The notes below the pieces were generated by a model, which had not been told where the DNA came from, did not search any database, and saw only the letters and a list, made by a program, of their open reading frames with translations. A program made the position numbers and the translations under genes. From Gammaproteobacteria bacterium (GTDB taxonomy: Bacteria; Pseudomonadota; Gammaproteobacteria; SZUA-229), in assembly GCA_029882355.1 (NCBI GenBank), contig JAOUKV010000010.1, positions 1 through 64,000 on the forward strand: a stretch of DNA of 64,000 nucleotides, in the 5' to 3' direction. This document shows positions 1 to 64,000 of this stretch, piece by piece. How positions within the stretch are numbered: position 1 is the first letter of the stretch; each line of letters opens with the position of its first letter.

Positions 1-396
1 CAGCGTGTTCGGATACGCCGTTTCTTCAACGAACAGGAACGCAGCCCTCACAACGGCCTGGACATAGCCGCCGTTACCGGTACACCGATCATAGCCACCG
101 CTGATGGCACCGTCATCGATGCCGGTGACTTCTTCTTCAGCGGCAACATGATTTTCCTCGATCACGGCCAAGGCATTATCAGCCTGTACGCACATATGGA
201 TCGCATTGACGTAAAACCCGGCGACATAGTCAAACAGGGGCAGCTCATAGGAGCAGTAGGTTCAACAGGTCGAGCCACCGGTCCCCACCTGCACTTCGCT
301 GTATTCGCCAACAAAGTCCTGATCGACCCGATCTATATGCTGCCTAAACATCCAGAATTAGTGGCAAAAAAACCACAAATAGCTGCCAAACCCTGA
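1..396 (+). CDS. M23 (LytM) family metallopeptidase, 3' part only
   Basis: The reading frame is already open at base 1, so the N-terminus lies outside the window; 131 residues are visible. They form an M23/LytM peptidase domain. The zinc-site motifs are intact: HNGLD (HxxxD) near visible residues 19-23 and GPHLHF (HxH) about 80 residues later, with the usual YAHM and PGD-V-QGQ-IG segments between them. Known members cut peptidoglycan cross-bridges in the periplasm. Unlike NlpD further on, this copy keeps all expected metal ligands, so it is probably an active endopeptidase. The tail after the domain is short and lysine/proline-rich. It ends about 100 bp before infA on the same strand. The missing N-terminus, probably with a signal peptide and beta-rich or coiled-coil region, prevents a subfamily call. 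Confidence 0.9.
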
Positions 397-497
397 AAAC
401 TATATTCGCAGAAAGCCACAAAAGACTTGCGTTCAGCCTAGAATTAACGATAATTACGTCGCTTTAGTACAATCCTTGAATCACATACCGGTAAAAC

Positions 498-716
498 ATG
501 GCAAAAGAAGAAGCAATACAAATGGAAGGCACGGTTCTTGAAACCCTTCCCAACACAATGTTCCGTGTTGAACTCGAAAATGGCCACAAAGTCATTGCCC
601 ACATTTCTGGAAAAATGCGCAAGCATTACATCCGAATCATGACTGGTGATGCAGTTACCGTAGAACTCACTCCCTACGATCTTGAAAAAGGCCGTATTAT
701 TTATCGCGCTAAGTAG
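498..716 (+). CDS. infA: Translation initiation factor IF-1
   Basis: A 72-residue protein, the exact usual length of IF-1, beginning [11 protein letters not shown] and ending GRIIYRAK. It is a single S1-like OB fold. It binds the ribosomal A site of the 30S subunit with IF-2 and IF-3 during initiation. The signature segments [21 protein letters not shown] and [13 protein letters not shown] are all present. It faces clpSA tail to tail, a common gammaproteobacterial neighbourhood, and shares the terminator at 742-776 with clpA. The Shine-Dalgarno region is weak (CCGGTAAA just upstream). Identification is secure. Confidence 0.98.
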
Positions 717-741
717 TTTTTACTCGATAATCTGAACACAT

Positions 742-776
742 AAAAAAAGCCTGTCATCACTGACAGGCTTTTTTAT
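742..776. terminator. Bidirectional rho-independent terminator between infA and clpA
   Basis: An A-run, then the perfect inverted repeat AAGCCTGTCA / TGACAGGCTT with a four-base loop, then a T-run. Read on either strand it gives a GC-rich hairpin followed by U residues. It lies between the convergent ends of infA (+) and clpA (-) and should stop both transcripts. Confidence 0.93.
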
Positions 777-813
777 TATCTTAAGTATCCCGTTTACACA
801 TTACAAAATAATA

Positions 814-3072
814 TTAAGCTTCCTCAGCTTTAGGTTCAGATGCCGACTCCGTCTGAATATCCAGCTCCCCATCACGTACAGAAACTTTTACATGACCGCC
901 ATGCGCTAACTCACCAAACAACAAAGCGTTCGCCAATGGTTTTTTGAGATATTCCTGAATAACTCGTGCCATGGGTCGAGCCCCCATCTTCGGATCATAA
1001 CCTTTCTCACCCAACCATTGTCTGGCAGTTTCATCGACATGAATACCCACCTTCTTCGCATCTAACTGCATTTCAAGTTCAACCAGGAATTTATCGACCA
1101 CATGCGATAATGTTGTTTTGTCCAATGCACCAAATTGCACAATAGCATCAAGCCGATTTCTAAATTCTGGCGTAAAGATTTTTTTCAGCTCTTCCGCACC
1201 GTCGAGTTCATTATCCTGTTTTGTGAAGCCCATTGAATGACGATCCATCATCTGCGCACCGGCATTAGAGGTCATTACCAATATCACATTTCTGAAATCA
1301 GTTTTACGGCCGTTACTATCGGTTAGCGTACCGTGATCCATAACCTGCAATAAAATATTGAAGACTTCGGGATGAGCTTTTTCGATTTCATCGAGCAACA
1401 ATACTGAATGCGGTTGTTTATTGATGGCTTCGGTTAGTAACCCGCCATCATCAAAACCGACGTAACCTGGAGGCGCACCTAATAATCTGGACACAGTGTG
1501 TCGCTCCATGTATTCAGACATGTCAAAACGAACCAGCTCAACACCCATAATAGTAGCGAGCTGTTTGCAAACTTCAGTTTTACCAACACCGGTAGGTCCA
1601 GTAAACAAGAACGAACCAATTGGTTTTTCAGGATTACCCAAACCAGAGCGAGACATACGAATAGCAGTGGACAGTGACTCAATAGCATCGTTCTGCCCGA
1701 ATACCACTAGATTTAAATCACGATCAATATTCTTAAGCACTTCAGTATCTGTTGTCGATACCGTTTTCGGTGGAATACGCGCAATTTTGGCGACAATATT
1801 TTCAATATCATGTACATTAATTGAAGCCTTGCTTGGCTTACCACTTAACTGACGATGTGCACCGGCTTCATCAATAACATCGATGGCTTTATCCGGCAAG
1901 AAACGATCAGTGATATAACGCTCTGATAATTCGGCAGCAGAACGTAATGCATTATTACTGTATTTCACATCATGATGTTCTTCAAAACGTGTTCTCAAAC
2001 CTTTTAGAATTTCAATAGTTTCTTCAACGCTAGGTTCTGGCAAATCTATTTTCTGGAAGCGACGAGCTAAGGCATGATCTTTTTCAAAAATGCTACGGAA
2101 TTCACTGTATGTGGTTGAACCTATGCATTTAAGATCACCGGAAGCTAATACAGGTTTGATCAGATTCGAGGCATCCATGACACCACCAGATGCTGAACCA
2201 GCGCCAATAATAGTATGAATTTCATCGATAAATAAAATTGAACCTTTGCGCTGCTTTAAATGTTTCAAAACGGCTTTTAAACGTTTTTCAAAATCACCAC
2301 GATATTTAGTACCCGCCACCAGCGCGCCTAAATCCAGTGAATAAATCGTGCAATCATTTAATATTTCGGGCACTTCTTTATCGACAATTCTTTTTGCCAG
2401 ACCTTCAGCCAATGCAGTTTTACCAACACCTGCTTCACCAACTAACAAGGGATTATTTTTTCTTCGACGACACAGGGTTTGAATGGTGCGTTCGATTTCA
2501 TCTTCACGACCAATCAGCGGATCAATATGGCCTTGCATGGCTCGTTGATTAAGATTAGTAGTAAAGTTTTCTAATGGCTGTTGATCAGGATCATTATTGG
2601 CTTCTTCAGTGACATCATCCATACCTTCAAGATCATCAGAAATTTTGGTGATGCCGTGTGAAATATAGTTAACAATATCAAGGCGATTAACATTCTGTTG
2701 GTTGAGTAAATAAACAGCCTGAGATTCCTGCTCACCAAACATAGCAACCAGCACATTCGCACCGACCACTTCTTTTTTTCCTGAGGATTGAACATGAAAA
2801 ACCGCACGCTGCAAGACTCTCTGGAAGCCTAGCGTAGGCTGCACTTCACCGCCGATAACATCACCGAAAACAGGTGTGTTTTTTTCAAGATACTCATCCA
2901 GCTCACTGGATAGCAGATTAAGATCAGCACCACAGGCCTGCAGTACTGAATTAGCGCTACTATTATCCAGCAACGCCAATAACAGATGTTCAACTGTTAT
3001 GTATTCATGTCGCTTATCACGCGCCATATTGAAGGCATCATTCAATGACGTTTCAAGCTCTTTACTCAACAT
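814..3072 (-). CDS. clpA: ATP-dependent Clp protease ATPase subunit ClpA
   Basis: A 752-residue class I AAA+ unfoldase that feeds substrates into the ClpP peptidase in the cytoplasm. Order: Clp N-domain (about 1-145, where ClpS docks), acidic linker, first AAA+ module with Walker A GEAGVGKT at 212-219 and Walker B LFIDEIHT, then a second module with [19 protein letters not shown] and the sensor-2 GARPM segment. The [10 protein letters not shown]-like pore loop is present as [13 protein letters not shown]. The length matches E. coli ClpA and there is no ClpB-type middle coiled coil. The start ATG follows a good GAGGT site. It lies 49 bp downstream of clpS, so the two are almost certainly co-transcribed. 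The acidic tail after residue 735 is slightly longer than usual. Confidence 0.97.
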
Positions 3073-3121
3073 AACATTACCTCTTTAACAATGTACAAAT
3101 ACCAATTAGTTATGGTTATCT

Positions 3122-3445
3122 TTATGCTTCCTCCATGGTACACATTAATGGGTGCTGATTAACTCGTGAAAACTCATTCACCTGATCAACTTTAGTCTCG
3201 GCTATTTCATAACTAAAAATGCCACAGACCCCCTTTCCTTTAGTATGCACTGCCATCATAACCCGAGTCGCTTTATCTGAATCCATACCGAAAAAAAGAT
3301 TTAAGACCTCAACAACAAACTCCATAGGAGTATAGTCATCATTCATCAAAACAACCTTATATTGCCGTGGTTCATCTAGCTTTGGCTGATCTTCTTCAAC
3401 AGCCAGACCATCATCTAAATCAAAATCGTTTTGCTGATTACTCAT
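3122..3445 (-). CDS. clpS: ClpA adaptor protein ClpS
   Basis: A 107-residue adaptor that recognises N-degron substrates and hands them to ClpAP. A flexible acidic N-terminus (about 1-25) precedes the folded domain, which starts at [19 protein letters not shown], the hallmark N-end-rule binding motif, and continues through [24 protein letters not shown]. Acid residues of the NDD motif that bind the substrate alpha-amine are present. It sits directly upstream of clpA on the same strand. The Shine-Dalgarno stretch (AGAAGAG) is close to the ATG. Confidence 0.97.
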
Positions 3446-3594
3446 TCTCTTCTAACGCTCACTCTCAGTGTAGAACATGTTTTGAATTTTGTAGAAACAA
3501 TTACTCATCAATGTGACTCATTTACCGACTAATGGTTACAGATATCCAGACATAGTCTTAGTATGGGGGAAGTTTGATAATTCAAGAGTAATAT

Positions 3595-3735
3595 CTATAT
3601 CTGCCGTGACTTTTCAATGGCCTGTATAAATTTCTCTATTTTCAAAGGCTTGGAGACATTGCTGCAATGCTTGAATAATAATTGCAGCTATTTTACATCA
3701 GGAGCTACTAATACAGTAGCCCCGATTCAATCGAC
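3595..3735 (-). pseudogene. Short remnant resembling the end of a response-regulator receiver domain
   Basis: Directly after the LPP20 stop codon, the minus strand encodes in one frame GATVLVAPDVK, a TAG stop, then LQLLFKHCSNVSKPLKIE and KFIQAIEKSRQI before a final stop at 3595. The SKPLKIEKFIQAIEKS stretch resembles beta-5/alpha-5 of a CheY-like receiver, with its conserved Lys-Pro. There is no start codon or upstream domain, and the frame is interrupted, so this is not a functional gene. I infer a decayed leftover of a larger gene; the family assignment rests on a short match and is tentative. Confidence 0.35.
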
Positions 3736-4773
3736 TTAATCTATGCTGGAAAAACCCAATAACGTGGCTTTCAGCTCTTGATTCAATACCTTCTCTACCG
3801 ATGCCATCAGACGCTGATTTAATGGCCCCTCACTTGAAGCTGATACCTTGAGAGGCCAGGTTTTATTACCCAATACCTTACCTTCTGCAGAGGTTAATCG
3901 TAGCATCAGCGTGCCTCGTAACCAGTACCAGTTCTGATTTTTAACAGGAGATTGAATCTCCAGCCCTGAAGCCAGAACATAACTGTTTGAATCGTTTAAT
4001 GATTCAGGGAAACCGGATTTAGACATAGCCCCTTTGAGCAGCTTATCCAGACCACCTACAGCATCCTGCAGTATTTCAGGTTTCATATTTAGCGATGACA
4101 AACTGGCTTCCAGTTGTGCATTCAATTCAGCTCGGTTCCACTTCGACTTATCACCCTGACCACTAAGATCAATCACTTTAAGCGTCTTTTGCAAGGCAGA
4201 ACGTTTATCTTGCGAGGCCAGCACGCGTTGATATGCGGCAATTTTTTGCAACGGATTTGACTTGGATTCAATACTACTCAATTCAAAGTCAGTTTCTTTG
4301 TCCAGACGACTCATTTCTTCGCGAATATTGTTACCTGCCTGGTGACGATCCAGCACAGCCAGGGCATAAAAAGTCAAATCTCGCGATTGCCACTGTTCAG
4401 CAACACGCGCACCATCAATAATCTTATTGGTTTGTATATTGATGTTCTGGTTAATTCGCTGCGACTTATCAACTGATTCAGCACCATTTTTAATCGCCAC
4501 ATGTGTGTCCTGGCGTGTGGTTGATGATTCACGTATACGTAGCTCGAAAACCTTACTCAAATTAGCCAAGGCTCGATCTTTTGCTCGTTCCATGTTCGAT
4601 GCAGAGCCAGTTGCTACCACATACTGGGAGTTTGGATAACTTAATGGCTCACCATTAACCCAGTCGGGCTGGTTTGCATTCACCACAGAGGTAGATTGCA
4701 TGCAGCCTGTCAAAAGCAGGCATGAGAAGAAAAGCCATTTACTTAAGTACTGATTACCATAGATACTTTTCAT
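3736..4773 (-). CDS. LPP20-family outer-membrane lipoprotein
   Basis: A 345-residue lipoprotein with a signal peptide and lipobox LLTGC (Cys near residue 24). Residues about 37-150 resemble the LPP20 family: PDWVNGEPLSYPNSQYVVATGSAS followed by an alpha/beta region rich in RESSTTRQ. The rest is a helical middle section and a beta-rich end with no motif I recognise. Its ATG overlaps the stop of the upstream COG3014-like gene by one base (TAATG), so translation is coupled. It is the last gene of the LpoB-COG3014-LPP20 operon. LPP20 relatives include Helicobacter LPP20 and Vibrio flagellar FlgP; here no flagellar genes are near, so a general envelope role is more likely. Confidence 0.75.
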   Translation of the reverse strand: MKSIYGNQYLSKWLFFSCLLLTGCMQSTSVVNANQPDWVNGEPLSYPNSQYVVATGSASNMERAKDRALANLSKVFELRIRESSTTRQDTHVAIKNGAESVDKSQRINQNINIQTNKIIDGARVAEQWQSRDLTFYALAVLDRHQAGNNIREEMSRLDKETDFELSSIESKSNPLQKIAAYQRVLASQDKRSALQKTLKVIDLSGQGDKSKWNRAELNAQLEASLSSLNMKPEILQDAVGGLDKLLKGAMSKSGFPESLNDSNSYVLASGLEIQSPVKNQNWYWLRGTLMLRLTSAEGKVLGNKTWPLKVSASSEGPLNQRLMASVEKVLNQELKATLLGFSSID

Positions 4774-6104
4774 TACAATTTCCTATTTTTGTCCGCCATT
4801 ACGACCAAACTCATATTAGGAGCAACCCAGTGCTCGGTTATAAAGCTACTCTTTCCCGACTTGATAAGAATCTCTTTCTCTATCCTGTCGACTAATCTAC
4901 CGGAAGCATTATAAATATCAATGTTGACCTTATTCATACCGACAGGAAGCTTTACTCTCGCCATTTGAATAGTTTGCGGCAGGGTTATCCAGCTGCGAGT
5001 ATCAGCTTGCTCTGATACTACATTGAACGCAGTCGCAAGAAACCCCGCCAAAGCACCGCCTTTTTCTTCAACCGTACTTTGAGTCTTATGCTTAACTACA
5101 GCACGCGCGATAGCACGCGTTGTGATTATTGGCAGATCATTATTGAGTGCAGCTCTGGCTAAACCATCAATATTCTCTACCAATTCTAAATTCGCTACCA
5201 GTTTATGATTAGTGCTCAAACGTGCAGAAAAACGTTGCTGCGGATCAGGATATGATGGTATAGCAATTTTAACGGTATCAGTCACTTCATTAGTGACCGC
5301 AGAAATCGACACCTCTTTTCGAACTGGTGCTAAACCACTATTTAGTATGACAATGAGCTCACCAAAACCTTTAGTTAAAACCTCAGGTTTAAATTTTTTC
5401 ATTTTTAACTCTTTTTTAAGAGCACGAAATTCATCATCAAAACCTTCATTAGCCAGACTACGTAACAAATCCATTTTTAATACTGTTGGCACACCAAAAG
5501 TTTGCTTCTGCGAAGTCGATTTATAAACGTCTTTGGCCTGGCGGTAAGAGATCACAGCTTGATCTTTCTCTCCAAGCTCCTCATAAATCATGCCAGACAA
5601 ATAACGTACAAAGGGATCATCTTCTGGATCATCACCCCATTCCATCATTTTTACTTCAGCTTGCTTCATTTCAATACGCGCTGAATCAAAATCATCCAAC
5701 TGAATATAATTCATCGCCATATAAGCATGCAGTAAGACCTGTTCATAACGGTCACCGCTAAAACTACGCAAAGTATCATTAACGATCAACGCACCAGCCT
5801 GTTCAGTGACACTGACACCATAAAGCTCTTCTATATTCTTTTTGGCAACTTCGAAGATTTGGTTACTACCTTGATAATCCCTTTTCATGCGCCGTAACAT
5901 GCCTTTATTTAGACTTGCCAGAACTTCATCTTCGCTAGAGTTTTCATTTTCTGCGATAGCAAGAGCATTACTAACACGCCCAGCCGCCAACTCAGCTTGC
6001 ATTGATACGGCTTTGCTACCTAGCCCCATACAACCTGTTAAGAATAGTGATAAAAAAACAGAAGATAGAAGAATCGTTCTCATCAACAAACTATGTATAG
6101 TCAT
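4773..6104 (-). CDS. COG3014-like TPR lipoprotein
   Basis: A 443-residue predicted lipoprotein with signal peptide and lipobox FLTGC (about residues 21-25). Residues about 40-230 form helical, TPR-like repeats (for example EQVLLHAYMAMNYIQLDDFDSA and YLSGMIYEELGEKDQAVISY patterns). The C-terminal half is beta-rich with an ARAAVKHKTQ-type segment and a final immunoglobulin-like stretch. This architecture matches the uncharacterised COG3014 family, which commonly neighbours LpoB- and LPP20-like genes. It lies 41 bp downstream of the LpoB-like gene. A scaffolding role in the outer membrane or periplasm is likely, but no biochemical function can be read from the sequence. The first ATG is used; a second at codon 8 would also leave an intact signal peptide. 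Confidence 0.75.
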   Translation of the reverse strand: MTIHSLLMRTILLSSVFLSLFLTGCMGLGSKAVSMQAELAAGRVSNALAIAENENSSEDEVLASLNKGMLRRMKRDYQGSNQIFEVAKKNIEELYGVSVTEQAGALIVNDTLRSFSGDRYEQVLLHAYMAMNYIQLDDFDSARIEMKQAEVKMMEWGDDPEDDPFVRYLSGMIYEELGEKDQAVISYRQAKDVYKSTSQKQTFGVPTVLKMDLLRSLANEGFDDEFRALKKELKMKKFKPEVLTKGFGELIVILNSGLAPVRKEVSISAVTNEVTDTVKIAIPSYPDPQQRFSARLSTNHKLVANLELVENIDGLARAALNNDLPIITTRAIARAVVKHKTQSTVEEKGGALAGFLATAFNVVSEQADTRSWITLPQTIQMARVKLPVGMNKVNIDIYNASGRLVDRIEKEILIKSGKSSFITEHWVAPNMSLVVMADKNRKL

Positions 6105-6145
6105 TACTTAATATTCCCTGATAAATTCAAAAAATCATTATTGGT

Positions 6146-6760
6146 TTATAAACGAATACCGCTACGCTCAACTGATTTTTTGATCTTCTGCTGACCCGCC
6201 CAAACCACACGATTGCTAGACAAATCAATCAAGGTCAAATCAACCTGATAAAAACGGACCTGGTCACCATCCGCAGCATCGATAATAGTATTGATCGATC
6301 CCTTCAACATAAAATCAGCGCCTGCTTCATTACCCATTGCCTTTCTGGTTGCTTCGGACGCATTCAGATCCTGATCCATACGCTCTTTACGAATTTCAGT
6401 ACGCTCTTTACTAGAAGCAACAAAACTCACTTCGCCTGAATTAATCAAGGCACGTTGAATATCAGCAATAAAAGTTCGTGTATTGATATGTTCGTGAGAC
6501 AAATTACGTACCTTGCCAACAATCACTGTCGGCATCTGATTATGTTTAGCCGTATATTTACTCAACCAACGTTGTGATAAAACATCCTGAATCATTTCCT
6601 GAGAAACTTTTCTAGAGTCAGTGTCATTCCAGTTACCACTTAAATCTTTTACTGAATTTGGGTCTTCTCGTGTAATCGTTGGTTTACAGGCAACCATGCC
6701 AGCAACCAAACCTAATACCAAAAACACACTCATTAATTTACGGAAACTACGTACAAACAT
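6146..6760 (-). CDS. LpoB-family penicillin-binding-protein activator lipoprotein
   Basis: A 204-residue lipoprotein, close to the 213 residues of E. coli LpoB. The lipobox is GMVAC (Cys near residue 25). The folded domain starts near residue 60 with EMIQDVLSQRWL, followed by PTVIVGKVRNLSHEHINTRTF and the ADFMLKGSIN...YQVDLTLIDLSSNRVVWAGQ region typical of the PF13036 fold. E. coli LpoB spans the periplasm from the outer membrane to stimulate PBP1b. The proline-rich disordered linker of E. coli LpoB is missing here, so the reach is shorter, and the partner may differ. It is the first gene of the three-lipoprotein operon, with a strong AAGGAGTG ribosome-binding site. Confidence 0.85.
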   Translation of the reverse strand: MFVRSFRKLMSVFLVLGLVAGMVACKPTITREDPNSVKDLSGNWNDTDSRKVSQEMIQDVLSQRWLSKYTAKHNQMPTVIVGKVRNLSHEHINTRTFIADIQRALINSGEVSFVASSKERTEIRKERMDQDLNASEATRKAMGNEAGADFMLKGSINTIIDAADGDQVRFYQVDLTLIDLSSNRVVWAGQQKIKKSVERSGIRL

Positions 6761-6910
6761 GGTTCACTCCTTTTTTAGAATTCATAACAGTTAAATTGAT
6801 GTGGCTTTTATACCACTTAATTCAGAAAAAATCACAACAAACGTATAGAAACCAACACTTTTTCTTGTTCTAAAGTTGCACAGGTCTAGCACAACAGGTA
6901 TCTTCCTCAC

Positions 6911-8224
6911 ATGAAAAATGTAAGCACACTATTACACGCTCGCTGGATTATCCCTGTAGACGGGAATGAACACTGTCTAGCCGATCACAGTATCGCCATT
7001 CACGAAGAACGTATCCTTGATATTCTGCCCACAGTCAGAGCCAAAGAGACATATCATGCGCAAACTGAAATTGATTATTCAAACCACGCAATAATACCCG
7101 GACTGATTAATGCGCATACCCATGCTGCGATGAGTTTATTCCGTGGTATGGCAGATGATCTAGCGCTGATGGACTGGCTGACAAATCATATCTGGCCTGC
7201 TGAAAACCGGTGGGTGAATGAAGATTTTGTACAGCTGGGCACAGAACTGGCCTGCGCAGAAATGCTACGTAGTGGCACCACCTGCTTCAATGACATGTAC
7301 TTTTTCCCTGATGTCGCTGCCCGCGTTGCCCATAAGGCAGGAATGCGAGCAACAGTTGGCCTGATTGCGCTCGATTTCCCAACCATCTGGGCACGCGATG
7401 CTGATGAATATATCGACAAAGGCTTGATCGTACACGATGAATATCGTGGCAATGCATTAATCGACACAGCATTTGCACCGCATGCGCCTTACACCATTTC
7501 TGATCAGCCACTACAAAAAATACGTATGCTGGCCGATGAGCTGGATTTGCCGATACACATGCACATCCACGAAACAGCGTTTGAAGTCGATGAGGCAGTT
7601 AAGAATACTGGCAAACGCCCTTTGCAAAGACTGGCTGATCTGGGTTTGATTTCCCCCAACCTGATAGCCGTTCACATGACCCAGCTAGTACCTGATGAAA
7701 TCGATCAGCTAGCCGCAGCGGGCAGCCATATTGTGCACTGCCCTGAATCCAACCTGAAACTGGCCAGCGGCTTTTGTCAGGTCAAACAGTTACTGGATGC
7801 AGGCATTAATGTTGCTCTGGGCACTGATAGTGCCTCCAGCAACAACGACCTCGACATGTTCGGCGAAATGAAAACAGCCGCTCTGTTAGCCAAAGGTGTT
7901 TCAGGTGATGCCACGGCGGTACCAGCTCATCAGGCACTCACTATGGCAACCATTAACGGCGCGAAGGCACTGGGCATTAGCGATAAAACCGGCTCACTCA
8001 GCATTGGTAAATACGCTGATCTGATCGCGGTTGATTTCTCTTCGGTTGAAGCCTCGCCAGTGTATGACCCAATCTCACATTTAGTTTATTGCTGTGGTCG
8101 TGAGCAGGTTGCCGATGCCTGGGTAGCGGGTAAACATATTATGAAAAACCGAACCATTACCACGCTGGATATTGATCGCATCAAACAGGCCGCCAATGAA
8201 TTTAGCGCAAAACTGAACAGCTAA
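6911..8224 (+). CDS. mtaD: 5-methylthioadenosine/S-adenosylhomocysteine deaminase
   Basis: A 437-residue TRZ/ATZ-type amidohydrolase that deaminates S-adenosylhomocysteine, methylthioadenosine or related adenosines to the inosyl forms in the cytoplasm. Metal and catalytic motifs are visible: NAHTHAAM (HxH), GTTCFNDMYF, HMHIHET, the VHMTQL histidine, HCPESNLKLASG and GTDSASSNNDLDM. It starts the mtaD-ubiG-phosphatase block, a conserved order in Pseudomonas, where the UbiG reaction makes S-adenosylhomocysteine as by-product. Substrate choice between SAH, MTA and other nucleosides cannot be settled by sequence. It is divergent from the LpoB-like gene across 150 bp. Confidence 0.88.
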   Translation: MKNVSTLLHARWIIPVDGNEHCLADHSIAIHEERILDILPTVRAKETYHAQTEIDYSNHAIIPGLINAHTHAAMSLFRGMADDLALMDWLTNHIWPAENRWVNEDFVQLGTELACAEMLRSGTTCFNDMYFFPDVAARVAHKAGMRATVGLIALDFPTIWARDADEYIDKGLIVHDEYRGNALIDTAFAPHAPYTISDQPLQKIRMLADELDLPIHMHIHETAFEVDEAVKNTGKRPLQRLADLGLISPNLIAVHMTQLVPDEIDQLAAAGSHIVHCPESNLKLASGFCQVKQLLDAGINVALGTDSASSNNDLDMFGEMKTAALLAKGVSGDATAVPAHQALTMATINGAKALGISDKTGSLSIGKYADLIAVDFSSVEASPVYDPISHLVYCCGREQVADAWVAGKHIMKNRTITTLDIDRIKQAANEFSAKLNS

Positions 8225-8252
8225 ACACCGCTTTAGTTTAGAATAGACACCC

Positions 8253-8972
8253 ATGAACACAGCTAACACCGAACACAATGTAGACCCCGCAGAAATCCAG
8301 AAATTCGAAGCACTGGCCAGCCGCTGGTGGGATAAAAGCGGCGAATTCAAAGCCCTGCATGAAATGAACCCGATCCGACTGAATTTCATCAATACCAATA
8401 GTCCTTTATCAGAAAAAGCTGTGCTGGATGTCGGTTGCGGTGGCGGTATTCTCACTGAAAGCATGGCGCGTGCTGGGGCAACGGCAACTGGCATCGATAT
8501 GGGTAAAGCACCTCTTTCTATAGCACGCTTACACGCCATGGAAGAAGGGCTGGAAATTGAATATATTCAAACCACGGTTGAAGCCCATGCGGCTGAACGA
8601 ACTGCCCGCTATGATGTAGTGACGTGCATGGAAATGCTTGAACACGTACCCGATCCTGCCTCCATCATCAATGCCTGCGCACAGCTGGTAAAACCTGGTG
8701 GATACCTGTATTTCTCCACCATCAACCGAAATGCCAAATCTTATCTATTCGCCATACTTGGTGCTGAGTACATGATGAAAATGTTGCCCAAGGGCACACA
8801 CGACTACAGCAAATTCATCCGCCCTTCAGAGCTGGATATTTGGGCGAGGCAGGCACAACTGGAATTATCAGGCATTGAAGGCATTAGCTTCAATCCGCTG
8901 ACCAATATGTTCCGCAGTAGCCGCGACGTCGATATCAATTACATGGTCTGTTACCAACGCCCGGCAGAATAG
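8253..8972 (+). CDS. ubiG: Ubiquinone biosynthesis O-methyltransferase UbiG
   Basis: A 239-residue class I SAM-dependent methyltransferase; the length matches E. coli UbiG (240). UbiG performs both O-methylations in ubiquinone biosynthesis. Motif I is [10 protein letters not shown] (near residue 59), followed by GIDMGKAPL and [11 protein letters not shown]. The family-specific start [30 protein letters not shown] and the membrane-interacting segment with [10 protein letters not shown] are present. It lies 28 bp after mtaD and 8 bp before the phosphatase gene, so all three are probably co-transcribed. UbiA is at 52054-52944, so the pathway is active in this organism. Confidence 0.97.
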
Positions 8973-8980
8973 CTTCTTCC

Positions 8981-9628
8981 ATGATTAAAACCGTTCTGTT
9001 CGATCTTGATGGCACCCTTATTGATACCGCGCCCGATATGGCAGCCGCGCTCGATCAACTCTGTCGTGAAGAAGACCAATTATTACTACCCTTTTACAAA
9101 GTTCGCCCTGTAGTTTCAGATGGCAGCGTTGCACTGGTCAACCTCGCCTTCGGCAATGATCTTGAAGAAGAGCGACTGGAACACCTGAAAAGCCGCTACC
9201 TCGAAATATATGCAGAAAAAATCGCCGTGCATTCAAAACTATTTGATGGCATGCAAGGTGTGCTCGATCACATCGAACGACAAGGGTTGAACTGGGGCGT
9301 TGTCACCAACAAACCCGGCTGGCTAACACTGCCGTTAATGGAGGCACTGGGACTGACACAATACGCCGCCTGCATTGTCAGTGGAGACACCACCGAGAAC
9401 CGCAAACCCCATCCTGAACCTATGTACCATGCCTGTGAGCTGGCTGGCAGCAAGGCAGAAGAATGCATGTATGTCGGTGATGCCCACCGCGATATTGAAG
9501 CGGGTAACAACGCCAGCATGAAAACACTAATCGCGCTGTATGGCTACATTGGCGAAAATGAAGACACCAATAAGTGGAAGGCTAATCATTCCATCAGTAA
9601 ACCAGAAGAAATTTTGCAACATCTTTAA
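8981..9628 (+). CDS. mupP: HAD-family phosphatase, probably MupP (MurNAc-6-phosphate phosphatase)
   Basis: A 215-residue HAD hydrolase with motif I DLDGTLIDT (8-16, nucleophile and acid Asp), motif II VVTNKPG, a lysine in ENRKPHPEP and motif IV GDAHRDIEAG. A small helical cap lies between motifs I and II. On sequence alone it resembles phosphoglycolate phosphatase (Gph). I favour MupP because it directly follows mtaD-ubiG, as in Pseudomonas, where this locus encodes MupP, the phosphatase of the cell-wall recycling bypass with AnmK and AmgK. Gph remains the alternative. There are only 8 bp after ubiG. Confidence 0.75.
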   Translation: MIKTVLFDLDGTLIDTAPDMAAALDQLCREEDQLLLPFYKVRPVVSDGSVALVNLAFGNDLEEERLEHLKSRYLEIYAEKIAVHSKLFDGMQGVLDHIERQGLNWGVVTNKPGWLTLPLMEALGLTQYAACIVSGDTTENRKPHPEPMYHACELAGSKAEECMYVGDAHRDIEAGNNASMKTLIALYGYIGENEDTNKWKANHSISKPEEILQHL

Positions 9629-9660
9629 CATTACAAAACACCACACCCAGACTCATTTTT

Positions 9661-9692
9661 TTGAGAAAGGACAGGCATAAATTCTGTATAAT
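9661..9692 (+). promoter_or_regulatory. Candidate sigma-70 promoter for thrC
   Basis: A consensus TATAAT -10 box at 9687-9692 is directly preceded by TG. The nearest -35-like hexamer, TTGAGA at 9661-9666, is 20 bp away, longer than ideal, so the promoter probably relies on its -10 region. The predicted transcription start near 9699 gives a leader of about 20 nt before the thrC ATG at 9719. Confidence 0.45.
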
Positions 9693-9718
9693 TCGTAAAA
9701 AATATTTTTGGATCACAC

Positions 9719-11188
9719 ATGAACTTTATCGAAACACGCGGCAATGACGGACAACGACCAGAGAAGGTCACTTTTTCACAGGCAATTCTTTCACCTATCT
9801 CCTCTTTTGGTGGTATTTATTCACCAGAGTCGATGCCTGACCTGGGTGAAAATTTTCTGGCCAAACACCTTAGTTCCAGCTACAAAACACTGGCTAAAAG
9901 TGTTCTAGAAGCTTTTGATATTGATATTGATTCAGCCATTATTGATAAAGCGCTCGCCTTATACGATGAATTTGATGACCCAGCCAATCCGGTGCCAGTG
10001 GTTAAGGTTCTTGATGATCTGTACGTTAGCGAGCTCTATCACGGCCCAACCCGTGCTTTTAAAGATATGGCGCTGCAACCCTTTGGCATCGTGCTTTCAT
10101 CTATCGCACAGCAACGCAATGATAATTATCTGATACTGGCAGCAACATCCGGTGATACAGGCCCTGCAGCATTAGAAACTTTCAAAAATAAAGCCAACGT
10201 ACAAGTTGCCTGTATGTATCCTGTTGGCGGCACATCAGATGTACAACGTTTACAAATGGTCACCGAAGATGCGACCAATTTAAAAGTTATCGGCGTCAAA
10301 GGTGATTTCGACGACACTCAAAATGCCCTGAAACTATTGCTCGCTTCAGGTAGTTTCAATAAAAAACTAAGAGAAAAAAATATCAGCCTGTCTGCGGCTA
10401 ACTCAGTAAATTTCGGCCGCATTATTTTCCAGACCATTTATCATATCCATTCATATCTAGAACTGGTTCGTCAAAATGCCATCAATCTGGGTGAAAAAGT
10501 TTACCTGGATGTGCCTAGTGGTAATTTTGGTAACGCTCTTGGCGGTTACTATGCGATGAAGATGGGCTTACCCGTCGAGAAAATTTTAATTGCATCGAAC
10601 AACAACAATGTTCTAACGAAACTAATCAACACTGGTGCCTACGACTTAAGAGCACAGTCAGTGATACCGACTACCTCACCCGCTATGGATATTTTAAAAT
10701 CATCCAACATCGAACGCATATTGTTTGATTTGTTTGGCGAAATTCGTACCAAAGAATTAATGCAACAACTGGACATAGAAAAACATTACCAGTTAAGTGA
10801 TGCAGAACTTAAAACCATACAGGCCATTTTCTCAGCCGATTATTGCAATGATGAAGAAGGCAAAGCCTACATCAAGAACACCTTCGAAAAAGGCTACTTG
10901 ATGGACCCGCATACCGCCACCTGTTTTAAAGCCTACGACACCTGTCGCGAAAAACAATTAAAAACCATTGTTTACTCAACCGCCGAGTGGACAAAATTCT
11001 CACCAGTTATCGCTAACGCATTAACCGGAGAAGTAGATGCGCATGATATTGATGCATTGAAGTCCATCGCCAAAGAAGCTGGCATTGAAATTCCAACTGT
11101 GATTAGTGAATTGTTTGATAAAGAGATAACGCAGAAAAGCGTTATCGAGAAAGATGCTATTGAGGAAGAGATTCTTTCGTTTTTGTAA
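9719..11188 (+). CDS. thrC: Threonine synthase
   Basis: A 489-residue PLP enzyme that converts O-phosphohomoserine to threonine. The N-terminal segment (MNFIETRGNDGQ, FGGIYSPESMP) is typical of threonine synthase. The PLP-binding Lys is K115 in HGPTRAFKDMALQ, and the phosphate-binding loop appears as ATSGDTGPAAL. SGNFGNALGGYYA and the C-terminal DPHTATCFKAY motif are also present. The length is that of the longer class found in many proteobacteria. It is preceded by its own likely promoter and stands apart from hom (39041-40351); no homoserine kinase gene is in the window. Confidence 0.97.
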   Translation: MNFIETRGNDGQRPEKVTFSQAILSPISSFGGIYSPESMPDLGENFLAKHLSSSYKTLAKSVLEAFDIDIDSAIIDKALALYDEFDDPANPVPVVKVLDDLYVSELYHGPTRAFKDMALQPFGIVLSSIAQQRNDNYLILAATSGDTGPAALETFKNKANVQVACMYPVGGTSDVQRLQMVTEDATNLKVIGVKGDFDDTQNALKLLLASGSFNKKLREKNISLSAANSVNFGRIIFQTIYHIHSYLELVRQNAINLGEKVYLDVPSGNFGNALGGYYAMKMGLPVEKILIASNNNNVLTKLINTGAYDLRAQSVIPTTSPAMDILKSSNIERILFDLFGEIRTKELMQQLDIEKHYQLSDAELKTIQAIFSADYCNDEEGKAYIKNTFEKGYLMDPHTATCFKAYDTCREKQLKTIVYSTAEWTKFSPVIANALTGEVDAHDIDALKSIAKEAGIEIPTVISELFDKEITQKSVIEKDAIEEEILSFL

Positions 11189-11214
11189 TCTCAAAAGCCT
11201 TCAATATAAGAAAC

Positions 11215-14200
11215 TTATATCTTACCAACAACATTAATAAACCAGCCCTTACTATCGTAGTCAAGATCCGTAAGATCGTCTGAGAAGTCGGTGAAGTTAT
11301 AACCAATTCCTAGCTTCACATTTTTGTTCATCTGGCGGTAAAACCCTGTGAGCATACCACTGCGACTATCGCCAATATCAGGCTGTTGCAATGCTCTTCC
11401 CTCGATTAATAAATCCCATTTATTAACCAGATGTAAATCAGCTCTTAGTACGTAGAGAAACGCATCGTTTTCAAAGAATACAGGCGCGATACGATCATAG
11501 GCAATTTCACCTGCGCGATATCCATATTTACCGCCGAGACTCCAGTTGCGCGTCAAGTCATAGGTCATATCCAATGACATAATATTGCTCTTCTGAATAA
11601 AATCGGCTGCTGTGTTGGCAATGGTCACCTGATCAGTTGTTGGCATATTATAAAAATAAGTATATTTGAATAATGCGTTAAGACGATCATTCATTACCGG
11701 ACGATAACCATAACCCAGTACGGCCTCAGTAAAGTCACCATTGTAAAATTCACCCAGCGTACTTTTGCTTTCAGAAATATTTAATTTGCTGATAAAACGC
11801 CAACTGGGAGTAAGCTGATATTTAAGGCTGTTTTTACTTAACCAGGTAGTACGTTCACTGCTGGTTGTCGTTGAATCTTCTGTTTCATCAACACGGTACT
11901 CAAGTGCACTGGCAAACATAATTGACTCGAAGCCATAACCAACATCTACACCGTAGGCATTTCTGCTAGTTATCGCACCAGTATTATTATCCTGTAAAGA
12001 TCCAATATCAATTCTCGCTCCAAAGTTCCATTTATCATCTGGCGTCAAATCTATGCCCACGGTATTGGTCAGACCGGTTGGCACATCGCCATGTGTATAT
12101 TTTTCTTCAACATAGATACTGGCACTATCAGAATATTGTGACTTGACACCCGTGACCATATTGCCACGACGTGAACTTAAACCGTTATCGGTCCGTTCAT
12201 TATCCAGTGAATAGTTTGTATACAAGGTATTACGGTCATTGTATAGATACTCTGTACCCAACTTTGCTGCGGAACCAAGATCACCCGTTGATACTTCACC
12301 ATTTAACTTGAAGCGATCTGAAGTTCGATATGTTCCACCCACACCAACACGGCTATTTTCTTCTCGATTACCTGTAACACTCAGTGTATTTTGAGCCAAC
12401 AGATAGCTAGTCCATTTTTGTTTTGAATCATATTCTCCTTTTAACAAAATATCGTTACGATCACCTTGCTTTTGCGTTAACGGCACCACGACTGAATCAT
12501 CATTCCGTTTATCCTTGCGATAACCCAAACTAGTCGTCCAGTTACTATCAATACTGTAATCAATATTAATTTCGTTAGCTGAAGTTTTTAGTCCCTGCTC
12601 TAGATGATTCTTGTCTATTTTAAGCTTGAGATTTACCTCCTCAGTAACCACCATGTTCAGACTACCACCTGCCTGTTCAGTTTTACCCGTTGCAACTACA
12701 CCCGGTGCAGAATAGCCTGCATCAAGATCTTGTTTATACGCAGTAAAACTGCCTTTAACATCTGCAAACATTTCGTTCAGGGCAAGACTAATATCGATTC
12801 GACTGGCATCGGCTGAAACATTAGTCGTAACCGGTTGCGCGATTGTTGTGAAATCAAAACCACCGTCATTGGATATTAAAGTTTCTGGCCCCAGGCCAAG
12901 ACTGCTCGCAGATTGTATTTTCAACCAGGTGTTCGACGTTTTTCTGAGCGTGAGATCGATACCGGTTAAACTACTTTCAGTAACGCCGTCATCGGTTGAT
13001 GTGGTGGTAATACCGAGTTTAATCATGTCTGCAAACCATGCATGACTACGACCACCAGTGATGACGGTATCTATCTCATCAAAACCAGGTGTGTATTCAT
13101 AACGTACGACCAGATGAACAAAATCGCCGCTACTACCGCCATTACTAATCAACATGTCATTCGTCACTGTGCCAGATAACGGTTCTGACAACATAATACG
13201 GCCTTGCAAATAATCGATATCATAATCGAGTACTGCACTCAGATTTTTGACTCCAACAACCATACCGGAATCTTTATCACGAATTTCAATGCGGACACGA
13301 TCCGATCCCTGCAACACATCCTGATGCCTGAGGAAATACAGCGAACCGCCAGTACCACGGAATTCATCACGCCCTGCTACAGTACCAGGATCAGCGACAA
13401 AACCATCAAAACTAAATATTTTTTCACCAAAGCTGGTGGCTTCGTCGGTTTCATAATGACCATTGATACCATAAAGTCCACGATCCACATGTGCCAGGTC
13501 ATTATCAGTGTAGCTAGTTTTAAAGTTACCCCACAATAAATGATCAGTACCTTTACTCAGTTTGAAATAGAACTTACCAAGAGTAGGAGCTCCCTCCTCG
13601 ACTGTGCCATCATCACCATAAGTTGGATAATAATAATCAGGATCCATACGTCTAAACAAAGCGTCGGGGGACTTATTCATGAAATTACTAAAGACATCAT
13701 CAATTGGACCTTCGAGTGTATCTAAGCTCGAAGTTAGCTCCCAGTCAGTCCAGAACTTGCCTCTAATGTAATAAGCAATGCGACCATCAATGGCGAGATC
13801 ATTATCGTAATGAGTTTGATCACCGGTGACTAACTGTGCAGGACCATTAGTATTGTCAGTGCTGGCGGTAACATCGGCTATACCGACATAGAACCATTCA
13901 CTGCTATCAAGTTTGAGATCGCGGAGAAACAATTCACCGCCACCGTTTTCATCGAGAACAGCGACTTCCAGTGTGTGCAAACCAACTGGAATAATTTCTT
14001 CAAAAATAAATTTACCGTCATCACTGATCGGTGTTGTACGACCCGCCACCCAGACATTATGATTTTCAGGAATGTCAGTACCATTAACACGTATAGTACC
14101 GCCGGTTTTAATAATGTTTTCCAGTGATAGACGATTTTTACCAAAGCCGATCAGTAATTCTTTTTCTGCATCACGATCACGCAAACCTGGTTCCTGCTCA

Positions 14201-16374
14201 TCGACCACCCATAATGGCTGACTTTCTGTTTGATCAAAACTGCCATTTTTATCGTACACACGCAGCAAATATTTAAGCTCACGATCGGGAGCCTGATAGT
14301 CTTCAAAATTTGCACGCCATTGAGCGTAACCGTTAGCATCAAGCTCTACTACGGCTAATGGTGTATCACGCTCAGACTGTTTTTCATCAAAAATTCGTAC
14401 TTCTGACTTACTAATAAAACTGGGGTAATTACTATAAATTTTGAAGCGAACTTCATCTTCACTGTGCTCTGTTTCAGGTTTGTCCTTATAACGAATAGAG
14501 CTCGGCCATGCAGTAATATTCAAGCGCGGCTTAAGCTCCAGACCATCATAATGTAGCTGTACATTGGCCTTTTCCAGCGCGGTGTCGGTACAACGCTGCA
14601 TATCCTGAGTGCTCTTGTTTGGATCATGTAGCGGTTTGCCATCAACAGTAATACGCATGAGATTGAGAGCGTAAGGATCTTTAAGTTTAACCACGCGTTT
14701 GAAGCGAGTTATTTCTAATCCCTCTTCTTCTTCCAGGGTAGCGAGATCGTCATAAATAGCTTCAATCAGAACATGTGACGAATCAGTATCTGAAAAACCT
14801 GTGTTGACTACATCAGCAGACTGCACATCACCGCGACCTTCATGTTCAACCTGTTTATCAGTGAGATTGAGTGCTTTCTGCACCAATTCTTTAACACGAA
14901 GTGCACGCGCCGTTGACAAACCTATGTCATCACCATAAATCATCATGGTACGCCGATCTAGTCGTTCATTCGCAGTAAAACCAACAAAACGCAGACGCGC
15001 ATTAGTCTTAGCTTCCATGCCTTTAAGAATCATCGCTAACTGGCCATCATAGTTAAGCGGCATCACCGGTTTACCCTTGTCAAAATAGACCGGCTGAACA
15101 TTGCCTGATGGCGGCTCATATACACGTGTGACGGTTTCAGCTGTCGCCTGTTCAGGACAAACCTGCGGCTCGTCCGGTAGCTCTGCCAAAGCATCGTCAT
15201 ACCAGAACTCAACTTCAATGCGTCTATTTAATGTTCGGCCTTTATCAGAATCATTGGAAGCGATTGGTGAGTCAGCACCACGGCCATCACTGGTGATAGC
15301 CCGGTTTGGTAACTTCAATGCTTCCTGAACAGCCAGCGCTGCGCGGCGAGCTCGCGCTTTAGATAATCCGGTATGTGTGCCATAGATTCTTTCTTCGCGT
15401 CCTGCTAAAGGAATATTATCCGTATGGCCAATCAATTTAACCGTCACATTTTCCTTGCCCTTAAGATTGGACATGGCCTGAGAAATTTGACGCAAAAACT
15501 GTTCTGAAATACCAGAAACATTCTCCTTAAATTGTAACGGTGCTACCAGGTTCTTAATTCGGGCGCGTTTAGAATGGCCTTCCTGATAACGTAGCTTACA
15601 CACGGTTTCGATACGGCAAACTTTAATGCGCGTCATTTCACCGGCAATGACCACATCTTTTTCAACTATCTTTTCATGAATTTCATCGTACCAGACCTGA
15701 ACTTCGACTCGACGATTGATAGCTCGGCCTGCACTTGTTTTGTTACTGGCTAAAGGCTCATGTTCACCCTTACCATCATATGAAATAGCTTCTGGTGGCA
15801 ACTTAAGTGCTTTTTGAAAATACTCTGCTGTGGTGCCAGCACGTTCTCGCGACAAACCAACATTATCGGTATATTTCTTTTTAAGCCTGCCCGAGAGTTT
15901 TTGATCATCAGAATGACCAATAAAATGTAACCGTACATTGTGACGATGTTTTACTTTATCCAGTGCATCGCGTAATAACTCTATATAGTTTTCGGGAATA
16001 TCAGCACCGCCTGATTTGAACTGAATTGGCGGTACGATATTTTTCAGTTTTTTGGTCGTGACTTCCTGTTCCAGGACATTCTTTTTCTCTATCTTGTCGT
16101 CGATTTGCTCAACATCACCCATTTCCCATGCGGTATAAGCCTCATCGACAGGCAAATGCATTTCCTGATTGGTTTCGATGTCGTTGATTTCTTTTAGCAC
16201 ATCAGATTCGGTAACAATATTTTGTTCTTCAACAGGTGCTGCTGTAGTCACTGCTGTTTCGGCAACCGCCACAACCGACAGCAGGCATAAAATCAGGCCC
16301 ACAGTCATAGCTATCCATTCATTACTAAAATGGATTTTTTGAGTCCGGTTAAATTTTTGTAGATAGCTATTCAT
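11215..16374 (-). CDS. Giant OmpA-domain outer-membrane protein with C-terminal barrel
   Basis: A 1719-residue exported protein; signal peptide ends near residue 39 (VVAVA-ET). Three OmpA C-like domains follow: 115-230 (GHSDD, DGKGEHEPLASN, NRRVEV), 275-393 (GHTDN, DGRGADSPIASN, NRRIEV) and 424-543. The third is degenerate: GFTAN replaces GHTD and the NRR motif is lost, so it probably cannot bind diaminopimelate. Next come Ig-like modules (about 545-850). The last 850 residues are long runs of alternating hydrophobic/aromatic beta strands with short charged loops, ending GWFINVVGKI, which looks like an outer-membrane barrel. In ordinary OmpA the barrel is N-terminal, so the order is reversed here. 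Its ATG overlaps the upstream DUF11 gene stop (TGATG), so the two are translationally coupled. Likely an anchored outer-membrane platform or display pore for the DUF11 protein; this function is inference. Confidence 0.75.
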   Translation of the reverse strand: MNSYLQKFNRTQKIHFSNEWIAMTVGLILCLLSVVAVAETAVTTAAPVEEQNIVTESDVLKEINDIETNQEMHLPVDEAYTAWEMGDVEQIDDKIEKKNVLEQEVTTKKLKNIVPPIQFKSGGADIPENYIELLRDALDKVKHRHNVRLHFIGHSDDQKLSGRLKKKYTDNVGLSRERAGTTAEYFQKALKLPPEAISYDGKGEHEPLASNKTSAGRAINRRVEVQVWYDEIHEKIVEKDVVIAGEMTRIKVCRIETVCKLRYQEGHSKRARIKNLVAPLQFKENVSGISEQFLRQISQAMSNLKGKENVTVKLIGHTDNIPLAGREERIYGTHTGLSKARARRAALAVQEALKLPNRAITSDGRGADSPIASNDSDKGRTLNRRIEVEFWYDDALAELPDEPQVCPEQATAETVTRVYEPPSGNVQPVYFDKGKPVMPLNYDGQLAMILKGMEAKTNARLRFVGFTANERLDRRTMMIYGDDIGLSTARALRVKELVQKALNLTDKQVEHEGRGDVQSADVVNTGFSDTDSSHVLIEAIYDDLATLEEEEGLEITRFKRVVKLKDPYALNLMRITVDGKPLHDPNKSTQDMQRCTDTALEKANVQLHYDGLELKPRLNITAWPSSIRYKDKPETEHSEDEVRFKIYSNYPSFISKSEVRIFDEKQSERDTPLAVVELDANGYAQWRANFEDYQAPDRELKYLLRVYDKNGSFDQTESQPLWVVDEQEPGLRDRDAEKELLIGFGKNRLSLENIIKTGGTIRVNGTDIPENHNVWVAGRTTPISDDGKFIFEEIIPVGLHTLEVAVLDENGGGELFLRDLKLDSSEWFYVGIADVTASTDNTNGPAQLVTGDQTHYDNDLAIDGRIAYYIRGKFWTDWELTSSLDTLEGPIDDVFSNFMNKSPDALFRRMDPDYYYPTYGDDGTVEEGAPTLGKFYFKLSKGTDHLLWGNFKTSYTDNDLAHVDRGLYGINGHYETDEATSFGEKIFSFDGFVADPGTVAGRDEFRGTGGSLYFLRHQDVLQGSDRVRIEIRDKDSGMVVGVKNLSAVLDYDIDYLQGRIMLSEPLSGTVTNDMLISNGGSSGDFVHLVVRYEYTPGFDEIDTVITGGRSHAWFADMIKLGITTTSTDDGVTESSLTGIDLTLRKTSNTWLKIQSASSLGLGPETLISNDGGFDFTTIAQPVTTNVSADASRIDISLALNEMFADVKGSFTAYKQDLDAGYSAPGVVATGKTEQAGGSLNMVVTEEVNLKLKIDKNHLEQGLKTSANEINIDYSIDSNWTTSLGYRKDKRNDDSVVVPLTQKQGDRNDILLKGEYDSKQKWTSYLLAQNTLSVTGNREENSRVGVGGTYRTSDRFKLNGEVSTGDLGSAAKLGTEYLYNDRNTLYTNYSLDNERTDNGLSSRRGNMVTGVKSQYSDSASIYVEEKYTHGDVPTGLTNTVGIDLTPDDKWNFGARIDIGSLQDNNTGAITSRNAYGVDVGYGFESIMFASALEYRVDETEDSTTTSSERTTWLSKNSLKYQLTPSWRFISKLNISESKSTLGEFYNGDFTEAVLGYGYRPVMNDRLNALFKYTYFYNMPTTDQVTIANTAADFIQKSNIMSLDMTYDLTRNWSLGGKYGYRAGEIAYDRIAPVFFENDAFLYVLRADLHLVNKWDLLIEGRALQQPDIGDSRSGMLTGFYRQMNKNVKLGIGYNFTDFSDDLTDLDYDSKGWFINVVGKI

Positions 16375-19300
16375 CAGTCGGTGCCACCTCTAGACGGAGG
16401 GCCACCACGACGCCAGAGTATTTCAGTTTCAATAGTCAGCGCAGAACAACATTCTTTCTGCTCACGTAGTTTCATGATTTCTTCTTCAATCACATCAATA
16501 CGATCATCGACCAGACCACTATTTTCAGTATCCGCAAGATATGAAATTCTAAGAATAGAGGCGCCTTTACTCAATTCTTCAAGTAATAGGTTAAGACGTG
16601 GTTTCCATTGCAGGCGAATTTCAGTGCTGTTCTTCTCAAACACCGGACCGGCAATATCCAGGCGAATAACACGATGAATAGTCGCAGCAAAATTAAACTT
16701 CATCATCTTGCCTCGCGTCGCTCTCTGCACACGCGGATTTTCACTGATAACGCGATAACCACTAGGTAAACTACGTTCATCCAGTTTGAGAATAAAGTTC
16801 GAGCCCCGATCCTGGTTCGGCACAACGGCACAGGTAATATGGAAACGACCATGCTCATCGGTTTTCATAATTAAACCGCGTGCACTAATCACACGTGCAT
16901 TAGCCAGGCCTTTCTCAGCTTCATCCTGATAGCCATTCATATTGGCGTCATCGAAGACCTTGCCGATGATATCAGTACAGTCAAAAGTTGGATCGGGCAC
17001 GACGCGTACAGTAGCCGTAGCCTCTGGCGAAGCAGCACCACCAGTAAGGCCATCGATCATCTGAACACGGTTAATGTATTCACCTTCGGAGACACCTGAA
17101 CCAACAACTAATAATAGCTGTATCACATGCTCGTTTCCGGTATCAAGTGAGATACCTGCCCAGGTCAGGGTCAGACCATCAAATACCGGCTCCAGATTAA
17201 CCCCATCCATTCGCGCAGAACCGTTCACATAGCGGAAGCCAGGCGGAATGGTATCAACAACATTGACGTTCAGCAGCGGTACTGCCAGCGTATTACTTAT
17301 GGTAATGGTGTATGGCACCATTTGGCCGCGTGTGGCATTCAGCAATGACGATGTTTTGGTAATGGTAACGGCATTACTCAAATCCGGATCGATTGGAATG
17401 TGATTGTTAAACAACTGACTGTCTTGTGGCACTGTGCCGTTATTCAATGTCAGGTGCATGTAATAATTTGTTGCAATTCCCGGTGTGACATTTGTTGCCG
17501 GAGCAGAGCTCGTTGCTTGTGCCTCGCAATGTGTGGTTGCAGCAACCGCATCTGCACTACAGACGGGGACCGAGTAGGCAGCAGTGCTCGCATCGGTAAC
17601 AGCGGTAATAGCCGTTGAAGGTGCAGCGATATAACCACTAGGTGGTGCCACAATATTAATTAAATAATCACTGCCTGGGCTACAGGCGGGATCGCTAAAA
17701 TTAATATCAAACCTGTAATAGCCACCAGCCGGAGTGACCTGTCCCTGTTGGGCCACGTCATCAAAACAACCAGTGGGCAGTGGTGTGCCAGTAGCTGCCT
17801 GAAGCATAGTTAGGGTACTGCCAGGTACAACAGTACGCATCACAGAGTTATAAACCAGACCATTCGGATTAATTAACAGATTGAGGTTCTGAGTGTTGCT
17901 ACCCGAACTCAGAATGATGTTGGAAATTTGCTGAAGGCTGTTAGTAAAGATTGAACCACCCATGCCCAGCATGGCTGTATTAGCACTGGCATTGGGTGCC
18001 CGAAAGCGTAATTCATACTGAACGCCAGTGATATCATTGGCAACCAGGCCGTTTGCCTGATAGACACCATTCACATCGGTAACCACGGTATCGAACAACA
18101 CACCATCACGATATATATCGACAAACCAGCCTGCCAGGAGCTGTTCTGAAGCATCCGGCACCGCATTAAAATTATCATCATGCCAGGCCGTACCATTAAT
18201 ATTGGCGACACCTGGTATACCACCAATATCAACCGAAACACCGGCAGTGGCACTCTGTATCGGTGCATTCCAGTCGACCTGGGCATTATTGGTGACGGTT
18301 GTACCCATAAGTAACGCCGCATTAAGATCAACACGGAAACGTAGGGTGGCGGTACTACCCGGTAACAGGTCACCATAAATTGCCGAGTAGTTAGCCGTTA
18401 GTATCGGCGCAAGATAATTAACCCCAGTCGCCAAACCATTGAGTGTTGCTGAAGTATTTACATAACTCTTCTGACCCGCGACGGGCGCATCGAGATTGTC
18501 TGTGATAACAATATTGTTAGCTGGTACAGAACCGATATTGGTAACGCGAATAACGTACTCAAGTTGACCACCTGCAAGTGCGGCACCGCCACCAACAACC
18601 AAGACTTCTTTGGTGATGCTCAATAGTTGTGCATTGCCGACAATAATCTGCGTAACCTGATCACCATTGGCATCAATGCCGTCAGCATCAGTCGGCTCAT
18701 TGGCCTGCTCATTACTGCTAATGATGCCCTGATTACTGATAATGGTACCGGTAGCGGCAGCCGCGTCTACCAACACATCAAAAGTAATTGTCGCGATTTG
18801 ACCCGGTGTCAAAGTCCCCGCTCCAGCAATCGGCACTGCTAGATCAGACGAACTAATATCAAGACCGGCAATCAGCGGTGATCCCGCATTATCCGGTACA
18901 GATACTCCGTTAAGCCGTACCGAGTTAGCTACGTAAGTCGTGTTCGCTGGCGTTGCATCGACTAAGACCACGCCAGTAGCAGGTAGCGAGCCAGCATTGC
19001 TGACCACCATTGTGTAACGCAGAGTATCGCCAGGATCAACAATACCCGGTGTTCCTGTTACACTTTCGATTTGTATGGCAACTGTTTTAAGTGCGTCAAT
19101 CAGCGGTAAACTACCGACTATGTCCACGGTTGGATCACCAATGGTAACAGTGCCAGGATCATCCGTTACCTGTTCAATGAATGGCCCACTACCTTTGCCA
19201 TCACCATTAACAAAACCCTGATTGGAGATCACCGAACCATTAATAGCGCTAGCACTAACCACCACGTCAAAACTTATACTGGCAAGATTATTAGCGAGCG

Positions 19301-22300
19301 GATTACTGTCAGCGACGAGATAACCCAAAGTGGCCGTATTTGCTGAGTTAATCAACATACCCGCCTGCAGTGCTGAAACACCCGCTGCTGCATCTGCTAC
19401 TGCAACGCCATTTAAGCGGGTGCTGTTGGCAAGATAAGCAGTATTAGTTGGAATTTGATCGAGCAACTGCACATTAATGGCATCTTCACTTCCTGTATTC
19501 TTAACGGTGATGGTGTAGCGCAATGTATCACCAGCAACAAGAATAGCTGGATCGCCGGTTAAATCCTGAGAGGTTTTCCAGACTTCAAAAGCAGGTGCCG
19601 AAATAATACTAATCGGTGTTGGGTCTTCGTCGCCCTTAATTGTTGGGTCATCGGGACCGTTAATAACAGGCTCATCACTATCCAGTGTACCGGTAACAAT
19701 TGAGTTAAGTTGCGCCTGATTCATGACAACTGTCGCATTCGTAATGGCCGGTGCTAATCTCACTTCAAACTCAATAAGTAGATTGTCGTTAACACCACCA
19801 ACTGCATCCAGTGTCAAAGCGCGCACATCCATCAGACCTGTGCCATTGGTGCCGCCATTAGCATTTGTATTACTGATATCAGAACCCACTGGCGAGGTCA
19901 CCACCGTCAAACTGCCGGGTTCAAACATCGCTGAAGCATTAAGCCGATCGACTTCATCAGTCACTGAAAAATTAGTTAGCGCAACCACGCTGATATTTTG
20001 TATAAGCAGGCTGTATCTCAGGGTGTCGCCTGGCTGCGCGATAGTGCCAGGATTCTGGCCACTGGTAATATTGGCCACATTTTTATAGAACTGGATAATG
20101 GGCGACTGAGTCACCACGCTATGCGCATCTTCATGATCAGGCGTACCAACAGTGCCATTGGTTAACGCATGAGTGTAAGTGCGGATTTGACCGGTTGCTC
20201 CGGCGCCTGCGGTATCAGCACTAAACCACTGCGTTGCTCCTGCAATATTGGTCAATATTGTGCCCTGTGGATTATCAACATCCAGTAGAGCTTCATAAGT
20301 CACTATGAGGCGGTTATCCGCGGGCAAAGCGGCTAAAGCGGAAGTCATGGTGAGCGTTAATGTACAGTTTGGCGCTGGCGCATAGGTGCTGGTGTAGTCA
20401 ACATTCTCAACTAATACACCGGTTACGGCGGTCACACCATCAGCCAGGAAGATTTGAGCGCTGATATTGGCTGGTGGTGTATCACACATACCGCCGGGAA
20501 CAGGATTAGGCAATATATCGGTGATTGTCAGATCCCAGGCCGCAGCTGTACCCGTGTTATGTGCATTAAGCGTAAAGACTTCTACTATGCCGGGATTCAT
20601 TTGCGCCGGCCCCGTCTTGGTCATGGTGACAGTATCAGGCCCAATAATGGTCATATCAGCCGTGGTAGCACCACCGCCAAGTGTTTGGGTAGCAGCATTA
20701 TCATTGACCTGATTAAAGGTATAACTTGCGCTGTTGTTGAACAACAGCCCACTCACGTTAGCAGCACTATCGTTGAGCACAACAGTGATATCAATCACGA
20801 CCTGCTCACCCGCAGGGATATCGATACCATTAGTGATATCTTCAATAACTAGATTATTTATCGTACCTGTATTCGCTGGTGTCCAGACTTGTGAACCTGA
20901 TATACGGGTGACGCTGACAAAACCAAGGTCAGCTGCTGATGCCGTCAAATCATCCAGTATGCGCACATCATTCAGCGCCGTTGTCATTGGTATTACCGGC
21001 ACCGTAATGCGGTAGGTAAAGCTATCGCCAACAGCAGCGGTCAATATTGCCGGGTTCTGTTTGCTTAATGGATTCGGACCTGCGGTTGTCAGTGTTGTGC
21101 TGGCAATATTGCCTGGCCCGTAAACCTGACGAACACCACTTACCGTACCCAGCGTTGGTACCGCATTATTATCGAATGAATAGTACGACTGCACTTGAGC
21201 CTGATTAGTCAGCGTCATGCTGGCGCTGAGTGTGGGCTCGGCCTGTAACTGATAAACCACTTGCAGTGTATCGCCAGCCGGGATGCTGTATTGGTCGGCA
21301 ATACCAGAATCAAAATTCCAGGTAGCTATACCGGTTGCGGGGTCATAAGCAGGGATAATATTGGCCGGAGTGGTTCCAGCAACAAGCAGTGAATTGCTGA
21401 CCATGGTAATGGTCGCTGCACCATTACGCAGACCAACAGGAATGATGTCCTGCAACACGGTATCGTAAGCTGGTGCGGTACCACTATTGGCTATATTGAC
21501 GGTATAAGTAATCAACTCATTAGCATCAATAATAGTATCAATACCTGCGGTGACGGCTGTTTTGGTCACCGTCAATAGCGGTTGCAATCCGGTGACCACC
21601 GCATTCGCACTTAGCGTGGTTGTTCCTGCCGCCGAGCTGTAACTAAAATCAACCGAATTAGTCAGGATGGTTGAATTAGTCTGTAGCAGCACCCCATTCA
21701 ATACCCTGGCACGGTAGACAATAACAAAATCGTTATTGGCCGGATTATTGTCACCCGCATTAGTAATATCACCGATATTCCAGGTAACAGTTGTTGGCCC
21801 GGTTAGCGCATTACCGACAATACTCGGCACAGTCACAGCGCTATGACTGAAAGGAGCAACCGCTGCGTAAGGCGCTACCGTGACACCGTTAACACTGACC
21901 ACGTCTTCAAATTGAAGCCCCTGCGGCAGGGCGTCGACCAATGTTACCGCAGGGCTAATACCCTCCTGCAGGTTGAGGCGTAGCTCATAATCAATCACGT
22001 CACCAATACGCACATTGCCATCAATAGCAGCGAAGGTTTCATTCAGTACAGACTTGGTAATGGCGTTGGTATTGGGTGTGGTTAGCACTGTTACTGCTGG
22101 TAGAGTGAGGTAATCGTTGACTACCGGAGTCGCGCTACCATCACGCTCATTAGCATTATTGCCATCGACGCTGGTCCACTGAGCCACTGCCGAATTGCTT
22201 AAAACCTGTCCTGCCAATACACCATCGAGCACGATAACGTCATAACTAACCGTAACAACTGTACCTTCATCAATATCAATATCTGCATTACCATCAGCCA

Positions 22301-25300
22301 GGCTCCAGCTAAGAGTCTGCGCTAAAGAAACGCCATCACCGACAATAACAGGTGCTGCAATCGTGTTAAGCGCCCCCGTTACCGCAGGATTGCCGTTATA
22401 GGCCAGACCCAAACCAAGGCCATCAACAATACTGACATCGAAGGCATTAGAGAAATCATCAGCCACCACTCCACCCGATGCGGTTAGCGTTAATGTGTAC
22501 CGCAGAATATCACCCGCTGTCGGTGGCAGAGCTGGGCTGACGGCCTTAGTCAGTGTTACTAACGGCTCAGTCAGGCTTATTGATGTTGCCGTAACACCAC
22601 TACCACCTACAAACTGCGGACCACCGGAAGTGTTGGCAAATGTGTAATTAGCGGTGTTGGTAAAGCTGCTACCCGCATTGGCCAATATGGTGTTATCAAC
22701 GCGGGCACGCACTTCTATGACAGCTTGCTGACCCACTGGGATCTGCACAATATTCAGATTGACCTGACCTGGCAATACACTCGTGTCATTTAATACAAAA
22801 CCGTTACCACTGACTTCGGTGGCACTGACATAAATAAGACTGCTGTTTAACGTATCAGTAATATTAATATCATGCATTGCTGCATTCTTCGGATTCTGCG
22901 GAACAGTAATCTGATAGACAATCTCTTCACCAATAGTGGCTTCACCAGTTAGCGGTGACAGTGTTATTTTGGCTAGTGGATCAATGATGGCCGTATTAGT
23001 CATGGTGTAAACCACCGCAGCTAACGGTGAGTACGACTGACCTAAAGATCCATCCAGTGAATAATAACCATCAACGCTGACGCTGTTAGCCCAGATAGAG
23101 TTAGCAACAATGTCATTGTAAAAACCGATGTTGTAATCGATATCAACACACAAAGTTGATGCCACCGGTGTAATAAGCTGGAACAACATACTACCGCCAC
23201 GAGTAGCGGGGGCTGTGTAGATATAATTGACACCGGCAGTCTGCAAGACACCACCGATATAAACATCAGGGTTACCGAGACCGTTAGCTGGTCCGCTAAT
23301 GGTAGTTTCATTCAGTTCTGCCGCCAGTACGTCGGTCAACTGCACGTTATAGGCTGGAGATAAACCCGTGGTGTTACAGGATGACACCCGGAACTCCATG
23401 GTGTCGTTGATGATGTCGACAGCAAAGGGGCTGGCACGGGCAAGGCGATCAGTCTTAGTCAACGAATCCATCACCGGCTGTAACACGGTAAGACTGCTGC
23501 TACTGACCAGACGAAGCGGATCGACCACTGGATTTGCTGCCGCATCGATGTAACTCAGTGTGGCTGTATTGTTAAGAACCGTAGTTGGTGCCTGGGCAAT
23601 GGTAGTGATATTGTTTTCAATAACACGGGCACGGTATTCGATGACAAAAATTTCGGTACTGGCATCGCCCAGAGGATCATTATTGATATTACCCAGCGTC
23701 CAGTTCAATGTGCCACTGGCCCCGCCTGCCGGGATATTAGCCGCAGTAATAGTCGCATAGGCAAAATTGGAACCGACACCACTGGCGGGTGATGTGTAAT
23801 CAGCCACTGTATCACCATTGATGCTGACGACATCAACGAACACCATGCCCGCTGGCAGCACATCAGTGACGGCAACATTACGGGTCAGGCCTTCCTGCAA
23901 TGTTAGCGCCAGACGGTAAGTTGCAATATCGCCAATTCGAACGGTGGCATCACCTGCGGGTGCAAAGCTGTCATTAATCACTGACTTGGTTAGTGTATTA
24001 GTATCAGGCGTGATAACAGTGGCGATTGCTGGACCTGAACAATAGTCATTGGGTGCCACAACCACCGCTGGACAACCCGCACCTGAGCGTTCATTGCCAC
24101 TGGCCGTATTCAATGATGTCCAGTCGGCCCAGACACTGTTACTAATAGTGGTATTGGCTTGAACAGAAGCATCTACGATTGCTCGATAGGTTAGTACCAG
24201 TGATTGACCGACAGGAATATCGAGGCTGCCATCAGCATTACCCTGCCCCCAGATTAATGGCCCAGCTGGATCATTAGCGGGTGTCGCGTTAAAACCAATC
24301 GCAGCTACACCGTTAATTAAAGCTGTTGCGGTAAAACTAATATCTCGCTGTAATTCAGCTGGCAGCGTATCGACTACATTAGTATCAAAAGCGGTTGAGC
24401 TACCGGTATTGGTGAGGGTAACGACGTATTCGAGGATGTCACCGCCCACTGGTGGCTGTCCAGGATTACTGATATTGGTTGAAACCTTGGCCGTCGTCAG
24501 TAACGGTTCAACAACTGTTATTGAGCCGGCGGTCGTGGCGAGACCACCGGGTAATTGTAAGCCGCCGGAAATATCCGCAAAGGTATAGCTGGTGGTGTTA
24601 CTAAAGACATTACCGGCATTGGCTGATGTGGTGTTATCAACGCGGGTGCGTAATTCAATAATGGCCTGTTGGCCAGCAGGGATCTGCGTAATGTTTAAAT
24701 TAACCTGTCCCGGAAGGACACTGGTATCGTTGAGCGTAAATGCGTTGGCACTGGTGTCAATAGCGCTGACATAAATCAGGCTGCTGGCGAGGGTGTCTGT
24801 AATGTTGACATCAAACATCGCAGCATTTCTGACAACACTGGGCACGGTGATCTGGTAGACGATCTCTTCACCAATGGTGGCTTCACCGCTTACAGGTGAC
24901 AAAGTAGTCTTGGTAGGCGGTTCAATAACTGCCGTGTTACTCATGGTGTAGATGACGGGAGCCAGTGCAGGATAAATCTGACCTAAGGAGCCATCTACTG
25001 AGTAATAAGAATCTACGCTGGCGCTGTTATTCCAGGTCGAGTTGGCAGGAATGTCAGTATAGAAGCCGATATTGTAATCGATATCGACACACTGCCCCGG
25101 TGCAACCGGTGTTATAAGCTGGAATGCCATGTTGCCGCCGCGGGCTGCGGGGGCGGTGTAGCTATAATTCACACCGGCCGTTTGTAAGACGCCACCGATA
25201 TAGACATCAGGATTACCAACACCGTTAGTTGGTCCAGCTATGCTTGCCTCATTTAGTTCTGCGGCCAGTACATCGGTCAACTGAACATTATAGGCTGGAG

Positions 25301-28300
25301 ATAAACCGGTAGTATTACAGGAGGAAACTCGAAACTGCATAACATCAGTAGCAATATTGACAGTGAACGGACTTGCGCGGGCAAGACGATCGGTCTTGCT
25401 CAGTAAATCCAAAATGGGTTGTTGCACGGTAATACTGCTGCTGCTTACAAGCCGAGCAGGATCAACCACCGGAATGCCACCAACCAGATAAGCCAATGTG
25501 GCAGTATTAGTCAGAGTGCTGGTTGGTGTTTGCGCAATCGTGCTGACATCATTCTCAATAACGCGTGCGCTGTATTCAATTACCAGCGCATCAGTCGGCG
25601 TACCATCGCCGCTCGGCACATTGATAATATTGCCAAAGTCCCAAACCAGAGTGCCAGCATCACCGGCTATGGGTTCTGAGACGAGCGTATAAGTGAAACT
25701 AGCACCACCTGAGGCTGGCGAAATACTAACCAGACTGTCAAAGACCATTCCAGCTGGTAATACATCTGACACTGTGACGCTGCTGTTAGTGCCTTCGCCC
25801 AGATTCATCGTCAGTTGATAAGTAGCGGTGTCGCCAACACGAACGGTAGCATCAAGAGCGGTGCTACCGTCGGTAATCCAGCTGTTTGCGATAACCGCCT
25901 TGCTCAGACTATTGTTGTCGAGAGTGCTAGTAACCGTGGCGGGGCCAAAACAATAGTCATTAGGCGTAACTACCGTTGGACATCCTGCACCGGTACGCTC
26001 TGAGGCGCTGCTGCCATCCAGTGAACTCCAGTCGACCCATGCCTCATTACTGAAGAAAGCATTAGAACCAGCCGTCACCTGTACCTGATAGGTCAGTATC
26101 AGTACGCCACCAGGTGGGATATCCAGGCTACCGTCAAGATTGTCATTACCCCATATCAGTGGACCCGCCGATGCACCGGTGGGTGTTGGCTCAAAACCAA
26201 CAACAGGCACACCGTTGATGGTCGCGGTGGGTAAAAATGTAATGGCTGGCACTAATGCCAGCTCCGCCGGTAATATATCCACCACGTTAACATCGTATGC
26301 CATGGCGGTTGCGCTATCATTAGTAACCGTCAATACGTATTGCAGAATATCGCCATCGGTGACCGGGGAGGTCGGTAGTTTTGCTGGGGTGACGTTCGTT
26401 ACCGTCTTGGTGGCACTCAAACTCGACTCAACCACGGTCATATTAGTACTAACACCTGCCACACCATTCGTTTGCGTGGCACCGTTTGACCGATTATAGG
26501 TGTATGTAGCTATGTTACTAAAATTAAGGCCATTAATATTGGTGGCCGTATTCGCTAGCTCAACGGTGATCTCGATCACCGCCTGACCGCCCGCGGGAAT
26601 ATCGATACCCGTAACCAGATCTTCAATGACAGGAAAAGTAGCCGTACCGGTGTTACTGAGTGTCCATGCCCCACCGGCGATCACTGCCGCACTGACAAAG
26701 TTCATATCAGCACTGGATACAGTCAAATCATCCAGCACCCGTACATCGTACAGAGGCACTGCAACGGGAGTAGCGGGCACGGTGATCGTGTAGGTAAATT
26801 GTTCACCGATGGTGGCAGTAGCCTGAGTATTCACCTTCGACAGTGCACCGGGTGACTGAATCAGTATATCGGTGGTATCACCTGGGTCGTAAGGGAGAGA
26901 AATACCATTAATATAAGGGTCATCACTCTCCACACTAACAGGAGCGGGAATCTCGTTAGTCGCGTTAAGTATCGCCTGATTGGGCACTACAGTGCCGTTA
27001 GTGAGTGTCGGTAGCAAATTTACGTCGAACTCAAATATGATTTCACTGGTAGCGGGAGGAACAGGTGCTGAATCCAGATCGACGCCAAAGCCTTTAAATG
27101 TCAACGTACCTGTTCCGGAATCAACACTAAATGTCGTATTAAGAGGCAGCGGTGTAACTGGTACGACTGATGCTATATCAAATAAACCAGTATCCAGCAC
27201 ATCCTCAATCGTTATAGCTTTGAACGTCTGATCCAGATTGAACAGGCGTAAGCGATAACGCAATAGATCACCCGGTGCCGCCCCAACTGCTGGATTTTCC
27301 AGGGTAGTTCGATTTTCTACGGTCTTCTGAAAAAAGTAACCAGACAACGTCGTAGTGATAGTATGGTCATCCTCATGATCGGTAACACCCGGCGTACCAT
27401 CAGTTAATGTACCCGTATAAGTACGGACAGGATACGCACCACCAGGATCACCACTAAACCACTGGGTAGCCGCGGCAATATTGATTAACGGAAATGGATC
27501 TGCCTGTGATAACGGATCCAACTTGGACTGAAAGGTGATTCTCAGGTACTCAGAAGGGCCAATATTCATCAATGATGATGTCATTGTTACATCAAGCTCA
27601 CAGGCCACAGGATCATAAGTAGCGGTGTATAACGCGCCTGGACTTGCTGCACCTGTAACAGGAACCCCGACTGACGAAAAAACCTGAGCTGTGATTGGTC
27701 CCGTCGTGGGATCGTAAACACACATTCCAGCATAGTCGGGGTTGCCGGATACACCGTTAACAGGAAGCCTGTCCAGCATAGTGACATTCCATGCATCACC
27801 ACCACCGTTATTATGAATATCAATAGTAAAGTTGGCGTCAACCCCAAAATTCAGCGTTGTCTGATCTGCTGTTTTGGTAACCACCAGATTAGGCTCGGCG
27901 ATGACCATGGTCGCGATGCCCCATTCACCAGGCAATGTAAATATTTCAGTCAGAGGATCAATAAAGCCATCTGAATTAACATCAATTTCTCTAACGAACT
28001 GCCACTTGGCGGTATTGGTAAACGTCGACCCAATCACATTTGCACCCGTATCATTAAGAACAGCGGTGATCTCAATAACGATCTGATCGCCAATCAGGAT
28101 AGTGGGAATATTAAAAGTGAGCAGGCCAGCCACATTACTGAACGTATAATCAACGCCTTGAGTCAATGGAGCACCACCCAAAGAAACGACAGGTAAACCC
28201 ACCAGACCAATATCGGCACCCGTCGCATTGAGATCATCCCAGATAACAACATCAGTCAACTCATTTGGCGAAGGGGCACCAGCGGGGAACTGCATGGATG

Positions 28301-28769
28301 GTAGTGTTAGCGTATAGGTAAAGGGATCACCAATACCCGCCGAGGTCTGTCCGGCAGGAGGCTGTTTATCAATGGTCTCAGCTGGGATAACAAAATTCTG
28401 ACAACTAGCAGGGATGTCGGTGACCGAACCATTGGTAAACCAGATTTTATGACCCGCACCGGTATTACATGACATCTGCCCCGTGTGTATCACATTGTCA
28501 AAGATAGCGAGCAGCGGGACAGCATTATCAAAACTAAAGTTGCTGCCTAATGGGTTTGAGGCAGGGAAGTTTTGTATCGTACAACTAACGTCAATCTTGA
28601 TATTTGCTGGAGGAACAGGGTATACATTGCCATCAATCAGGCCATTGTACGGTGCATCAGAGCAAGCAACCTGTACCGCCTGCACACCACCAGACACCCC
28701 CAACAACAGGGCAAACAGCACCAACTGCAAGAAGCCATAACAGGAACGACCTAGCACTGCCAACTCCAT
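16374..28769 (-). CDS. Giant DUF11-repeat surface protein
   Basis: A 4131-residue protein with a Sec signal peptide (cut near GGVQA-VQV, about residue 32). Most of the length is DUF11-type beta-sandwich repeats, each with a GD--Y-LT-TN-G core, a V-V-D-LP segment and an I--GQ-V-I--- strand. Three consecutive super-repeats of about 640 residues occur in the middle. Near the C-terminus is a SdrD B-like domain (IIGKVFDDANMNGYQDEAE...GRFHITC), then an OmpA-like domain (IRLDIAGPVFEKNSTEIRL, LLLEELSKG, RISYLADTENSGLVDDR) lacking clear diaminopimelate-binding residues. No LPXTG, RTX, autotransporter or gliding type 9 signal is seen. It is very low in Cys and Lys and rich in Asp/Asn/Thr. Translationally coupled to the OmpA-barrel gene. 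A surface filament or adhesin is likely; its export route beyond Sec is unknown. Confidence 0.8.
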   Translation of the reverse strand: MELAVLGRSCYGFLQLVLFALLLGVSGGVQAVQVACSDAPYNGLIDGNVYPVPPANIKIDVSCTIQNFPASNPLGSNFSFDNAVPLLAIFDNVIHTGQMSCNTGAGHKIWFTNGSVTDIPASCQNFVIPAETIDKQPPAGQTSAGIGDPFTYTLTLPSMQFPAGAPSPNELTDVVIWDDLNATGADIGLVGLPVVSLGGAPLTQGVDYTFSNVAGLLTFNIPTILIGDQIVIEITAVLNDTGANVIGSTFTNTAKWQFVREIDVNSDGFIDPLTEIFTLPGEWGIATMVIAEPNLVVTKTADQTTLNFGVDANFTIDIHNNGGGDAWNVTMLDRLPVNGVSGNPDYAGMCVYDPTTGPITAQVFSSVGVPVTGAASPGALYTATYDPVACELDVTMTSSLMNIGPSEYLRITFQSKLDPLSQADPFPLINIAAATQWFSGDPGGAYPVRTYTGTLTDGTPGVTDHEDDHTITTTLSGYFFQKTVENRTTLENPAVGAAPGDLLRYRLRLFNLDQTFKAITIEDVLDTGLFDIASVVPVTPLPLNTTFSVDSGTGTLTFKGFGVDLDSAPVPPATSEIIFEFDVNLLPTLTNGTVVPNQAILNATNEIPAPVSVESDDPYINGISLPYDPGDTTDILIQSPGALSKVNTQATATIGEQFTYTITVPATPVAVPLYDVRVLDDLTVSSADMNFVSAAVIAGGAWTLSNTGTATFPVIEDLVTGIDIPAGGQAVIEITVELANTATNINGLNFSNIATYTYNRSNGATQTNGVAGVSTNMTVVESSLSATKTVTNVTPAKLPTSPVTDGDILQYVLTVTNDSATAMAYDVNVVDILPAELALVPAITFLPTATINGVPVVGFEPTPTGASAGPLIWGNDNLDGSLDIPPGGVLILTYQVQVTAGSNAFFSNEAWVDWSSLDGSSASERTGAGCPTVVTPNDYCFGPATVTSTLDNNSLSKAVIANSWITDGSTALDATVRVGDTATYQLTMNLGEGTNSSVTVSDVLPAGMVFDSLVSISPASGGASFTYTLVSEPIAGDAGTLVWDFGNIINVPSGDGTPTDALVIEYSARVIENDVSTIAQTPTSTLTNTATLAYLVGGIPVVDPARLVSSSSITVQQPILDLLSKTDRLARASPFTVNIATDVMQFRVSSCNTTGLSPAYNVQLTDVLAAELNEASIAGPTNGVGNPDVYIGGVLQTAGVNYSYTAPAARGGNMAFQLITPVAPGQCVDIDYNIGFYTDIPANSTWNNSASVDSYYSVDGSLGQIYPALAPVIYTMSNTAVIEPPTKTTLSPVSGEATIGEEIVYQITVPSVVRNAAMFDVNITDTLASSLIYVSAIDTSANAFTLNDTSVLPGQVNLNITQIPAGQQAIIELRTRVDNTTSANAGNVFSNTTSYTFADISGGLQLPGGLATTAGSITVVEPLLTTAKVSTNISNPGQPPVGGDILEYVVTLTNTGSSTAFDTNVVDTLPAELQRDISFTATALINGVAAIGFNATPANDPAGPLIWGQGNADGSLDIPVGQSLVLTYRAIVDASVQANTTISNSVWADWTSLNTASGNERSGAGCPAVVVAPNDYCSGPAIATVITPDTNTLTKSVINDSFAPAGDATVRIGDIATYRLALTLQEGLTRNVAVTDVLPAGMVFVDVVSINGDTVADYTSPASGVGSNFAYATITAANIPAGGASGTLNWTLGNINNDPLGDASTEIFVIEYRARVIENNITTIAQAPTTVLNNTATLSYIDAAANPVVDPLRLVSSSSLTVLQPVMDSLTKTDRLARASPFAVDIINDTMEFRVSSCNTTGLSPAYNVQLTDVLAAELNETTISGPANGLGNPDVYIGGVLQTAGVNYIYTAPATRGGSMLFQLITPVASTLCVDIDYNIGFYNDIVANSIWANSVSVDGYYSLDGSLGQSYSPLAAVVYTMTNTAIIDPLAKITLSPLTGEATIGEEIVYQITVPQNPKNAAMHDINITDTLNSSLIYVSATEVSGNGFVLNDTSVLPGQVNLNIVQIPVGQQAVIEVRARVDNTILANAGSSFTNTANYTFANTSGGPQFVGGSGVTATSISLTEPLVTLTKAVSPALPPTAGDILRYTLTLTASGGVVADDFSNAFDVSIVDGLGLGLAYNGNPAVTGALNTIAAPVIVGDGVSLAQTLSWSLADGNADIDIDEGTVVTVSYDVIVLDGVLAGQVLSNSAVAQWTSVDGNNANERDGSATPVVNDYLTLPAVTVLTTPNTNAITKSVLNETFAAIDGNVRIGDVIDYELRLNLQEGISPAVTLVDALPQGLQFEDVVSVNGVTVAPYAAVAPFSHSAVTVPSIVGNALTGPTTVTWNIGDITNAGDNNPANNDFVIVYRARVLNGVLLQTNSTILTNSVDFSYSSAAGTTTLSANAVVTGLQPLLTVTKTAVTAGIDTIIDANELITYTVNIANSGTAPAYDTVLQDIIPVGLRNGAATITMVSNSLLVAGTTPANIIPAYDPATGIATWNFDSGIADQYSIPAGDTLQVVYQLQAEPTLSASMTLTNQAQVQSYYSFDNNAVPTLGTVSGVRQVYGPGNIASTTLTTAGPNPLSKQNPAILTAAVGDSFTYRITVPVIPMTTALNDVRILDDLTASAADLGFVSVTRISGSQVWTPANTGTINNLVIEDITNGIDIPAGEQVVIDITVVLNDSAANVSGLLFNNSASYTFNQVNDNAATQTLGGGATTADMTIIGPDTVTMTKTGPAQMNPGIVEVFTLNAHNTGTAAAWDLTITDILPNPVPGGMCDTPPANISAQIFLADGVTAVTGVLVENVDYTSTYAPAPNCTLTLTMTSALAALPADNRLIVTYEALLDVDNPQGTILTNIAGATQWFSADTAGAGATGQIRTYTHALTNGTVGTPDHEDAHSVVTQSPIIQFYKNVANITSGQNPGTIAQPGDTLRYSLLIQNISVVALTNFSVTDEVDRLNASAMFEPGSLTVVTSPVGSDISNTNANGGTNGTGLMDVRALTLDAVGGVNDNLLIEFEVRLAPAITNATVVMNQAQLNSIVTGTLDSDEPVINGPDDPTIKGDEDPTPISIISAPAFEVWKTSQDLTGDPAILVAGDTLRYTITVKNTGSEDAINVQLLDQIPTNTAYLANSTRLNGVAVADAAAGVSALQAGMLINSANTATLGYLVADSNPLANNLASISFDVVVSASAINGSVISNQGFVNGDGKGSGPFIEQVTDDPGTVTIGDPTVDIVGSLPLIDALKTVAIQIESVTGTPGIVDPGDTLRYTMVVSNAGSLPATGVVLVDATPANTTYVANSVRLNGVSVPDNAGSPLIAGLDISSSDLAVPIAGAGTLTPGQIATITFDVLVDAAAATGTIISNQGIISSNEQANEPTDADGIDANGDQVTQIIVGNAQLLSITKEVLVVGGGAALAGGQLEYVIRVTNIGSVPANNIVITDNLDAPVAGQKSYVNTSATLNGLATGVNYLAPILTANYSAIYGDLLPGSTATLRFRVDLNAALLMGTTVTNNAQVDWNAPIQSATAGVSVDIGGIPGVANINGTAWHDDNFNAVPDASEQLLAGWFVDIYRDGVLFDTVVTDVNGVYQANGLVANDITGVQYELRFRAPNASANTAMLGMGGSIFTNSLQQISNIILSSGSNTQNLNLLINPNGLVYNSVMRTVVPGSTLTMLQAATGTPLPTGCFDDVAQQGQVTPAGGYYRFDINFSDPACSPGSDYLINIVAPPSGYIAAPSTAITAVTDASTAAYSVPVCSADAVAATTHCEAQATSSAPATNVTPGIATNYYMHLTLNNGTVPQDSQLFNNHIPIDPDLSNAVTITKTSSLLNATRGQMVPYTITISNTLAVPLLNVNVVDTIPPGFRYVNGSARMDGVNLEPVFDGLTLTWAGISLDTGNEHVIQLLLVVGSGVSEGEYINRVQMIDGLTGGAASPEATATVRVVPDPTFDCTDIIGKVFDDANMNGYQDEAEKGLANARVISARGLIMKTDEHGRFHITCAVVPNQDRGSNFILKLDERSLPSGYRVISENPRVQRATRGKMMKFNFAATIHRVIRLDIAGPVFEKNSTEIRLQWKPRLNLLLEELSKGASILRISYLADTENSGLVDDRIDVIEEEIMKLREQKECCSALTIETEILWRRGGPPSRGGTD
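20656..26445 (-). repeat. Three tandem 1.9-kb super-repeats inside the DUF11 gene
   Basis: Matching landmarks recur with a period of about 1.92-1.94 kb: copy A roughly 24526-26445, copy B 22586-24525, copy C 20656-22585. Each copy starts at a TVVE/SLTEP linker, then carries GDILxYxLTLT, a WADW(T/S)SL...ER-GAG-P-V--NDYC segment, RxGDxATYxL, and an ARVIEN or equivalent strand. Copies A and B also share LTDVLAAELNE, NPDVYIGGVLQTAGVNY and ATIGEEIVYQITVP almost unchanged; copy C is more diverged. The unit contains several DUF11 domains. This points to duplication in whole super-units rather than single domains. Boundaries are approximate. Confidence 0.8.
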
Positions 28770-29100
28770 GCTGTATCACCGTCAGCTACAGAGGCATTTT
28801 CTACAGTCCATACAAAACCGCAAACAATAATAGACATTGTTCTTAAAATTTTTATATATGTAGACGTTATCAACGTAGTACTTCACCCTAAATAAAATCA
28901 CAAAAAGTCATATCAAAGCCCTCCTACTGATTGCTTCAATGAGATACCGAGCTATTTTTTACATTTTGATAAATTTGAACAAATGCGTTTCTAACAGATG
29001 GCCTAATGACACTTCCTAACTATTTAAATAGCCTATTTTGCCAATAAAAAAACCATATTAACGCCAAGTTTTTAAATAAATCCCTTTCTCGTAAAGAGGC
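28770..29100. other. 331-bp AT-rich intergenic region upstream of the DUF11 gene
   Basis: No gene is seen here. It separates the 3' end of the nine-gene motor operon from the DUF11 gene on the same strand. It holds the 9-mer TGTAGACGT at 28859-28867 (see its own entry) and an adjoining small palindrome, ACGTT-ATC-AACGT at 28864-28876. A ribosome-binding site (GGTGA) lies 8 nt before the DUF11 start. I see no clear rho-independent terminator for the upstream operon, so read-through is possible. Confidence 0.6.
28859..28867 (-). promoter_or_regulatory. 9-mer shared with the motor operon upstream region (DUF11 copy)
   Basis: On the coding strand the element reads ACGTCTACA and lies 90 nt before the DUF11 start codon. 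The identical 9-mer lies 95 nt before the first gene of the nine-gene operon (38932-38940). The DUF11 copy overlaps a palindrome, which would suit a protein-binding site. A shared regulator or sigma factor is plausible; two copies are too few to prove it. Confidence 0.3.
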
Positions 29101-30426
29101 CTATGTGGCCGGTAAGAAGTCGATTGGATAAAGAATAGTCATCTTTGCAGCACCTTCTTTAGCATTGAACTTAAACTGCATTACACGTTTGATAATATTC
29201 GCCGACAAACTCGCCGATTTAATATCACTCGATTCAATTTTACATGACGATACTGAGCCATTGGCTTCAATGGTAATACGCAAAACTATATTACCCTGCA
29301 ATGATGGGTCTTTGCGTAATTCGCGTTGATAGATCCGATATAATGCGGTCTTATAACGATCAAATATAATCTGTATATCTTCATCACTACGTGCAGGTTC
29401 TGCACTGCCTGTAGGACGGTCTGCACCGTCATCACCAATACCAATAGAGCTTTCTACACGAGAGAACTGTATACCACTCAAACCACTGCCTGCATTACCT
29501 GTATTTCGACTCAAAGATGATGAGCTGATGCCACTTATCGCAGACGAATTGGAGACCACCAAATTACGCGCTGCCTGATTTGATTTCTGACCACTGTTAT
29601 TAACTTTGGCACTGGCACCAAGATCCTCAATTGAAGTCATGCCCATTAACTCGGTAAAATTATCCTTAAAGGCAAGTACGCCAGATTTTTCAGCTTTTTT
29701 ACGAGCCTGTTTTTTATCCGTCGATGGTTTCTCGCTCTTCGTAAGCTCTTCTTCTTTTGGTTTTGTGGGCTCTGGTTTTGGCTCTTCCTTCTTAAGCAAT
29801 TTAGCCAGGCGCTCTGGTACTTTAACCTTAGCTGATGGGTCTGGCAGTGGTACTTGAATCATTGGAACGACATACCAAAGCAAAAAACTAAAAGCAAATG
29901 CAATGGCCATATATTTACGGACCAGCTTTTCATCTTTATTATTTTTTGACCATGGCATGACCATGGGCCTGAAAGGTAAGGCAGGAACTTCACGTTCAAT
30001 AATAAATTCATATTTACGCTGTTCTGCGATTTCGCGTACTTCAAGTATACCCTCTCGTGAGAGGCCGATAATATTGTTTACATTCCTAATATCAAGAAGA
30101 ACTTTATCGCGTTTTGCATGGAGAGCAGCAACCGAATCTTCATACTCATTTACACGATTACGAAGCTCAGAGATATAATTAGCAGAGTCATTCGCCGTCG
30201 CCTCTCTACCCAGAAAAAGATCAAAACCACCTAACTCATCTAAGTGCTCAAGTGAAACACAGACCTGTGACAGAGCGTCAAATCGCTGTTTGATTTCATC
30301 TGTATTTTCAAGCTCGTCAACAATTAGCTGTAGCGAGGCCTCAAGCTTTTTAAGCTCTATTTGAGCTTGCTCAAGTTCTGCATGCAGCACTGACTCTCGT
30401 GCTTTTAATGAGGCGTTAGTATTCAC
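29101..30426 (-). CDS. AgmX/PglI C-terminal-domain TonB-like protein
   Basis: A 441-residue bitopic inner-membrane protein. Residues 1-145 are cytoplasmic and largely coiled coil; one membrane segment spans about 172-191. A Lys/Glu/Pro-rich TonB-like stretch (about 203-247) follows, then a Ser/Asn-rich linker. The C-terminal 90 residues match the AgmX/PglI domain: YKTALYRIYQRELRKDPSLQG, NIVLRITIEANGSVSSCKI and FKFNAKEG, a fold related to the TonB C-terminus. In Myxococcus the AgmX/PglI-type proteins GltG and GltJ link the Agl proton motor to the periplasmic Glt proteins. The large cytoplasmic coiled coil is unlike ordinary TonB. It follows the second ExbD gene by 43 bp. The first codon is GTG with no clear Shine-Dalgarno site, so the exact start is less certain. 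Confidence 0.82.
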   Translation of the reverse strand: MNTNASLKARESVLHAELEQAQIELKKLEASLQLIVDELENTDEIKQRFDALSQVCVSLEHLDELGGFDLFLGREATANDSANYISELRNRVNEYEDSVAALHAKRDKVLLDIRNVNNIIGLSREGILEVREIAEQRKYEFIIEREVPALPFRPMVMPWSKNNKDEKLVRKYMAIAFAFSFLLWYVVPMIQVPLPDPSAKVKVPERLAKLLKKEEPKPEPTKPKEEELTKSEKPSTDKKQARKKAEKSGVLAFKDNFTELMGMTSIEDLGASAKVNNSGQKSNQAARNLVVSNSSAISGISSSSLSRNTGNAGSGLSGIQFSRVESSIGIGDDGADRPTGSAEPARSDEDIQIIFDRYKTALYRIYQRELRKDPSLQGNIVLRITIEANGSVSSCKIESSDIKSASLSANIIKRVMQFKFNAKEGAAKMTILYPIDFLPAT

Positions 30427-30469
30427 AGGTTAGAATGATCTTGTATAGTGTTGCTGGTAATTAGTGACA

Positions 30470-30964
30470 TTAACTTTGCGATGCTTTTTGGATAACAGCC
30501 AGTGATATATTTTCAAAGCCCATGCCGGAGCATGTACCCATTATTTTCTTTAAAACTTTAAAAGGAATATTCTCATGCGCCAGGATAGTTACCTCTTTAC
30601 TTTCATATGCTTTTTTAGTGCTTGCGCCTATCACTGAATTTTTAAGCTCATTTAATCTGGCGCCAATTTCTACAACAATCGGATTTTTACTATCAAGTAA
30701 TTCACGGGTGTCCACCACTTCTTCGCCCTGCACCAAAACAGCTGTTGGTGTCACCATAATCACAATAGTTTCACGCGGCTCTGTTTCCACTACTGAAGAC
30801 GGTATAACAATTTGTTTAGGTACTTCAATGACGATACCGCTTGAAGAGCTAGACAACAAAAAGAACACCAGAATGGTAAAAACATCCATTAAAGAGGTAA
30901 GGTTCATACCCTGAACTTTAGGTGCTCTTGACATACGCTTCATACGTCTTGACATTTTTTTCAT
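30470..30964 (-). CDS. ExbD/TolR-family stator protein (Asp present)
   Basis: A 164-residue protein: short basic cytoplasmic tail (MKKMSRRMKRMSRAPK), one membrane segment at about 22-42 and a periplasmic ExbD-like domain. The membrane segment is TSLMDVFTILVFFLL; D27 is in the place of the proton-carrying Asp of ExbD/TolR. Its start overlaps the stop of the first ExbD gene by 4 nt (ATGA). With the ExbB-like channel it should form the proton-driven motor that moves the AgmX/PglI protein. Confidence 0.88.
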   Translation of the reverse strand: MKKMSRRMKRMSRAPKVQGMNLTSLMDVFTILVFFLLSSSSSGIVIEVPKQIVIPSSVVETEPRETIVIMVTPTAVLVQGEEVVDTRELLDSKNPIVVEIGARLNELKNSVIGASTKKAYESKEVTILAHENIPFKVLKKIMGTCSGMGFENISLAVIQKASQS

Positions 30965-31458
30965 GGCGCATCCCCTATAGATATATCGGGAAACAAAATA
31001 GTCGGTTGCCCTTTTTCCTCACCTTCTACTGTTGGCGGCGGATCAGTTGCACGAATAGCATCCATCAATTGAACCAGATAGCGGTACTCAATATTAGGCT
31101 CCATCAAAACGGTGGCATCTTCTTTTTCAGGATAATCTTCTTTCAACTGTTGCAGCAGTTCTGAGAGTCGAGCTACATCATACTGGTCATCAAGCATTGG
31201 AATATTTGCAATCACACTACGGCCATTAGCTAACTGCAGTTTGTTTTTACGTACGATCACTTCAACAGCAATTTTTGGCTTCTTATTTGAAGAGCCACCC
31301 GCGGATGCAGGCATATTTAGCTCTAATATCGTGACACGAGTAAATACAGCTGTAAGCAACAAAAATGGAATCAAAATCACCATCAGATTCAGGAATGTAG
31401 TGACATCCAGCTCAGGTGGATCCTTTTTTTTGTGCCGCGGATTATTTCTTCTAGACAT
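30961..31458 (-). CDS. ExbD/TolR-family protein with Asn in place of the conserved Asp
   Basis: A 165-residue bitopic protein with a basic cytoplasmic N-terminus, one membrane segment (about 22-42) and a periplasmic domain (GRSVIANIPMLDDQ...YPEKEDATVLMEPNIEYRYLVQLMDAIR). In the membrane segment the sequence is TTFLNLMVILIPFLLLTA; N24 falls where ExbD/TolR proteins have their essential proton-binding Asp. An acidic D18 lies just outside. It may therefore be a structural partner to the following intact ExbD rather than an independent stator. It lies 2 bp downstream of the ExbB-like gene. Confidence 0.85.
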   Translation of the reverse strand: MSRRNNPRHKKKDPPELDVTTFLNLMVILIPFLLLTAVFTRVTILELNMPASAGGSSNKKPKIAVEVIVRKNKLQLANGRSVIANIPMLDDQYDVARLSELLQQLKEDYPEKEDATVLMEPNIEYRYLVQLMDAIRATDPPPTVEGEEKGQPTILFPDISIGDAP

Positions 31459-31460
31459 AC

Positions 31461-32114
31461 TTAACCAGCCTGACGCTTAGCAGCCTCAGAAATAATGTTA
31501 AGGGTTTTGACTGACGCCATTTCCAGACTGTCAACGATCTCACTGGTCTTGGATGTCAGCATGGCATGACAAATCAACAATGGAATACCGGCCATCAAAC
31601 CAAAAGCCGTTGTATTCATCGCAACCGAAATACTGGCAGACAGTAAATCAGCCTTCTCAGCAGGGTTAGCATTCGCCACAGCTGTAAACGCTTCAATCAG
31701 ACCCATAATGGTTCCGAGCAGACCCAGCAATGTTGAAATATTGGAGAACAGGGCAACATAAGGCGTGCGCTTCTCAAGCTGTGGAATAATTTCCATCATG
31801 CTCTCTTCCATGGCGATCTCAATATCATCACGTCGCCTGACAGCACCCTGGCGAGCCAGCCCCATACTCAATAATTGTCCAACTGCGGACTTGGACTCAT
31901 CTTCACCAGTCATTTGCCGTGCAGTATCGAAGTCACCTTCAGCCAGAACAGGTTCTAGCTGTTCCCACATTTTCCGGTTTGATTTGCTGACGGAAGCAAG
32001 CTTAACAAATCGTTCGGCGGCAATAGCCACACCTAATGCAAAAACAATAAGAATGGGATACATAAATGCACCACCAGATTGAAAAAAGTCAACAATTGTA
32101 TATATAAAACCCAT
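31461..32114 (-). CDS. MotA/TolQ/ExbB-family proton channel
   Basis: A 217-residue inner-membrane protein with three predicted membrane segments: about 15-33, 117-139 and 157-185. The family signature is present in the last two: LFSNISTLLGLLGTIMGLI and SVAMNTTAFGLMAGIPLLI. The cytoplasmic loop holds the AMEESM-IPQLEKRTPYVAL stretch typical of ExbB/TolQ. An ATG at 32114 is preferred over the adjacent upstream GTG because GAGGAA sits 7 nt before it. It energises the two following ExbD-like proteins. The 81 bp before it hold no gene but may contain an internal promoter. Confidence 0.92.
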   Translation of the reverse strand: MGFIYTIVDFFQSGGAFMYPILIVFALGVAIAAERFVKLASVSKSNRKMWEQLEPVLAEGDFDTARQMTGEDESKSAVGQLLSMGLARQGAVRRRDDIEIAMEESMMEIIPQLEKRTPYVALFSNISTLLGLLGTIMGLIEAFTAVANANPAEKADLLSASISVAMNTTAFGLMAGIPLLICHAMLTSKTSEIVDSLEMASVKTLNIISEAAKRQAG

Positions 32115-32198
32115 CACTTATTCCTCACAACATTTCAAAGTAGATTACTTACAAACAGCAATATAAAAGCCGATTGATTTTGATAATAACATTTCTTA

Positions 32199-32483
32199 TT
32201 ATTTCGCTGCAGAAGCATTATAGAAATTCACTTCACGCATAAAAACATCCTTATCCACAGGCATCAAGCTTTCGTTTAAAAGATTAGATGAAAGGTCCGT
32301 TTCCATACCAATTTCAGAACTTTTCCATGGCACGATATACAGCGATTTTGGTGCCTCATTATTGCCAACAATTGACATACCGGAAACAGCCTTAACATCT
32401 TCTGCTTTAACGGGTGAATTATATACTGTAGCAGACATAATAGTAGTAGCCAGCAACAATAAGGTTTTTCTGGAAAAATACAT
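32199..32483 (-). CDS. Small secreted protein of the motor operon
   Basis: A 94-residue exported protein, with a signal peptide of about 25 residues (FSRKTLLLLATTIMSATVYNSP). The mature part is about 70 residues with the pattern GMSIVGNNEAPKSLYIVPWK...ESLMPVDKDVFMREVNFYN. The motif GNNEAPKSLYIVPW followed by ESLMPVD is distinctive and seems to travel with motor/TPR operons of this kind; I know no assigned function. The ATG at 32483 is chosen over an in-frame TTG because GGGGAA lies 7-8 nt upstream. It overlaps no gene but begins 2 nt after the stop of the TPR lipoprotein. Confidence 0.75.
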   Translation of the reverse strand: MYFSRKTLLLLATTIMSATVYNSPVKAEDVKAVSGMSIVGNNEAPKSLYIVPWKSSEIGMETDLSSNLLNESLMPVDKDVFMREVNFYNASAAK

Positions 32484-32485
32484 GA

Positions 32486-33139
32486 TCAATTCCCCATACG
32501 AATACGCAGGTCAGAAATCCACAAGAGAACATTTTTATCCCCGGGATCGGCCTTACTATAGATTTCATAATTAGCCATTGCACAACTCAAATCATTAATA
32601 TACAAATCACATAAAATACCTAAGTTTTTCCTGGCCGGAAGAAAAGCAGTAAAACGCTCCAATATGCGTTCATAAACACGCCTGGCTTCAGAAAATCTGC
32701 CTGTCTTACGATAGATAATCGCCATTTCATTATTCGCTGCAGGGTGTGCTGAATTCATCTCCAATGCCTTCGTAAGGCTTTTCTCTGCGAGCAGCATATC
32801 ACCGGTTATTCTATAGGCAACACCAAGATTAAAATGGGTAGCAAGACTTTTTTCAGAACGTTCAGCAACTCTATTCAGAAGTCGGATACCTCGTTCATAA
32901 TCTTTCTGCTCAAGCAAACTAACCGCCTTCTCAAAATCAGCCTTAACTTCAGGCCTGACATCAATATCATCACGAATAATAAAGTCACTACTAATATTAG
33001 CTGTAACAACCTCTTCTACCGGAGCTGTTGTGCAAGCAGTAAGCAGGCCTACAACTAACAAAGCTAACAACAAGCGATGTGTTAAAGCAATCACAATATT
33101 CTTACCAGTAAAATCACAAGTCATCAAAAGCCCTCTCAT
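32486..33139 (-). CDS. TPR lipoprotein
   Basis: A 217-residue lipoprotein, lipobox LLTAC (near residue 35), after an unusually long N-region. Residues about 60-190 carry TPR motifs: DFEKAVSLLEQKDYERGI, FNLGVAYRITGDMLLAEKSL, ALEMNSAHPAANNEMAIIYRKTG and ARRVYERILERF. It overlaps the stop of the 1058-aa TPR gene by 4 nt (ATGA). It resembles the TPR lipoproteins (AglT/GltE class) of Myxococcus gliding complexes; location is probably the outer membrane facing the periplasm. Confidence 0.82.
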   Translation of the reverse strand: MRGLLMTCDFTGKNIVIALTHRLLLALLVVGLLTACTTAPVEEVVTANISSDFIIRDDIDVRPEVKADFEKAVSLLEQKDYERGIRLLNRVAERSEKSLATHFNLGVAYRITGDMLLAEKSLTKALEMNSAHPAANNEMAIIYRKTGRFSEARRVYERILERFTAFLPARKNLGILCDLYINDLSCAMANYEIYSKADPGDKNVLLWISDLRIRMGN

Positions 33140-36100
33140 TTTGAGCCTGTAGAAGTTTCAGCGTCTGGAACAGCGGTCTGAGACTTATCAATATCATTAG
33201 CAGCATCGACTGATTGAACCGAATCAGGCACCTGCGTTTGATTAGCGTTAGAAGAAACACCTTCTACGGTCAGAACCGGTGCAGGCGCAACCGGTACTGG
33301 AATTGCGACAAATTTATACTGGTAATGATCCATGAATGACATAAAACCAGTACTCTCCTCATATTTAGCATAACGGGCAGGCATCAAAGAACCTAGCTTC
33401 TCAAGGCTTTTATCAATCCAAGAGCTATACACACCAATACTGATTAACTCAAGATTTTTACGATGCACTGCGATAGCTTTCTCTTCAAAAGGGAATATTT
33501 GATCTTCAAGTGCTAGCTCATATTCTTCCATCTCAATTTCATTTAGTTTCTCAGGACGCTCAGACTCAGCTAACGAGCGGCTAAAATTATAATAAATCTC
33601 AGCGAGATAGTAGGTTGCTGCCGCCGTCACATCACCAACTTCAAACTTTACTAATTTATTAAATTCGGTAACCGCATATTTCATTGCGCGTTTTTTTCTA
33701 AGCAAATTTTTCTTGAATGGCTTGTTTAATTTTATCACCGCAAATTTTTCAAAGGCAGGCTCAGTCAACACCAACAAAGATTTAGCGGCCAAAAATCTGG
33801 TACGATCCGTACGTTCCTGACCTGCCCTGGCATCAATCGAAATAACGCGTTTAAGCTCAGAGTGATATTTCTTCTCATTACCCCAGGATTTATATAAATT
33901 TGCCATCTTATAACGTGTTTCCAGAGCAAATTCCAGGGGCTTAGGAAACAAATCTACGTAACGCTGGTAAACAACTAGTGCACGTTTGTGATTTTCAACT
34001 TTTTCGTACATTTTAGCTGCAAGAATCAAAGCCTCTCTTCGCACATCATTATCTTTAGACTCTTTTTCAATGCGCTCAAATTCTACGGCAGCTTCAGCAT
34101 AACGCTCAGCCTCCTGATAAACCACAGCTAACTTTTTAGTAGCTTCATGCAACATCTTCACATCTTTGAATGTGTTTCTAAACGCAACTAATACTTTTGC
34201 AGCTCTCCCCCAATCATTCAATTTAATCAGTACAGCAGCAGCGTCAAACTCAGCTGTTTTTCTTATACTGGACTTTGGCGCGACATTTGCTATACGTAAA
34301 AAATGATCAGCCGCTACTTTATATTCTTGCAATAGCGCCGCCGCTTCACCCTGTTTATAAATAGATGCGGCAAGATTATTTACCAGTGATTCTCTATCTT
34401 TATGCTTAATATCAGTCAGCAGTAAAACCTGTGCGTATGCTTTCTCAGCCTCAACATAGAGATTGGTTTCATAAGATGAATGCGCAACAATCATCCAGGC
34501 ACCACGTCGATACTCTGCTTTTGTATTAGGATAATTATCTACCAGCTTAGTCGCGGTTATTATGGCTAGAGCATAATCTTTCATCTCAAAGATATCATCA
34601 GCAACCGCTGCCAATACGATAGCGGCCTTATCATGTTTTGGAAAGGCATCAGAAAACTTTAACGAGCTACGAATAACATCTTGCATGGCAATGGGATGCA
34701 TCGCCACGCTGGCGGCTTTTAAATTCTCACGAAATGCAAAGACAGATGCATAACCTGAGGCGGACGATTTTTCATGCAAGGGATAATTATAAGCAACACG
34801 CTCATACTCTCTTGCTGAATTAGCATATTCATTACCTTGCAGCAGTAATTGAGCAAATTTGTAATGGATTTCTGGCGTTTTCTCATCTTTTGGAAATGAT
34901 GATATAAATTCTTTGTACCAGTGAGTAGCTTCCGCATAATGCATTTTCTTTTTCGAAGCGAACAATTTATTTCTAAAAAGAGCATGGTAATGGTATGCAA
35001 GATCGCTAATATTTGTTTGCAAAAGGGCAATTACTTTGGGATATTTTTTAACATCAAAATGTTTCCAATATTCTGATTTCACACCGTAGGCACTGGCAAA
35101 ACCACGTTTAGATTCGACCACCAATTTAGGAAAACGTCCTTGTTTATATATTTCAATTACACGCATGTAAAAATGCGGTGAAATCTCATGAAGAGGATTA
35201 CGATCAATAAACGCACCATAAGTTTTTGCGGCGTCACCAAAACGTCGTTTAATGAAGTAATGCTCTGCCAGATTACTATAAACACCTAATTCGTACGGTT
35301 TTCTACCGACCTTATCAAAGTGATCAATAATTGATTCAGCACCTTCAAGATTTGAAAAACTCAAACTAATTACGCGATAAGTATCATTGATACGTTTCAT
35401 ATCAACTTTGTTTTCAGTTTGCTCAAAGTCATAGCCAATAGACACTTTATAATCTAGCAGCGACATAAAAAACTCTAGAGCTTCTTCATACATCTCCTGC
35501 TTGTAAAATGTCCACCCAAGTTTATATAAGGCAAGATCATAGTACGATGAATTCGAACCCATATTCACGATTGATTTATAGGCATCTTCTGAATCCAGGA
35601 ATTTCTTTCGAGTGAAAAAATACTCCGCACGCCTGAACTGAACCTCATCCATATACCTGGAAGTCGGATACTCTTTAACAATACGATTCATGACAACCAT
35701 TGCGCCTTCAACATCAGCCATATCTTCATAGGCCCGTGACATCTGATATAAGACCTGATCATTGCGTTCATACAAAGGAAATCGTTCCAGTAACTGCTTA
35801 TACAGGGCAATAGCTTCTTTAGCACCGACGTTATTCATATCAGCGGAGGAGCCATCCGCTAAAGTAGCCACATCATCCACTGCAGACTCAATCTCGTCGG
35901 CTTTTGTTGCGCGTTTCTCAAATGCAATATCTGATTCATCTTTTGCAATGACAGTTTCATCGGTACTGGTTTTTTGTTTTCTAGCCTCTTTTTTAACCGG
36001 CACTATATCTGCTGACCTGGTCGGTGCATCCAGCTCTTCAACTGGTACTGCATCTAGTTGATTATTTTGACGTTCAATTTTTAGATCTGCCAAACGCCGT

Positions 36101-36309
36101 ATAGCCTCAGGAGTCATTGCTGACTCAGGTGTCTGCTCGAGAAATTGCTGGTAACTTTGCATCGCCTTTTCTATGCCGCCAGTAATTTTTTCATCTTCAA
36201 GCTTAATTTCCACATCACGCAATTGCGCCAGAGTTCCGTACTCACCAATGCTGGCACATGCATTCAGCAGTATCGACAGAACAAAAATTAGGCCGAAACG
36301 AATTTTCAT
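33136..36309 (-). CDS. Large TPR lipoprotein
   Basis: A 1057-residue lipoprotein, lipobox LLNAC (Cys near residue 18). After an N-terminal linker with charged Lys/Glu stretches (about 80-150), TPR and TPR-like helical pairs run through the protein, for example YKQLLERFPLYERNDQVLYQ, YYDLALYKLGWTFYKQ, YAEATHWYKEFISSFPKDE, and AEAAVEFERIEKESKDND. The C-terminal tail is acidic/low-complexity. No enzyme motif. Its ATG overlaps the previous stop (TGATG). Tetratricopeptide proteins of this size in motor operons are thought to form periplasmic scaffolds between inner- and outer-membrane parts. Confidence 0.82.
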   Translation of the reverse strand: MKIRFGLIFVLSILLNACASIGEYGTLAQLRDVEIKLEDEKITGGIEKAMQSYQQFLEQTPESAMTPEAIRRLADLKIERQNNQLDAVPVEELDAPTRSADIVPVKKEARKQKTSTDETVIAKDESDIAFEKRATKADEIESAVDDVATLADGSSADMNNVGAKEAIALYKQLLERFPLYERNDQVLYQMSRAYEDMADVEGAMVVMNRIVKEYPTSRYMDEVQFRRAEYFFTRKKFLDSEDAYKSIVNMGSNSSYYDLALYKLGWTFYKQEMYEEALEFFMSLLDYKVSIGYDFEQTENKVDMKRINDTYRVISLSFSNLEGAESIIDHFDKVGRKPYELGVYSNLAEHYFIKRRFGDAAKTYGAFIDRNPLHEISPHFYMRVIEIYKQGRFPKLVVESKRGFASAYGVKSEYWKHFDVKKYPKVIALLQTNISDLAYHYHALFRNKLFASKKKMHYAEATHWYKEFISSFPKDEKTPEIHYKFAQLLLQGNEYANSAREYERVAYNYPLHEKSSASGYASVFAFRENLKAASVAMHPIAMQDVIRSSLKFSDAFPKHDKAAIVLAAVADDIFEMKDYALAIITATKLVDNYPNTKAEYRRGAWMIVAHSSYETNLYVEAEKAYAQVLLLTDIKHKDRESLVNNLAASIYKQGEAAALLQEYKVAADHFLRIANVAPKSSIRKTAEFDAAAVLIKLNDWGRAAKVLVAFRNTFKDVKMLHEATKKLAVVYQEAERYAEAAVEFERIEKESKDNDVRREALILAAKMYEKVENHKRALVVYQRYVDLFPKPLEFALETRYKMANLYKSWGNEKKYHSELKRVISIDARAGQERTDRTRFLAAKSLLVLTEPAFEKFAVIKLNKPFKKNLLRKKRAMKYAVTEFNKLVKFEVGDVTAAATYYLAEIYYNFSRSLAESERPEKLNEIEMEEYELALEDQIFPFEEKAIAVHRKNLELISIGVYSSWIDKSLEKLGSLMPARYAKYEESTGFMSFMDHYQYKFVAIPVPVAPAPVLTVEGVSSNANQTQVPDSVQSVDAANDIDKSQTAVPDAETSTGSK

Positions 36310-38306
36310 CACTTTGGCTCTTTCCTGGTTGTCTCTTGATTAGCCGCTTTATCCTTAGCATCTTCAAGCAATGCTTTTTCGGCTTGCTCCGCTGCCTTCC
36401 TTGCTTGTTCTGCACTTTCCTCTGCTGCTTTTTTGTATTCATCATCAAGCTGTTTTTTTTGTGCCCGATCATAACTTTCAGCCAGTGCAAATCTTGCTTT
36501 CACCTGATCACCTTCAATACGCTTACGACGTATATCCAGCTCATTAACCGCCATTGATTCGAGCATATGCCCTTGTCCGAGCATGGCTGATTTTATCCGT
36601 TCCTGCGCTTCCAGAACTTTAATATGCAAAGTATTAAGCGCGGCATCATAACCTTCGTAGCTTTGTGTTGCTGCCTGACGAGTGCGTACAAATGAACGAT
36701 AGATTTCTTTTAAATCGGCAACCACACCATCAAGCTCACGCAAACGTTTGAAGGCTTGTGTAAGTCGGTCATGATATTGAGTATAAATGTTCCAATCTAA
36801 TACACCTCGAAGGCGATCCACACGCTGTCTCTGCTCATTTGTTTTTGGCAGATGTTGCACACGTTTCTCTAATTTCGCTATGGATACACCATCGATACGC
36901 TCTGTTACCGTGGCTAAAAATTGTGGACGTGGCGCAATCAACATAGATTGCAACTTATTTTCCAGATTATCGCGTTGCTCAATACGCAGACGCATACGTG
37001 AATCGAGAAATTGAAATTGTTTTTCAACTACAGGCAATAATGGTTTGTAATATTCTCGCCTAATATTAACCATCTCCTGATAGGCGCCAATATCCCTCTC
37101 CCATGCTAATAAGCGTTTACGCATTTCTTCAAGATCAAAATAATTTTGCAGCGACTCCTGAAAATCATGTGATGCCATTAAATGCATGAGATAGTGAGTT
37201 TCTGGTGCTTCGGGTAAATCACGTAATTTGATCACCCAATTGCTATCCTGCTTTAACTCCTCTCGCGCCAATGCTTCAAGAAACTTTCCGTCACGAATAC
37301 TTTCGATAGATGCATCAAGCTTGGCCAATTCCGTGTCGTAAGATTCCAGAGCCTTGCCATATAAGATAGCCGACTTACCATGCAAGCCAAGCTTGCCATA
37401 GGCGAATGGAACACCCAGCATTACTTCCTGAACAGCACGGTCTGTGACATTACGTTTTGATAACATCGTCCAGGGAACCAACGCACGATCATATCGATCA
37501 AGCGCAATTTCAGCCCAGCCTGCACCTAACAAAGCTCGATTTGCAAACGCACCATCAAGACGTACTCGATACAGATATTTTTTAGCCAGCGCAGGATCAC
37601 CTGACTCCAGCAGCTTATAACCCAGCGCTAAATTTGACTTATCTCTAATCGATTTCGTACCTTCATCGCTACCACTACTGGTTCCAGCTTTATCCAGCTG
37701 GGCAATCCCTTCAGCATCCTTATTCAGCTGTAATAGCGCAATACCTAAATTGTAAGCTGCAAAACCGCCATGTGTATCACTACTCTGAAGCCCTGTTAAA
37801 ATTTCGATCGCATCGGTAGGACGTCCATTGACCATGAAAATCACAGCCTTGATATAGGCAATATCATCACGGACCTCATCAGGTAATTCGCCCTCGATCT
37901 TTTCAATAGCGTGCAGAGCATTTACCGGTTGGTTTTTTTGCAACAATATTTTTGCCAGCCGATAGATAGCCTTATTACGGACAGCCGGTTCGACATTGCC
38001 TTCAATGACCGATTTAATCGCTCTTCCGGCACGTTGATGCATGCGGTAATAAAGCTCAAAATCACCGACTGAGAATTGCGCGTTATCTATTAAGAGATGT
38101 AATGAATCAAGACCGGGATCGTCCAGTCCATAATACTGCCCCAGCTCTGTATCTAGCCGGGAGATAGCATCAAAATACTCAGCCTGGTTAGCATAGAAAA
38201 TTGCCTCTCCAAAAAAAACATCGGTGGATTTCTCTGCAGCCGCCGTATGAAAAGACAATGCTGCCAGACTGACAGTACTAATCAGCAGTAAAGCTAAGCG
38301 TTGCAT
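36309..38306 (-). CDS. Periplasmic TPR and coiled-coil protein
   Basis: A 665-residue protein with signal peptide (cut near FHTAAA-EK, residue 24). Residues about 25-290 hold TPR-like repeats (YAKQAEYFDAI-type, YRLAKILLQKNQPVNAL, YNLGIALLQLNKDAEGI, LALGYKLLESGDPALA). Residues about 380-600 are mostly coiled coil, and the last 60 are Ala/Glu/Lys-rich coiled coil. No lipobox, so it is likely soluble in the periplasm. It begins 3 nt after the previous stop and overlaps the next start by one base. A scaffold in the same complex is the best reading. Confidence 0.8.
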   Translation of the reverse strand: MQRLALLLISTVSLAALSFHTAAAEKSTDVFFGEAIFYANQAEYFDAISRLDTELGQYYGLDDPGLDSLHLLIDNAQFSVGDFELYYRMHQRAGRAIKSVIEGNVEPAVRNKAIYRLAKILLQKNQPVNALHAIEKIEGELPDEVRDDIAYIKAVIFMVNGRPTDAIEILTGLQSSDTHGGFAAYNLGIALLQLNKDAEGIAQLDKAGTSSGSDEGTKSIRDKSNLALGYKLLESGDPALAKKYLYRVRLDGAFANRALLGAGWAEIALDRYDRALVPWTMLSKRNVTDRAVQEVMLGVPFAYGKLGLHGKSAILYGKALESYDTELAKLDASIESIRDGKFLEALAREELKQDSNWVIKLRDLPEAPETHYLMHLMASHDFQESLQNYFDLEEMRKRLLAWERDIGAYQEMVNIRREYYKPLLPVVEKQFQFLDSRMRLRIEQRDNLENKLQSMLIAPRPQFLATVTERIDGVSIAKLEKRVQHLPKTNEQRQRVDRLRGVLDWNIYTQYHDRLTQAFKRLRELDGVVADLKEIYRSFVRTRQAATQSYEGYDAALNTLHIKVLEAQERIKSAMLGQGHMLESMAVNELDIRRKRIEGDQVKARFALAESYDRAQKKQLDDEYKKAAEESAEQARKAAEQAEKALLEDAKDKAANQETTRKEPK

Positions 38307-38309
38307 AAC

Positions 38310-38837
38310 TTACCGTTCTTTAAACTCAATAGCATCACCAAATCCCTGGCCAGCCACTTTTATCTCAACAAGTTTCGGTTTAACGCCTTTGCTTATTTTA
38401 GAACTGGCTGTCTTCTGATAGACACCACCAATAATGGACTTACCTAAAAAACTAACTTCAATCTGGTGATCACCGGTTCGAATATTACCGGTATAAATTC
38501 GCTGCACACCACCATTACGTAGTGCTTCTAACTCATTGGCCGTGTAAACATGATGAGTTACTTCCTCACCATCGAGCTTAATATCCATGGCATCAAGTCG
38601 GAAACCTCCTTCATCGGCAAAAGAAACAAACACCGAAATTTGCGTATTTGAGGGATACAGCAACTTCTCTTCAAGTAGAGACAGCTCACTGGAAATACCT
38701 AATACGTCCTTTTTGATCTCCTGAACCTGCTCATCCAGACCTTTGATTTGAGCTTTAGAGACCTCTTCTGCAAACACCCTGACGCCAAACAAACTCATCG
38801 ACGCAACAAGTGTAAAAACCAACATTATTCTATTCAT
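38310..38837 (-). CDS. Periplasmic coiled-coil protein, first gene of the motor operon
   Basis: A 175-residue exported protein; signal peptide about 1-24. A coiled coil (about 28-65) precedes a beta-rich region (about 70-165) with a pattern of KLDGEEVTHHVY, GGVQRIYTGNI and GDHQIEVSFLGK; this resembles PEGA-like or Ig-like small domains. No enzymatic motif. An in-frame GTG lies upstream, but the ATG at 38837 is preferred (AAGTGA 8 nt upstream and the signal peptide starts cleanly). It heads the nine-gene operon and carries the shared 9-mer 95 nt upstream. Confidence 0.75.
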   Translation of the reverse strand: MNRIMLVFTLVASMSLFGVRVFAEEVSKAQIKGLDEQVQEIKKDVLGISSELSLLEEKLLYPSNTQISVFVSFADEGGFRLDAMDIKLDGEEVTHHVYTANELEALRNGGVQRIYTGNIRTGDHQIEVSFLGKSIIGGVYQKTASSKISKGVKPKLVEIKVAGQGFGDAIEFKER

Positions 38838-38931
38838 ATCAATCACTTAAGTATTAACTCGTTTATTTCAGACATACATCACATCCCTAAATTTTGTATT
38901 TAAATCCATATTAGACGACATCCTATTAGAG

Positions 38932-38940
38932 TGTAGACGT
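38932..38940 (-). promoter_or_regulatory. 9-mer shared with the DUF11 upstream region (motor operon copy)
   Basis: ACGTCTACA on the coding strand, 95 nt before the ATG of the first motor-operon gene. The same bases lie 90 nt before the DUF11 gene (28859-28867). Downstream on the same strand, a TCTAAT and a second CGTCTAAT occur, which could form part of a promoter. Shared control of the two units is suggested, not shown. Confidence 0.3.
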
Positions 38941-39040
38941 ATATTTAAGCAAAATTAGCGATTAGATCTGCATAGGCCAATATATTCCAAAATTAAAAAC
39001 ACTGAATAACACCAATACAGTCAGATTTTATAAAACAAAT

Positions 39041-40351
39041 TTATCCCAAATGTTCCATTCGGATACGAACCACGTCACCCTGAATTGCGGCTAGTGCTTC
39101 AACTTCTTTGATTGCCGCGTTCATGTTTGCTTCCCGAACTTGCTGGCTAAGTAATATTAAATTCACTAGATTTACGCCTTCTATTGGTTCTTTCTGCAAT
39201 ACGGCTTCCAAACTAATTTTATGAGACGCAAAAACCTCTGAAACTTCGGCTAGCACTCCTGGTTTGTCTTCAGCACTCATACGCAAATAATACGACGTCT
39301 GCGCATCATCAATGGCTAACACTGGTGTATCACGCATTGAATCAGACCTAAAACCTAACAAAGGCACTTTCTGATCTGCTGGCACGTCTATTGAACGTAC
39401 GGTATCGATAATATCAGCAACCACGGCTGAAGCCGTTGGCTCAGCACCTGCACCTGCGCCGTAATACAATGTTGGACCGACGGCATCGCCATAAACCAAT
39501 ACTGCATTCATCACGCCATCAACGTTGGCCAACAAACGTTTTTCTGGAATTAAAGTAGGATGTACGCGCAACTCAATACCTTTAGCCGTTTTGCGAGCAA
39601 TACCGAGGTGTTTTATACGGTAACCCAACTCTCCAGCATAATTCACATCTTCTGTTGTAATTTTACTGATGCCTTCGGTATAGGTTTTTTCAAACTGTAA
39701 TTCAATGCCGAATGCTAATGAAGCGAGTATCGTCAACTTGTGCGCCGCATCAATACCTTCAACATCAAAAGTTGGATCAGCTTCAGCGTAACCTAACTCC
39801 TGCGCCTCTTTTAACACATCACCAAAATCACGCCCCTTGTCGCGCATTTCGGTGAGAATAAAATTACCGGTGCCATTGATGATACCGGCAAGCCATTGAA
39901 TTTGATTACCCGCCAAACCTTCGCGCATAGCTTTAATAATGGGGATACCGCCAGCAACAGCCGCTTCATAAGAAACAGTCACACCTTTGGCCGTGGCGGC
40001 CTGCATGATCTCGGTGCCATGTGTCGCAATCAGTGCTTTATTAGCGGTAACAACGTGCTTGCCGTTATCAATCGCTTTCATCACTAAATCTTTGGCCAGC
40101 GTGTAGCCACCAATCAACTCAACCACGATTTGTACTTCCGGGTCATTAACCACTTCAAAAGCATCTTCAGTGAGTTTTACTTTGGCAGGATCAACAATCG
40201 TTTGCTCTGCAATACCTAAACCAGCGACGTGAGAGACCTCAATAGCGCGACCCACACGGGCCTGAATTTCTGCTGCATTTCTCAGTAACACTGTCGCCGT
40301 TCCGCCACCCACTGTACCCAGACCTAATAAACCTACTTTAACTGCTTCCAA
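39041..40351 (-). CDS. hom: Homoserine dehydrogenase (monofunctional, ACT-domain)
   Basis: A 436-residue enzyme that reduces aspartate semialdehyde to homoserine. The NAD(P) loop is GLGTVGGG (residues 10-17). The catalytic region has NKALIATHG, YEAAVAGGIPIIKA, GIINGTGNFILTEM and EADPTFDVEGIDAAHKLTILA. An ACT regulatory domain (about 350-425, YYLRMSAEDKPGVLAEVSEVF) suggests threonine feedback. The start codon is TTG: GGGAGAGAG is about 8 nt upstream, the frame encodes the conserved KVGLLGLGTVG at once, and the nearby ATG is out of frame. It is not next to thrC. It faces away from the Mth938-domain gene. Confidence 0.96.
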   Translation of the reverse strand: MEAVKVGLLGLGTVGGGTATVLLRNAAEIQARVGRAIEVSHVAGLGIAEQTIVDPAKVKLTEDAFEVVNDPEVQIVVELIGGYTLAKDLVMKAIDNGKHVVTANKALIATHGTEIMQAATAKGVTVSYEAAVAGGIPIIKAMREGLAGNQIQWLAGIINGTGNFILTEMRDKGRDFGDVLKEAQELGYAEADPTFDVEGIDAAHKLTILASLAFGIELQFEKTYTEGISKITTEDVNYAGELGYRIKHLGIARKTAKGIELRVHPTLIPEKRLLANVDGVMNAVLVYGDAVGPTLYYGAGAGAEPTASAVVADIIDTVRSIDVPADQKVPLLGFRSDSMRDTPVLAIDDAQTSYYLRMSAEDKPGVLAEVSEVFASHKISLEAVLQKEPIEGVNLVNLILLSQQVREANMNAAIKEVEALAAIQGDVVRIRMEHLG

Positions 40352-40442
40352 GACTCTCTCCCATCACCGGATCTGCGCAAATCAGATCGAAATATCAATA
40401 AGTGGCGCATTCTACTGCATATGCATGCCATCGAACAGAACG

Positions 40443-40448
40443 TATAAT
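40443..40448 (+). promoter_or_regulatory. -10 box for the Mth938-domain gene
   Basis: An exact TATAAT. No good -35 box is seen at the right distance. Its position implies that transcription begins near 40455, which rules out an in-frame ATG at 40425 and supports the GTG start at 40482. Confidence 0.4.
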
Positions 40449-40481
40449 GCCAAAACCCCCTTGCAACTCTGGATAACTATT

Positions 40482-40856
40482 GTGAAATTTGCCGAATCTG
40501 ATCCCACCGAAGGTTATTTCATTACTATGTATGATGAAGATACGATTCAGGTGAATGGCAAGAATTTCAGTAACAGCCTGATTATCTCAAGTCAGCAGCT
40601 CAAGGCCGACTGGCCACCTCACTCACCAGAAGAATTGATTAGCGAACATTTCTCAGCCATTGTTCAATTAAAACCAGAGCTGGTGCTAATTGGAACAGGC
40701 AACAAACTGGTATTTCCGCCCGTTGAAACCTATGCAGAATTAATCAAGCTGGGTGTCGGTGTAGAAATTATGGATACTGGCGCCGCTTGCCGGACTTATA
40801 ACATTCTAAGCAATGAAGGTCGCCATGTCGTCTGTGGCCTGATTTTATCTAACTAA
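40482..40856 (+). CDS. Mth938-like domain protein
   Basis: A 124-residue protein of the Mth938/DUF498 fold, from the GTG at 40482. It starts VKFAESDPTEGYFITMYDED, has the core IISSQQLKADWPP, ELVLIGTGNKLVFPP and GVEIMDTGAACRTYNIL-NEGR patterns. Small single-domain members occur widely in gammaproteobacteria; human NDUFAF3 shares the fold and assists complex I assembly. I do not infer that role here. The GTG is chosen because the family has about 125 residues and because a TATAAT box lies between the GTG and an upstream ATG at 40425. Confidence 0.85.
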   Translation: MKFAESDPTEGYFITMYDEDTIQVNGKNFSNSLIISSQQLKADWPPHSPEELISEHFSAIVQLKPELVLIGTGNKLVFPPVETYAELIKLGVGVEIMDTGAACRTYNILSNEGRHVVCGLILSN

Positions 40857-40867
40857 AAATACAGACA

Positions 40868-40901
40868 TAAAAAAACCGGGAGAATCAAAGAACCACCCGG
40901 T
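40868..40901 (-). terminator. Rho-independent terminator of rpoS
   Basis: On the minus strand, AACCGGG and CCCGGTT form a 7-bp GC-rich stem around a 15-base loop, followed by a run of seven T. It lies about 40 bp past the rpoS stop. It also lies at the 3' end of the Mth938 gene but lacks a T-run on that strand. Confidence 0.85.
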
Positions 40902-40939
40902 TAAGTAATGCAGCTTTATTTTTATTTTTTTACTACTTA

Positions 40940-41947
40940 TTAGTCCTGAAATAAAAGCTCTTCAGAGAAACCCTGACTTTCAAGAATTTTACGAAGCTGT
41001 TTCAGTGCATCCATCTGAATCTGGCGAACGCGTTCACGAGTCACACCCAGTTCACGACCCACATCTTCCAGCGTAGTACGTTCATGGTTATTCAAACCAA
41101 AACGACGAACCAGCACTTCGCGTTGTTTTTCTTCCAACTGACCCATCCAGACACCCAGATTCGCCATTACATCTTCGTTCTGAAGCATTTCTGGTGGAGC
41201 TTGCATACGTTCATCAGCAACGACCTCAAGCAAAGGACGATCATTTTCAGCACCGATAGGTACATCGACGGAAGTCACACGATCACGCAGACCCAACATT
41301 TTTTCAACATTGGCTACGGGTTTATCCAGCATTTTGGCGATATCTTCAGCGGTAGGCTCTTTATCCATGGTTTGCTCAAGCTTGCGAGCAGCACGCAGAT
41401 AAACATTCAATTCTTTGATTACGTGGATGGGCAGGCGAATGGTGCGAGTCTGATTCATCAGTGCGCGTTCGATAGTCTGACGAATCCACCAGGTAGCATA
41501 TGTTGAAAAACGGAAACCCTTCTCAGGATCGAATTTCTCAACAGCACGGATCAACCCCAGATTGCCTTCTTCGATAAGGTCGAGCAGCGCCAGGCCACGG
41601 TTCATATAGCGACGAGCGATTTTGACAACCAGACGCAGATTGCATTCGATCATCTTCTTGCGGGCTTCCATATCACCCTTCAGGGAAAGACGGGAGTAAT
41701 AAACCTCTTCCTCTGCCGTCAATAATGGCGAACCTTCGATCTCTCTCAAATACAGACGAGTTGCATCCAGCTCTTTACGATTAACTTTTCCGGTTATATC
41801 AGGGGAGGTTTTTTTATCAACCACAGCCTCTTCTTTAGCGGTGAGCTCATCAGTATCATCTTCTTCAATATCGATATCATCTATATCGTGCATCAACACA
41901 CCAACATCTCCAGTATTATCTCGGCTCTCTAACGTAGCTTCTCTCAT
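40940..41947 (-). CDS. rpoS: RNA polymerase sigma factor RpoS
   Basis: A 335-residue sigma-70-family factor of the stationary-phase/general-stress class. Region 1.2 ([20 protein letters not shown]), region 2 ([42 protein letters not shown]), region 3 ([15 protein letters not shown]) and region 4.2 ([18 protein letters not shown]) are complete. An acidic N-terminal stretch precedes region 1.2. The chosen ATG (41947) has AAGGGGAAG just upstream; an in-frame TTG six codons earlier lies in front of that site and is unlikely. It is next to nlpD as in E. coli, where RpoS controls osmotic stress genes, relevant here because ectoine genes are close. Confidence 0.97.
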
Positions 41948-42079
41948 TTTTCTTCCCCTTTTCAAATACGTTTTTATTTTTGTTTTCGCATTTTTTGTGC
42001 CTGTCTGAGTATTTATTCAAAACCCTTTATTTCCATACACTTACAAGGCACTTCTAAAACCCTTCACAGGTTGGAAAAA

Positions 42080-42109
42080 TTTATATCACTAAATATCGTT
42101 GTAAAGCAA
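42080..42109 (-). promoter_or_regulatory. Candidate rpoS promoter in the nlpD-rpoS spacer
   Basis: TTGCTT (42104-42109, minus strand) and TATAAA (42080-42085) spaced by 18 bp. This would give a leader of about 126 nt before the rpoS ATG. In E. coli the main rpoS promoter lies inside nlpD, so an additional one there cannot be excluded. A 6-bp inverted repeat (AACCAC / GTGGTT at 42155-42174) lies just after nlpD with no T-run, so it is not a clear terminator. Confidence 0.45.
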
Positions 42110-42187
42110 GGATTTAATTGAATTAATTAAAATTTATTTTACGATTTGATGGGTAACCACATGATATTGTGGTTTGGACGGGGACAA

Positions 42188-43105
42188 TCAACTACGAGGT
42201 AGATACCGTATAGGATCAACAGGTTTGCCATTTTTGCGAATTTCAAAGTGGAGTTTTGGTTTTTCAACGCCGGTTTTTCCTAATTCAGCAATTTTTTGAC
42301 CCGCTTTTACACTCTCACCTTCTTTCACCAACAGCCTTTTATTATGCGCATAGGCGCTGAGATAAGACTTACTATGTTTGATAATGACCAAATTACCGTA
42401 ACTGATCAAACCATTACCGCTATAAACCACTTTTCCAGAAGAAGCAGCTTTCACCGATTCACCCTCTTTGCCTGCAATATCGATACCTTTGGCATCATTT
42501 TTATTCTTATTAAAGCGTTCAATCACCTTACCAACAACTGGCCATTGCCAGCTAACCGTACGTTTTGTGTCAACAACCGATACTGGCGTACGAACAGTCT
42601 GCGGAGTAACTAGCGATACTGCACTCTGGAGAGTAGTATTTTGCACAACGGGACGAACTTGTGCGACAACTGGCTTACCCGTGAGATTCAAAGTTTGTCC
42701 TGGGTTGATCACATAAGGTTTTTTTAAGCCATTAATCCATGCCAACCTGTCTACACTGACATCAGTTGCCTTTGATAAAGAATATAAGGTATCACCACGT
42801 CTCACTGTGATTTCTGTCGGCCTCTTTTGTTGTAGCGGTTGAGCCTCTTCTACAACAGACTTTACAGCCGCGAGACTGTCAGATTCATTGGTGTGCAGTC
42901 GATCACCGGGATGGATAATGTAAGGAGATGACAAGTGATTCCATTTGGCCAGATCATCGGGATCAATTTCATAGCGCCAGGCGATCGAATACAGGGTATC
43001 GCCAGCGGTGACCGTATAATCATCTGGATCCCAATTGAGGCGTTGGTTAGTACAGGAGACGAACAGTACAGGCAGTGATAATAGGAAAATAATCGTACGA
43101 AACAT
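42188..43105 (-). CDS. nlpD: NlpD-like LysM/M23 lipoprotein, catalytically degenerate
   Basis: A 305-residue lipoprotein; lipobox LFVSC (Cys near 18). Two LysM domains (about 30-73 and 96-140; TVTAGDTLYSIAWRYEI and TVRRGDTLYSLSKATDV) bind glycan. An M23 domain (about 205-300) follows. The metal ligands are lost: AKGIDIA replaces HxGxDIA, and KLHFEIR replaces the HLHF pair, as in E. coli NlpD, a non-enzymatic activator of the amidase AmiC at the division site. It is one base-triplet from yqaA and precedes rpoS. Confidence 0.93.
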   Translation of the reverse strand: MFRTIIFLLSLPVLFVSCTNQRLNWDPDDYTVTAGDTLYSIAWRYEIDPDDLAKWNHLSSPYIIHPGDRLHTNESDSLAAVKSVVEEAQPLQQKRPTEITVRRGDTLYSLSKATDVSVDRLAWINGLKKPYVINPGQTLNLTGKPVVAQVRPVVQNTTLQSAVSLVTPQTVRTPVSVVDTKRTVSWQWPVVGKVIERFNKNKNDAKGIDIAGKEGESVKAASSGKVVYSGNGLISYGNLVIIKHSKSYLSAYAHNKRLLVKEGESVKAGQKIAELGKTGVEKPKLHFEIRKNGKPVDPIRYLPRS

Positions 43106-43108
43106 GTT

Positions 43109-43681
43109 TTAACGATGGTAGTAAATCACAACAACAATCACCAGCACGGTGAACCAGCCCAGCCATTCAATATAACGGCGAACCAACGGTTCCATTTTTG
43201 GCCCTGCCCAGGCCATCGAAAACGCGACCAGGAAAAAATGCGCCGAGCGCCCGACCAGAGCAGCCAATAAAAACATCGGTATCGACATAGCAAAAGCGCC
43301 AGCAGTAATGGTGAATAACTTAAATGGAATCGGTGAGAAACCCGCAATCACGACCGACCAGAAACCCCATTCTCTAAACCACTCCTGTGCAATGGTGTAT
43401 TTATCCCAGTAACCAACATCAAGTAGAACTGGCTCAATCCAGCCAATAGCAAAATAGCCCAGCATGTAGCCAAATAAACCACCAAACACAGAAGTCAGAG
43501 TAGCAATGGTGGCGATACGCAGTGCGCGCTCCGGTTTGGCGACGGCCATCGGAGCCACCATTAGCGCCGTGGGAACAGGGAAAAATATCGACTCAAAAAT
43601 ACTCACAGCCGCCAGATAACGTTCAGCATTAGGATGTGCCGCCATATCCATGCATTTTTTGTATAACTTATTAAATAACAT
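43109..43681 (-). CDS. yqaA: YqaA-like DedA/SNARE-associated membrane protein
   Basis: A 190-residue integral membrane protein of the VTT/DedA superfamily. Membrane segments appear at about 28-45, 60-80, 105-125 and 165-190. Characteristic motifs: FFPVPTALMVAPMAVA and GLFGYMLGYFAIGWIEP, then GFSPIPFKLFTITAGAFAM, which includes the conserved proline pair. Related DedA proteins act in lipid or drug transport; substrate is unknown here. The ATG at 43681 is used; a TTG one codon upstream was discarded. It sits between pcm and nlpD, as in many gammaproteobacteria. Confidence 0.88.
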   Translation of the reverse strand: MLFNKLYKKCMDMAAHPNAERYLAAVSIFESIFFPVPTALMVAPMAVAKPERALRIATIATLTSVFGGLFGYMLGYFAIGWIEPVLLDVGYWDKYTIAQEWFREWGFWSVVIAGFSPIPFKLFTITAGAFAMSIPMFLLAALVGRSAHFFLVAFSMAWAGPKMEPLVRRYIEWLGWFTVLVIVVVIYYHR

Positions 43682-43704
43682 CAATCTAACCTAAAATAAT
43701 GAAA

Positions 43705-44373
43705 CTAACGAATCGCGCCATCGAGTAAGGGAACAAAACGAACTGCGTTCAAGGTTTGCTCATCAAAATCAGTGGCAGAAGTACGTGTAATCAACTTCAA
43801 CTGCTGATCACCCGCAATGGTGCCGACAGGAATTACCATACGACCACCAATTTCCAGCTGTTCCAACAAAGATTCAGGAATTTGTTCAGGTGCCGCGGTA
43901 ACCATAATGGCAGGATACGGCGCATGTTCCGGCCAGCCCCATGAACCATCGCTGTGTTTGCTAAAAACATTACGCAGCCCGATCTCACGATGGCACTCAC
44001 GCGCCTTGGTTAACAGGCCACTAATGCGTTCTACGGTATAAACCTTCGGTACCAGGCGCGACAATACCCCTGACTGATAACCCGATCCGGTTCCCACTTC
44101 GAGCACAAAATCTGGCACACCCTTCTCAAGCAAGACCTCAGTCATGCGTGCCACAATATAGGGCTGAGAAATCGTTTGCCCCTGACCGATAGGCAAAGAA
44201 GAATCTTCGTAGGCACGGTGTGCCAGCGCCTCATCAATAAACAGATGCCGCGGCGTGGTGCGCATTACTTCCAGCACACGCTCGTCTATTATCCCTTTAT
44301 CACGCAGACGTTCGATCAAACGATCACGTGTGCGCTGGGACGTCATACCTATACCTTGAATACTTCGATGCAT
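43705..44373 (-). CDS. pcm: Protein-L-isoaspartate O-methyltransferase
   Basis: A 222-residue SAM-dependent enzyme that repairs isoaspartyl residues formed by protein ageing. Motifs: [20 protein letters not shown] (substrate and fold signature), [13 protein letters not shown] (SAM loop) and [12 protein letters not shown]. The C-terminal [12 protein letters not shown] is conserved. N-terminal 10 residues are extra relative to E. coli Pcm; the next in-frame ATG (codon 10) is an alternative. It belongs to the surE-pcm-yqaA-nlpD-rpoS block, with about 35 bp to surE and 23 bp to yqaA. Confidence 0.96.
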
Positions 44374-44408
44374 GTTACTGAGTTCGTGTCGCTGTCTATT
44401 TATAGTTA

Positions 44409-45170
44409 TTATTTTTGAAAAAACGAAGCGGTGTTCAACCAGTCGCTTAGGCCGTTAAGGCTATCATATCGGGTTAAATCTATCTGCAAAGGCGTTATCG
44501 AAATAAACCCATGTTCAATAGCATGAAAATCAGTGCCCTCACCTGCATCCTGCGTTTTACCCGGTGGCCCGACCCAATACACCGGCTCACCACGTGGATC
44601 TGTCTGCCTGATTACACCTTCTGATTTATGTCGATTACCCAAACGTGTTGCCTTGATACCTTTTATCTCGTCCCAGGGTAAATCCGGCACATTCACGTTA
44701 AGAATACTGTCCTGGGTCAACGGCTGTTGTTGCAACTGCTCAACAACCTGCACAATGGCTTTGGCAGCGCTTTCGAAATACTCGGGTGTATACGAGCCCA
44801 TAGAAACAGCAATCGCAGGTAAACCTAAAAAACGTCCTTCCATGGCCGCAGCGACGGTACCTGAATAGAGCACATCATCGCCCATATTGGCGCCATCATT
44901 AATCCCCGAAATCACAATATCCGGTTCAGATTCAAGCAAACCGGTAATCGCCAGATGCACACAATCTGTAGGCGTGCCATTAACACAGGTAAAACCATTT
45001 TCCATCACATTGGCACGTAACGGTTGTTCAAGCGTCAATGAATTACTGGCACCACTACGATTTCGATCCGGTGCCACCACCGAGATCGTGTGCAATTTGC
45101 TCAGGGCATCTGCCAGCACCCGTAAGCCCGGTGCAAGATAACCGTCATCGTTGCTTAATAATATGTGCAT
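44409..45170 (-). CDS. surE: 5'-nucleotidase SurE
   Basis: A 253-residue metal-dependent phosphatase acting on 5'- and 3'-nucleotides and short polyphosphate. Metal-site residues D8, D9 and S39 are present in LLSNDDGY and RSGASNSL, and the [19 protein letters not shown] block supplies the remaining Asn ligand. Length matches E. coli SurE (253). It starts the stationary-phase block and probably shares transcripts with pcm. The opposite-strand smrA begins 42 bp upstream of it. Confidence 0.96.
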
Positions 45171-45211
45171 AAACCTGAATCATCGTTAAAATGGACAAAA
45201 GCTAACTATAC

Positions 45212-45844
45212 ATGATGTGGCCGCACCCCATGCAGGATGATTCAAAAAAAGACGCGAAAAAACAGCCAGATAACTGGTACGATGCCTGGCAAAACGAAAC
45301 TGAAGCAGAAGAAGCCGAGCAAGAAGTCATCGATGAGGCTTCGCTGTTTCAGGAAGCCATGCAGGGAGTGACCCCCATCAAAAAGGATAATAAAGTCAGC
45401 ACAAAACCTGCGCTAAAAAACATCAAAATCAGAAGTCATGACGAACGACCTGATATCAACGATGTATTCTCGGATGCGCCCGTCGATGAATGCCCCGACC
45501 AACTACTGTATTCCAGGGACGGCATCACTCCTGACACGCTGAAAAAATTACGCAAGGGCAAATTCCAAATCGACAACAGTATTGACCTGCATGGTATGAC
45601 CGTTGATGCCGCACGAGACTATCTGCTGGAGTTCTTAGCTGAATGCGAAGCCGATGGCAGCCGCAACATCATCATTGTACACGGCAAAGGCTACAGCTCA
45701 CCCGGCAAGAAACCGGTAATCAAACCTATGGTAAATCGCTGGCTACGAGTAGCACCGACAGTACTGGCCTTTTGCAGCGCGCAGCCAAAAGATGGCGGTA
45801 CGGGTGCAGTGTATGTTCTGTTAAAAAGAAATAAAGCGGGCTAA
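45212..45844 (+). CDS. smrA: Smr-domain (SmrA-type) DNA/RNA endonuclease-like protein
   Basis: A 210-residue protein: acidic, low-complexity N-terminal half (about 1-115) and a C-terminal Smr domain (about 125-207) with IDLHGMTVDAARDYLLEFL (the DLHG motif), IIVHGKGYSSPG and KPMVNRWL. Smr domains are nickases or RNA-binding modules. The start is uncertain: ATGs at 45212, 45215 and 45230 are in frame, and no strong ribosome-binding site separates them. Its stop overlaps that of the convergent ClC gene by 4 nt. Confidence 0.88.
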   Translation: MMWPHPMQDDSKKDAKKQPDNWYDAWQNETEAEEAEQEVIDEASLFQEAMQGVTPIKKDNKVSTKPALKNIKIRSHDERPDINDVFSDAPVDECPDQLLYSRDGITPDTLKKLRKGKFQIDNSIDLHGMTVDAARDYLLEFLAECEADGSRNIIIVHGKGYSSPGKKPVIKPMVNRWLRVAPTVLAFCSAQPKDGGTGAVYVLLKRNKAG

Positions 45845-47178
45845 GACTTCGCCTTAATATCCGGTTCAATCGCTTTAAGATTAGCCAGAAAATTTTCAGC
45901 CAGCGCAAAATAAATCGACTTTTTACAAATCAGTTTTGATGTGCCGGTAGCAATCAATGAAGTTGCCATCATTGCTAAAACCAGATCCTGATTATCGGTC
46001 ATTTCCATAACAATAATAAAAGCCGTGATCGGTGTTTGCACCACTGCCGAGAAATAACCCACCATAGCCAATACGACAATCGTTGATGCTAATTCAATCG
46101 GAAAATATGCGGCGATGTTTGCGCCCAGACCTGCACCACTGGCTAAAGATGGCGCAAAAATACCGCCGGGAATACCACTCAAATAAGTTGCGATGGTCGC
46201 CAGGATTTTAAGCAAGGGATAAAAAACACCGACTTCAGCAGCGCAGGCTTCTGTGCCCGCGCAACTGACAATCTGTTTGGCTTCAATATAGCCCGTACCA
46301 TAAATCACGCCACCACTGATAAAACCTAAAAAGGCAACAATCAGACCACAGGCAAAAGCAATCTTGATTGCATGTGCCGGCATGAAAGGTCGTAACCACG
46401 ATGAAGCAGAAATTAATATCTGACTAAAACCACCGCCCAGCACTCCACCGACGACACCACAAACCAATACCGCCAGCCAGACAAAACCAAAATCGAGATC
46501 CGCTGGTGATGTACCGTAATAATTATAATTATCCTGATGCACGACAATCGCAACCATGCCCGCTAGCACTACACCAATCAACATCATGGTGCTATTACGT
46601 CGATCAAATGAACGCGCCATTTCTTCAATGGCAAACATAATGCCAGCCAATGGCGTATTAAAAGCCGCTGCCACACCAGCGCCACCACCAGTCAAAATTA
46701 AACCACGCTCCAGGTAACGCGCCGGCACGTGCATGTGCCGGCCAATGGAATACATAATCGCCGCGCCGATATGCACCGTCGGGCCTTCACGCCCAATCGA
46801 ACCGCCGACAAACAAACCCAGCACAGTCAGAATAAATTTACCTACAGCAATACGAACAGACAGCAGACGCTTACACAAACCTTCACCAGTTCGCTCGATC
46901 GCGACCAGCGTTTGTGGAATACCGCTGCCCTCCGCACCCGCAAAGAAACGACGCGTCAACCAGCTAATCAGCACGAAACCTAAAGGCGTAACGATGAAAG
47001 GCAACCAGGGCGTTGCAGCAATATGCTCTCGGAAAGAGTGGTCTGCAAACTCACCCAGCAAAGCAAAGGACGCAGCCACCACACCAACGAGTATCGCACC
47101 CAGCCAGAATATAAGGTGGGTACGCCATGTGGTGCGGTTAAAAAATCGGTGCTTGGTTCGACGGATATGGCGGCGCAT
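45841..47178 (-). CDS. clcA: ClC-family H+/Cl- exchanger
   Basis: A 445-residue integral membrane protein with about 12-18 helices. Selectivity and gate motifs: GSGIPQ, GSIGREGPTVH (gating Glu) and GIPGGIFAPSLA. The FAIEEM motif has the internal proton-glutamate, so exchange rather than channel activity is likely. No CBS domains; this is the short bacterial form. A role in acid or salt response is possible. It converges with smrA (4-nt overlap) and begins 100 bp from the end of mtnA. Confidence 0.92.
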   Translation of the reverse strand: MRRHIRRTKHRFFNRTTWRTHLIFWLGAILVGVVAASFALLGEFADHSFREHIAATPWLPFIVTPLGFVLISWLTRRFFAGAEGSGIPQTLVAIERTGEGLCKRLLSVRIAVGKFILTVLGLFVGGSIGREGPTVHIGAAIMYSIGRHMHVPARYLERGLILTGGGAGVAAAFNTPLAGIMFAIEEMARSFDRRNSTMMLIGVVLAGMVAIVVHQDNYNYYGTSPADLDFGFVWLAVLVCGVVGGVLGGGFSQILISASSWLRPFMPAHAIKIAFACGLIVAFLGFISGGVIYGTGYIEAKQIVSCAGTEACAAEVGVFYPLLKILATIATYLSGIPGGIFAPSLASGAGLGANIAAYFPIELASTIVVLAMVGYFSAVVQTPITAFIIVMEMTDNQDLVLAMMATSLIATGTSKLICKKSIYFALAENFLANLKAIEPDIKAKS

Positions 47179-47278
47179 TAGTAAAACTGAAGTTATTCAA
47201 GTAGAGAGAGGGATTGTAACGTAAATCAGCTCACCCGTACCAAGCCAGCAGCCCATTCATCGCAACACGTTTTTTAAG

Positions 47279-48301
47279 CTATAAACTTTTAAGCACACCA
47301 TTTTTTAACATTTCCTGAGTAAAAACGCCCTTATCGCAAATTAGGGCCGTTACATTATCAACCGGAGAAACATCAAACGCAGGATTGCAAACGGGGGCAT
47401 TCACGGGAGCCCAGCAGACATCGCCAAAACTTCCGCGAACACCACGCACTTCATAGGCTTCACGTTCTTCAATGGGAATGCCGTCGCCTGTTTCACATTC
47501 AAAATCGATGGTGGTGTAAGGCGCAACCGGATAAAAAGGAATGTTGTGGTATTTGGCCAGCACTGACAGTGAGTAGGTGCCAATCTTATTGGCGAAGTCA
47601 CCATTCAGCGCCACCCGGTCAGAGCCAACAAAGATCTTTTGAATCTTTCCAGTTTTCATCATATGGGCAGCCATGCTGTCGGTGATAATTGAATAGGGAA
47701 TTCCCGCCTGTTCCAGTTCCCACGCAGTCAGGCGCCCGCCCTGCAGTAACGGTCTGGTCTCATCGACATAAACATGAATTTTTTTACCCTGCTCATGGGC
47801 TTTAAAAATCACGCCAAGCGCCGTTCCTACACCTGCGGTAACCAGCCTTCCGGTATTACAATGAGTCAGAATACCATCACCATCCTGCACTAACTCAGCA
47901 CCGTATTCAGCCATCTTGTCACAGAGCTCTACATCCTCTTCGAAGGCCCTGACCGCCTCCTCTTCAAAAAACTGGTGAAAGTTTTCCTTCTCCAAATGCA
48001 CCAGCATTCGATCGATAACCACCATTAAATTAACGGCTGTCGGGCGAGACGCACGCAGTGTGAGTGCCAGCTGCCGAACCTTATCTCGATCATCAATGCC
48101 TTTTGAAAATTGTGCCAGCGCCAACCCGGCTGAGATACCGATAGCAGGTGCGCCTCTTACCTTCAGCATCTGGATAATTGCCACCATGTGATCGACATCT
48201 TTAACCAGAATCAGATCTTCGTTATGCGGTAAAAGCTGCTGGTCGAGTATATAAAGTTCTCCGTCTTTAAAACGGATTCCCAGGGAGTGCAAATTTTTCA
48301 C
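47279..48301 (-). CDS. mtnA: 5-methylthioribose-1-phosphate isomerase
   Basis: A 340-residue aldose-ketose isomerase converting 5-methylthioribose-1-P to 5-methylthioribulose-1-P; it also accepts 5-deoxyribose-1-P. Catalytic Cys is C148 (LTHCNTGRLVTAG) and catalytic Asp is D228 (FVGSDRVALNGDFANKIGTYSL). RGAPAIG is at 49-55. Start codon GTG overlaps the aldolase stop (GTGA, 4 nt), so translation is coupled. No mtnC/D/E/W genes are nearby; see the aldolase entry for the DHAP-shunt reading. Confidence 0.94.
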   Translation of the reverse strand: MKNLHSLGIRFKDGELYILDQQLLPHNEDLILVKDVDHMVAIIQMLKVRGAPAIGISAGLALAQFSKGIDDRDKVRQLALTLRASRPTAVNLMVVIDRMLVHLEKENFHQFFEEEAVRAFEEDVELCDKMAEYGAELVQDGDGILTHCNTGRLVTAGVGTALGVIFKAHEQGKKIHVYVDETRPLLQGGRLTAWELEQAGIPYSIITDSMAAHMMKTGKIQKIFVGSDRVALNGDFANKIGTYSLSVLAKYHNIPFYPVAPYTTIDFECETGDGIPIEEREAYEVRGVRGSFGDVCWAPVNAPVCNPAFDVSPVDNVTALICDKGVFTQEMLKNGVLKSL

Positions 48302-48954
48302 AGGGTTTTATCTCCAATCTTTTTTCTCATTGCATAAAGTCGATCAATAGTCTGATCATCAAGTTCTGTGACTGCGCCAAAACTCTTTGCCTTAAGTAAA
48401 ATTTCACAGGAATGCTCCAGCCTTTCCATGCCGTTATAAGCCTCAACAAGATCCTCGCCAAAACTTATTGCGCCATGACGAGCCAACACCATAACTTTAG
48501 AATTTTTAATATAGGGATGTAGCGCCGTGCCCATTTCCAGGCTTCCCGGCATCTGGAAAGGAACAATGGGGAGTTTACCAACAGCAAGAATCAGTTCAGA
48601 AAAACTTTTACCAGGTATTTCCTCAGCATCAGGGTAAGCAATACTATAGGCAACCGCCGTTGGCGGATGGGCATGAATGACAGCTTTAGCTTCAGCCCTC
48701 ATCCTGTAAACCTCAAGGTGCATCAACATTTCACTACTGGGTTCCCCCGTAATCACCTTGCCATTAATATCAATAAGCGCAATATCATTCTCTTGCAAAA
48801 GAAATTTTGGCACTCCTGAAGGCGTGATCAGAATGGTATTGTCATCAACGCGGTAACTAATATTGCCATCACATGCCGCCAGCATATTTTTATGATGCAG
48901 CCTGATTGCGGTTTTAATTATATCTTCTTTAATTTGTCTTTCTGAATTGTTCAT
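48298..48954 (-). CDS. Class II aldolase, probable DHAP-shunt aldolase
   Basis: A 218-residue class II aldolase/adducin-family protein. Metal ligands H94, H96 and H160 (IHAHPPTAV, LARHGAISFG) and the aldolase acid E75 (PSSEM) are present. This is like fuculose-1-phosphate aldolase, whereas the methionine-salvage dehydratase MtnB uses a related fold to dehydrate the same sugar phosphate. Fusion of its transcript and translation to mtnA (4-nt overlap) and absence of other mtn genes favour a DHAP shunt: 5-methylthioribulose-1-P or 5-deoxyribulose-1-P split into DHAP and an aldehyde. FucA function or MtnB function are the alternatives. Confidence 0.72.
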   Translation of the reverse strand: MNNSERQIKEDIIKTAIRLHHKNMLAACDGNISYRVDDNTILITPSGVPKFLLQENDIALIDINGKVITGEPSSEMLMHLEVYRMRAEAKAVIHAHPPTAVAYSIAYPDAEEIPGKSFSELILAVGKLPIVPFQMPGSLEMGTALHPYIKNSKVMVLARHGAISFGEDLVEAYNGMERLEHSCEILLKAKSFGAVTELDDQTIDRLYAMRKKIGDKTL

Positions 48955-48989
48955 GGGGAAATTTTAACAGCGAGTACAGCTCGAGATCA

Positions 48990-51839
48990 CTAAGCACCCA
49001 ACAACTGGCTGATTGCATTTAATAATTTGTCTTTAGCTAATGGCTTGCTCATAAACTGACTGACACCAATTTCGAGAGCCTGTTCTTCATCAATGACTTC
49101 ACTAAAACCCGTACACAAAATAATTGGTATATCATTCCTAATTTCCAATAAACGACGAGATAAATTATCACCAGTCAGTTCAGGCATGGTTTGATCAGTG
49201 ATAACAAGATCAAATTGATCGGGTGAATCATTGAACCGCTCAAGCGCCGCTAGAGGATTAGTAAAAAGAGTAACTTCATAACCAGCTTGAGATAACTGCT
49301 CTTTAACCAGGGCTCCTATCAACTCTTCATCATCAACAACCAGAATGTGTCCAACAACGGTTTGTTTCTGCTCTGCAGAAATTTTCGCCTGATTTTCAAC
49401 CTCATAACTTTCCATAATCACTTCTGGGAAGAACAGGGTGATGGTAGTGCCACCCCCTGCTTTCGTCTGTACATGAATATGACCACCGCTGGCGTGTACA
49501 ATACCGTGGACCATAGCCAGCCCCATACCTGCTCCAGAACCAATGCCTTTTGTTGTAAAGAAAGGATCAAAAATATTTTCTACAACACCATTTTTCATCC
49601 CAGAACCAGTATCACGCACAAACAATTCTATAAAATCTCCGGAAAATTCATCATGACAGGAGCTACAACGTTTATCATTGATTTGAAACTTAGAAATACC
49701 TACCTCAATAATACCTATCTGATTCTCAATAGCATCGCGTGCGTTAATCACCAGATTCATAATAATCTGATTCAACTGAACTTCACCAGTCTTCACATAA
49801 ATATCGCCTTCAGGAAGCAAGCTGATCAACTCAATGGAACTTGGAATGGTAGCTCGCAACATCTGCATAACATCCTCAATATAATGATTTAACTTCAAGC
49901 ATTTAATTTCACCCATATCACCACGACTAAAGGCCAAAAGTTGTGCTACTAAATTTTTAGAACGATCACCCGCTTTAATTACCTCATTGACGTATTTTCT
50001 TAATGTGTCAGCTTGATCACAAGCAACATTTTGACCACTTTTTCCACAGACCTCTATTGCAAGATTTGAATAACCTAAAATAGCCGATAACATATTATTA
50101 AAATCATGCGCCACACCACCTGTCAGCTTCCCAATCGCTTCCATCTTCTGAGACTGCAGAAGCTGACGCTGTAATAATCTAGATTCATCGGCCATCTTAA
50201 TCCGTTCAGAAATATCGCGGAATGTTACAACCGCTCCAATCGTGTTATCATTTTGTTTGATAGCAGTGATGGCATATTCTGCTGAAAAACTACTACCATC
50301 GTTTCTTGAAAAGGTCTCAACATCACTACAACAACAAGCATCGCTGCCTGCTATTTCACCAGTAATGACTCGATTTAAACAATCAATAAAACCATCATTA
50401 AGCTGATTCTTTGTTATCAATACAGATACTGGTTGATTGAGCATTTCATCAATACTATAACCCAGCATTCCAGTAGCAGCAGGATTGACAAAGGTTGCCA
50501 TTCCATTTACATCCACACCAAATATTCCATCGGCAGCAGATTCCAGCAATAATTCATTTAGACTTTTTCTTTCCTTAGTCTCTTCTGCCAGTGCATCTCG
50601 TGAAATCATAGTTTGCTTAAGATTAATGGCCATTTTGTTAAACGAATCTGCCAGCACACCTACTTCATCCTGAGAACCAACATCGGTTTTTATATCAAAA
50701 TCACCACGTCCAATATTTTTTGTGGCATCAGTTAATCTTACTAGCGCCCGAGTTATATTTTTACCAAATAAGAGCGCTGCAACAGTAATAAGCATTGCAA
50801 AAATAACACCCAGAAAAACAATCAACTCTGTTGCCTCTGTGGCAGATGATAATGCTTCATCATCATCAACAGTGATTACTACATGCCAACCGTCTCCAAC
50901 ATTTCCTTTACTATGATCGACAGATTCAGCACTACCACCAAAACTAAACATTTCTGCACCCATGGTAATAGCTATGGGTGACGACATCATTAAACTACTG
51001 TTTTCAGTATCTTTAAAATGTACAACCCTGCTCTGCTTACGATCCAGATAGCGTACACGATCTTCTGCCATACGTTGTGATAGCGGAGTCACACCTTGTC
51101 CGGCAACAATCAAGCCACCACTGCGCACAACCCTCATTTCACCAAAATTATTTTTCGCATAACCACTAACGGTACGATCTAACAGCTCCATAACATTAAT
51201 ATTTGATTTCAATATACCAACAATTTCATTATTAACTTTAATTGGAATAACAATACCAACGACATAACCGGCAACACTTTTATCAAAACCGCGATCATCA
51301 AAAAATATCTTTCCTGTTCCTCCATCAAATGCTTCTCGCCACCAATACTTATGAGCATGCGCCAGCGTTGTCAGCTTACCGGTTGAAGCAATCATTACGC
51401 CAAAACGATTGGTTAAAAATATCTCACCATATAATCCTGGCATGTTGATTTGCTGTAATTTGAAATAATTAGCAAGATTATTATTTAGGCGCTCCTGAAC
51501 AAGGGGATCATTATCGTCGATAGAAATCTCCCATCGAGAATTGAGCTCTTCAATCTTTTTACTGCGCTCAGCATCGGATAAGGCCTCATATTCCCTGTTA
51601 CTTCCTATTAGAGCACTGGCTACAACAGGAGCCGAAGAGAAAGCAAGGGAAATTGCTGCTTTCGACTCCAGCCGAGTACTTACTTTTTCAGAAATTTGAT
51701 TAGCGAGTAAAGCGAGATTAGCCTTTGCATTTTCAATAGCCAGTTGCTCATTTTGAAGAGAGAAAATGACCATTAATAAAAATAAAGTCAGCAAACTCAA
51801 TAGAGCCATAAGGCCGGATGCTTTATATGCGAGTTTCAT
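48990..51839 (-). CDS. Hybrid sensor histidine kinase (dCache-HAMP-PAS-HK-REC)
   Basis: A 949-residue membrane kinase. Order: TM 9-28; large periplasmic double-Cache region (about 30-335); TM 338-358; HAMP 359-411; PAS 425-545; HisKA with phospho-acceptor H578 (GGVAHDFNN); HATPase with N box (NLVINARDAIEN) and G1 DTGSGM; receiver 830-949 with DD 836-837, D882 and K932. A CSSCH motif (725-729) lies inside the HATPase lobe and a CCC cluster (502-504) in the PAS. No response regulator is adjacent, so output goes to an unlinked partner or through a phosphotransfer protein. It is transcribed away from ubiA and 36 bp ahead of the aldolase gene. Confidence 0.92.
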   Translation of the reverse strand: MKLAYKASGLMALLSLLTLFLLMVIFSLQNEQLAIENAKANLALLANQISEKVSTRLESKAAISLAFSSAPVVASALIGSNREYEALSDAERSKKIEELNSRWEISIDDNDPLVQERLNNNLANYFKLQQINMPGLYGEIFLTNRFGVMIASTGKLTTLAHAHKYWWREAFDGGTGKIFFDDRGFDKSVAGYVVGIVIPIKVNNEIVGILKSNINVMELLDRTVSGYAKNNFGEMRVVRSGGLIVAGQGVTPLSQRMAEDRVRYLDRKQSRVVHFKDTENSSLMMSSPIAITMGAEMFSFGGSAESVDHSKGNVGDGWHVVITVDDDEALSSATEATELIVFLGVIFAMLITVAALLFGKNITRALVRLTDATKNIGRGDFDIKTDVGSQDEVGVLADSFNKMAINLKQTMISRDALAEETKERKSLNELLLESAADGIFGVDVNGMATFVNPAATGMLGYSIDEMLNQPVSVLITKNQLNDGFIDCLNRVITGEIAGSDACCCSDVETFSRNDGSSFSAEYAITAIKQNDNTIGAVVTFRDISERIKMADESRLLQRQLLQSQKMEAIGKLTGGVAHDFNNMLSAILGYSNLAIEVCGKSGQNVACDQADTLRKYVNEVIKAGDRSKNLVAQLLAFSRGDMGEIKCLKLNHYIEDVMQMLRATIPSSIELISLLPEGDIYVKTGEVQLNQIIMNLVINARDAIENQIGIIEVGISKFQINDKRCSSCHDEFSGDFIELFVRDTGSGMKNGVVENIFDPFFTTKGIGSGAGMGLAMVHGIVHASGGHIHVQTKAGGGTTITLFFPEVIMESYEVENQAKISAEQKQTVVGHILVVDDEELIGALVKEQLSQAGYEVTLFTNPLAALERFNDSPDQFDLVITDQTMPELTGDNLSRRLLEIRNDIPIILCTGFSEVIDEEQALEIGVSQFMSKPLAKDKLLNAISQLLGA

Positions 51840-52053
51840 CTATCCCCTGAATATATATAGATCAATCAATCTTAAAAGTTAAATTTTAAATACACACACC
51901 TAAGTATATGCATAAAAATGTAATCCAGCGACACACAGAGTGATAATTAGCCATTTAATTACAATGGTGAGTACGATACATAATGCTTTATTAAGAAAGT
52001 GGTGTTTTCGTCCATAAAATTGGAGTTTAAGCCTTTAAAAGAACACCAAACCT

Positions 52054-52944
52054 TTAGTGCACCATCGCACTGAGAACAAAACCAGCACAAAGCGTTGCAC
52101 CGACCCAATGTGATTTAAGAAAATACTGGAAACCCCAGCTTTCGCCATGCCTGAACAACATAAAGCTTAGCCAGAGTTGCCAACATATTGCGAGCATCAC
52201 CGCAGATTGAACGATTACATCATAATGCCAGCAGGCAGTGCCAAGTAGCAGTACCGTACCAGCACCAGAAATAATAATGGCAAAGATGGCGTAATCACCA
52301 AACCAAAGCGCTGCCGATTTCATTCCCATCTTTTTATCATCAGGCCTGTCTGCCAGCGCATAGGCAGTGTCATAGGAAATGGACCACAACACATTGGCAG
52401 CGAAGAGCAGCCAGGGTATGGGGCTATTGATAATACTGCCCTGTTCAGCGGCCCATGCCATGATAATCCCCCAACCAAATGACATGCCGAGCCAGGCCTG
52501 GGGAATATGGATGTACCGCTTCATGAAAGGATATAAGGTGGCAAGTAAAGCACCGATTACCGATAGCAGAATGACAAACTTGGGTAATTGAAAAACCAGT
52601 AACAGTGCCAGAGACAGCAAGATCATAAAGCCAAAAAGTGACGCCGCTGGAGAGATACGTCCAGCGGCTATAGGACGTAGTTTTGTTCGCTCTACATGCG
52701 GATCAAGTTTTCTGTCGGCGAAGTCATTGATCAGGCAACCGGCGGAACGCATCAGCAACACGCCAGTGATAAAAATTAAAAGATGGTTGATTTGCGGTGC
52801 GCCATTGGACGCTGCCAACAAACCCCACAAGGTCGGCCACATTAATAACCAGTAACCGATCGGCCGGTTGATGCGGAGTAGCTCTATCCAGTCTTTGGCC
52901 TGACCGATGGGGGTAAAAGCAAAGCTGTAGTTTTTGCTGTTCAT
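52054..52944 (-). CDS. ubiA: 4-hydroxybenzoate octaprenyltransferase
   Basis: A 296-residue integral membrane prenyltransferase that attaches the polyprenyl tail to 4-hydroxybenzoate in ubiquinone synthesis. The first aspartate motif is NDFADRKLDPHVERTKLRPIA, and the second DTAYALADRPDDKKMGMKS, followed by STALW-like ALWFGD. About eight to nine membrane segments. The ATG at 52944 is preferred over an adjacent GTG. It lies 12 bp downstream of the symporter gene with no ubiC beside it. Paired with ubiG at 8253. Confidence 0.95.
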   Translation of the reverse strand: MNSKNYSFAFTPIGQAKDWIELLRINRPIGYWLLMWPTLWGLLAASNGAPQINHLLIFITGVLLMRSAGCLINDFADRKLDPHVERTKLRPIAAGRISPAASLFGFMILLSLALLLVFQLPKFVILLSVIGALLATLYPFMKRYIHIPQAWLGMSFGWGIIMAWAAEQGSIINSPIPWLLFAANVLWSISYDTAYALADRPDDKKMGMKSAALWFGDYAIFAIIISGAGTVLLLGTACWHYDVIVQSAVMLAICWQLWLSFMLFRHGESWGFQYFLKSHWVGATLCAGFVLSAMVH

Positions 52945-52956
52945 CACTTAAGCGTT

Positions 52957-54375
52957 TTATAGACTGGCTTCGATCTTGTATTTCTTGTTAATAAGCAGCG
53001 GCAGCGTCAGTATGATCAGTCCTGTGATAATGCCCGCCATACCTTCATAGACTGCGCCGTGCCAGCCCAGGTAACGCCAGATCATGGCGACAGACAAACC
53101 GGTGAGAACTGCCAATATACTTAATTTCTGACCCGGTTTGCCGCCCAGACTTAACACAATAAGCAAGGGTGCGAAGGCGCTGGCAAGCCCGGACCATGCC
53201 AGGATAACAAGACTGAATACGCTCTGGCCATTAACTAAAGCCCATAACAGGGCAACCAGTGTGATCAGCAGTGTTGCCGCTTTAAGTAGAAAAGTGTTTT
53301 CAACTTTGTGTGGTAACAGATCATGCGTGATAGCAGCCGAACAGCTGAGAACCAGTGAGTCAGCGGTAGACATGGTAGCCGCAAATATACCGGCAAGTAC
53401 CAGGCCGACGAATACCGGTGAAAGCAGCTCAAGTGCCATGGTCGGCAATGCCAGTTCGGCATCGAAGCTGCCGTCATTGGCCAGATAAATGCGAGACAGC
53501 AAACCAACGCCTGTTGCCATCGCATAAAATGCGGTAAACCACAGGTAGTACCAGAGCCTTGCCTGATTCATTTTTTTATTACTTGTCAGCGTCATAAAAC
53601 GAACCATGATGTGGGGTTGGCCGATAACGGAGAAGCCGGCAAAGGCCCAGCTAATGGCAAACAAAACACCGCCTGCCAGACCAGGCAGTGCCAGGTCTTT
53701 GGGGAACCAGTCGAGAAAACCGTCCACCGCATTCATCTGTGAAATACTGGCATCGATGCCGCCCAGCGAGCTGGTGGCGACAAAAAGCAGTATTGCCATG
53801 GCAACGATCATCACCACCGACTGTGCGGCATCCGTCCAGATAGAAGCGCGGATGCCACCGGCGATGCAATATACAGCAACCAGTACTGCGCCTATGACTG
53901 CACCCGCCCATATCGGCCAGTCGAATAACACGTGCAGTGCCTTGCCGCCAGCGACAAGCTGGGCGCTGGCATAGGCAAGAAGAAAGACGAGCGAGATAAG
54001 CCCGATGATGCGTTGCAGGCTGTCCTGCTTACCGTTGTTATACCAGTTGCTGAGCACGCCCGCATAACTGACTTCACCGGATAATTCTGTGGCTGTACGC
54101 AGGCGGCGATGGACAAATGTCGATGCCAGAAAATCACCAACGATCCAACCTAACATCAACCATATCGAGGCCAGACCAGTGGCATAGGTGTAACCGATAA
54201 CGCCGATAAACATGTATCCGCTGTTGTTGGTGGCAACAGCAGATAAACCGACCAGTGCCGGTGAAATCGAACTGCTGGCTAAATAATAATCCTGCCTGGT
54301 GCCACGGCTCTTGCGTGCTGAAGAGACGCCGATGACGACAAACAGGAGTAAAAAAAACAGGAAAGAAACTATCAT
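52957..54375 (-). CDS. Sodium:solute symporter (SSS/PutP family)
   Basis: A 472-residue protein with about 13 membrane segments of the LeuT-fold SSS family. The Na+ site motifs are recognisable: ALVGLSAVATNNSGYMFIG in TM1 and the ST(S)-D loop (AATMSTADSLVLSCSAAI) in TM8. Closest in style to proline or pantothenate symporters. Position directly downstream of the ectoine operon suggests an osmolyte such as proline or ectoine, but substrate-specific residues are not evident. Between it and ask lies only the TPR gene. Confidence 0.9.
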   Translation of the reverse strand: MIVSFLFFLLLFVVIGVSSARKSRGTRQDYYLASSSISPALVGLSAVATNNSGYMFIGVIGYTYATGLASIWLMLGWIVGDFLASTFVHRRLRTATELSGEVSYAGVLSNWYNNGKQDSLQRIIGLISLVFLLAYASAQLVAGGKALHVLFDWPIWAGAVIGAVLVAVYCIAGGIRASIWTDAAQSVVMIVAMAILLFVATSSLGGIDASISQMNAVDGFLDWFPKDLALPGLAGGVLFAISWAFAGFSVIGQPHIMVRFMTLTSNKKMNQARLWYYLWFTAFYAMATGVGLLSRIYLANDGSFDAELALPTMALELLSPVFVGLVLAGIFAATMSTADSLVLSCSAAITHDLLPHKVENTFLLKAATLLITLVALLWALVNGQSVFSLVILAWSGLASAFAPLLIVLSLGGKPGQKLSILAVLTGLSVAMIWRYLGWHGAVYEGMAGIITGLIILTLPLLINKKYKIEASL

Positions 54376-54431
54376 AATTTAAATTTTCGCTTAGGGGTCG
54401 TGTTCAGGTTGGCGATAAATGTTTTTGCAGG

Positions 54432-55325
54432 CTACTTATCGTTAACGGATACTATGGCATCCATTGACAGTAGATCATCGAACACTTGAATACCTATGAG
54501 ATTTATAAAGCTCTTATCCATTTTGGCTTCATCAATATAAGTGCTGGAAAGTTCAATCGCTCTTTTCAGGTCTTCAACTGCCGCATCAATGTTGTTTAGT
54601 GTTGAATTCGCACAGGCGCGTTGATAGTAGGCATAAGCATAATCCTCATCTATTAACAGTGCTTTATTGCATAGACTAATTGCCCATTGCGGCTCGCCCA
54701 TATCCAGAACTTCGTCAGCCTTGTAGGCGAGTGCCTCCATATCTGTTGGGTTAATGTTGAGTATCTGGTCATAGACATCAATCTTTGCCTGATGAGTGGC
54801 CTCTATTCCGGCACGCATCCATAATGAATGCATCGTATTTGTGCGAGTGATTTCTTCTTGCGCCAGTATGATTCGGTTAGTACGATCCTTAAGCTTATTT
54901 TCCAGATCAACTAGACGTTGTTCATAGTCTTCGGAAATATGAGAAACCTTTTCCTCTATGACATCGCTCAACTTGTGACGAATTTCACGCATCGAGCTCC
55001 AGCCGACAAGTGCGAGTATGGATGCCGCCGCTGCGATGATATAAAAAATATTATTGACGGTACTGGTCGCATAGTTGATGGCCCGGTCTGATGCACCCAA
55101 CTCAGCGGCTGTGAAGCGCTCAATAAATTCTGCACGCTGGTTCTGCAGATTAGTGCGTAGCGCTTTTATTTCATCCAGAACATAGCGTTCAACAAATGGG
55201 TTATAGAGTGGTTTATCCAGGCCATCGACCACCTTGTTATTTTGTTCGGCTTGCTGATTACTTTCGGGCGCTGCAATTGTCAATGCAGGTATAACCAATA
55301 ATAGAAGGACAAATAGGTGTCTCAT
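54432..55325 (-). CDS. Membrane-anchored TPR protein
   Basis: A 297-residue protein: signal peptide 1-19, a periplasmic helical region to about residue 90, a membrane segment at 92-109, a coiled coil (120-165), then TPR repeats (about 180-262; DQILNINPTDMEALAYKADE, CNKALLIDEDYAYAYYQRA and AVEDLKRAIELSS patterns). The topology places TPRs in the cytoplasm. No family name recognised. It lies between ask and the symporter with 156 bp and 56 bp spacers; a role in osmotic response is guilt by association only. Confidence 0.75.
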   Translation of the reverse strand: MRHLFVLLLLVIPALTIAAPESNQQAEQNNKVVDGLDKPLYNPFVERYVLDEIKALRTNLQNQRAEFIERFTAAELGASDRAINYATSTVNNIFYIIAAAASILALVGWSSMREIRHKLSDVIEEKVSHISEDYEQRLVDLENKLKDRTNRIILAQEEITRTNTMHSLWMRAGIEATHQAKIDVYDQILNINPTDMEALAYKADEVLDMGEPQWAISLCNKALLIDEDYAYAYYQRACANSTLNNIDAAVEDLKRAIELSSTYIDEAKMDKSFINLIGIQVFDDLLSMDAIVSVNDK

Positions 55326-55481
55326 AGTATGTCTCTGTGAAAGTTTTCAGGGAGTATAAATATTGAGAATGCTGCAGAGTTATTGTTATCAAGAATTTTA
55401 TTCATTGCACTGTCATTTATATTATTGAAAGATAGTTTCGTATTTATGGAGCCCATATAAATGAAGTAGCAGAAATAAAAA

Positions 55482-56948
55482 TTAGGTCGCAAGTTTTATC
55501 GCTCTACCATGGTCATGCACTTCTACCAGTTTTTTATGCAGGCTTTGAACGGCGGTTACGTAATCTTCCTCATCGATAATAAATTGCATATCGACCTGCC
55601 GCATAGACTGGTGCATGGCCAATATGTTGACGTTTTTCTCGGACAGGGCATTTACCGCTTTTGCTAGTATGCCAGGCACATTTAAATCGCTGCCGATAGC
55701 GGAGACAATGGCGACCTTTTGCTGTCCGATTTCCGCTTCCGGAAAAGCTTCCCCTAGCACGGCGCCTATGCGTTTAATGGTTTTAATATTGGTACGTAAG
55801 TAATGGGTAATGGTATTGGCATTGACATCTTTTGAAACAATATAAGCTTTAAAACGATGAATAACCGAGAGAAACATAGCGTCATATTCATTGAAGCTCC
55901 CCGTCATGTCCTGATCGAATAAAGACAATGCATAAATGCCTTTACAGCCAGCAATAATTTCTACGCAGGGTTTTTCGCTAACATAATCACAGGTGATCAG
56001 AGTGCCCGTATGCTCGGGCTCAAAAGTGTTTTTAACACGAAGCGGAATGTTGTTGTAGCGCAAACCTTTTGCTGCCTTTGGGTGAATGGCTTCCATGCCT
56101 AAGTTGGCCAGATGATCGCCTACATCATAATTAGTACGTCCGATGGGCACTGCATTAGCTTCACCAACCAGTCGTGGATCGGCACTGCTCAGGTGAAACT
56201 CTTTGTGTATCACGGTTTCTTTTGCCTGTGTGATTACAGCGATTCGGCTGAATGTCATCTCACTGTAACCACGGTCGAAAGAAGACATCAGACCGGACTC
56301 GCTATGTGCATAACCGGTGACGATCGGTAATTGGCTGCTCAGATCCAGATCGGCGAATGCTATTTTAATACGCTGATCAAGGGATACATGTTCTGTTGTT
56401 CGCCAGCCGGTTAAGTCGATATAACAGGCATTGATGCCATCGCGTTTTAATAAAGTTGCGGTATTCCAGGCACTGTGTGCTTCACCGATGCTGCATAACA
56501 TTTCACGTACAGTAGCAAGCTGTGTTTCGAGTGCGAAGTGGCCGTGCTGACAGATTTTTTGCAAATTTATCAGCACACGTCTGGCATCTTCGATACGTTC
56601 ATCAAAAAAACTGTTGGCCTGAACTAACAGCTCATCAGATCCTGATATATTGACGCCAAACAAAGACTTGTTGATATCAAACATGGCTGTTTTAACGTCT
56701 TCCAGTGCTTTCGACCAACTATCATTTTCCAGGCTGTCAGCAAATAGACCATATACCCCTGGCTCACCGGTTTTTTTATGTTCAAGTAAGCCGTCGGTAA
56801 TACCCGCATAAGCTGAAACAACAAAGACTCGCTGGTACAGAGTATCACGACGCATCGGTTTTTTAATGATGTTGTCACGAATGGCAACATAATCACTCAT
56901 CGAAGAGCCGCCTATTTTTTCTACACTATGGGCATTCATTATTTTCAT
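55482..56948 (-). CDS. ask: Ectoine-specific aspartate kinase (Ask_Ect)
   Basis: A 488-residue aspartokinase with the ectoine-cluster form: start VEKIGGSSMSDY (in place of the usual KFGGTSV), VVSAYAGITDGLLE, and two ACT repeats in the last 150 residues (MTGSFNEYDAMF, VAIVSAIGSDLNVPGILAKAV). It makes aspartyl phosphate for ectoine and, less directly, for the threonine/lysine branch. It is 21 bp after ectC in the same operon. No separate lysC-type gene is in the window. The dedicated enzyme is thought to relieve feedback limits on ectoine production. Confidence 0.95.
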   Translation of the reverse strand: MKIMNAHSVEKIGGSSMSDYVAIRDNIIKKPMRRDTLYQRVFVVSAYAGITDGLLEHKKTGEPGVYGLFADSLENDSWSKALEDVKTAMFDINKSLFGVNISGSDELLVQANSFFDERIEDARRVLINLQKICQHGHFALETQLATVREMLCSIGEAHSAWNTATLLKRDGINACYIDLTGWRTTEHVSLDQRIKIAFADLDLSSQLPIVTGYAHSESGLMSSFDRGYSEMTFSRIAVITQAKETVIHKEFHLSSADPRLVGEANAVPIGRTNYDVGDHLANLGMEAIHPKAAKGLRYNNIPLRVKNTFEPEHTGTLITCDYVSEKPCVEIIAGCKGIYALSLFDQDMTGSFNEYDAMFLSVIHRFKAYIVSKDVNANTITHYLRTNIKTIKRIGAVLGEAFPEAEIGQQKVAIVSAIGSDLNVPGILAKAVNALSEKNVNILAMHQSMRQVDMQFIIDEEDYVTAVQSLHKKLVEVHDHGRAIKLAT

Positions 56949-56969
56949 TTAGCATTATTAATTTATCTG

Positions 56970-57362
56970 TCACGCTGACTCTAGCTCGTAAGCACCGTCA
57001 GCGTTATGGACTTCATTGCCGGTAACCGGCGGATTAAATACACAGGCCATCTTCATTTCATTGAAGGCGCGCAGAATGTGTTTATCATTCTTATCCAGGG
57101 CGTAAACCGTGCCGGGGCCTATTGGATGTATATTTCCATCATCCAGATTTTCTATTTCACCTTCACCGGACATACAGTAAACAGATTCAAGATGGTTCTG
57201 ATAGTGCATTTGAAAATCGGCACCCTCGTAGATAGTAGTGATATGGAAAGAAAAGCCCATATTGTCCTCTTTCAGCAACAGTCGGACGCTATCCCAGTTA
57301 CCGTTGGGGTCTTCGACTCGGCGCTCTGATTTTTCCGCTTCTTCCAGGGTTCTAACAATCAT
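56970..57362 (-). CDS. ectC: Ectoine synthase
   Basis: A 130-residue cupin that cyclises N-gamma-acetyl-diaminobutyrate to ectoine. The start [25 protein letters not shown], metal-site region [27 protein letters not shown] and tail [17 protein letters not shown] are close to known EctC. It lies between ectB (63 bp) and ask (21 bp). No ectD hydroxylase is seen in the window, so the end product here is ectoine rather than hydroxyectoine unless ectD is elsewhere. Confidence 0.97.
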
Positions 57363-57425
57363 TGTTACTTTTTTCTCTGGTGATATTTTTCGTTTTATGC
57401 TTTGTTTAAAAGAGTTTCCCGTCGA

Positions 57426-58733
57426 TTAATCGTCTACGCGAACATCATCAAAATAATCGGACTCTTCGGGAATGCCATCTTCTTTCGCACACACTTCTTT
57501 TACAGCCTGCTCTACGATGTCGATGCCTTTTTTCAGATTTTCATCACTGGTTACCAGCGGGCATAAAAACTTAACCACCTGGTCATCAGCACCACTGGTT
57601 TCGATAATCAGGCCTTGTTGAAAACAGGCATGCGTAATTTTTCCGGCAATATCACCGTTGACGCAATTCATACCGAGAAACATACCGCGACCGCGGCAAG
57701 TGAAGTTACCTTCACCATATAGCTCGGCAATTGCGTTGAGACGTTCAAGAACGTACTTGCCTTTGCGCTTGATCTCTTTGGAGAAAGTATCATCAGACCA
57801 GTAATGATCAATGGCTGCTTTGGCGGTAACAAAGGCAAAGTTATTGCCGCGGAAGGTGCCGTTATGTTCGCCCGGTTTCCACTGGTCTAATTCAGGTTTG
57901 ATGAGCACTACCGCAAAAGGTGTACCATAACCACCCAGTGATTTTGACAGGGTGATAATGTCGGGTTTGATACCTGCTTCTTCGAAGCTGAAAAAAGTGC
58001 CTGTACGTCCGCAACCGGCCTGGATATCATCGATGATTAATAAAATCTCATGCTCTCTACAGATTGCCTCAAGGTTTCTTAACCACTCAAAACTGGCGAC
58101 ATTGATACCGCCTTCACCCTGCACGGTCTCAACGATAACCGCCGCAGGCAGATCTACACCGCTGCTTGAATCGGAGATGACTTTTTCAAGATAAGCAGTA
58201 GTATCGACATCCTCCCCCAGGTAACCGTCATAAGGCATACGAAATGTACCGCTTAAACTGACGCCGGCGGCACCTCGGTGATGCGAGTTTCCGGTCGCGG
58301 CAAGCGCTCCCAGGCTGACACCATGAAAGCCGTTGGTGAAAGCGATAACATGTTCACGCCCGGTAACGTTTCTTGCCAATTTTAGTGCCGCTTCAACCGC
58401 GTTAGTGCCGGTTGGCCCGGTGAACTGCATAACGTATTCATAAGCGCGGGGTTTAAGAATTTTTTCATTGAAGGCAGTCAGGAACGCTGCCTTGGCCTTG
58501 GTATGCAGATCCAGGCCATGGGTGATGCCATCTTCCTGTATATATGCCAGCAGTTTTTCTTTGAACAGTGGATTATTATGCCCGTAATTCAGCGTCCCGG
58601 CACCTGCGAGAAAATCAAGATACTGGTTACCGTCTTCGTCGTACAAATATTCACCCTGTGCTTTATGAAAAATGCGGGGGAAAGAGCGTGCGTAACTTTG
58701 TACTTCCGATTCGATTTCATCAAAAATTTTCAT
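57426..58733 (-). CDS. ectB: L-2,4-diaminobutyrate transaminase
   Basis: A 435-residue class III PLP transaminase that converts aspartate semialdehyde to 2,4-diaminobutyrate with glutamate. The start [73 protein letters not shown] and [10 protein letters not shown] (PLP Lys) are characteristic. The ATG at 58733 has AGGA 7 nt upstream; an in-frame TTG six codons earlier was rejected. Second gene of the operon, 53 bp after ectA. Confidence 0.97.
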
Positions 58734-58786
58734 ATAGATATCCTGACGCAATACTTAAACGCCGTATTATTTTATTAAACGTAATG

Positions 58787-59308
58787 TTAGGTCTGGGCGA
58801 AGTTAAACGGACCGATGCGTGCAAGGTGCTCAGTATCATGCTCACCCGCAAGATGTTTATCACGGTCAAACATGACGGATTTCTCCAGCGTAGTTCCCAG
58901 CTTATTAGCGAGGCTTTTGAACAGCGCCCATGAAGCCTTATTTGATTCAGTGATGGTTGTTTCCAGATACGTAACCTGACTACATAGCGGGCGATCGAGG
59001 ATATGTTTCAGCATGTTGCCAGCCAGCCCAATGCCACGTGCGCGTTCATCAACCGCTACCTGCCAGATAAAGAGAGTGTCTTCACGTCCAGGTATCAGGT
59101 AAGCAGAGATGAAACCGACCAGCTCTTCGTTCGTGTTGACTGTTTGCACAGCGGCCACCGAAGTGCCAGCAAAGTGCGAACACTGCAACAGATTGCAGTA
59201 CATGGAGTTGGTATCAAGAGGAGGACAGCGGCCTATCAGGCGAAATACAGACGCACCATCATTGGGAGTTGGCGGGCGCAGTACTATTTGTGGTTGGGAT
59301 AAACTCAT
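58787..59308 (-). CDS. ectA: L-2,4-diaminobutyrate acetyltransferase
   Basis: A 173-residue GNAT acetyltransferase making N-gamma-acetyl-2,4-diaminobutyrate. The start IVLRPPTPNDGASVFRLI and the acetyl-CoA loop VDERARGIGLAGNML are clear; IGRCPPLDTNSMYCNLL is the substrate region of EctA. First gene of ectABC-ask, with a very good promoter only about 18 bp upstream, leaving a short leader. No regulator of the EctR type is beside it. Confidence 0.97.
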   Translation of the reverse strand: MSLSQPQIVLRPPTPNDGASVFRLIGRCPPLDTNSMYCNLLQCSHFAGTSVAAVQTVNTNEELVGFISAYLIPGREDTLFIWQVAVDERARGIGLAGNMLKHILDRPLCSQVTYLETTITESNKASWALFKSLANKLGTTLEKSVMFDRDKHLAGEHDTEHLARIGPFNFAQT

Positions 59309-59325
59309 AAATTATGAACTCGTGC

Positions 59326-59354
59326 ATTATACATTATCCACCGTAAATTTTCAA
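59326..59354 (-). promoter_or_regulatory. Strong sigma-70 promoter of the ectABC-ask operon
   Basis: TTGAAA (59349-59354) and TATAAT (59326-59331) on the minus strand, spaced by exactly 17 bp. The predicted transcription start is near 59319, only about 11 nt before the ectA ATG, so the leader has no room for a normal ribosome-binding site. Confidence 0.75.
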
Positions 59355-59503
59355 TTTTGAATAAAAAACAAAAGGTTAGCTGATAAATATTACTACTTGA
59401 CAGGGTGAATTCAGGCTATGGGTGCGTGAAGAAAAGTTGAGGGGTGAACATAGAACTTAAATTCGCCATTAATTATAAAAAATTAAATCTCTAGCAATAA
59501 TGA

Positions 59504-61747
59504 TTATTCAGCGAGCAGTTCATTAATCTTGGCAATTAGTTCTTCGATGTTCACTGGTTTTTGGATGGTTTCATATTTCAAATTACTCTCTTCCAAAATA
59601 ATATTACTACTGTAGCCACTGGTGAATAAAACTTTGATGCCTGGTTGTATCTCTTCAGCTTTAGTAGCAAGTTGATGACCATTCATTTTTGGCATAATGA
59701 TATCGGTAAGAAGTAAATTAACATTTTGATTGTGAAGGATATTCAGCGCTTCTGATCCACTCGAAGCTAGCAGGGTAATGAACCCGGCGCTTGAAATAAA
59801 TTCCTGCATTATCTCGCCCAGTGCACCCTCATCATCGACGATTAAAATAGTTTTCTCACTAGTCTTGTTTGCTGTAGGCATCTGATGCTTTTTAGTTGTT
59901 TTTTTACTACAATTACTCGAATCCTTTGGAAAATAAAGATTAAAAGTTGTTCCTTTTCCTAATGCTGAATCAATATTAATGCCTCCATCACATCTTTTAA
60001 TAAACCCATATACCTGACTCAGCCCTAAACCTGTTCCTAATTCACCTTTGGTTGAGAAGAATGGATCAAAAACTTTACTAATGGTCTCTCTATCCATACC
60101 CGTTCCAGTATCAGATATTGAAACCATCACGTAATCACCTATTGGAAGTGAAAGTGAGCTGGCGTCATCTTTATCTAGTGCTATATTTGATGTGGATATT
60201 AGTAGCTTTCCGTAACCGTCCATAGCATGCATGGCATTAATGCATATATTCAGAAGGGCGTTATCAAAATCGTCTGCATCTAATCGTGTGTGCCAAAGGT
60301 TAAGTTCAAGATTTAATTTGATTTCAATAGACGCAGTTAGTGTTTTCTCCAGCATTTGGTGGGATTGATTAATAATATCGTTAATGTTTACGCAGCTAAT
60401 TTTTGCAGGTTTACTTTTAGAAAATGTGAGGAGCTTGTTAGTGAGTGTTGCTCCACGTTTTCCTGCGACTGCTATTTTTTCTACGTAGCTTGTAAGTATG
60501 GGTTGATTTATTAGCTTTCTTTCAAGAAGTTCGCTGTAGCCGAGAATGACACCTAGAAGGTTATTGTAGTCGTGCGCAATTCCGCCGGTTAGTTTTCCTA
60601 AGGCATCCATTTTTCGGCTACTGCGTAGCTGCTCTTCCTGTTCTCGGATAAGCGTGATGTCACGAGCGATACCGATTAGCCCGATAAGCTCACCATTTAA
60701 TGTATAGAAAGGGGTCTTAACCGTGTGTAATAAAATGCGTCGGCCATCGGGGTGGTCGACGTATTCTTCATTATGTTGTGCGCTTCCACTTGCAAGCATC
60801 TTCTCGTCATTTTCTCGAAAGAAGTCAGCAAGTTCTTTTGGGAAAAACTCATAGTCAGATTTTCCTATAATCTCCTTTTCTTTTGCTCCCATTATCACTT
60901 CGCAAGCCGTGTTACATCCCATATATAAGCCGTTCAAATCTTTATAGAATACGATATCGGAAATAGAGTCGAGAAGCGCGTCTAATAAAGATAAGTTTTT
61001 GTTTAGCTCTCGTTCTCTATTTTTTATAATAGAGAGCATTTTATTGAAGTCTTCGGAAAGCGCCCCTAATTCATCGTGGCGTTTAAGGTCGCAGTTTAAT
61101 TTTCTATCACCATCAGCAATCCCATGGGTGACTGAACTCAACTGCCTCAATCCTGAAGTGAGTCCACGCCCCATAAACCAGGCGAAGATAATGCCTATAG
61201 TAATTGCAAGCAAGGTATAGACCACACCACTTTGGCTGACATACATCAGGTTCTCTGTGATGCCTTTACGACTAATTCCAACACGTGCCCAGCCAATTTG
61301 TTGTGAATTAATTAAAATAGGAGCTGCCACATCGATTAGCACATCATTTTCAAGAAGAATAACATTCCTGGCAGGTGCCTTTAGTAGCTTGAGACTGACG
61401 GGGTCATTAATATAGCTATTGACCTGACTTCGGTCTGTATAACCCAGAACCCTTCCTTCCATATCGATGAACATGGCATACTCTAAACCTGCAAAGTTCT
61501 TCTGTGAATCGATCACTTCTTCCATGCCAAGCGTGTCGTTTGAAATTATCCAGGAAGTGCCGTTGGTGGCGAGTGTTTTGGCCAGTGCCTGAGCTCCGGT
61601 GGTATTTTGTTTTAGTAAAAACTCACGTTGTCTTTCAACAAGATCAAAGACGAATATACTCATTAAAATCGCGTGTATCAGTGCAATACCCAAAATTAGC
61701 TGTCGTTGTATCGATGCAGTCCAAAATTTATACAATAAGGTAAACAA
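59504..61747 (-). CDS. Hybrid sensor histidine kinase (HAMP-PAS-HK-REC)
   Basis: A 747-residue membrane kinase: TM 16-36, periplasmic domain about 40-172 (with NTTGAQALAKTLATNG, a possible Cache-like module), TM 173-193, HAMP 194-246, PAS 255-365, HisKA with H392 (GGIAHDYNN), HATPase with ICINAMHAMD, DTGTGM and TGLGLSQV, and a C-terminal receiver with DD near 638, D682 and K730. The start codon appears to be TTG, with AGGAAG about 11 nt upstream, beginning 1 nt after the stop of the PhnD-like gene; coupling is likely. The PhnD-like lipoprotein is the probable ligand-binding partner. No response regulator is adjacent. Confidence 0.9.
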   Translation of the reverse strand: MFTLLYKFWTASIQRQLILGIALIHAILMSIFVFDLVERQREFLLKQNTTGAQALAKTLATNGTSWIISNDTLGMEEVIDSQKNFAGLEYAMFIDMEGRVLGYTDRSQVNSYINDPVSLKLLKAPARNVILLENDVLIDVAAPILINSQQIGWARVGISRKGITENLMYVSQSGVVYTLLAITIGIIFAWFMGRGLTSGLRQLSSVTHGIADGDRKLNCDLKRHDELGALSEDFNKMLSIIKNRERELNKNLSLLDALLDSISDIVFYKDLNGLYMGCNTACEVIMGAKEKEIIGKSDYEFFPKELADFFRENDEKMLASGSAQHNEEYVDHPDGRRILLHTVKTPFYTLNGELIGLIGIARDITLIREQEEQLRSSRKMDALGKLTGGIAHDYNNLLGVILGYSELLERKLINQPILTSYVEKIAVAGKRGATLTNKLLTFSKSKPAKISCVNINDIINQSHQMLEKTLTASIEIKLNLELNLWHTRLDADDFDNALLNICINAMHAMDGYGKLLISTSNIALDKDDASSLSLPIGDYVMVSISDTGTGMDRETISKVFDPFFSTKGELGTGLGLSQVYGFIKRCDGGINIDSALGKGTTFNLYFPKDSSNCSKKTTKKHQMPTANKTSEKTILIVDDEGALGEIMQEFISSAGFITLLASSGSEALNILHNQNVNLLLTDIIMPKMNGHQLATKAEEIQPGIKVLFTSGYSSNIILEESNLKYETIQKPVNIEELIAKINELLAE

Positions 61748-61748
61748 A

Positions 61749-62663
61749 TTAATTATCTTCCTGATCTAGTGGCCGAACAGTACTGGAGAAAACGCTTATA
61801 AAATCGCGTACTGATTGATAAGTTTCATTATCTGCAATCTCAAAACGAGATAATGTCATACGTTCAAGTATTCTTTTTCCTTCATCACTTTTGTGCAGGT
61901 TTACCAGAAGTGACTGTACCTGATCGACAACTTCATTTGAAACTGTTGGCAATACGACAAGACTATTGTTGCATAGAGGTTCTGTTTGCCAGATCACTTT
62001 TAGCTCTCGTGCCAATTCCGGTCGCTCCTTTGAGAGTGCAATCCACGGTGGTGGCCAGGTTGAACCGGCACTTGTATCGCCATGATAGACATTCATAATC
62101 GAAGACTCCTGAGAACCAACATAACGATTATCGAGGTCGTTGATTACATCAACCCCATGAGTCTGTAGATAATATTGAGGCATCATTGTTGCGGCCAGTG
62201 CCGTTAATGCAGGGTAACTAACCGCTTTACCGATTAAATCAACGGGCTGATTGATATCGCTATCTTTACGAACCAGAAAAATTCCCCGGAAATTCTCATC
62301 GTCCCCCATTTTGGCAAATACTCTATATCCCTTATTAATAGCATTGATTGTTTGATAAGGATTGGGGAGTCCAAAGTCGAATTTTTTTGCATACAGCTTT
62401 TCATTGTAGGCTGCATAATTACGTGAAGCTTCTAGCTTGAATCTGGCATTGGGAATATTATCGCTTAAATATTGCATTAGAGGCTCAAATACTTCGTGTA
62501 GCCTTTGTGGATTGTGTAGTGGATGCACACCAAAAATATATTGCTTTGTTAGGCTGTGCTGTACATTAGAAAATTGGGGTGTATAAGAAAGGGATGTATC
62601 CTGGTCACAAGCCGTAAGTAGAGCGATTATCGCAATAACTAGAACTCTAATAATGTATCTCAT
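61749..62663 (-). CDS. PhnD/SsuA-type periplasmic-binding lipoprotein
   Basis: A 304-residue lipoprotein, lipobox LLTAC (Cys near residue 19). The domain (about 42-285) is that of phosphate/phosphonate-type binding proteins: YIFGVHPLHNPQRLHEVFEPLM, DFGLPNPYQTINAINKGYRVFAK, GIFLVRKDS. No ABC permease or ATPase follows; instead a kinase gene begins one base after the stop. This suggests a sensor that presents a ligand to the kinase rather than a transporter. The ligand (phosphonate, phosphite, or other) cannot be read from the sequence. Confidence 0.88.
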   Translation of the reverse strand: MRYIIRVLVIAIIALLTACDQDTSLSYTPQFSNVQHSLTKQYIFGVHPLHNPQRLHEVFEPLMQYLSDNIPNARFKLEASRNYAAYNEKLYAKKFDFGLPNPYQTINAINKGYRVFAKMGDDENFRGIFLVRKDSDINQPVDLIGKAVSYPALTALAATMMPQYYLQTHGVDVINDLDNRYVGSQESSIMNVYHGDTSAGSTWPPPWIALSKERPELARELKVIWQTEPLCNNSLVVLPTVSNEVVDQVQSLLVNLHKSDEGKRILERMTLSRFEIADNETYQSVRDFISVFSSTVRPLDQEDN

Positions 62664-62830
62664 CAGTGGAGATTAACATATTAGGGCGATTTTACTAATT
62701 ATTTGGGTCGTACCTATTTATAGTTTTTTTGTAGGGTAATTATTTGAATTTTATACTAAATTACGATTTACATTGCCCATGGCGCATGAGCTACTCATAT
62801 ACGAACTGCCTTCTATTTCCTTGAAACCAA

Positions 62831-63208
62831 TCAATGTGTTTTCACGAACTCAGAGAAATGAGATGCCGTTACCATTTGTGGTTCATCATCATATTTAATT
62901 TCTTCTACGGAAAGACAACGTTTAAAATCATCAATCGAAGCCCATTTACAGATTTCTTCTCGATTATCATCCAGCGCTACAACCTCACCCGTCGTTTCAT
63001 TCAAACAAAACAACTCATGCCAGTCACCGTAAAAGGGAGTTAGCGAAGCATCAACTTCCCAATCTTGCCTTAAGTCCATTCCGTTCTGGATTTCCTGCCA
63101 TGACCAAAAAGGCATAACCAGTGGTTCAAGTTCGCAGTTAATAAAAATTGAAGCGTATTTTTTGTTAAAGCTTTCGACTTGTTTTAGGAATTTTGGATAG
63201 TTATTCAT
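62831..63208 (-). CDS. SMI1/KNR4 (SUKH)-like protein
   Basis: A 125-residue protein matching the shape of SUKH-family proteins: N-terminal LKQVESFNKKYASIF, a mid region with PFWSWQEIQNG and the GDWHELFCLNETTGEVVALDDN stretch, and a C-terminal ICKWASIDDFKRCL. SUKH proteins are often immunity proteins against contact-dependent or polymorphic toxins, but solitary members exist. No toxin gene is next to it in the window. Its family call rests on the pattern, not on a full match. Confidence 0.6.
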   Translation of the reverse strand: MNNYPKFLKQVESFNKKYASIFINCELEPLVMPFWSWQEIQNGMDLRQDWEVDASLTPFYGDWHELFCLNETTGEVVALDDNREEICKWASIDDFKRCLSVEEIKYDDEPQMVTASHFSEFVKTH

Positions 63209-63300
63209 AGTTAGATGGGGTGGTGAACGTGATGTGGTTTTATAATGGGGGTGGGTTTGTGGTTTTCAATGGGGATTTAGGGCGTAGGTTAGGTTACAAA

Positions 63301-63331
63301 ACGTAGGGTGTATTTATTGCACCTTACCGCG
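63301..63331 (+). repeat. Possible small interspersed repeat (GTAGGGTG-type)
   Basis: The stretch has GTAGGGTG near its start and TGCACCTTACC near its end, so its two ends are partly complementary (GGTG/CACC). Elements of this look occur dispersed in some gammaproteobacterial and cyanobacterial genomes. Only one copy is visible here, so repeat status cannot be shown from the window. Confidence 0.25.
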
Positions 63332-63352
63332 TTTTTCATGAATAGCGTATTG

Positions 63353-64000
63353 TTATCGATTTATTATACGTTCTATCGCTTTAATTCGAAATTTAATTTG
63401 GTTCATGTATAATTTCTTTGAACCCCAAGTCAATGCATAATCAACTGACCAATTATATTTATCAGTTTCTATAACTGAATTTATTTCTTTCAATAGGATT
63501 AAGGCTTTGTTTAGGTCTTTAGGAGTGCTATACCATCCATATTGATATGCATTAGCCATATCTTGCATTGCAATCGGATGATGATTATCCGATGCCATTT
63601 TTAGATACTTACGAGATTTCACTATATCTTTTTTTATAACTATCTTGCGTTTTATTTCTTTGGAATCAGATTTTAGTTTGTTAGAGCGAGTATATATTCT
63701 TTTTGTCACTCCACGAGAATATAGAGAAGACAAAAAATATTGCGCTCCTTCATGCCCTGATTCTGCAGCTTTTAAGTACCATGAAAGAGCGTTAGAGTTT
63801 GACTTATCTACTTTAATTAAACCGTAGGTTCTCTCTAGTCTTTTAGCAAGTTTATATTGTGCATTCTTATCGTTTTGGTTAGCTTCCATTCTTAGTGTTT
63901 CGTCAGCCTTAGGAGCGACACCATGCATTGATGAGAACATTATTGATCCATGTTTTATAGTTATTTTATCTGAAGCAATGACTTCCTCGTGACCATGTTC
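63353..64000 (-). CDS. Sel1-repeat protein, 5' end beyond window
   Basis: The frame is open to the window edge: an in-frame ATG at 63940 could serve as start, but 20 upstream codons (starting EHGHEEVIASDKITIKHG) are also open, so the gene probably begins outside. The visible part has Sel1/TPR-like helical repeats: AQYKLAKRLERTYGLIKV, ALSWYLKAAESGHEGAQYFLSSLYSRGV, and ARKYLKMASDNHHPIAMQDMANAYQYGWY (paraphrased spacing). Sel1 proteins serve as interaction scaffolds. AT-rich compared with the rest of the window, so it may be recently acquired. Confidence 0.7.
   Translation of the reverse strand, partial: EHGHEEVIASDKITIKHGSIMFSSMHGVAPKADETLRMEANQNDKNAQYKLAKRLERTYGLIKVDKSNSNALSWYLKAAESGHEGAQYFLSSLYSRGVTKRIYTRSNKLKSDSKEIKRKIVIKKDIVKSRKYLKMASDNHHPIAMQDMANAYQYGWYSTPKDLNKALILLKEINSVIETDKYNWSVDYALTWGSKKLYMNQIKFRIKAIERIINR

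Follow-up and report, generated by a model that had tools for sequence, protein, structure and literature searches.

A review of 5:2 motors describes their 10-fold rotational symmetry as almost certainly universal (PMC9389320), and the structures of TolQRA are reported to place the two TolR Asp residues in unequal environments (PMC12965293). Glu176 of ExbB is described as essential, its role being unclear (PMC8599685), and TolA and TonB are said to carry a conserved His in their hydrophobic segment (PMC12204202). For the gliding motor of Myxococcus xanthus, the review leaves open whether AglQ and AglS form hetero- or homodimers (PMC9389320), and in the Oar system of the same species deletion of either exbD gene gives a developmental phenotype (PMC6434023). 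In a literature search confined to one library, we found no account of an Asp-less ExbD paired with an Asp-bearing one.

Here, we describe such a pair. It is encoded in a stretch of 64,000 nucleotides (hereafter the window; positions 1 to 64,000 of contig JAOUKV010000010.1, assembly GCA_029882355.1) from a member of the Gammaproteobacteria, within a gene cassette that we compare below with relatives from several phyla.

Results

The cassette and its genes

The cassette is read from the minus strand of the window. The genes for the first and second ExbD-like subunits, ExbD1 (30961..31458, 165 aa) and ExbD2 (30470..30964, 164 aa), overlap by the ATGA at 30961-30964 and are served by one shared gene for an ExbB/TolQ-like subunit (31461..32117, 218 aa). 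PF02472 (ExbD) matches ExbD1 with 58.1 bits and ExbD2 with 43.9 bits, over a curated cut-off of 25.4, and PF01618 matches ExbB with 86.8 bits (cut-off 22.9). The source genome (2.88 Mb in 62 contigs) holds five PF02472 matches, two of them in the cassette. Single-chain AF2 models of ExbD1 and ExbD2 (mean pLDDT 78.7 and 76.5) predict for each a transmembrane helix, at residues 19-43 and 22-41 respectively, and an ExbD/TolR-like periplasmic domain; their best PDB matches are 8pek (ExbD, E 7.6e-3) and 5by4 (TolR, E 1.6e-3), none being at or below 0.001, and these models support the ExbD/TolR fold alone.

Next to ExbD2 lies the gene for a TonB-like transducer (29101..30426, minus strand, 441 aa) with one hydrophobic segment and a C-terminal domain of the AgmX/PglI type (TonB-like); among 107 full-length relatives of this ORF, a set that was not deduplicated, the most hydrophobic segment lacks His in 92. 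On the other side of ExbB, and on the same strand, follow a small protein of 96 aa with a signal-like N-terminus (32199..32489), which thus sits between ExbB and a TPR protein of 217 aa with a lipoprotein-like N-terminus (32486..33139), a large protein of 1058 aa with TPR matches (33136..36312) and a 665-aa protein that matches TPR models weakly (36309..38306). The 96-aa protein has neither a Pfam nor an NCBIfam match. Relatives of it were found in 74 of 80 loci and of the TonB-like protein in 75 of 80; where at least 5 kb of upstream sequence was available, the 217-aa and 1058-aa proteins each had relatives in 62 of 62 loci and the 665-aa protein in 61 of 62. A 178-aa protein (P0008) had no relatives in the 80 loci. 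Named Microbulbifer strains also carry the cassette.

Downstream of the cassette, two giant genes occupy 11215-28769 of the minus strand; the product of 4131 aa has DUF11-like repeats and an OmpA-like end, as read by eye, and that of 1719 aa has OmpA domains. We considered them as cassette members and set the idea aside: no relative of the 1719-aa protein (P0011) appeared in the 80 loci within flanks of up to 6 kb, a search that covered this one of the two genes. A gene for an RpoS-type sigma factor (40940-41965, minus strand) lies upstream of the cassette region.

ExbD1 ends in the tail LFPDISIGDAP, in which L155, F156, G162, A164 and P165 are invariant over 22 rows and residues 158-163 are modelled by AF2 as a strand. 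GDAP also forms the last residues of 92 of the 274 first subunits surveyed below. This tail may be a docking site.

The proton site of ExbD1 and ExbD2

The first-pass annotation of this DNA had put N24 of ExbD1 and D27 of ExbD2 at the site of the proton-carrying Asp. Its ORF positions and both letters were borne out on the sequence, and HMMER alignment to E. coli-type ExbD chains brings N24 (codon 31387..31389, minus strand) and D27 (codon 30884..30886, minus strand) into the column of E. coli Asp25: the N of 'lditaflnLmvvL' and the D of 'lnlvsLmDvFtiL' both fall on the Asp of 'invtpfIDVmlvL', some of the aligned stretches around the site having low scores when taken on their own. A profile-profile alignment of the ExbD1 and ExbD2 families likewise pairs N24 with D27 (hhalign probability 96.4). 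The Asp that marks a proton-carrying ExbD is consequently found in ExbD2, as D27, and not in ExbD1. D18 of ExbD1, the residue whose alignment to the site would have overturned the annotation, was checked as the carrier and rejected; it stands six residues before the site, in a variable column (D 76, N 29, E 3 and S 1 of 109).

The ExbD1 site is Asn in all 109 rows formed by the window and 108 further loci, and the ExbD2 site is Asp in all 106 rows from the window and 105 loci. Both genes are present in 105 of the 108 cassette loci, and the remaining three loci end at or just past ExbD1. Outside the cassette, among those ExbD matches of the source genome and eight others for which a locus was read, Asp is kept by 30 of 30, three Asp/Asp pairs included, and for this reason the Asn of ExbD1 is not a matter of chance.

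A survey of neighbouring ExbD pairs

How far does this arrangement extend? The query P0001 matched 170 of 369 genomes of the class at E <=0.001, many of them weakly, and by hand count its best match reached 1e-20 or better in 81. A profile of ExbD1 matched, at E <=0.001, 112 of 140 genomes from the phylum of a Myxococcales MAG (L082), 26 of 100 from that of a Nitrospirae MAG (L077), 14 of 118 from that of Desulfatitalea (L086) and 5 of 119 from that of an Acidobacteria MAG (L099); at E <=1e-9 its matches numbered 35 of 395 genomes in the L077 phylum and 25 of 395 in the L086 phylum. Phylum names here follow the record titles, and many of these profile matches are remote from the cassette of the window.

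From 345 loci in Gammaproteobacteria, Myxococcota and other phyla we obtained 291 pairs of adjacent ExbDs, which reduce to 274 distinct ones. At the site, Asp is found in the second ExbD of all 274, and the first has Asn in 191, Asp in 62, Ser in 16, Cys in 2, Gly in 2 and Thr in 1. Since retrieval relied on a profile of N-type first subunits, these proportions are biased and are not natural frequencies, and pairs with the roles reversed, in which the second ExbD would lack the Asp, are harder to catch in this way. Among 212 first subunits, the residues that replace Asp (N, S, C, G, T) are small and for the most part polar, and A, L and V do not occur. A strict requirement for Asn can be ruled out, given the S, C, G and T just listed, the D of a nested clade described below and the relatives with Asp in both subunits. 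Two loci with Ser in the first ExbD (L184 and L185) have tandem ExbB genes before the pair, with T or A in the Glu176 column.

Judged from these alignments, N24 is no local mutation, as the pattern recurs across 274 distinct pairs. The split put forward in the first-pass annotation, between one subunit with a carboxylate and one without, is real and conserved, in all cassette rows and in 212 of the 274 pairs.

Changes that accompany loss of the ExbD1 Asp

In ExbD1 of the window, the residue at +7 from the site is a proline (P31, codon 31366..31368, minus strand). Pro occupies this position in 211 of the 212 non-Asp first subunits, L180 with Asn being the exception, and in one of the 62 Asp ones (L321). 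ExbB changes as well. In the 252 pairs with an upstream ExbB, 48 of the 57 ExbBs that accompany an Asp first subunit carry the Glu of TM3 that corresponds by alignment to E. coli Glu176, as against 1 of the 195 that accompany a non-Asp one; the window's ExbB lacks it, its column being occupied by V165 (codon 31623..31625, minus strand). T136 and T170, which align with the pore residues Thr148 and Thr181, are invariant over 25 rows, and their columns hold Thr in 251 and 252 of the 252 ExbBs, respectively. The column of T169 behaves differently, with Thr in 5 of 57 ExbBs beside Asp first subunits vs 179 of 195 beside non-Asp ones. Among single-ExbD systems, the TM3 Glu is missing in 12 of 40.

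Three clade contrasts, which we chose ourselves from the tree (4 vs 9, 2 vs 6 and 24 vs 24 rows), were compared column by column. In ExbB, 3 of 205 columns (L131, V165 and T169) switch completely in all three, the next best reaching 0.75 of 1. In ExbD1, full switches among 36 columns around the transmembrane helix are found at the site, at the residue before it and at +7. In ExbD2, none of 136 columns switches fully in the three contrasts (best 0.88). The annotation had called ExbD1 a structural subunit. The label is probably too weak for a protein with a proline of its own (the 211 of 212 above) and three linked residues in the ExbB membrane part.

In a first sample, the rule that a pair without the first Asp has no TM3 Glu held without exception (0 of 165), and the larger sample weakened it through L337, with Ser and Glu, and L321, with Asp, Val in the Glu column and the proline present. 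Eight more Asp pairs lack the Glu: L241 and L269 (His), L285, L291 and L295 (Ile or Met), and L137, L141 and L197 (Val or Gln), the last three being distant Acidobacterial pairs.

A nested return to Asp

In L177 and L200-L203, an ExbD1 with a cassette-type body and GDAP tail has a transmembrane helix with Asp and no proline, and the accompanying ExbB has Glu, with Cys replacing T169. On a tree built from ExbD2 and from ExbB minus its TM3 stretch, a clade of L177, L200 and L203 (100/100) is united with L053 (100/99) within a clade of 17 rows that is otherwise N/V (100/100). In L177 and L200-L203, the Asp-bearing ExbD1 helix (LNLTPMMDILTVLV in L200) resembles the ExbD2 helix of the same operon (LNLIPMMDVLTVLV), a likeness that suggests a swap between exbD1 and exbD2. 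A second contrast of this kind is a three-row clade (100 and 100/99) in which L210 has D and Glu, and L204 and L207 have N and Val. The TonB-like gene is followed by another ExbB in L077, L081, L086 and L090, as would be expected from a tandem duplication of the cassette; we considered these copies as a source of the Asp form and dropped the idea, the three readable ones being V-type and that of L081 cut.

The largest tree, of 123 rows, requires six changes of the site state and twelve of its letter; with the site state shuffled, 29 to 38 changes are required (20 shuffles). Six independent contrasts were available. The Glu follows the site in four, opposes it in none and shows no difference in two (168 of 200 pairings), or follows in three, opposes in none and shows no difference in three (32 of 200), giving p 0.125-0.25. 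The +7 proline follows in five, opposes in none and shows no difference in one (194 of 200 pairings; p 0.0625-0.125). Both sign tests remain above 0.05, with few independent contrasts.

Lone Asp-less ExbDs

Of the unpaired ExbDs, 45 have Asp at the site, 11 have Asn and 2 have Gly, and one is doubtful (M, score 2). Among the 11 with Asn, three belong to the cassette and stand at the edge of their locus, and one comes from a run of three consecutive ExbDs with N, D and N at the site (L308). Nine lone Asp-less ExbDs, all from the search of the phylum Myxococcota (L170, L172, L230, L236, L252, L256, L262, L294 and L302), have no recognised ExbB or second ExbD within the approximately 1.5 kb fetched on each side, and they contradict the notion that an Asp-less ExbD always adjoins an Asp partner. 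Each of the nine, whether Asn or Gly, has the +7 proline as well. An ExbB encoded elsewhere might serve them in trans, or an Asp-less ExbD may have a role in its own right, and because the nine exist the heteromer with the product of the next gene is not the whole story everywhere.

Discussion

We propose, with a probability of roughly 57% and on grounds of sequence comparison, that the product of the cassette is a motor of the ExbB/TolQ type, driven by protons, with the composition ExbB5:ExbD1:ExbD2 and a single proton carrier. The nine lone Asp-less ExbDs lower the odds of this reading and raise those of two rivals considered below, and the exceptions L321 and L337 also count against it. Given one overlapping pair of exbD genes and one exbB gene, this would be the simplest machine that the cassette could make. 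One ExbB pentamer would hold one copy each of ExbD1 and ExbD2, and ExbD2 would carry the proton on D27. ExbD1, having lost the carboxylate while keeping a small, mostly polar residue and a proline two helical turns further on, would serve as a partner that carries no proton, giving the pore its shape and holding ExbD2 and the TonB-like transducer in position. With one carrier, a turn would take five protons and steps of 72 degrees, instead of ten and 36. It is from alignment, conservation, gene order, the association of the changes and the nested clade in which they reverse together that we infer assembly in one pore with a single proton site per motor.

Since ExbB shifts with the state of ExbD1, the simplest reading is that the ExbD1 helix sits in the ExbB pore, and the association fits one pore holding both ExbD helices, which lends partial support to the heteromeric packing suggested in the first-pass annotation. 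Given that the ExbD1 carboxylate and the TM3 Glu tend to go missing together, a link between this Glu and the second carrier Asp is most likely. As ExbD crosses the membrane from the cytoplasm outwards, the +7 proline and the level of Glu176 should both be periplasmic to the Asp. The coupled exchange of Pro and Glu might then represent two ways to open the outer half of the proton path.

Could ExbD1 instead be a brake on the motor? As a regulatory decoy it would render ExbB pentamers inactive or slow and so tune output, the working motor being made with ExbD2 homodimers. ExbD(D25N) is reported as inactive (PMC11658791), which would allow an Asp-less ExbD to poison a motor, and the lone Asp-less ExbDs, with neither ExbB nor partner nearby, are placed as a trans-acting regulator might be. 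Yet it would be odd for three of the 205 ExbB columns, all membrane residues, to track the state of ExbD1 in a pore made for ExbD2 homodimers, and ExbD1 is the first gene of the overlapping pair; we consider the decoy unlikely. The same lone ExbDs would also suit two homomeric complexes that use a common ExbB, the motor being made with ExbD2 and a passive clutch or anchor with ExbD1, and each ExbD does have its own ExbD/TolR-like periplasmic domain. Against such a division stand the joint presence of the two genes in all cassette loci but the three that end at or just past ExbD1 and the tracking of ExbD1 by ExbB residues, which suggests one adapted pore, making this arrangement distinctly unlikely.

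Two further readings concern the Asn itself. It might pass protons by way of a bound water, so that both helices conduct, and the small, mostly polar nature of the replacements would suit this. We give it very little credence, however, in view of the Gly found at the site, the missing TM3 Glu beside 194 of 195 non-Asp first subunits and the inactivation of E. coli ExbD by D25N (PMC11658791). Loss of a catalytic residue commonly signals decay, and the Asn could in principle mark a paralogue headed for loss; this is scarcely credible for a protein whose transmembrane helix and C-terminal tail are nearly invariant, a conservation that contradicts decay, and whose kind, the Asp-less first subunit, occurs in 212 of 274 distinct pairs. 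In favour of the heteromeric motor, which we prefer, one built with ExbD1 only should not run, given the inactive D25N form described in PMC11658791.

More tentatively, and with rather more doubt than confidence, the survey may point to a widespread class of ExbB-type rotary motors of 5:1:1 composition, with one carrier and 72-degree steps, in which a disarmed helix and its proline would replace the ring of Glu176 in opening the periplasmic half-path and in which the two-Asp and one-Asp forms would have switched several times. The many bacteria with such pairs, together with the matching shifts in the ring protein, suggest a one-armed version of a motor that is usually pictured with two equal arms. 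A motor with a single carrier Asp would break the 10-fold symmetry and would offer a natural test of whether one carrier suffices, and the N/D pairs would encode in their genes an inequality like that of the TolR Asps. The pattern also links Glu176 of ExbB to the partner Asp. With Microbulbifer strains among the carriers, tests in culture look possible.

Compared with the TonB-ExbB-ExbD system of E. coli (ExbB5:ExbD2), the cassette draws on the same families, has T136 and T170 for Thr148 and Thr181 and encodes a TonB-like C-terminal domain in the next gene. Unlike that system, it has two different ExbDs with the Asp in one only, an ExbB without the Glu of Glu176, and a transducer that ends in an AgmX/PglI-type domain and whose relatives mostly lack the His of the hydrophobic segment (the 92 of 107 above). 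The vWA force-transducer clusters described in PMC12204202 resemble it in combining a TPR gene, a tolQ-like gene and a heterologous tolR-like pair; the section on these clusters makes no mention of one Asp being lost, and they differ in using a vWA transducer; for separate TPH-vWA pairs it describes a conserved Asp. The Ton operons of Sphingobium SYK-6 and the Oar system of M. xanthus share with the cassette one exbB and two exbD genes, but SYK-6 keeps Asp25 in both ExbDs and Glu176 in ExbB1 (PMC8599685). AglRQS, the gliding motor of M. xanthus, is also alike in having one MotA-like and two MotB-like proteins, and the TonB-like protein is matched in its C-terminal part by the models of GltG and GltJ; the review credits both AglQ and AglS with a conserved Asp (PMC9389320), whereas ExbD1 has N24 in its place.
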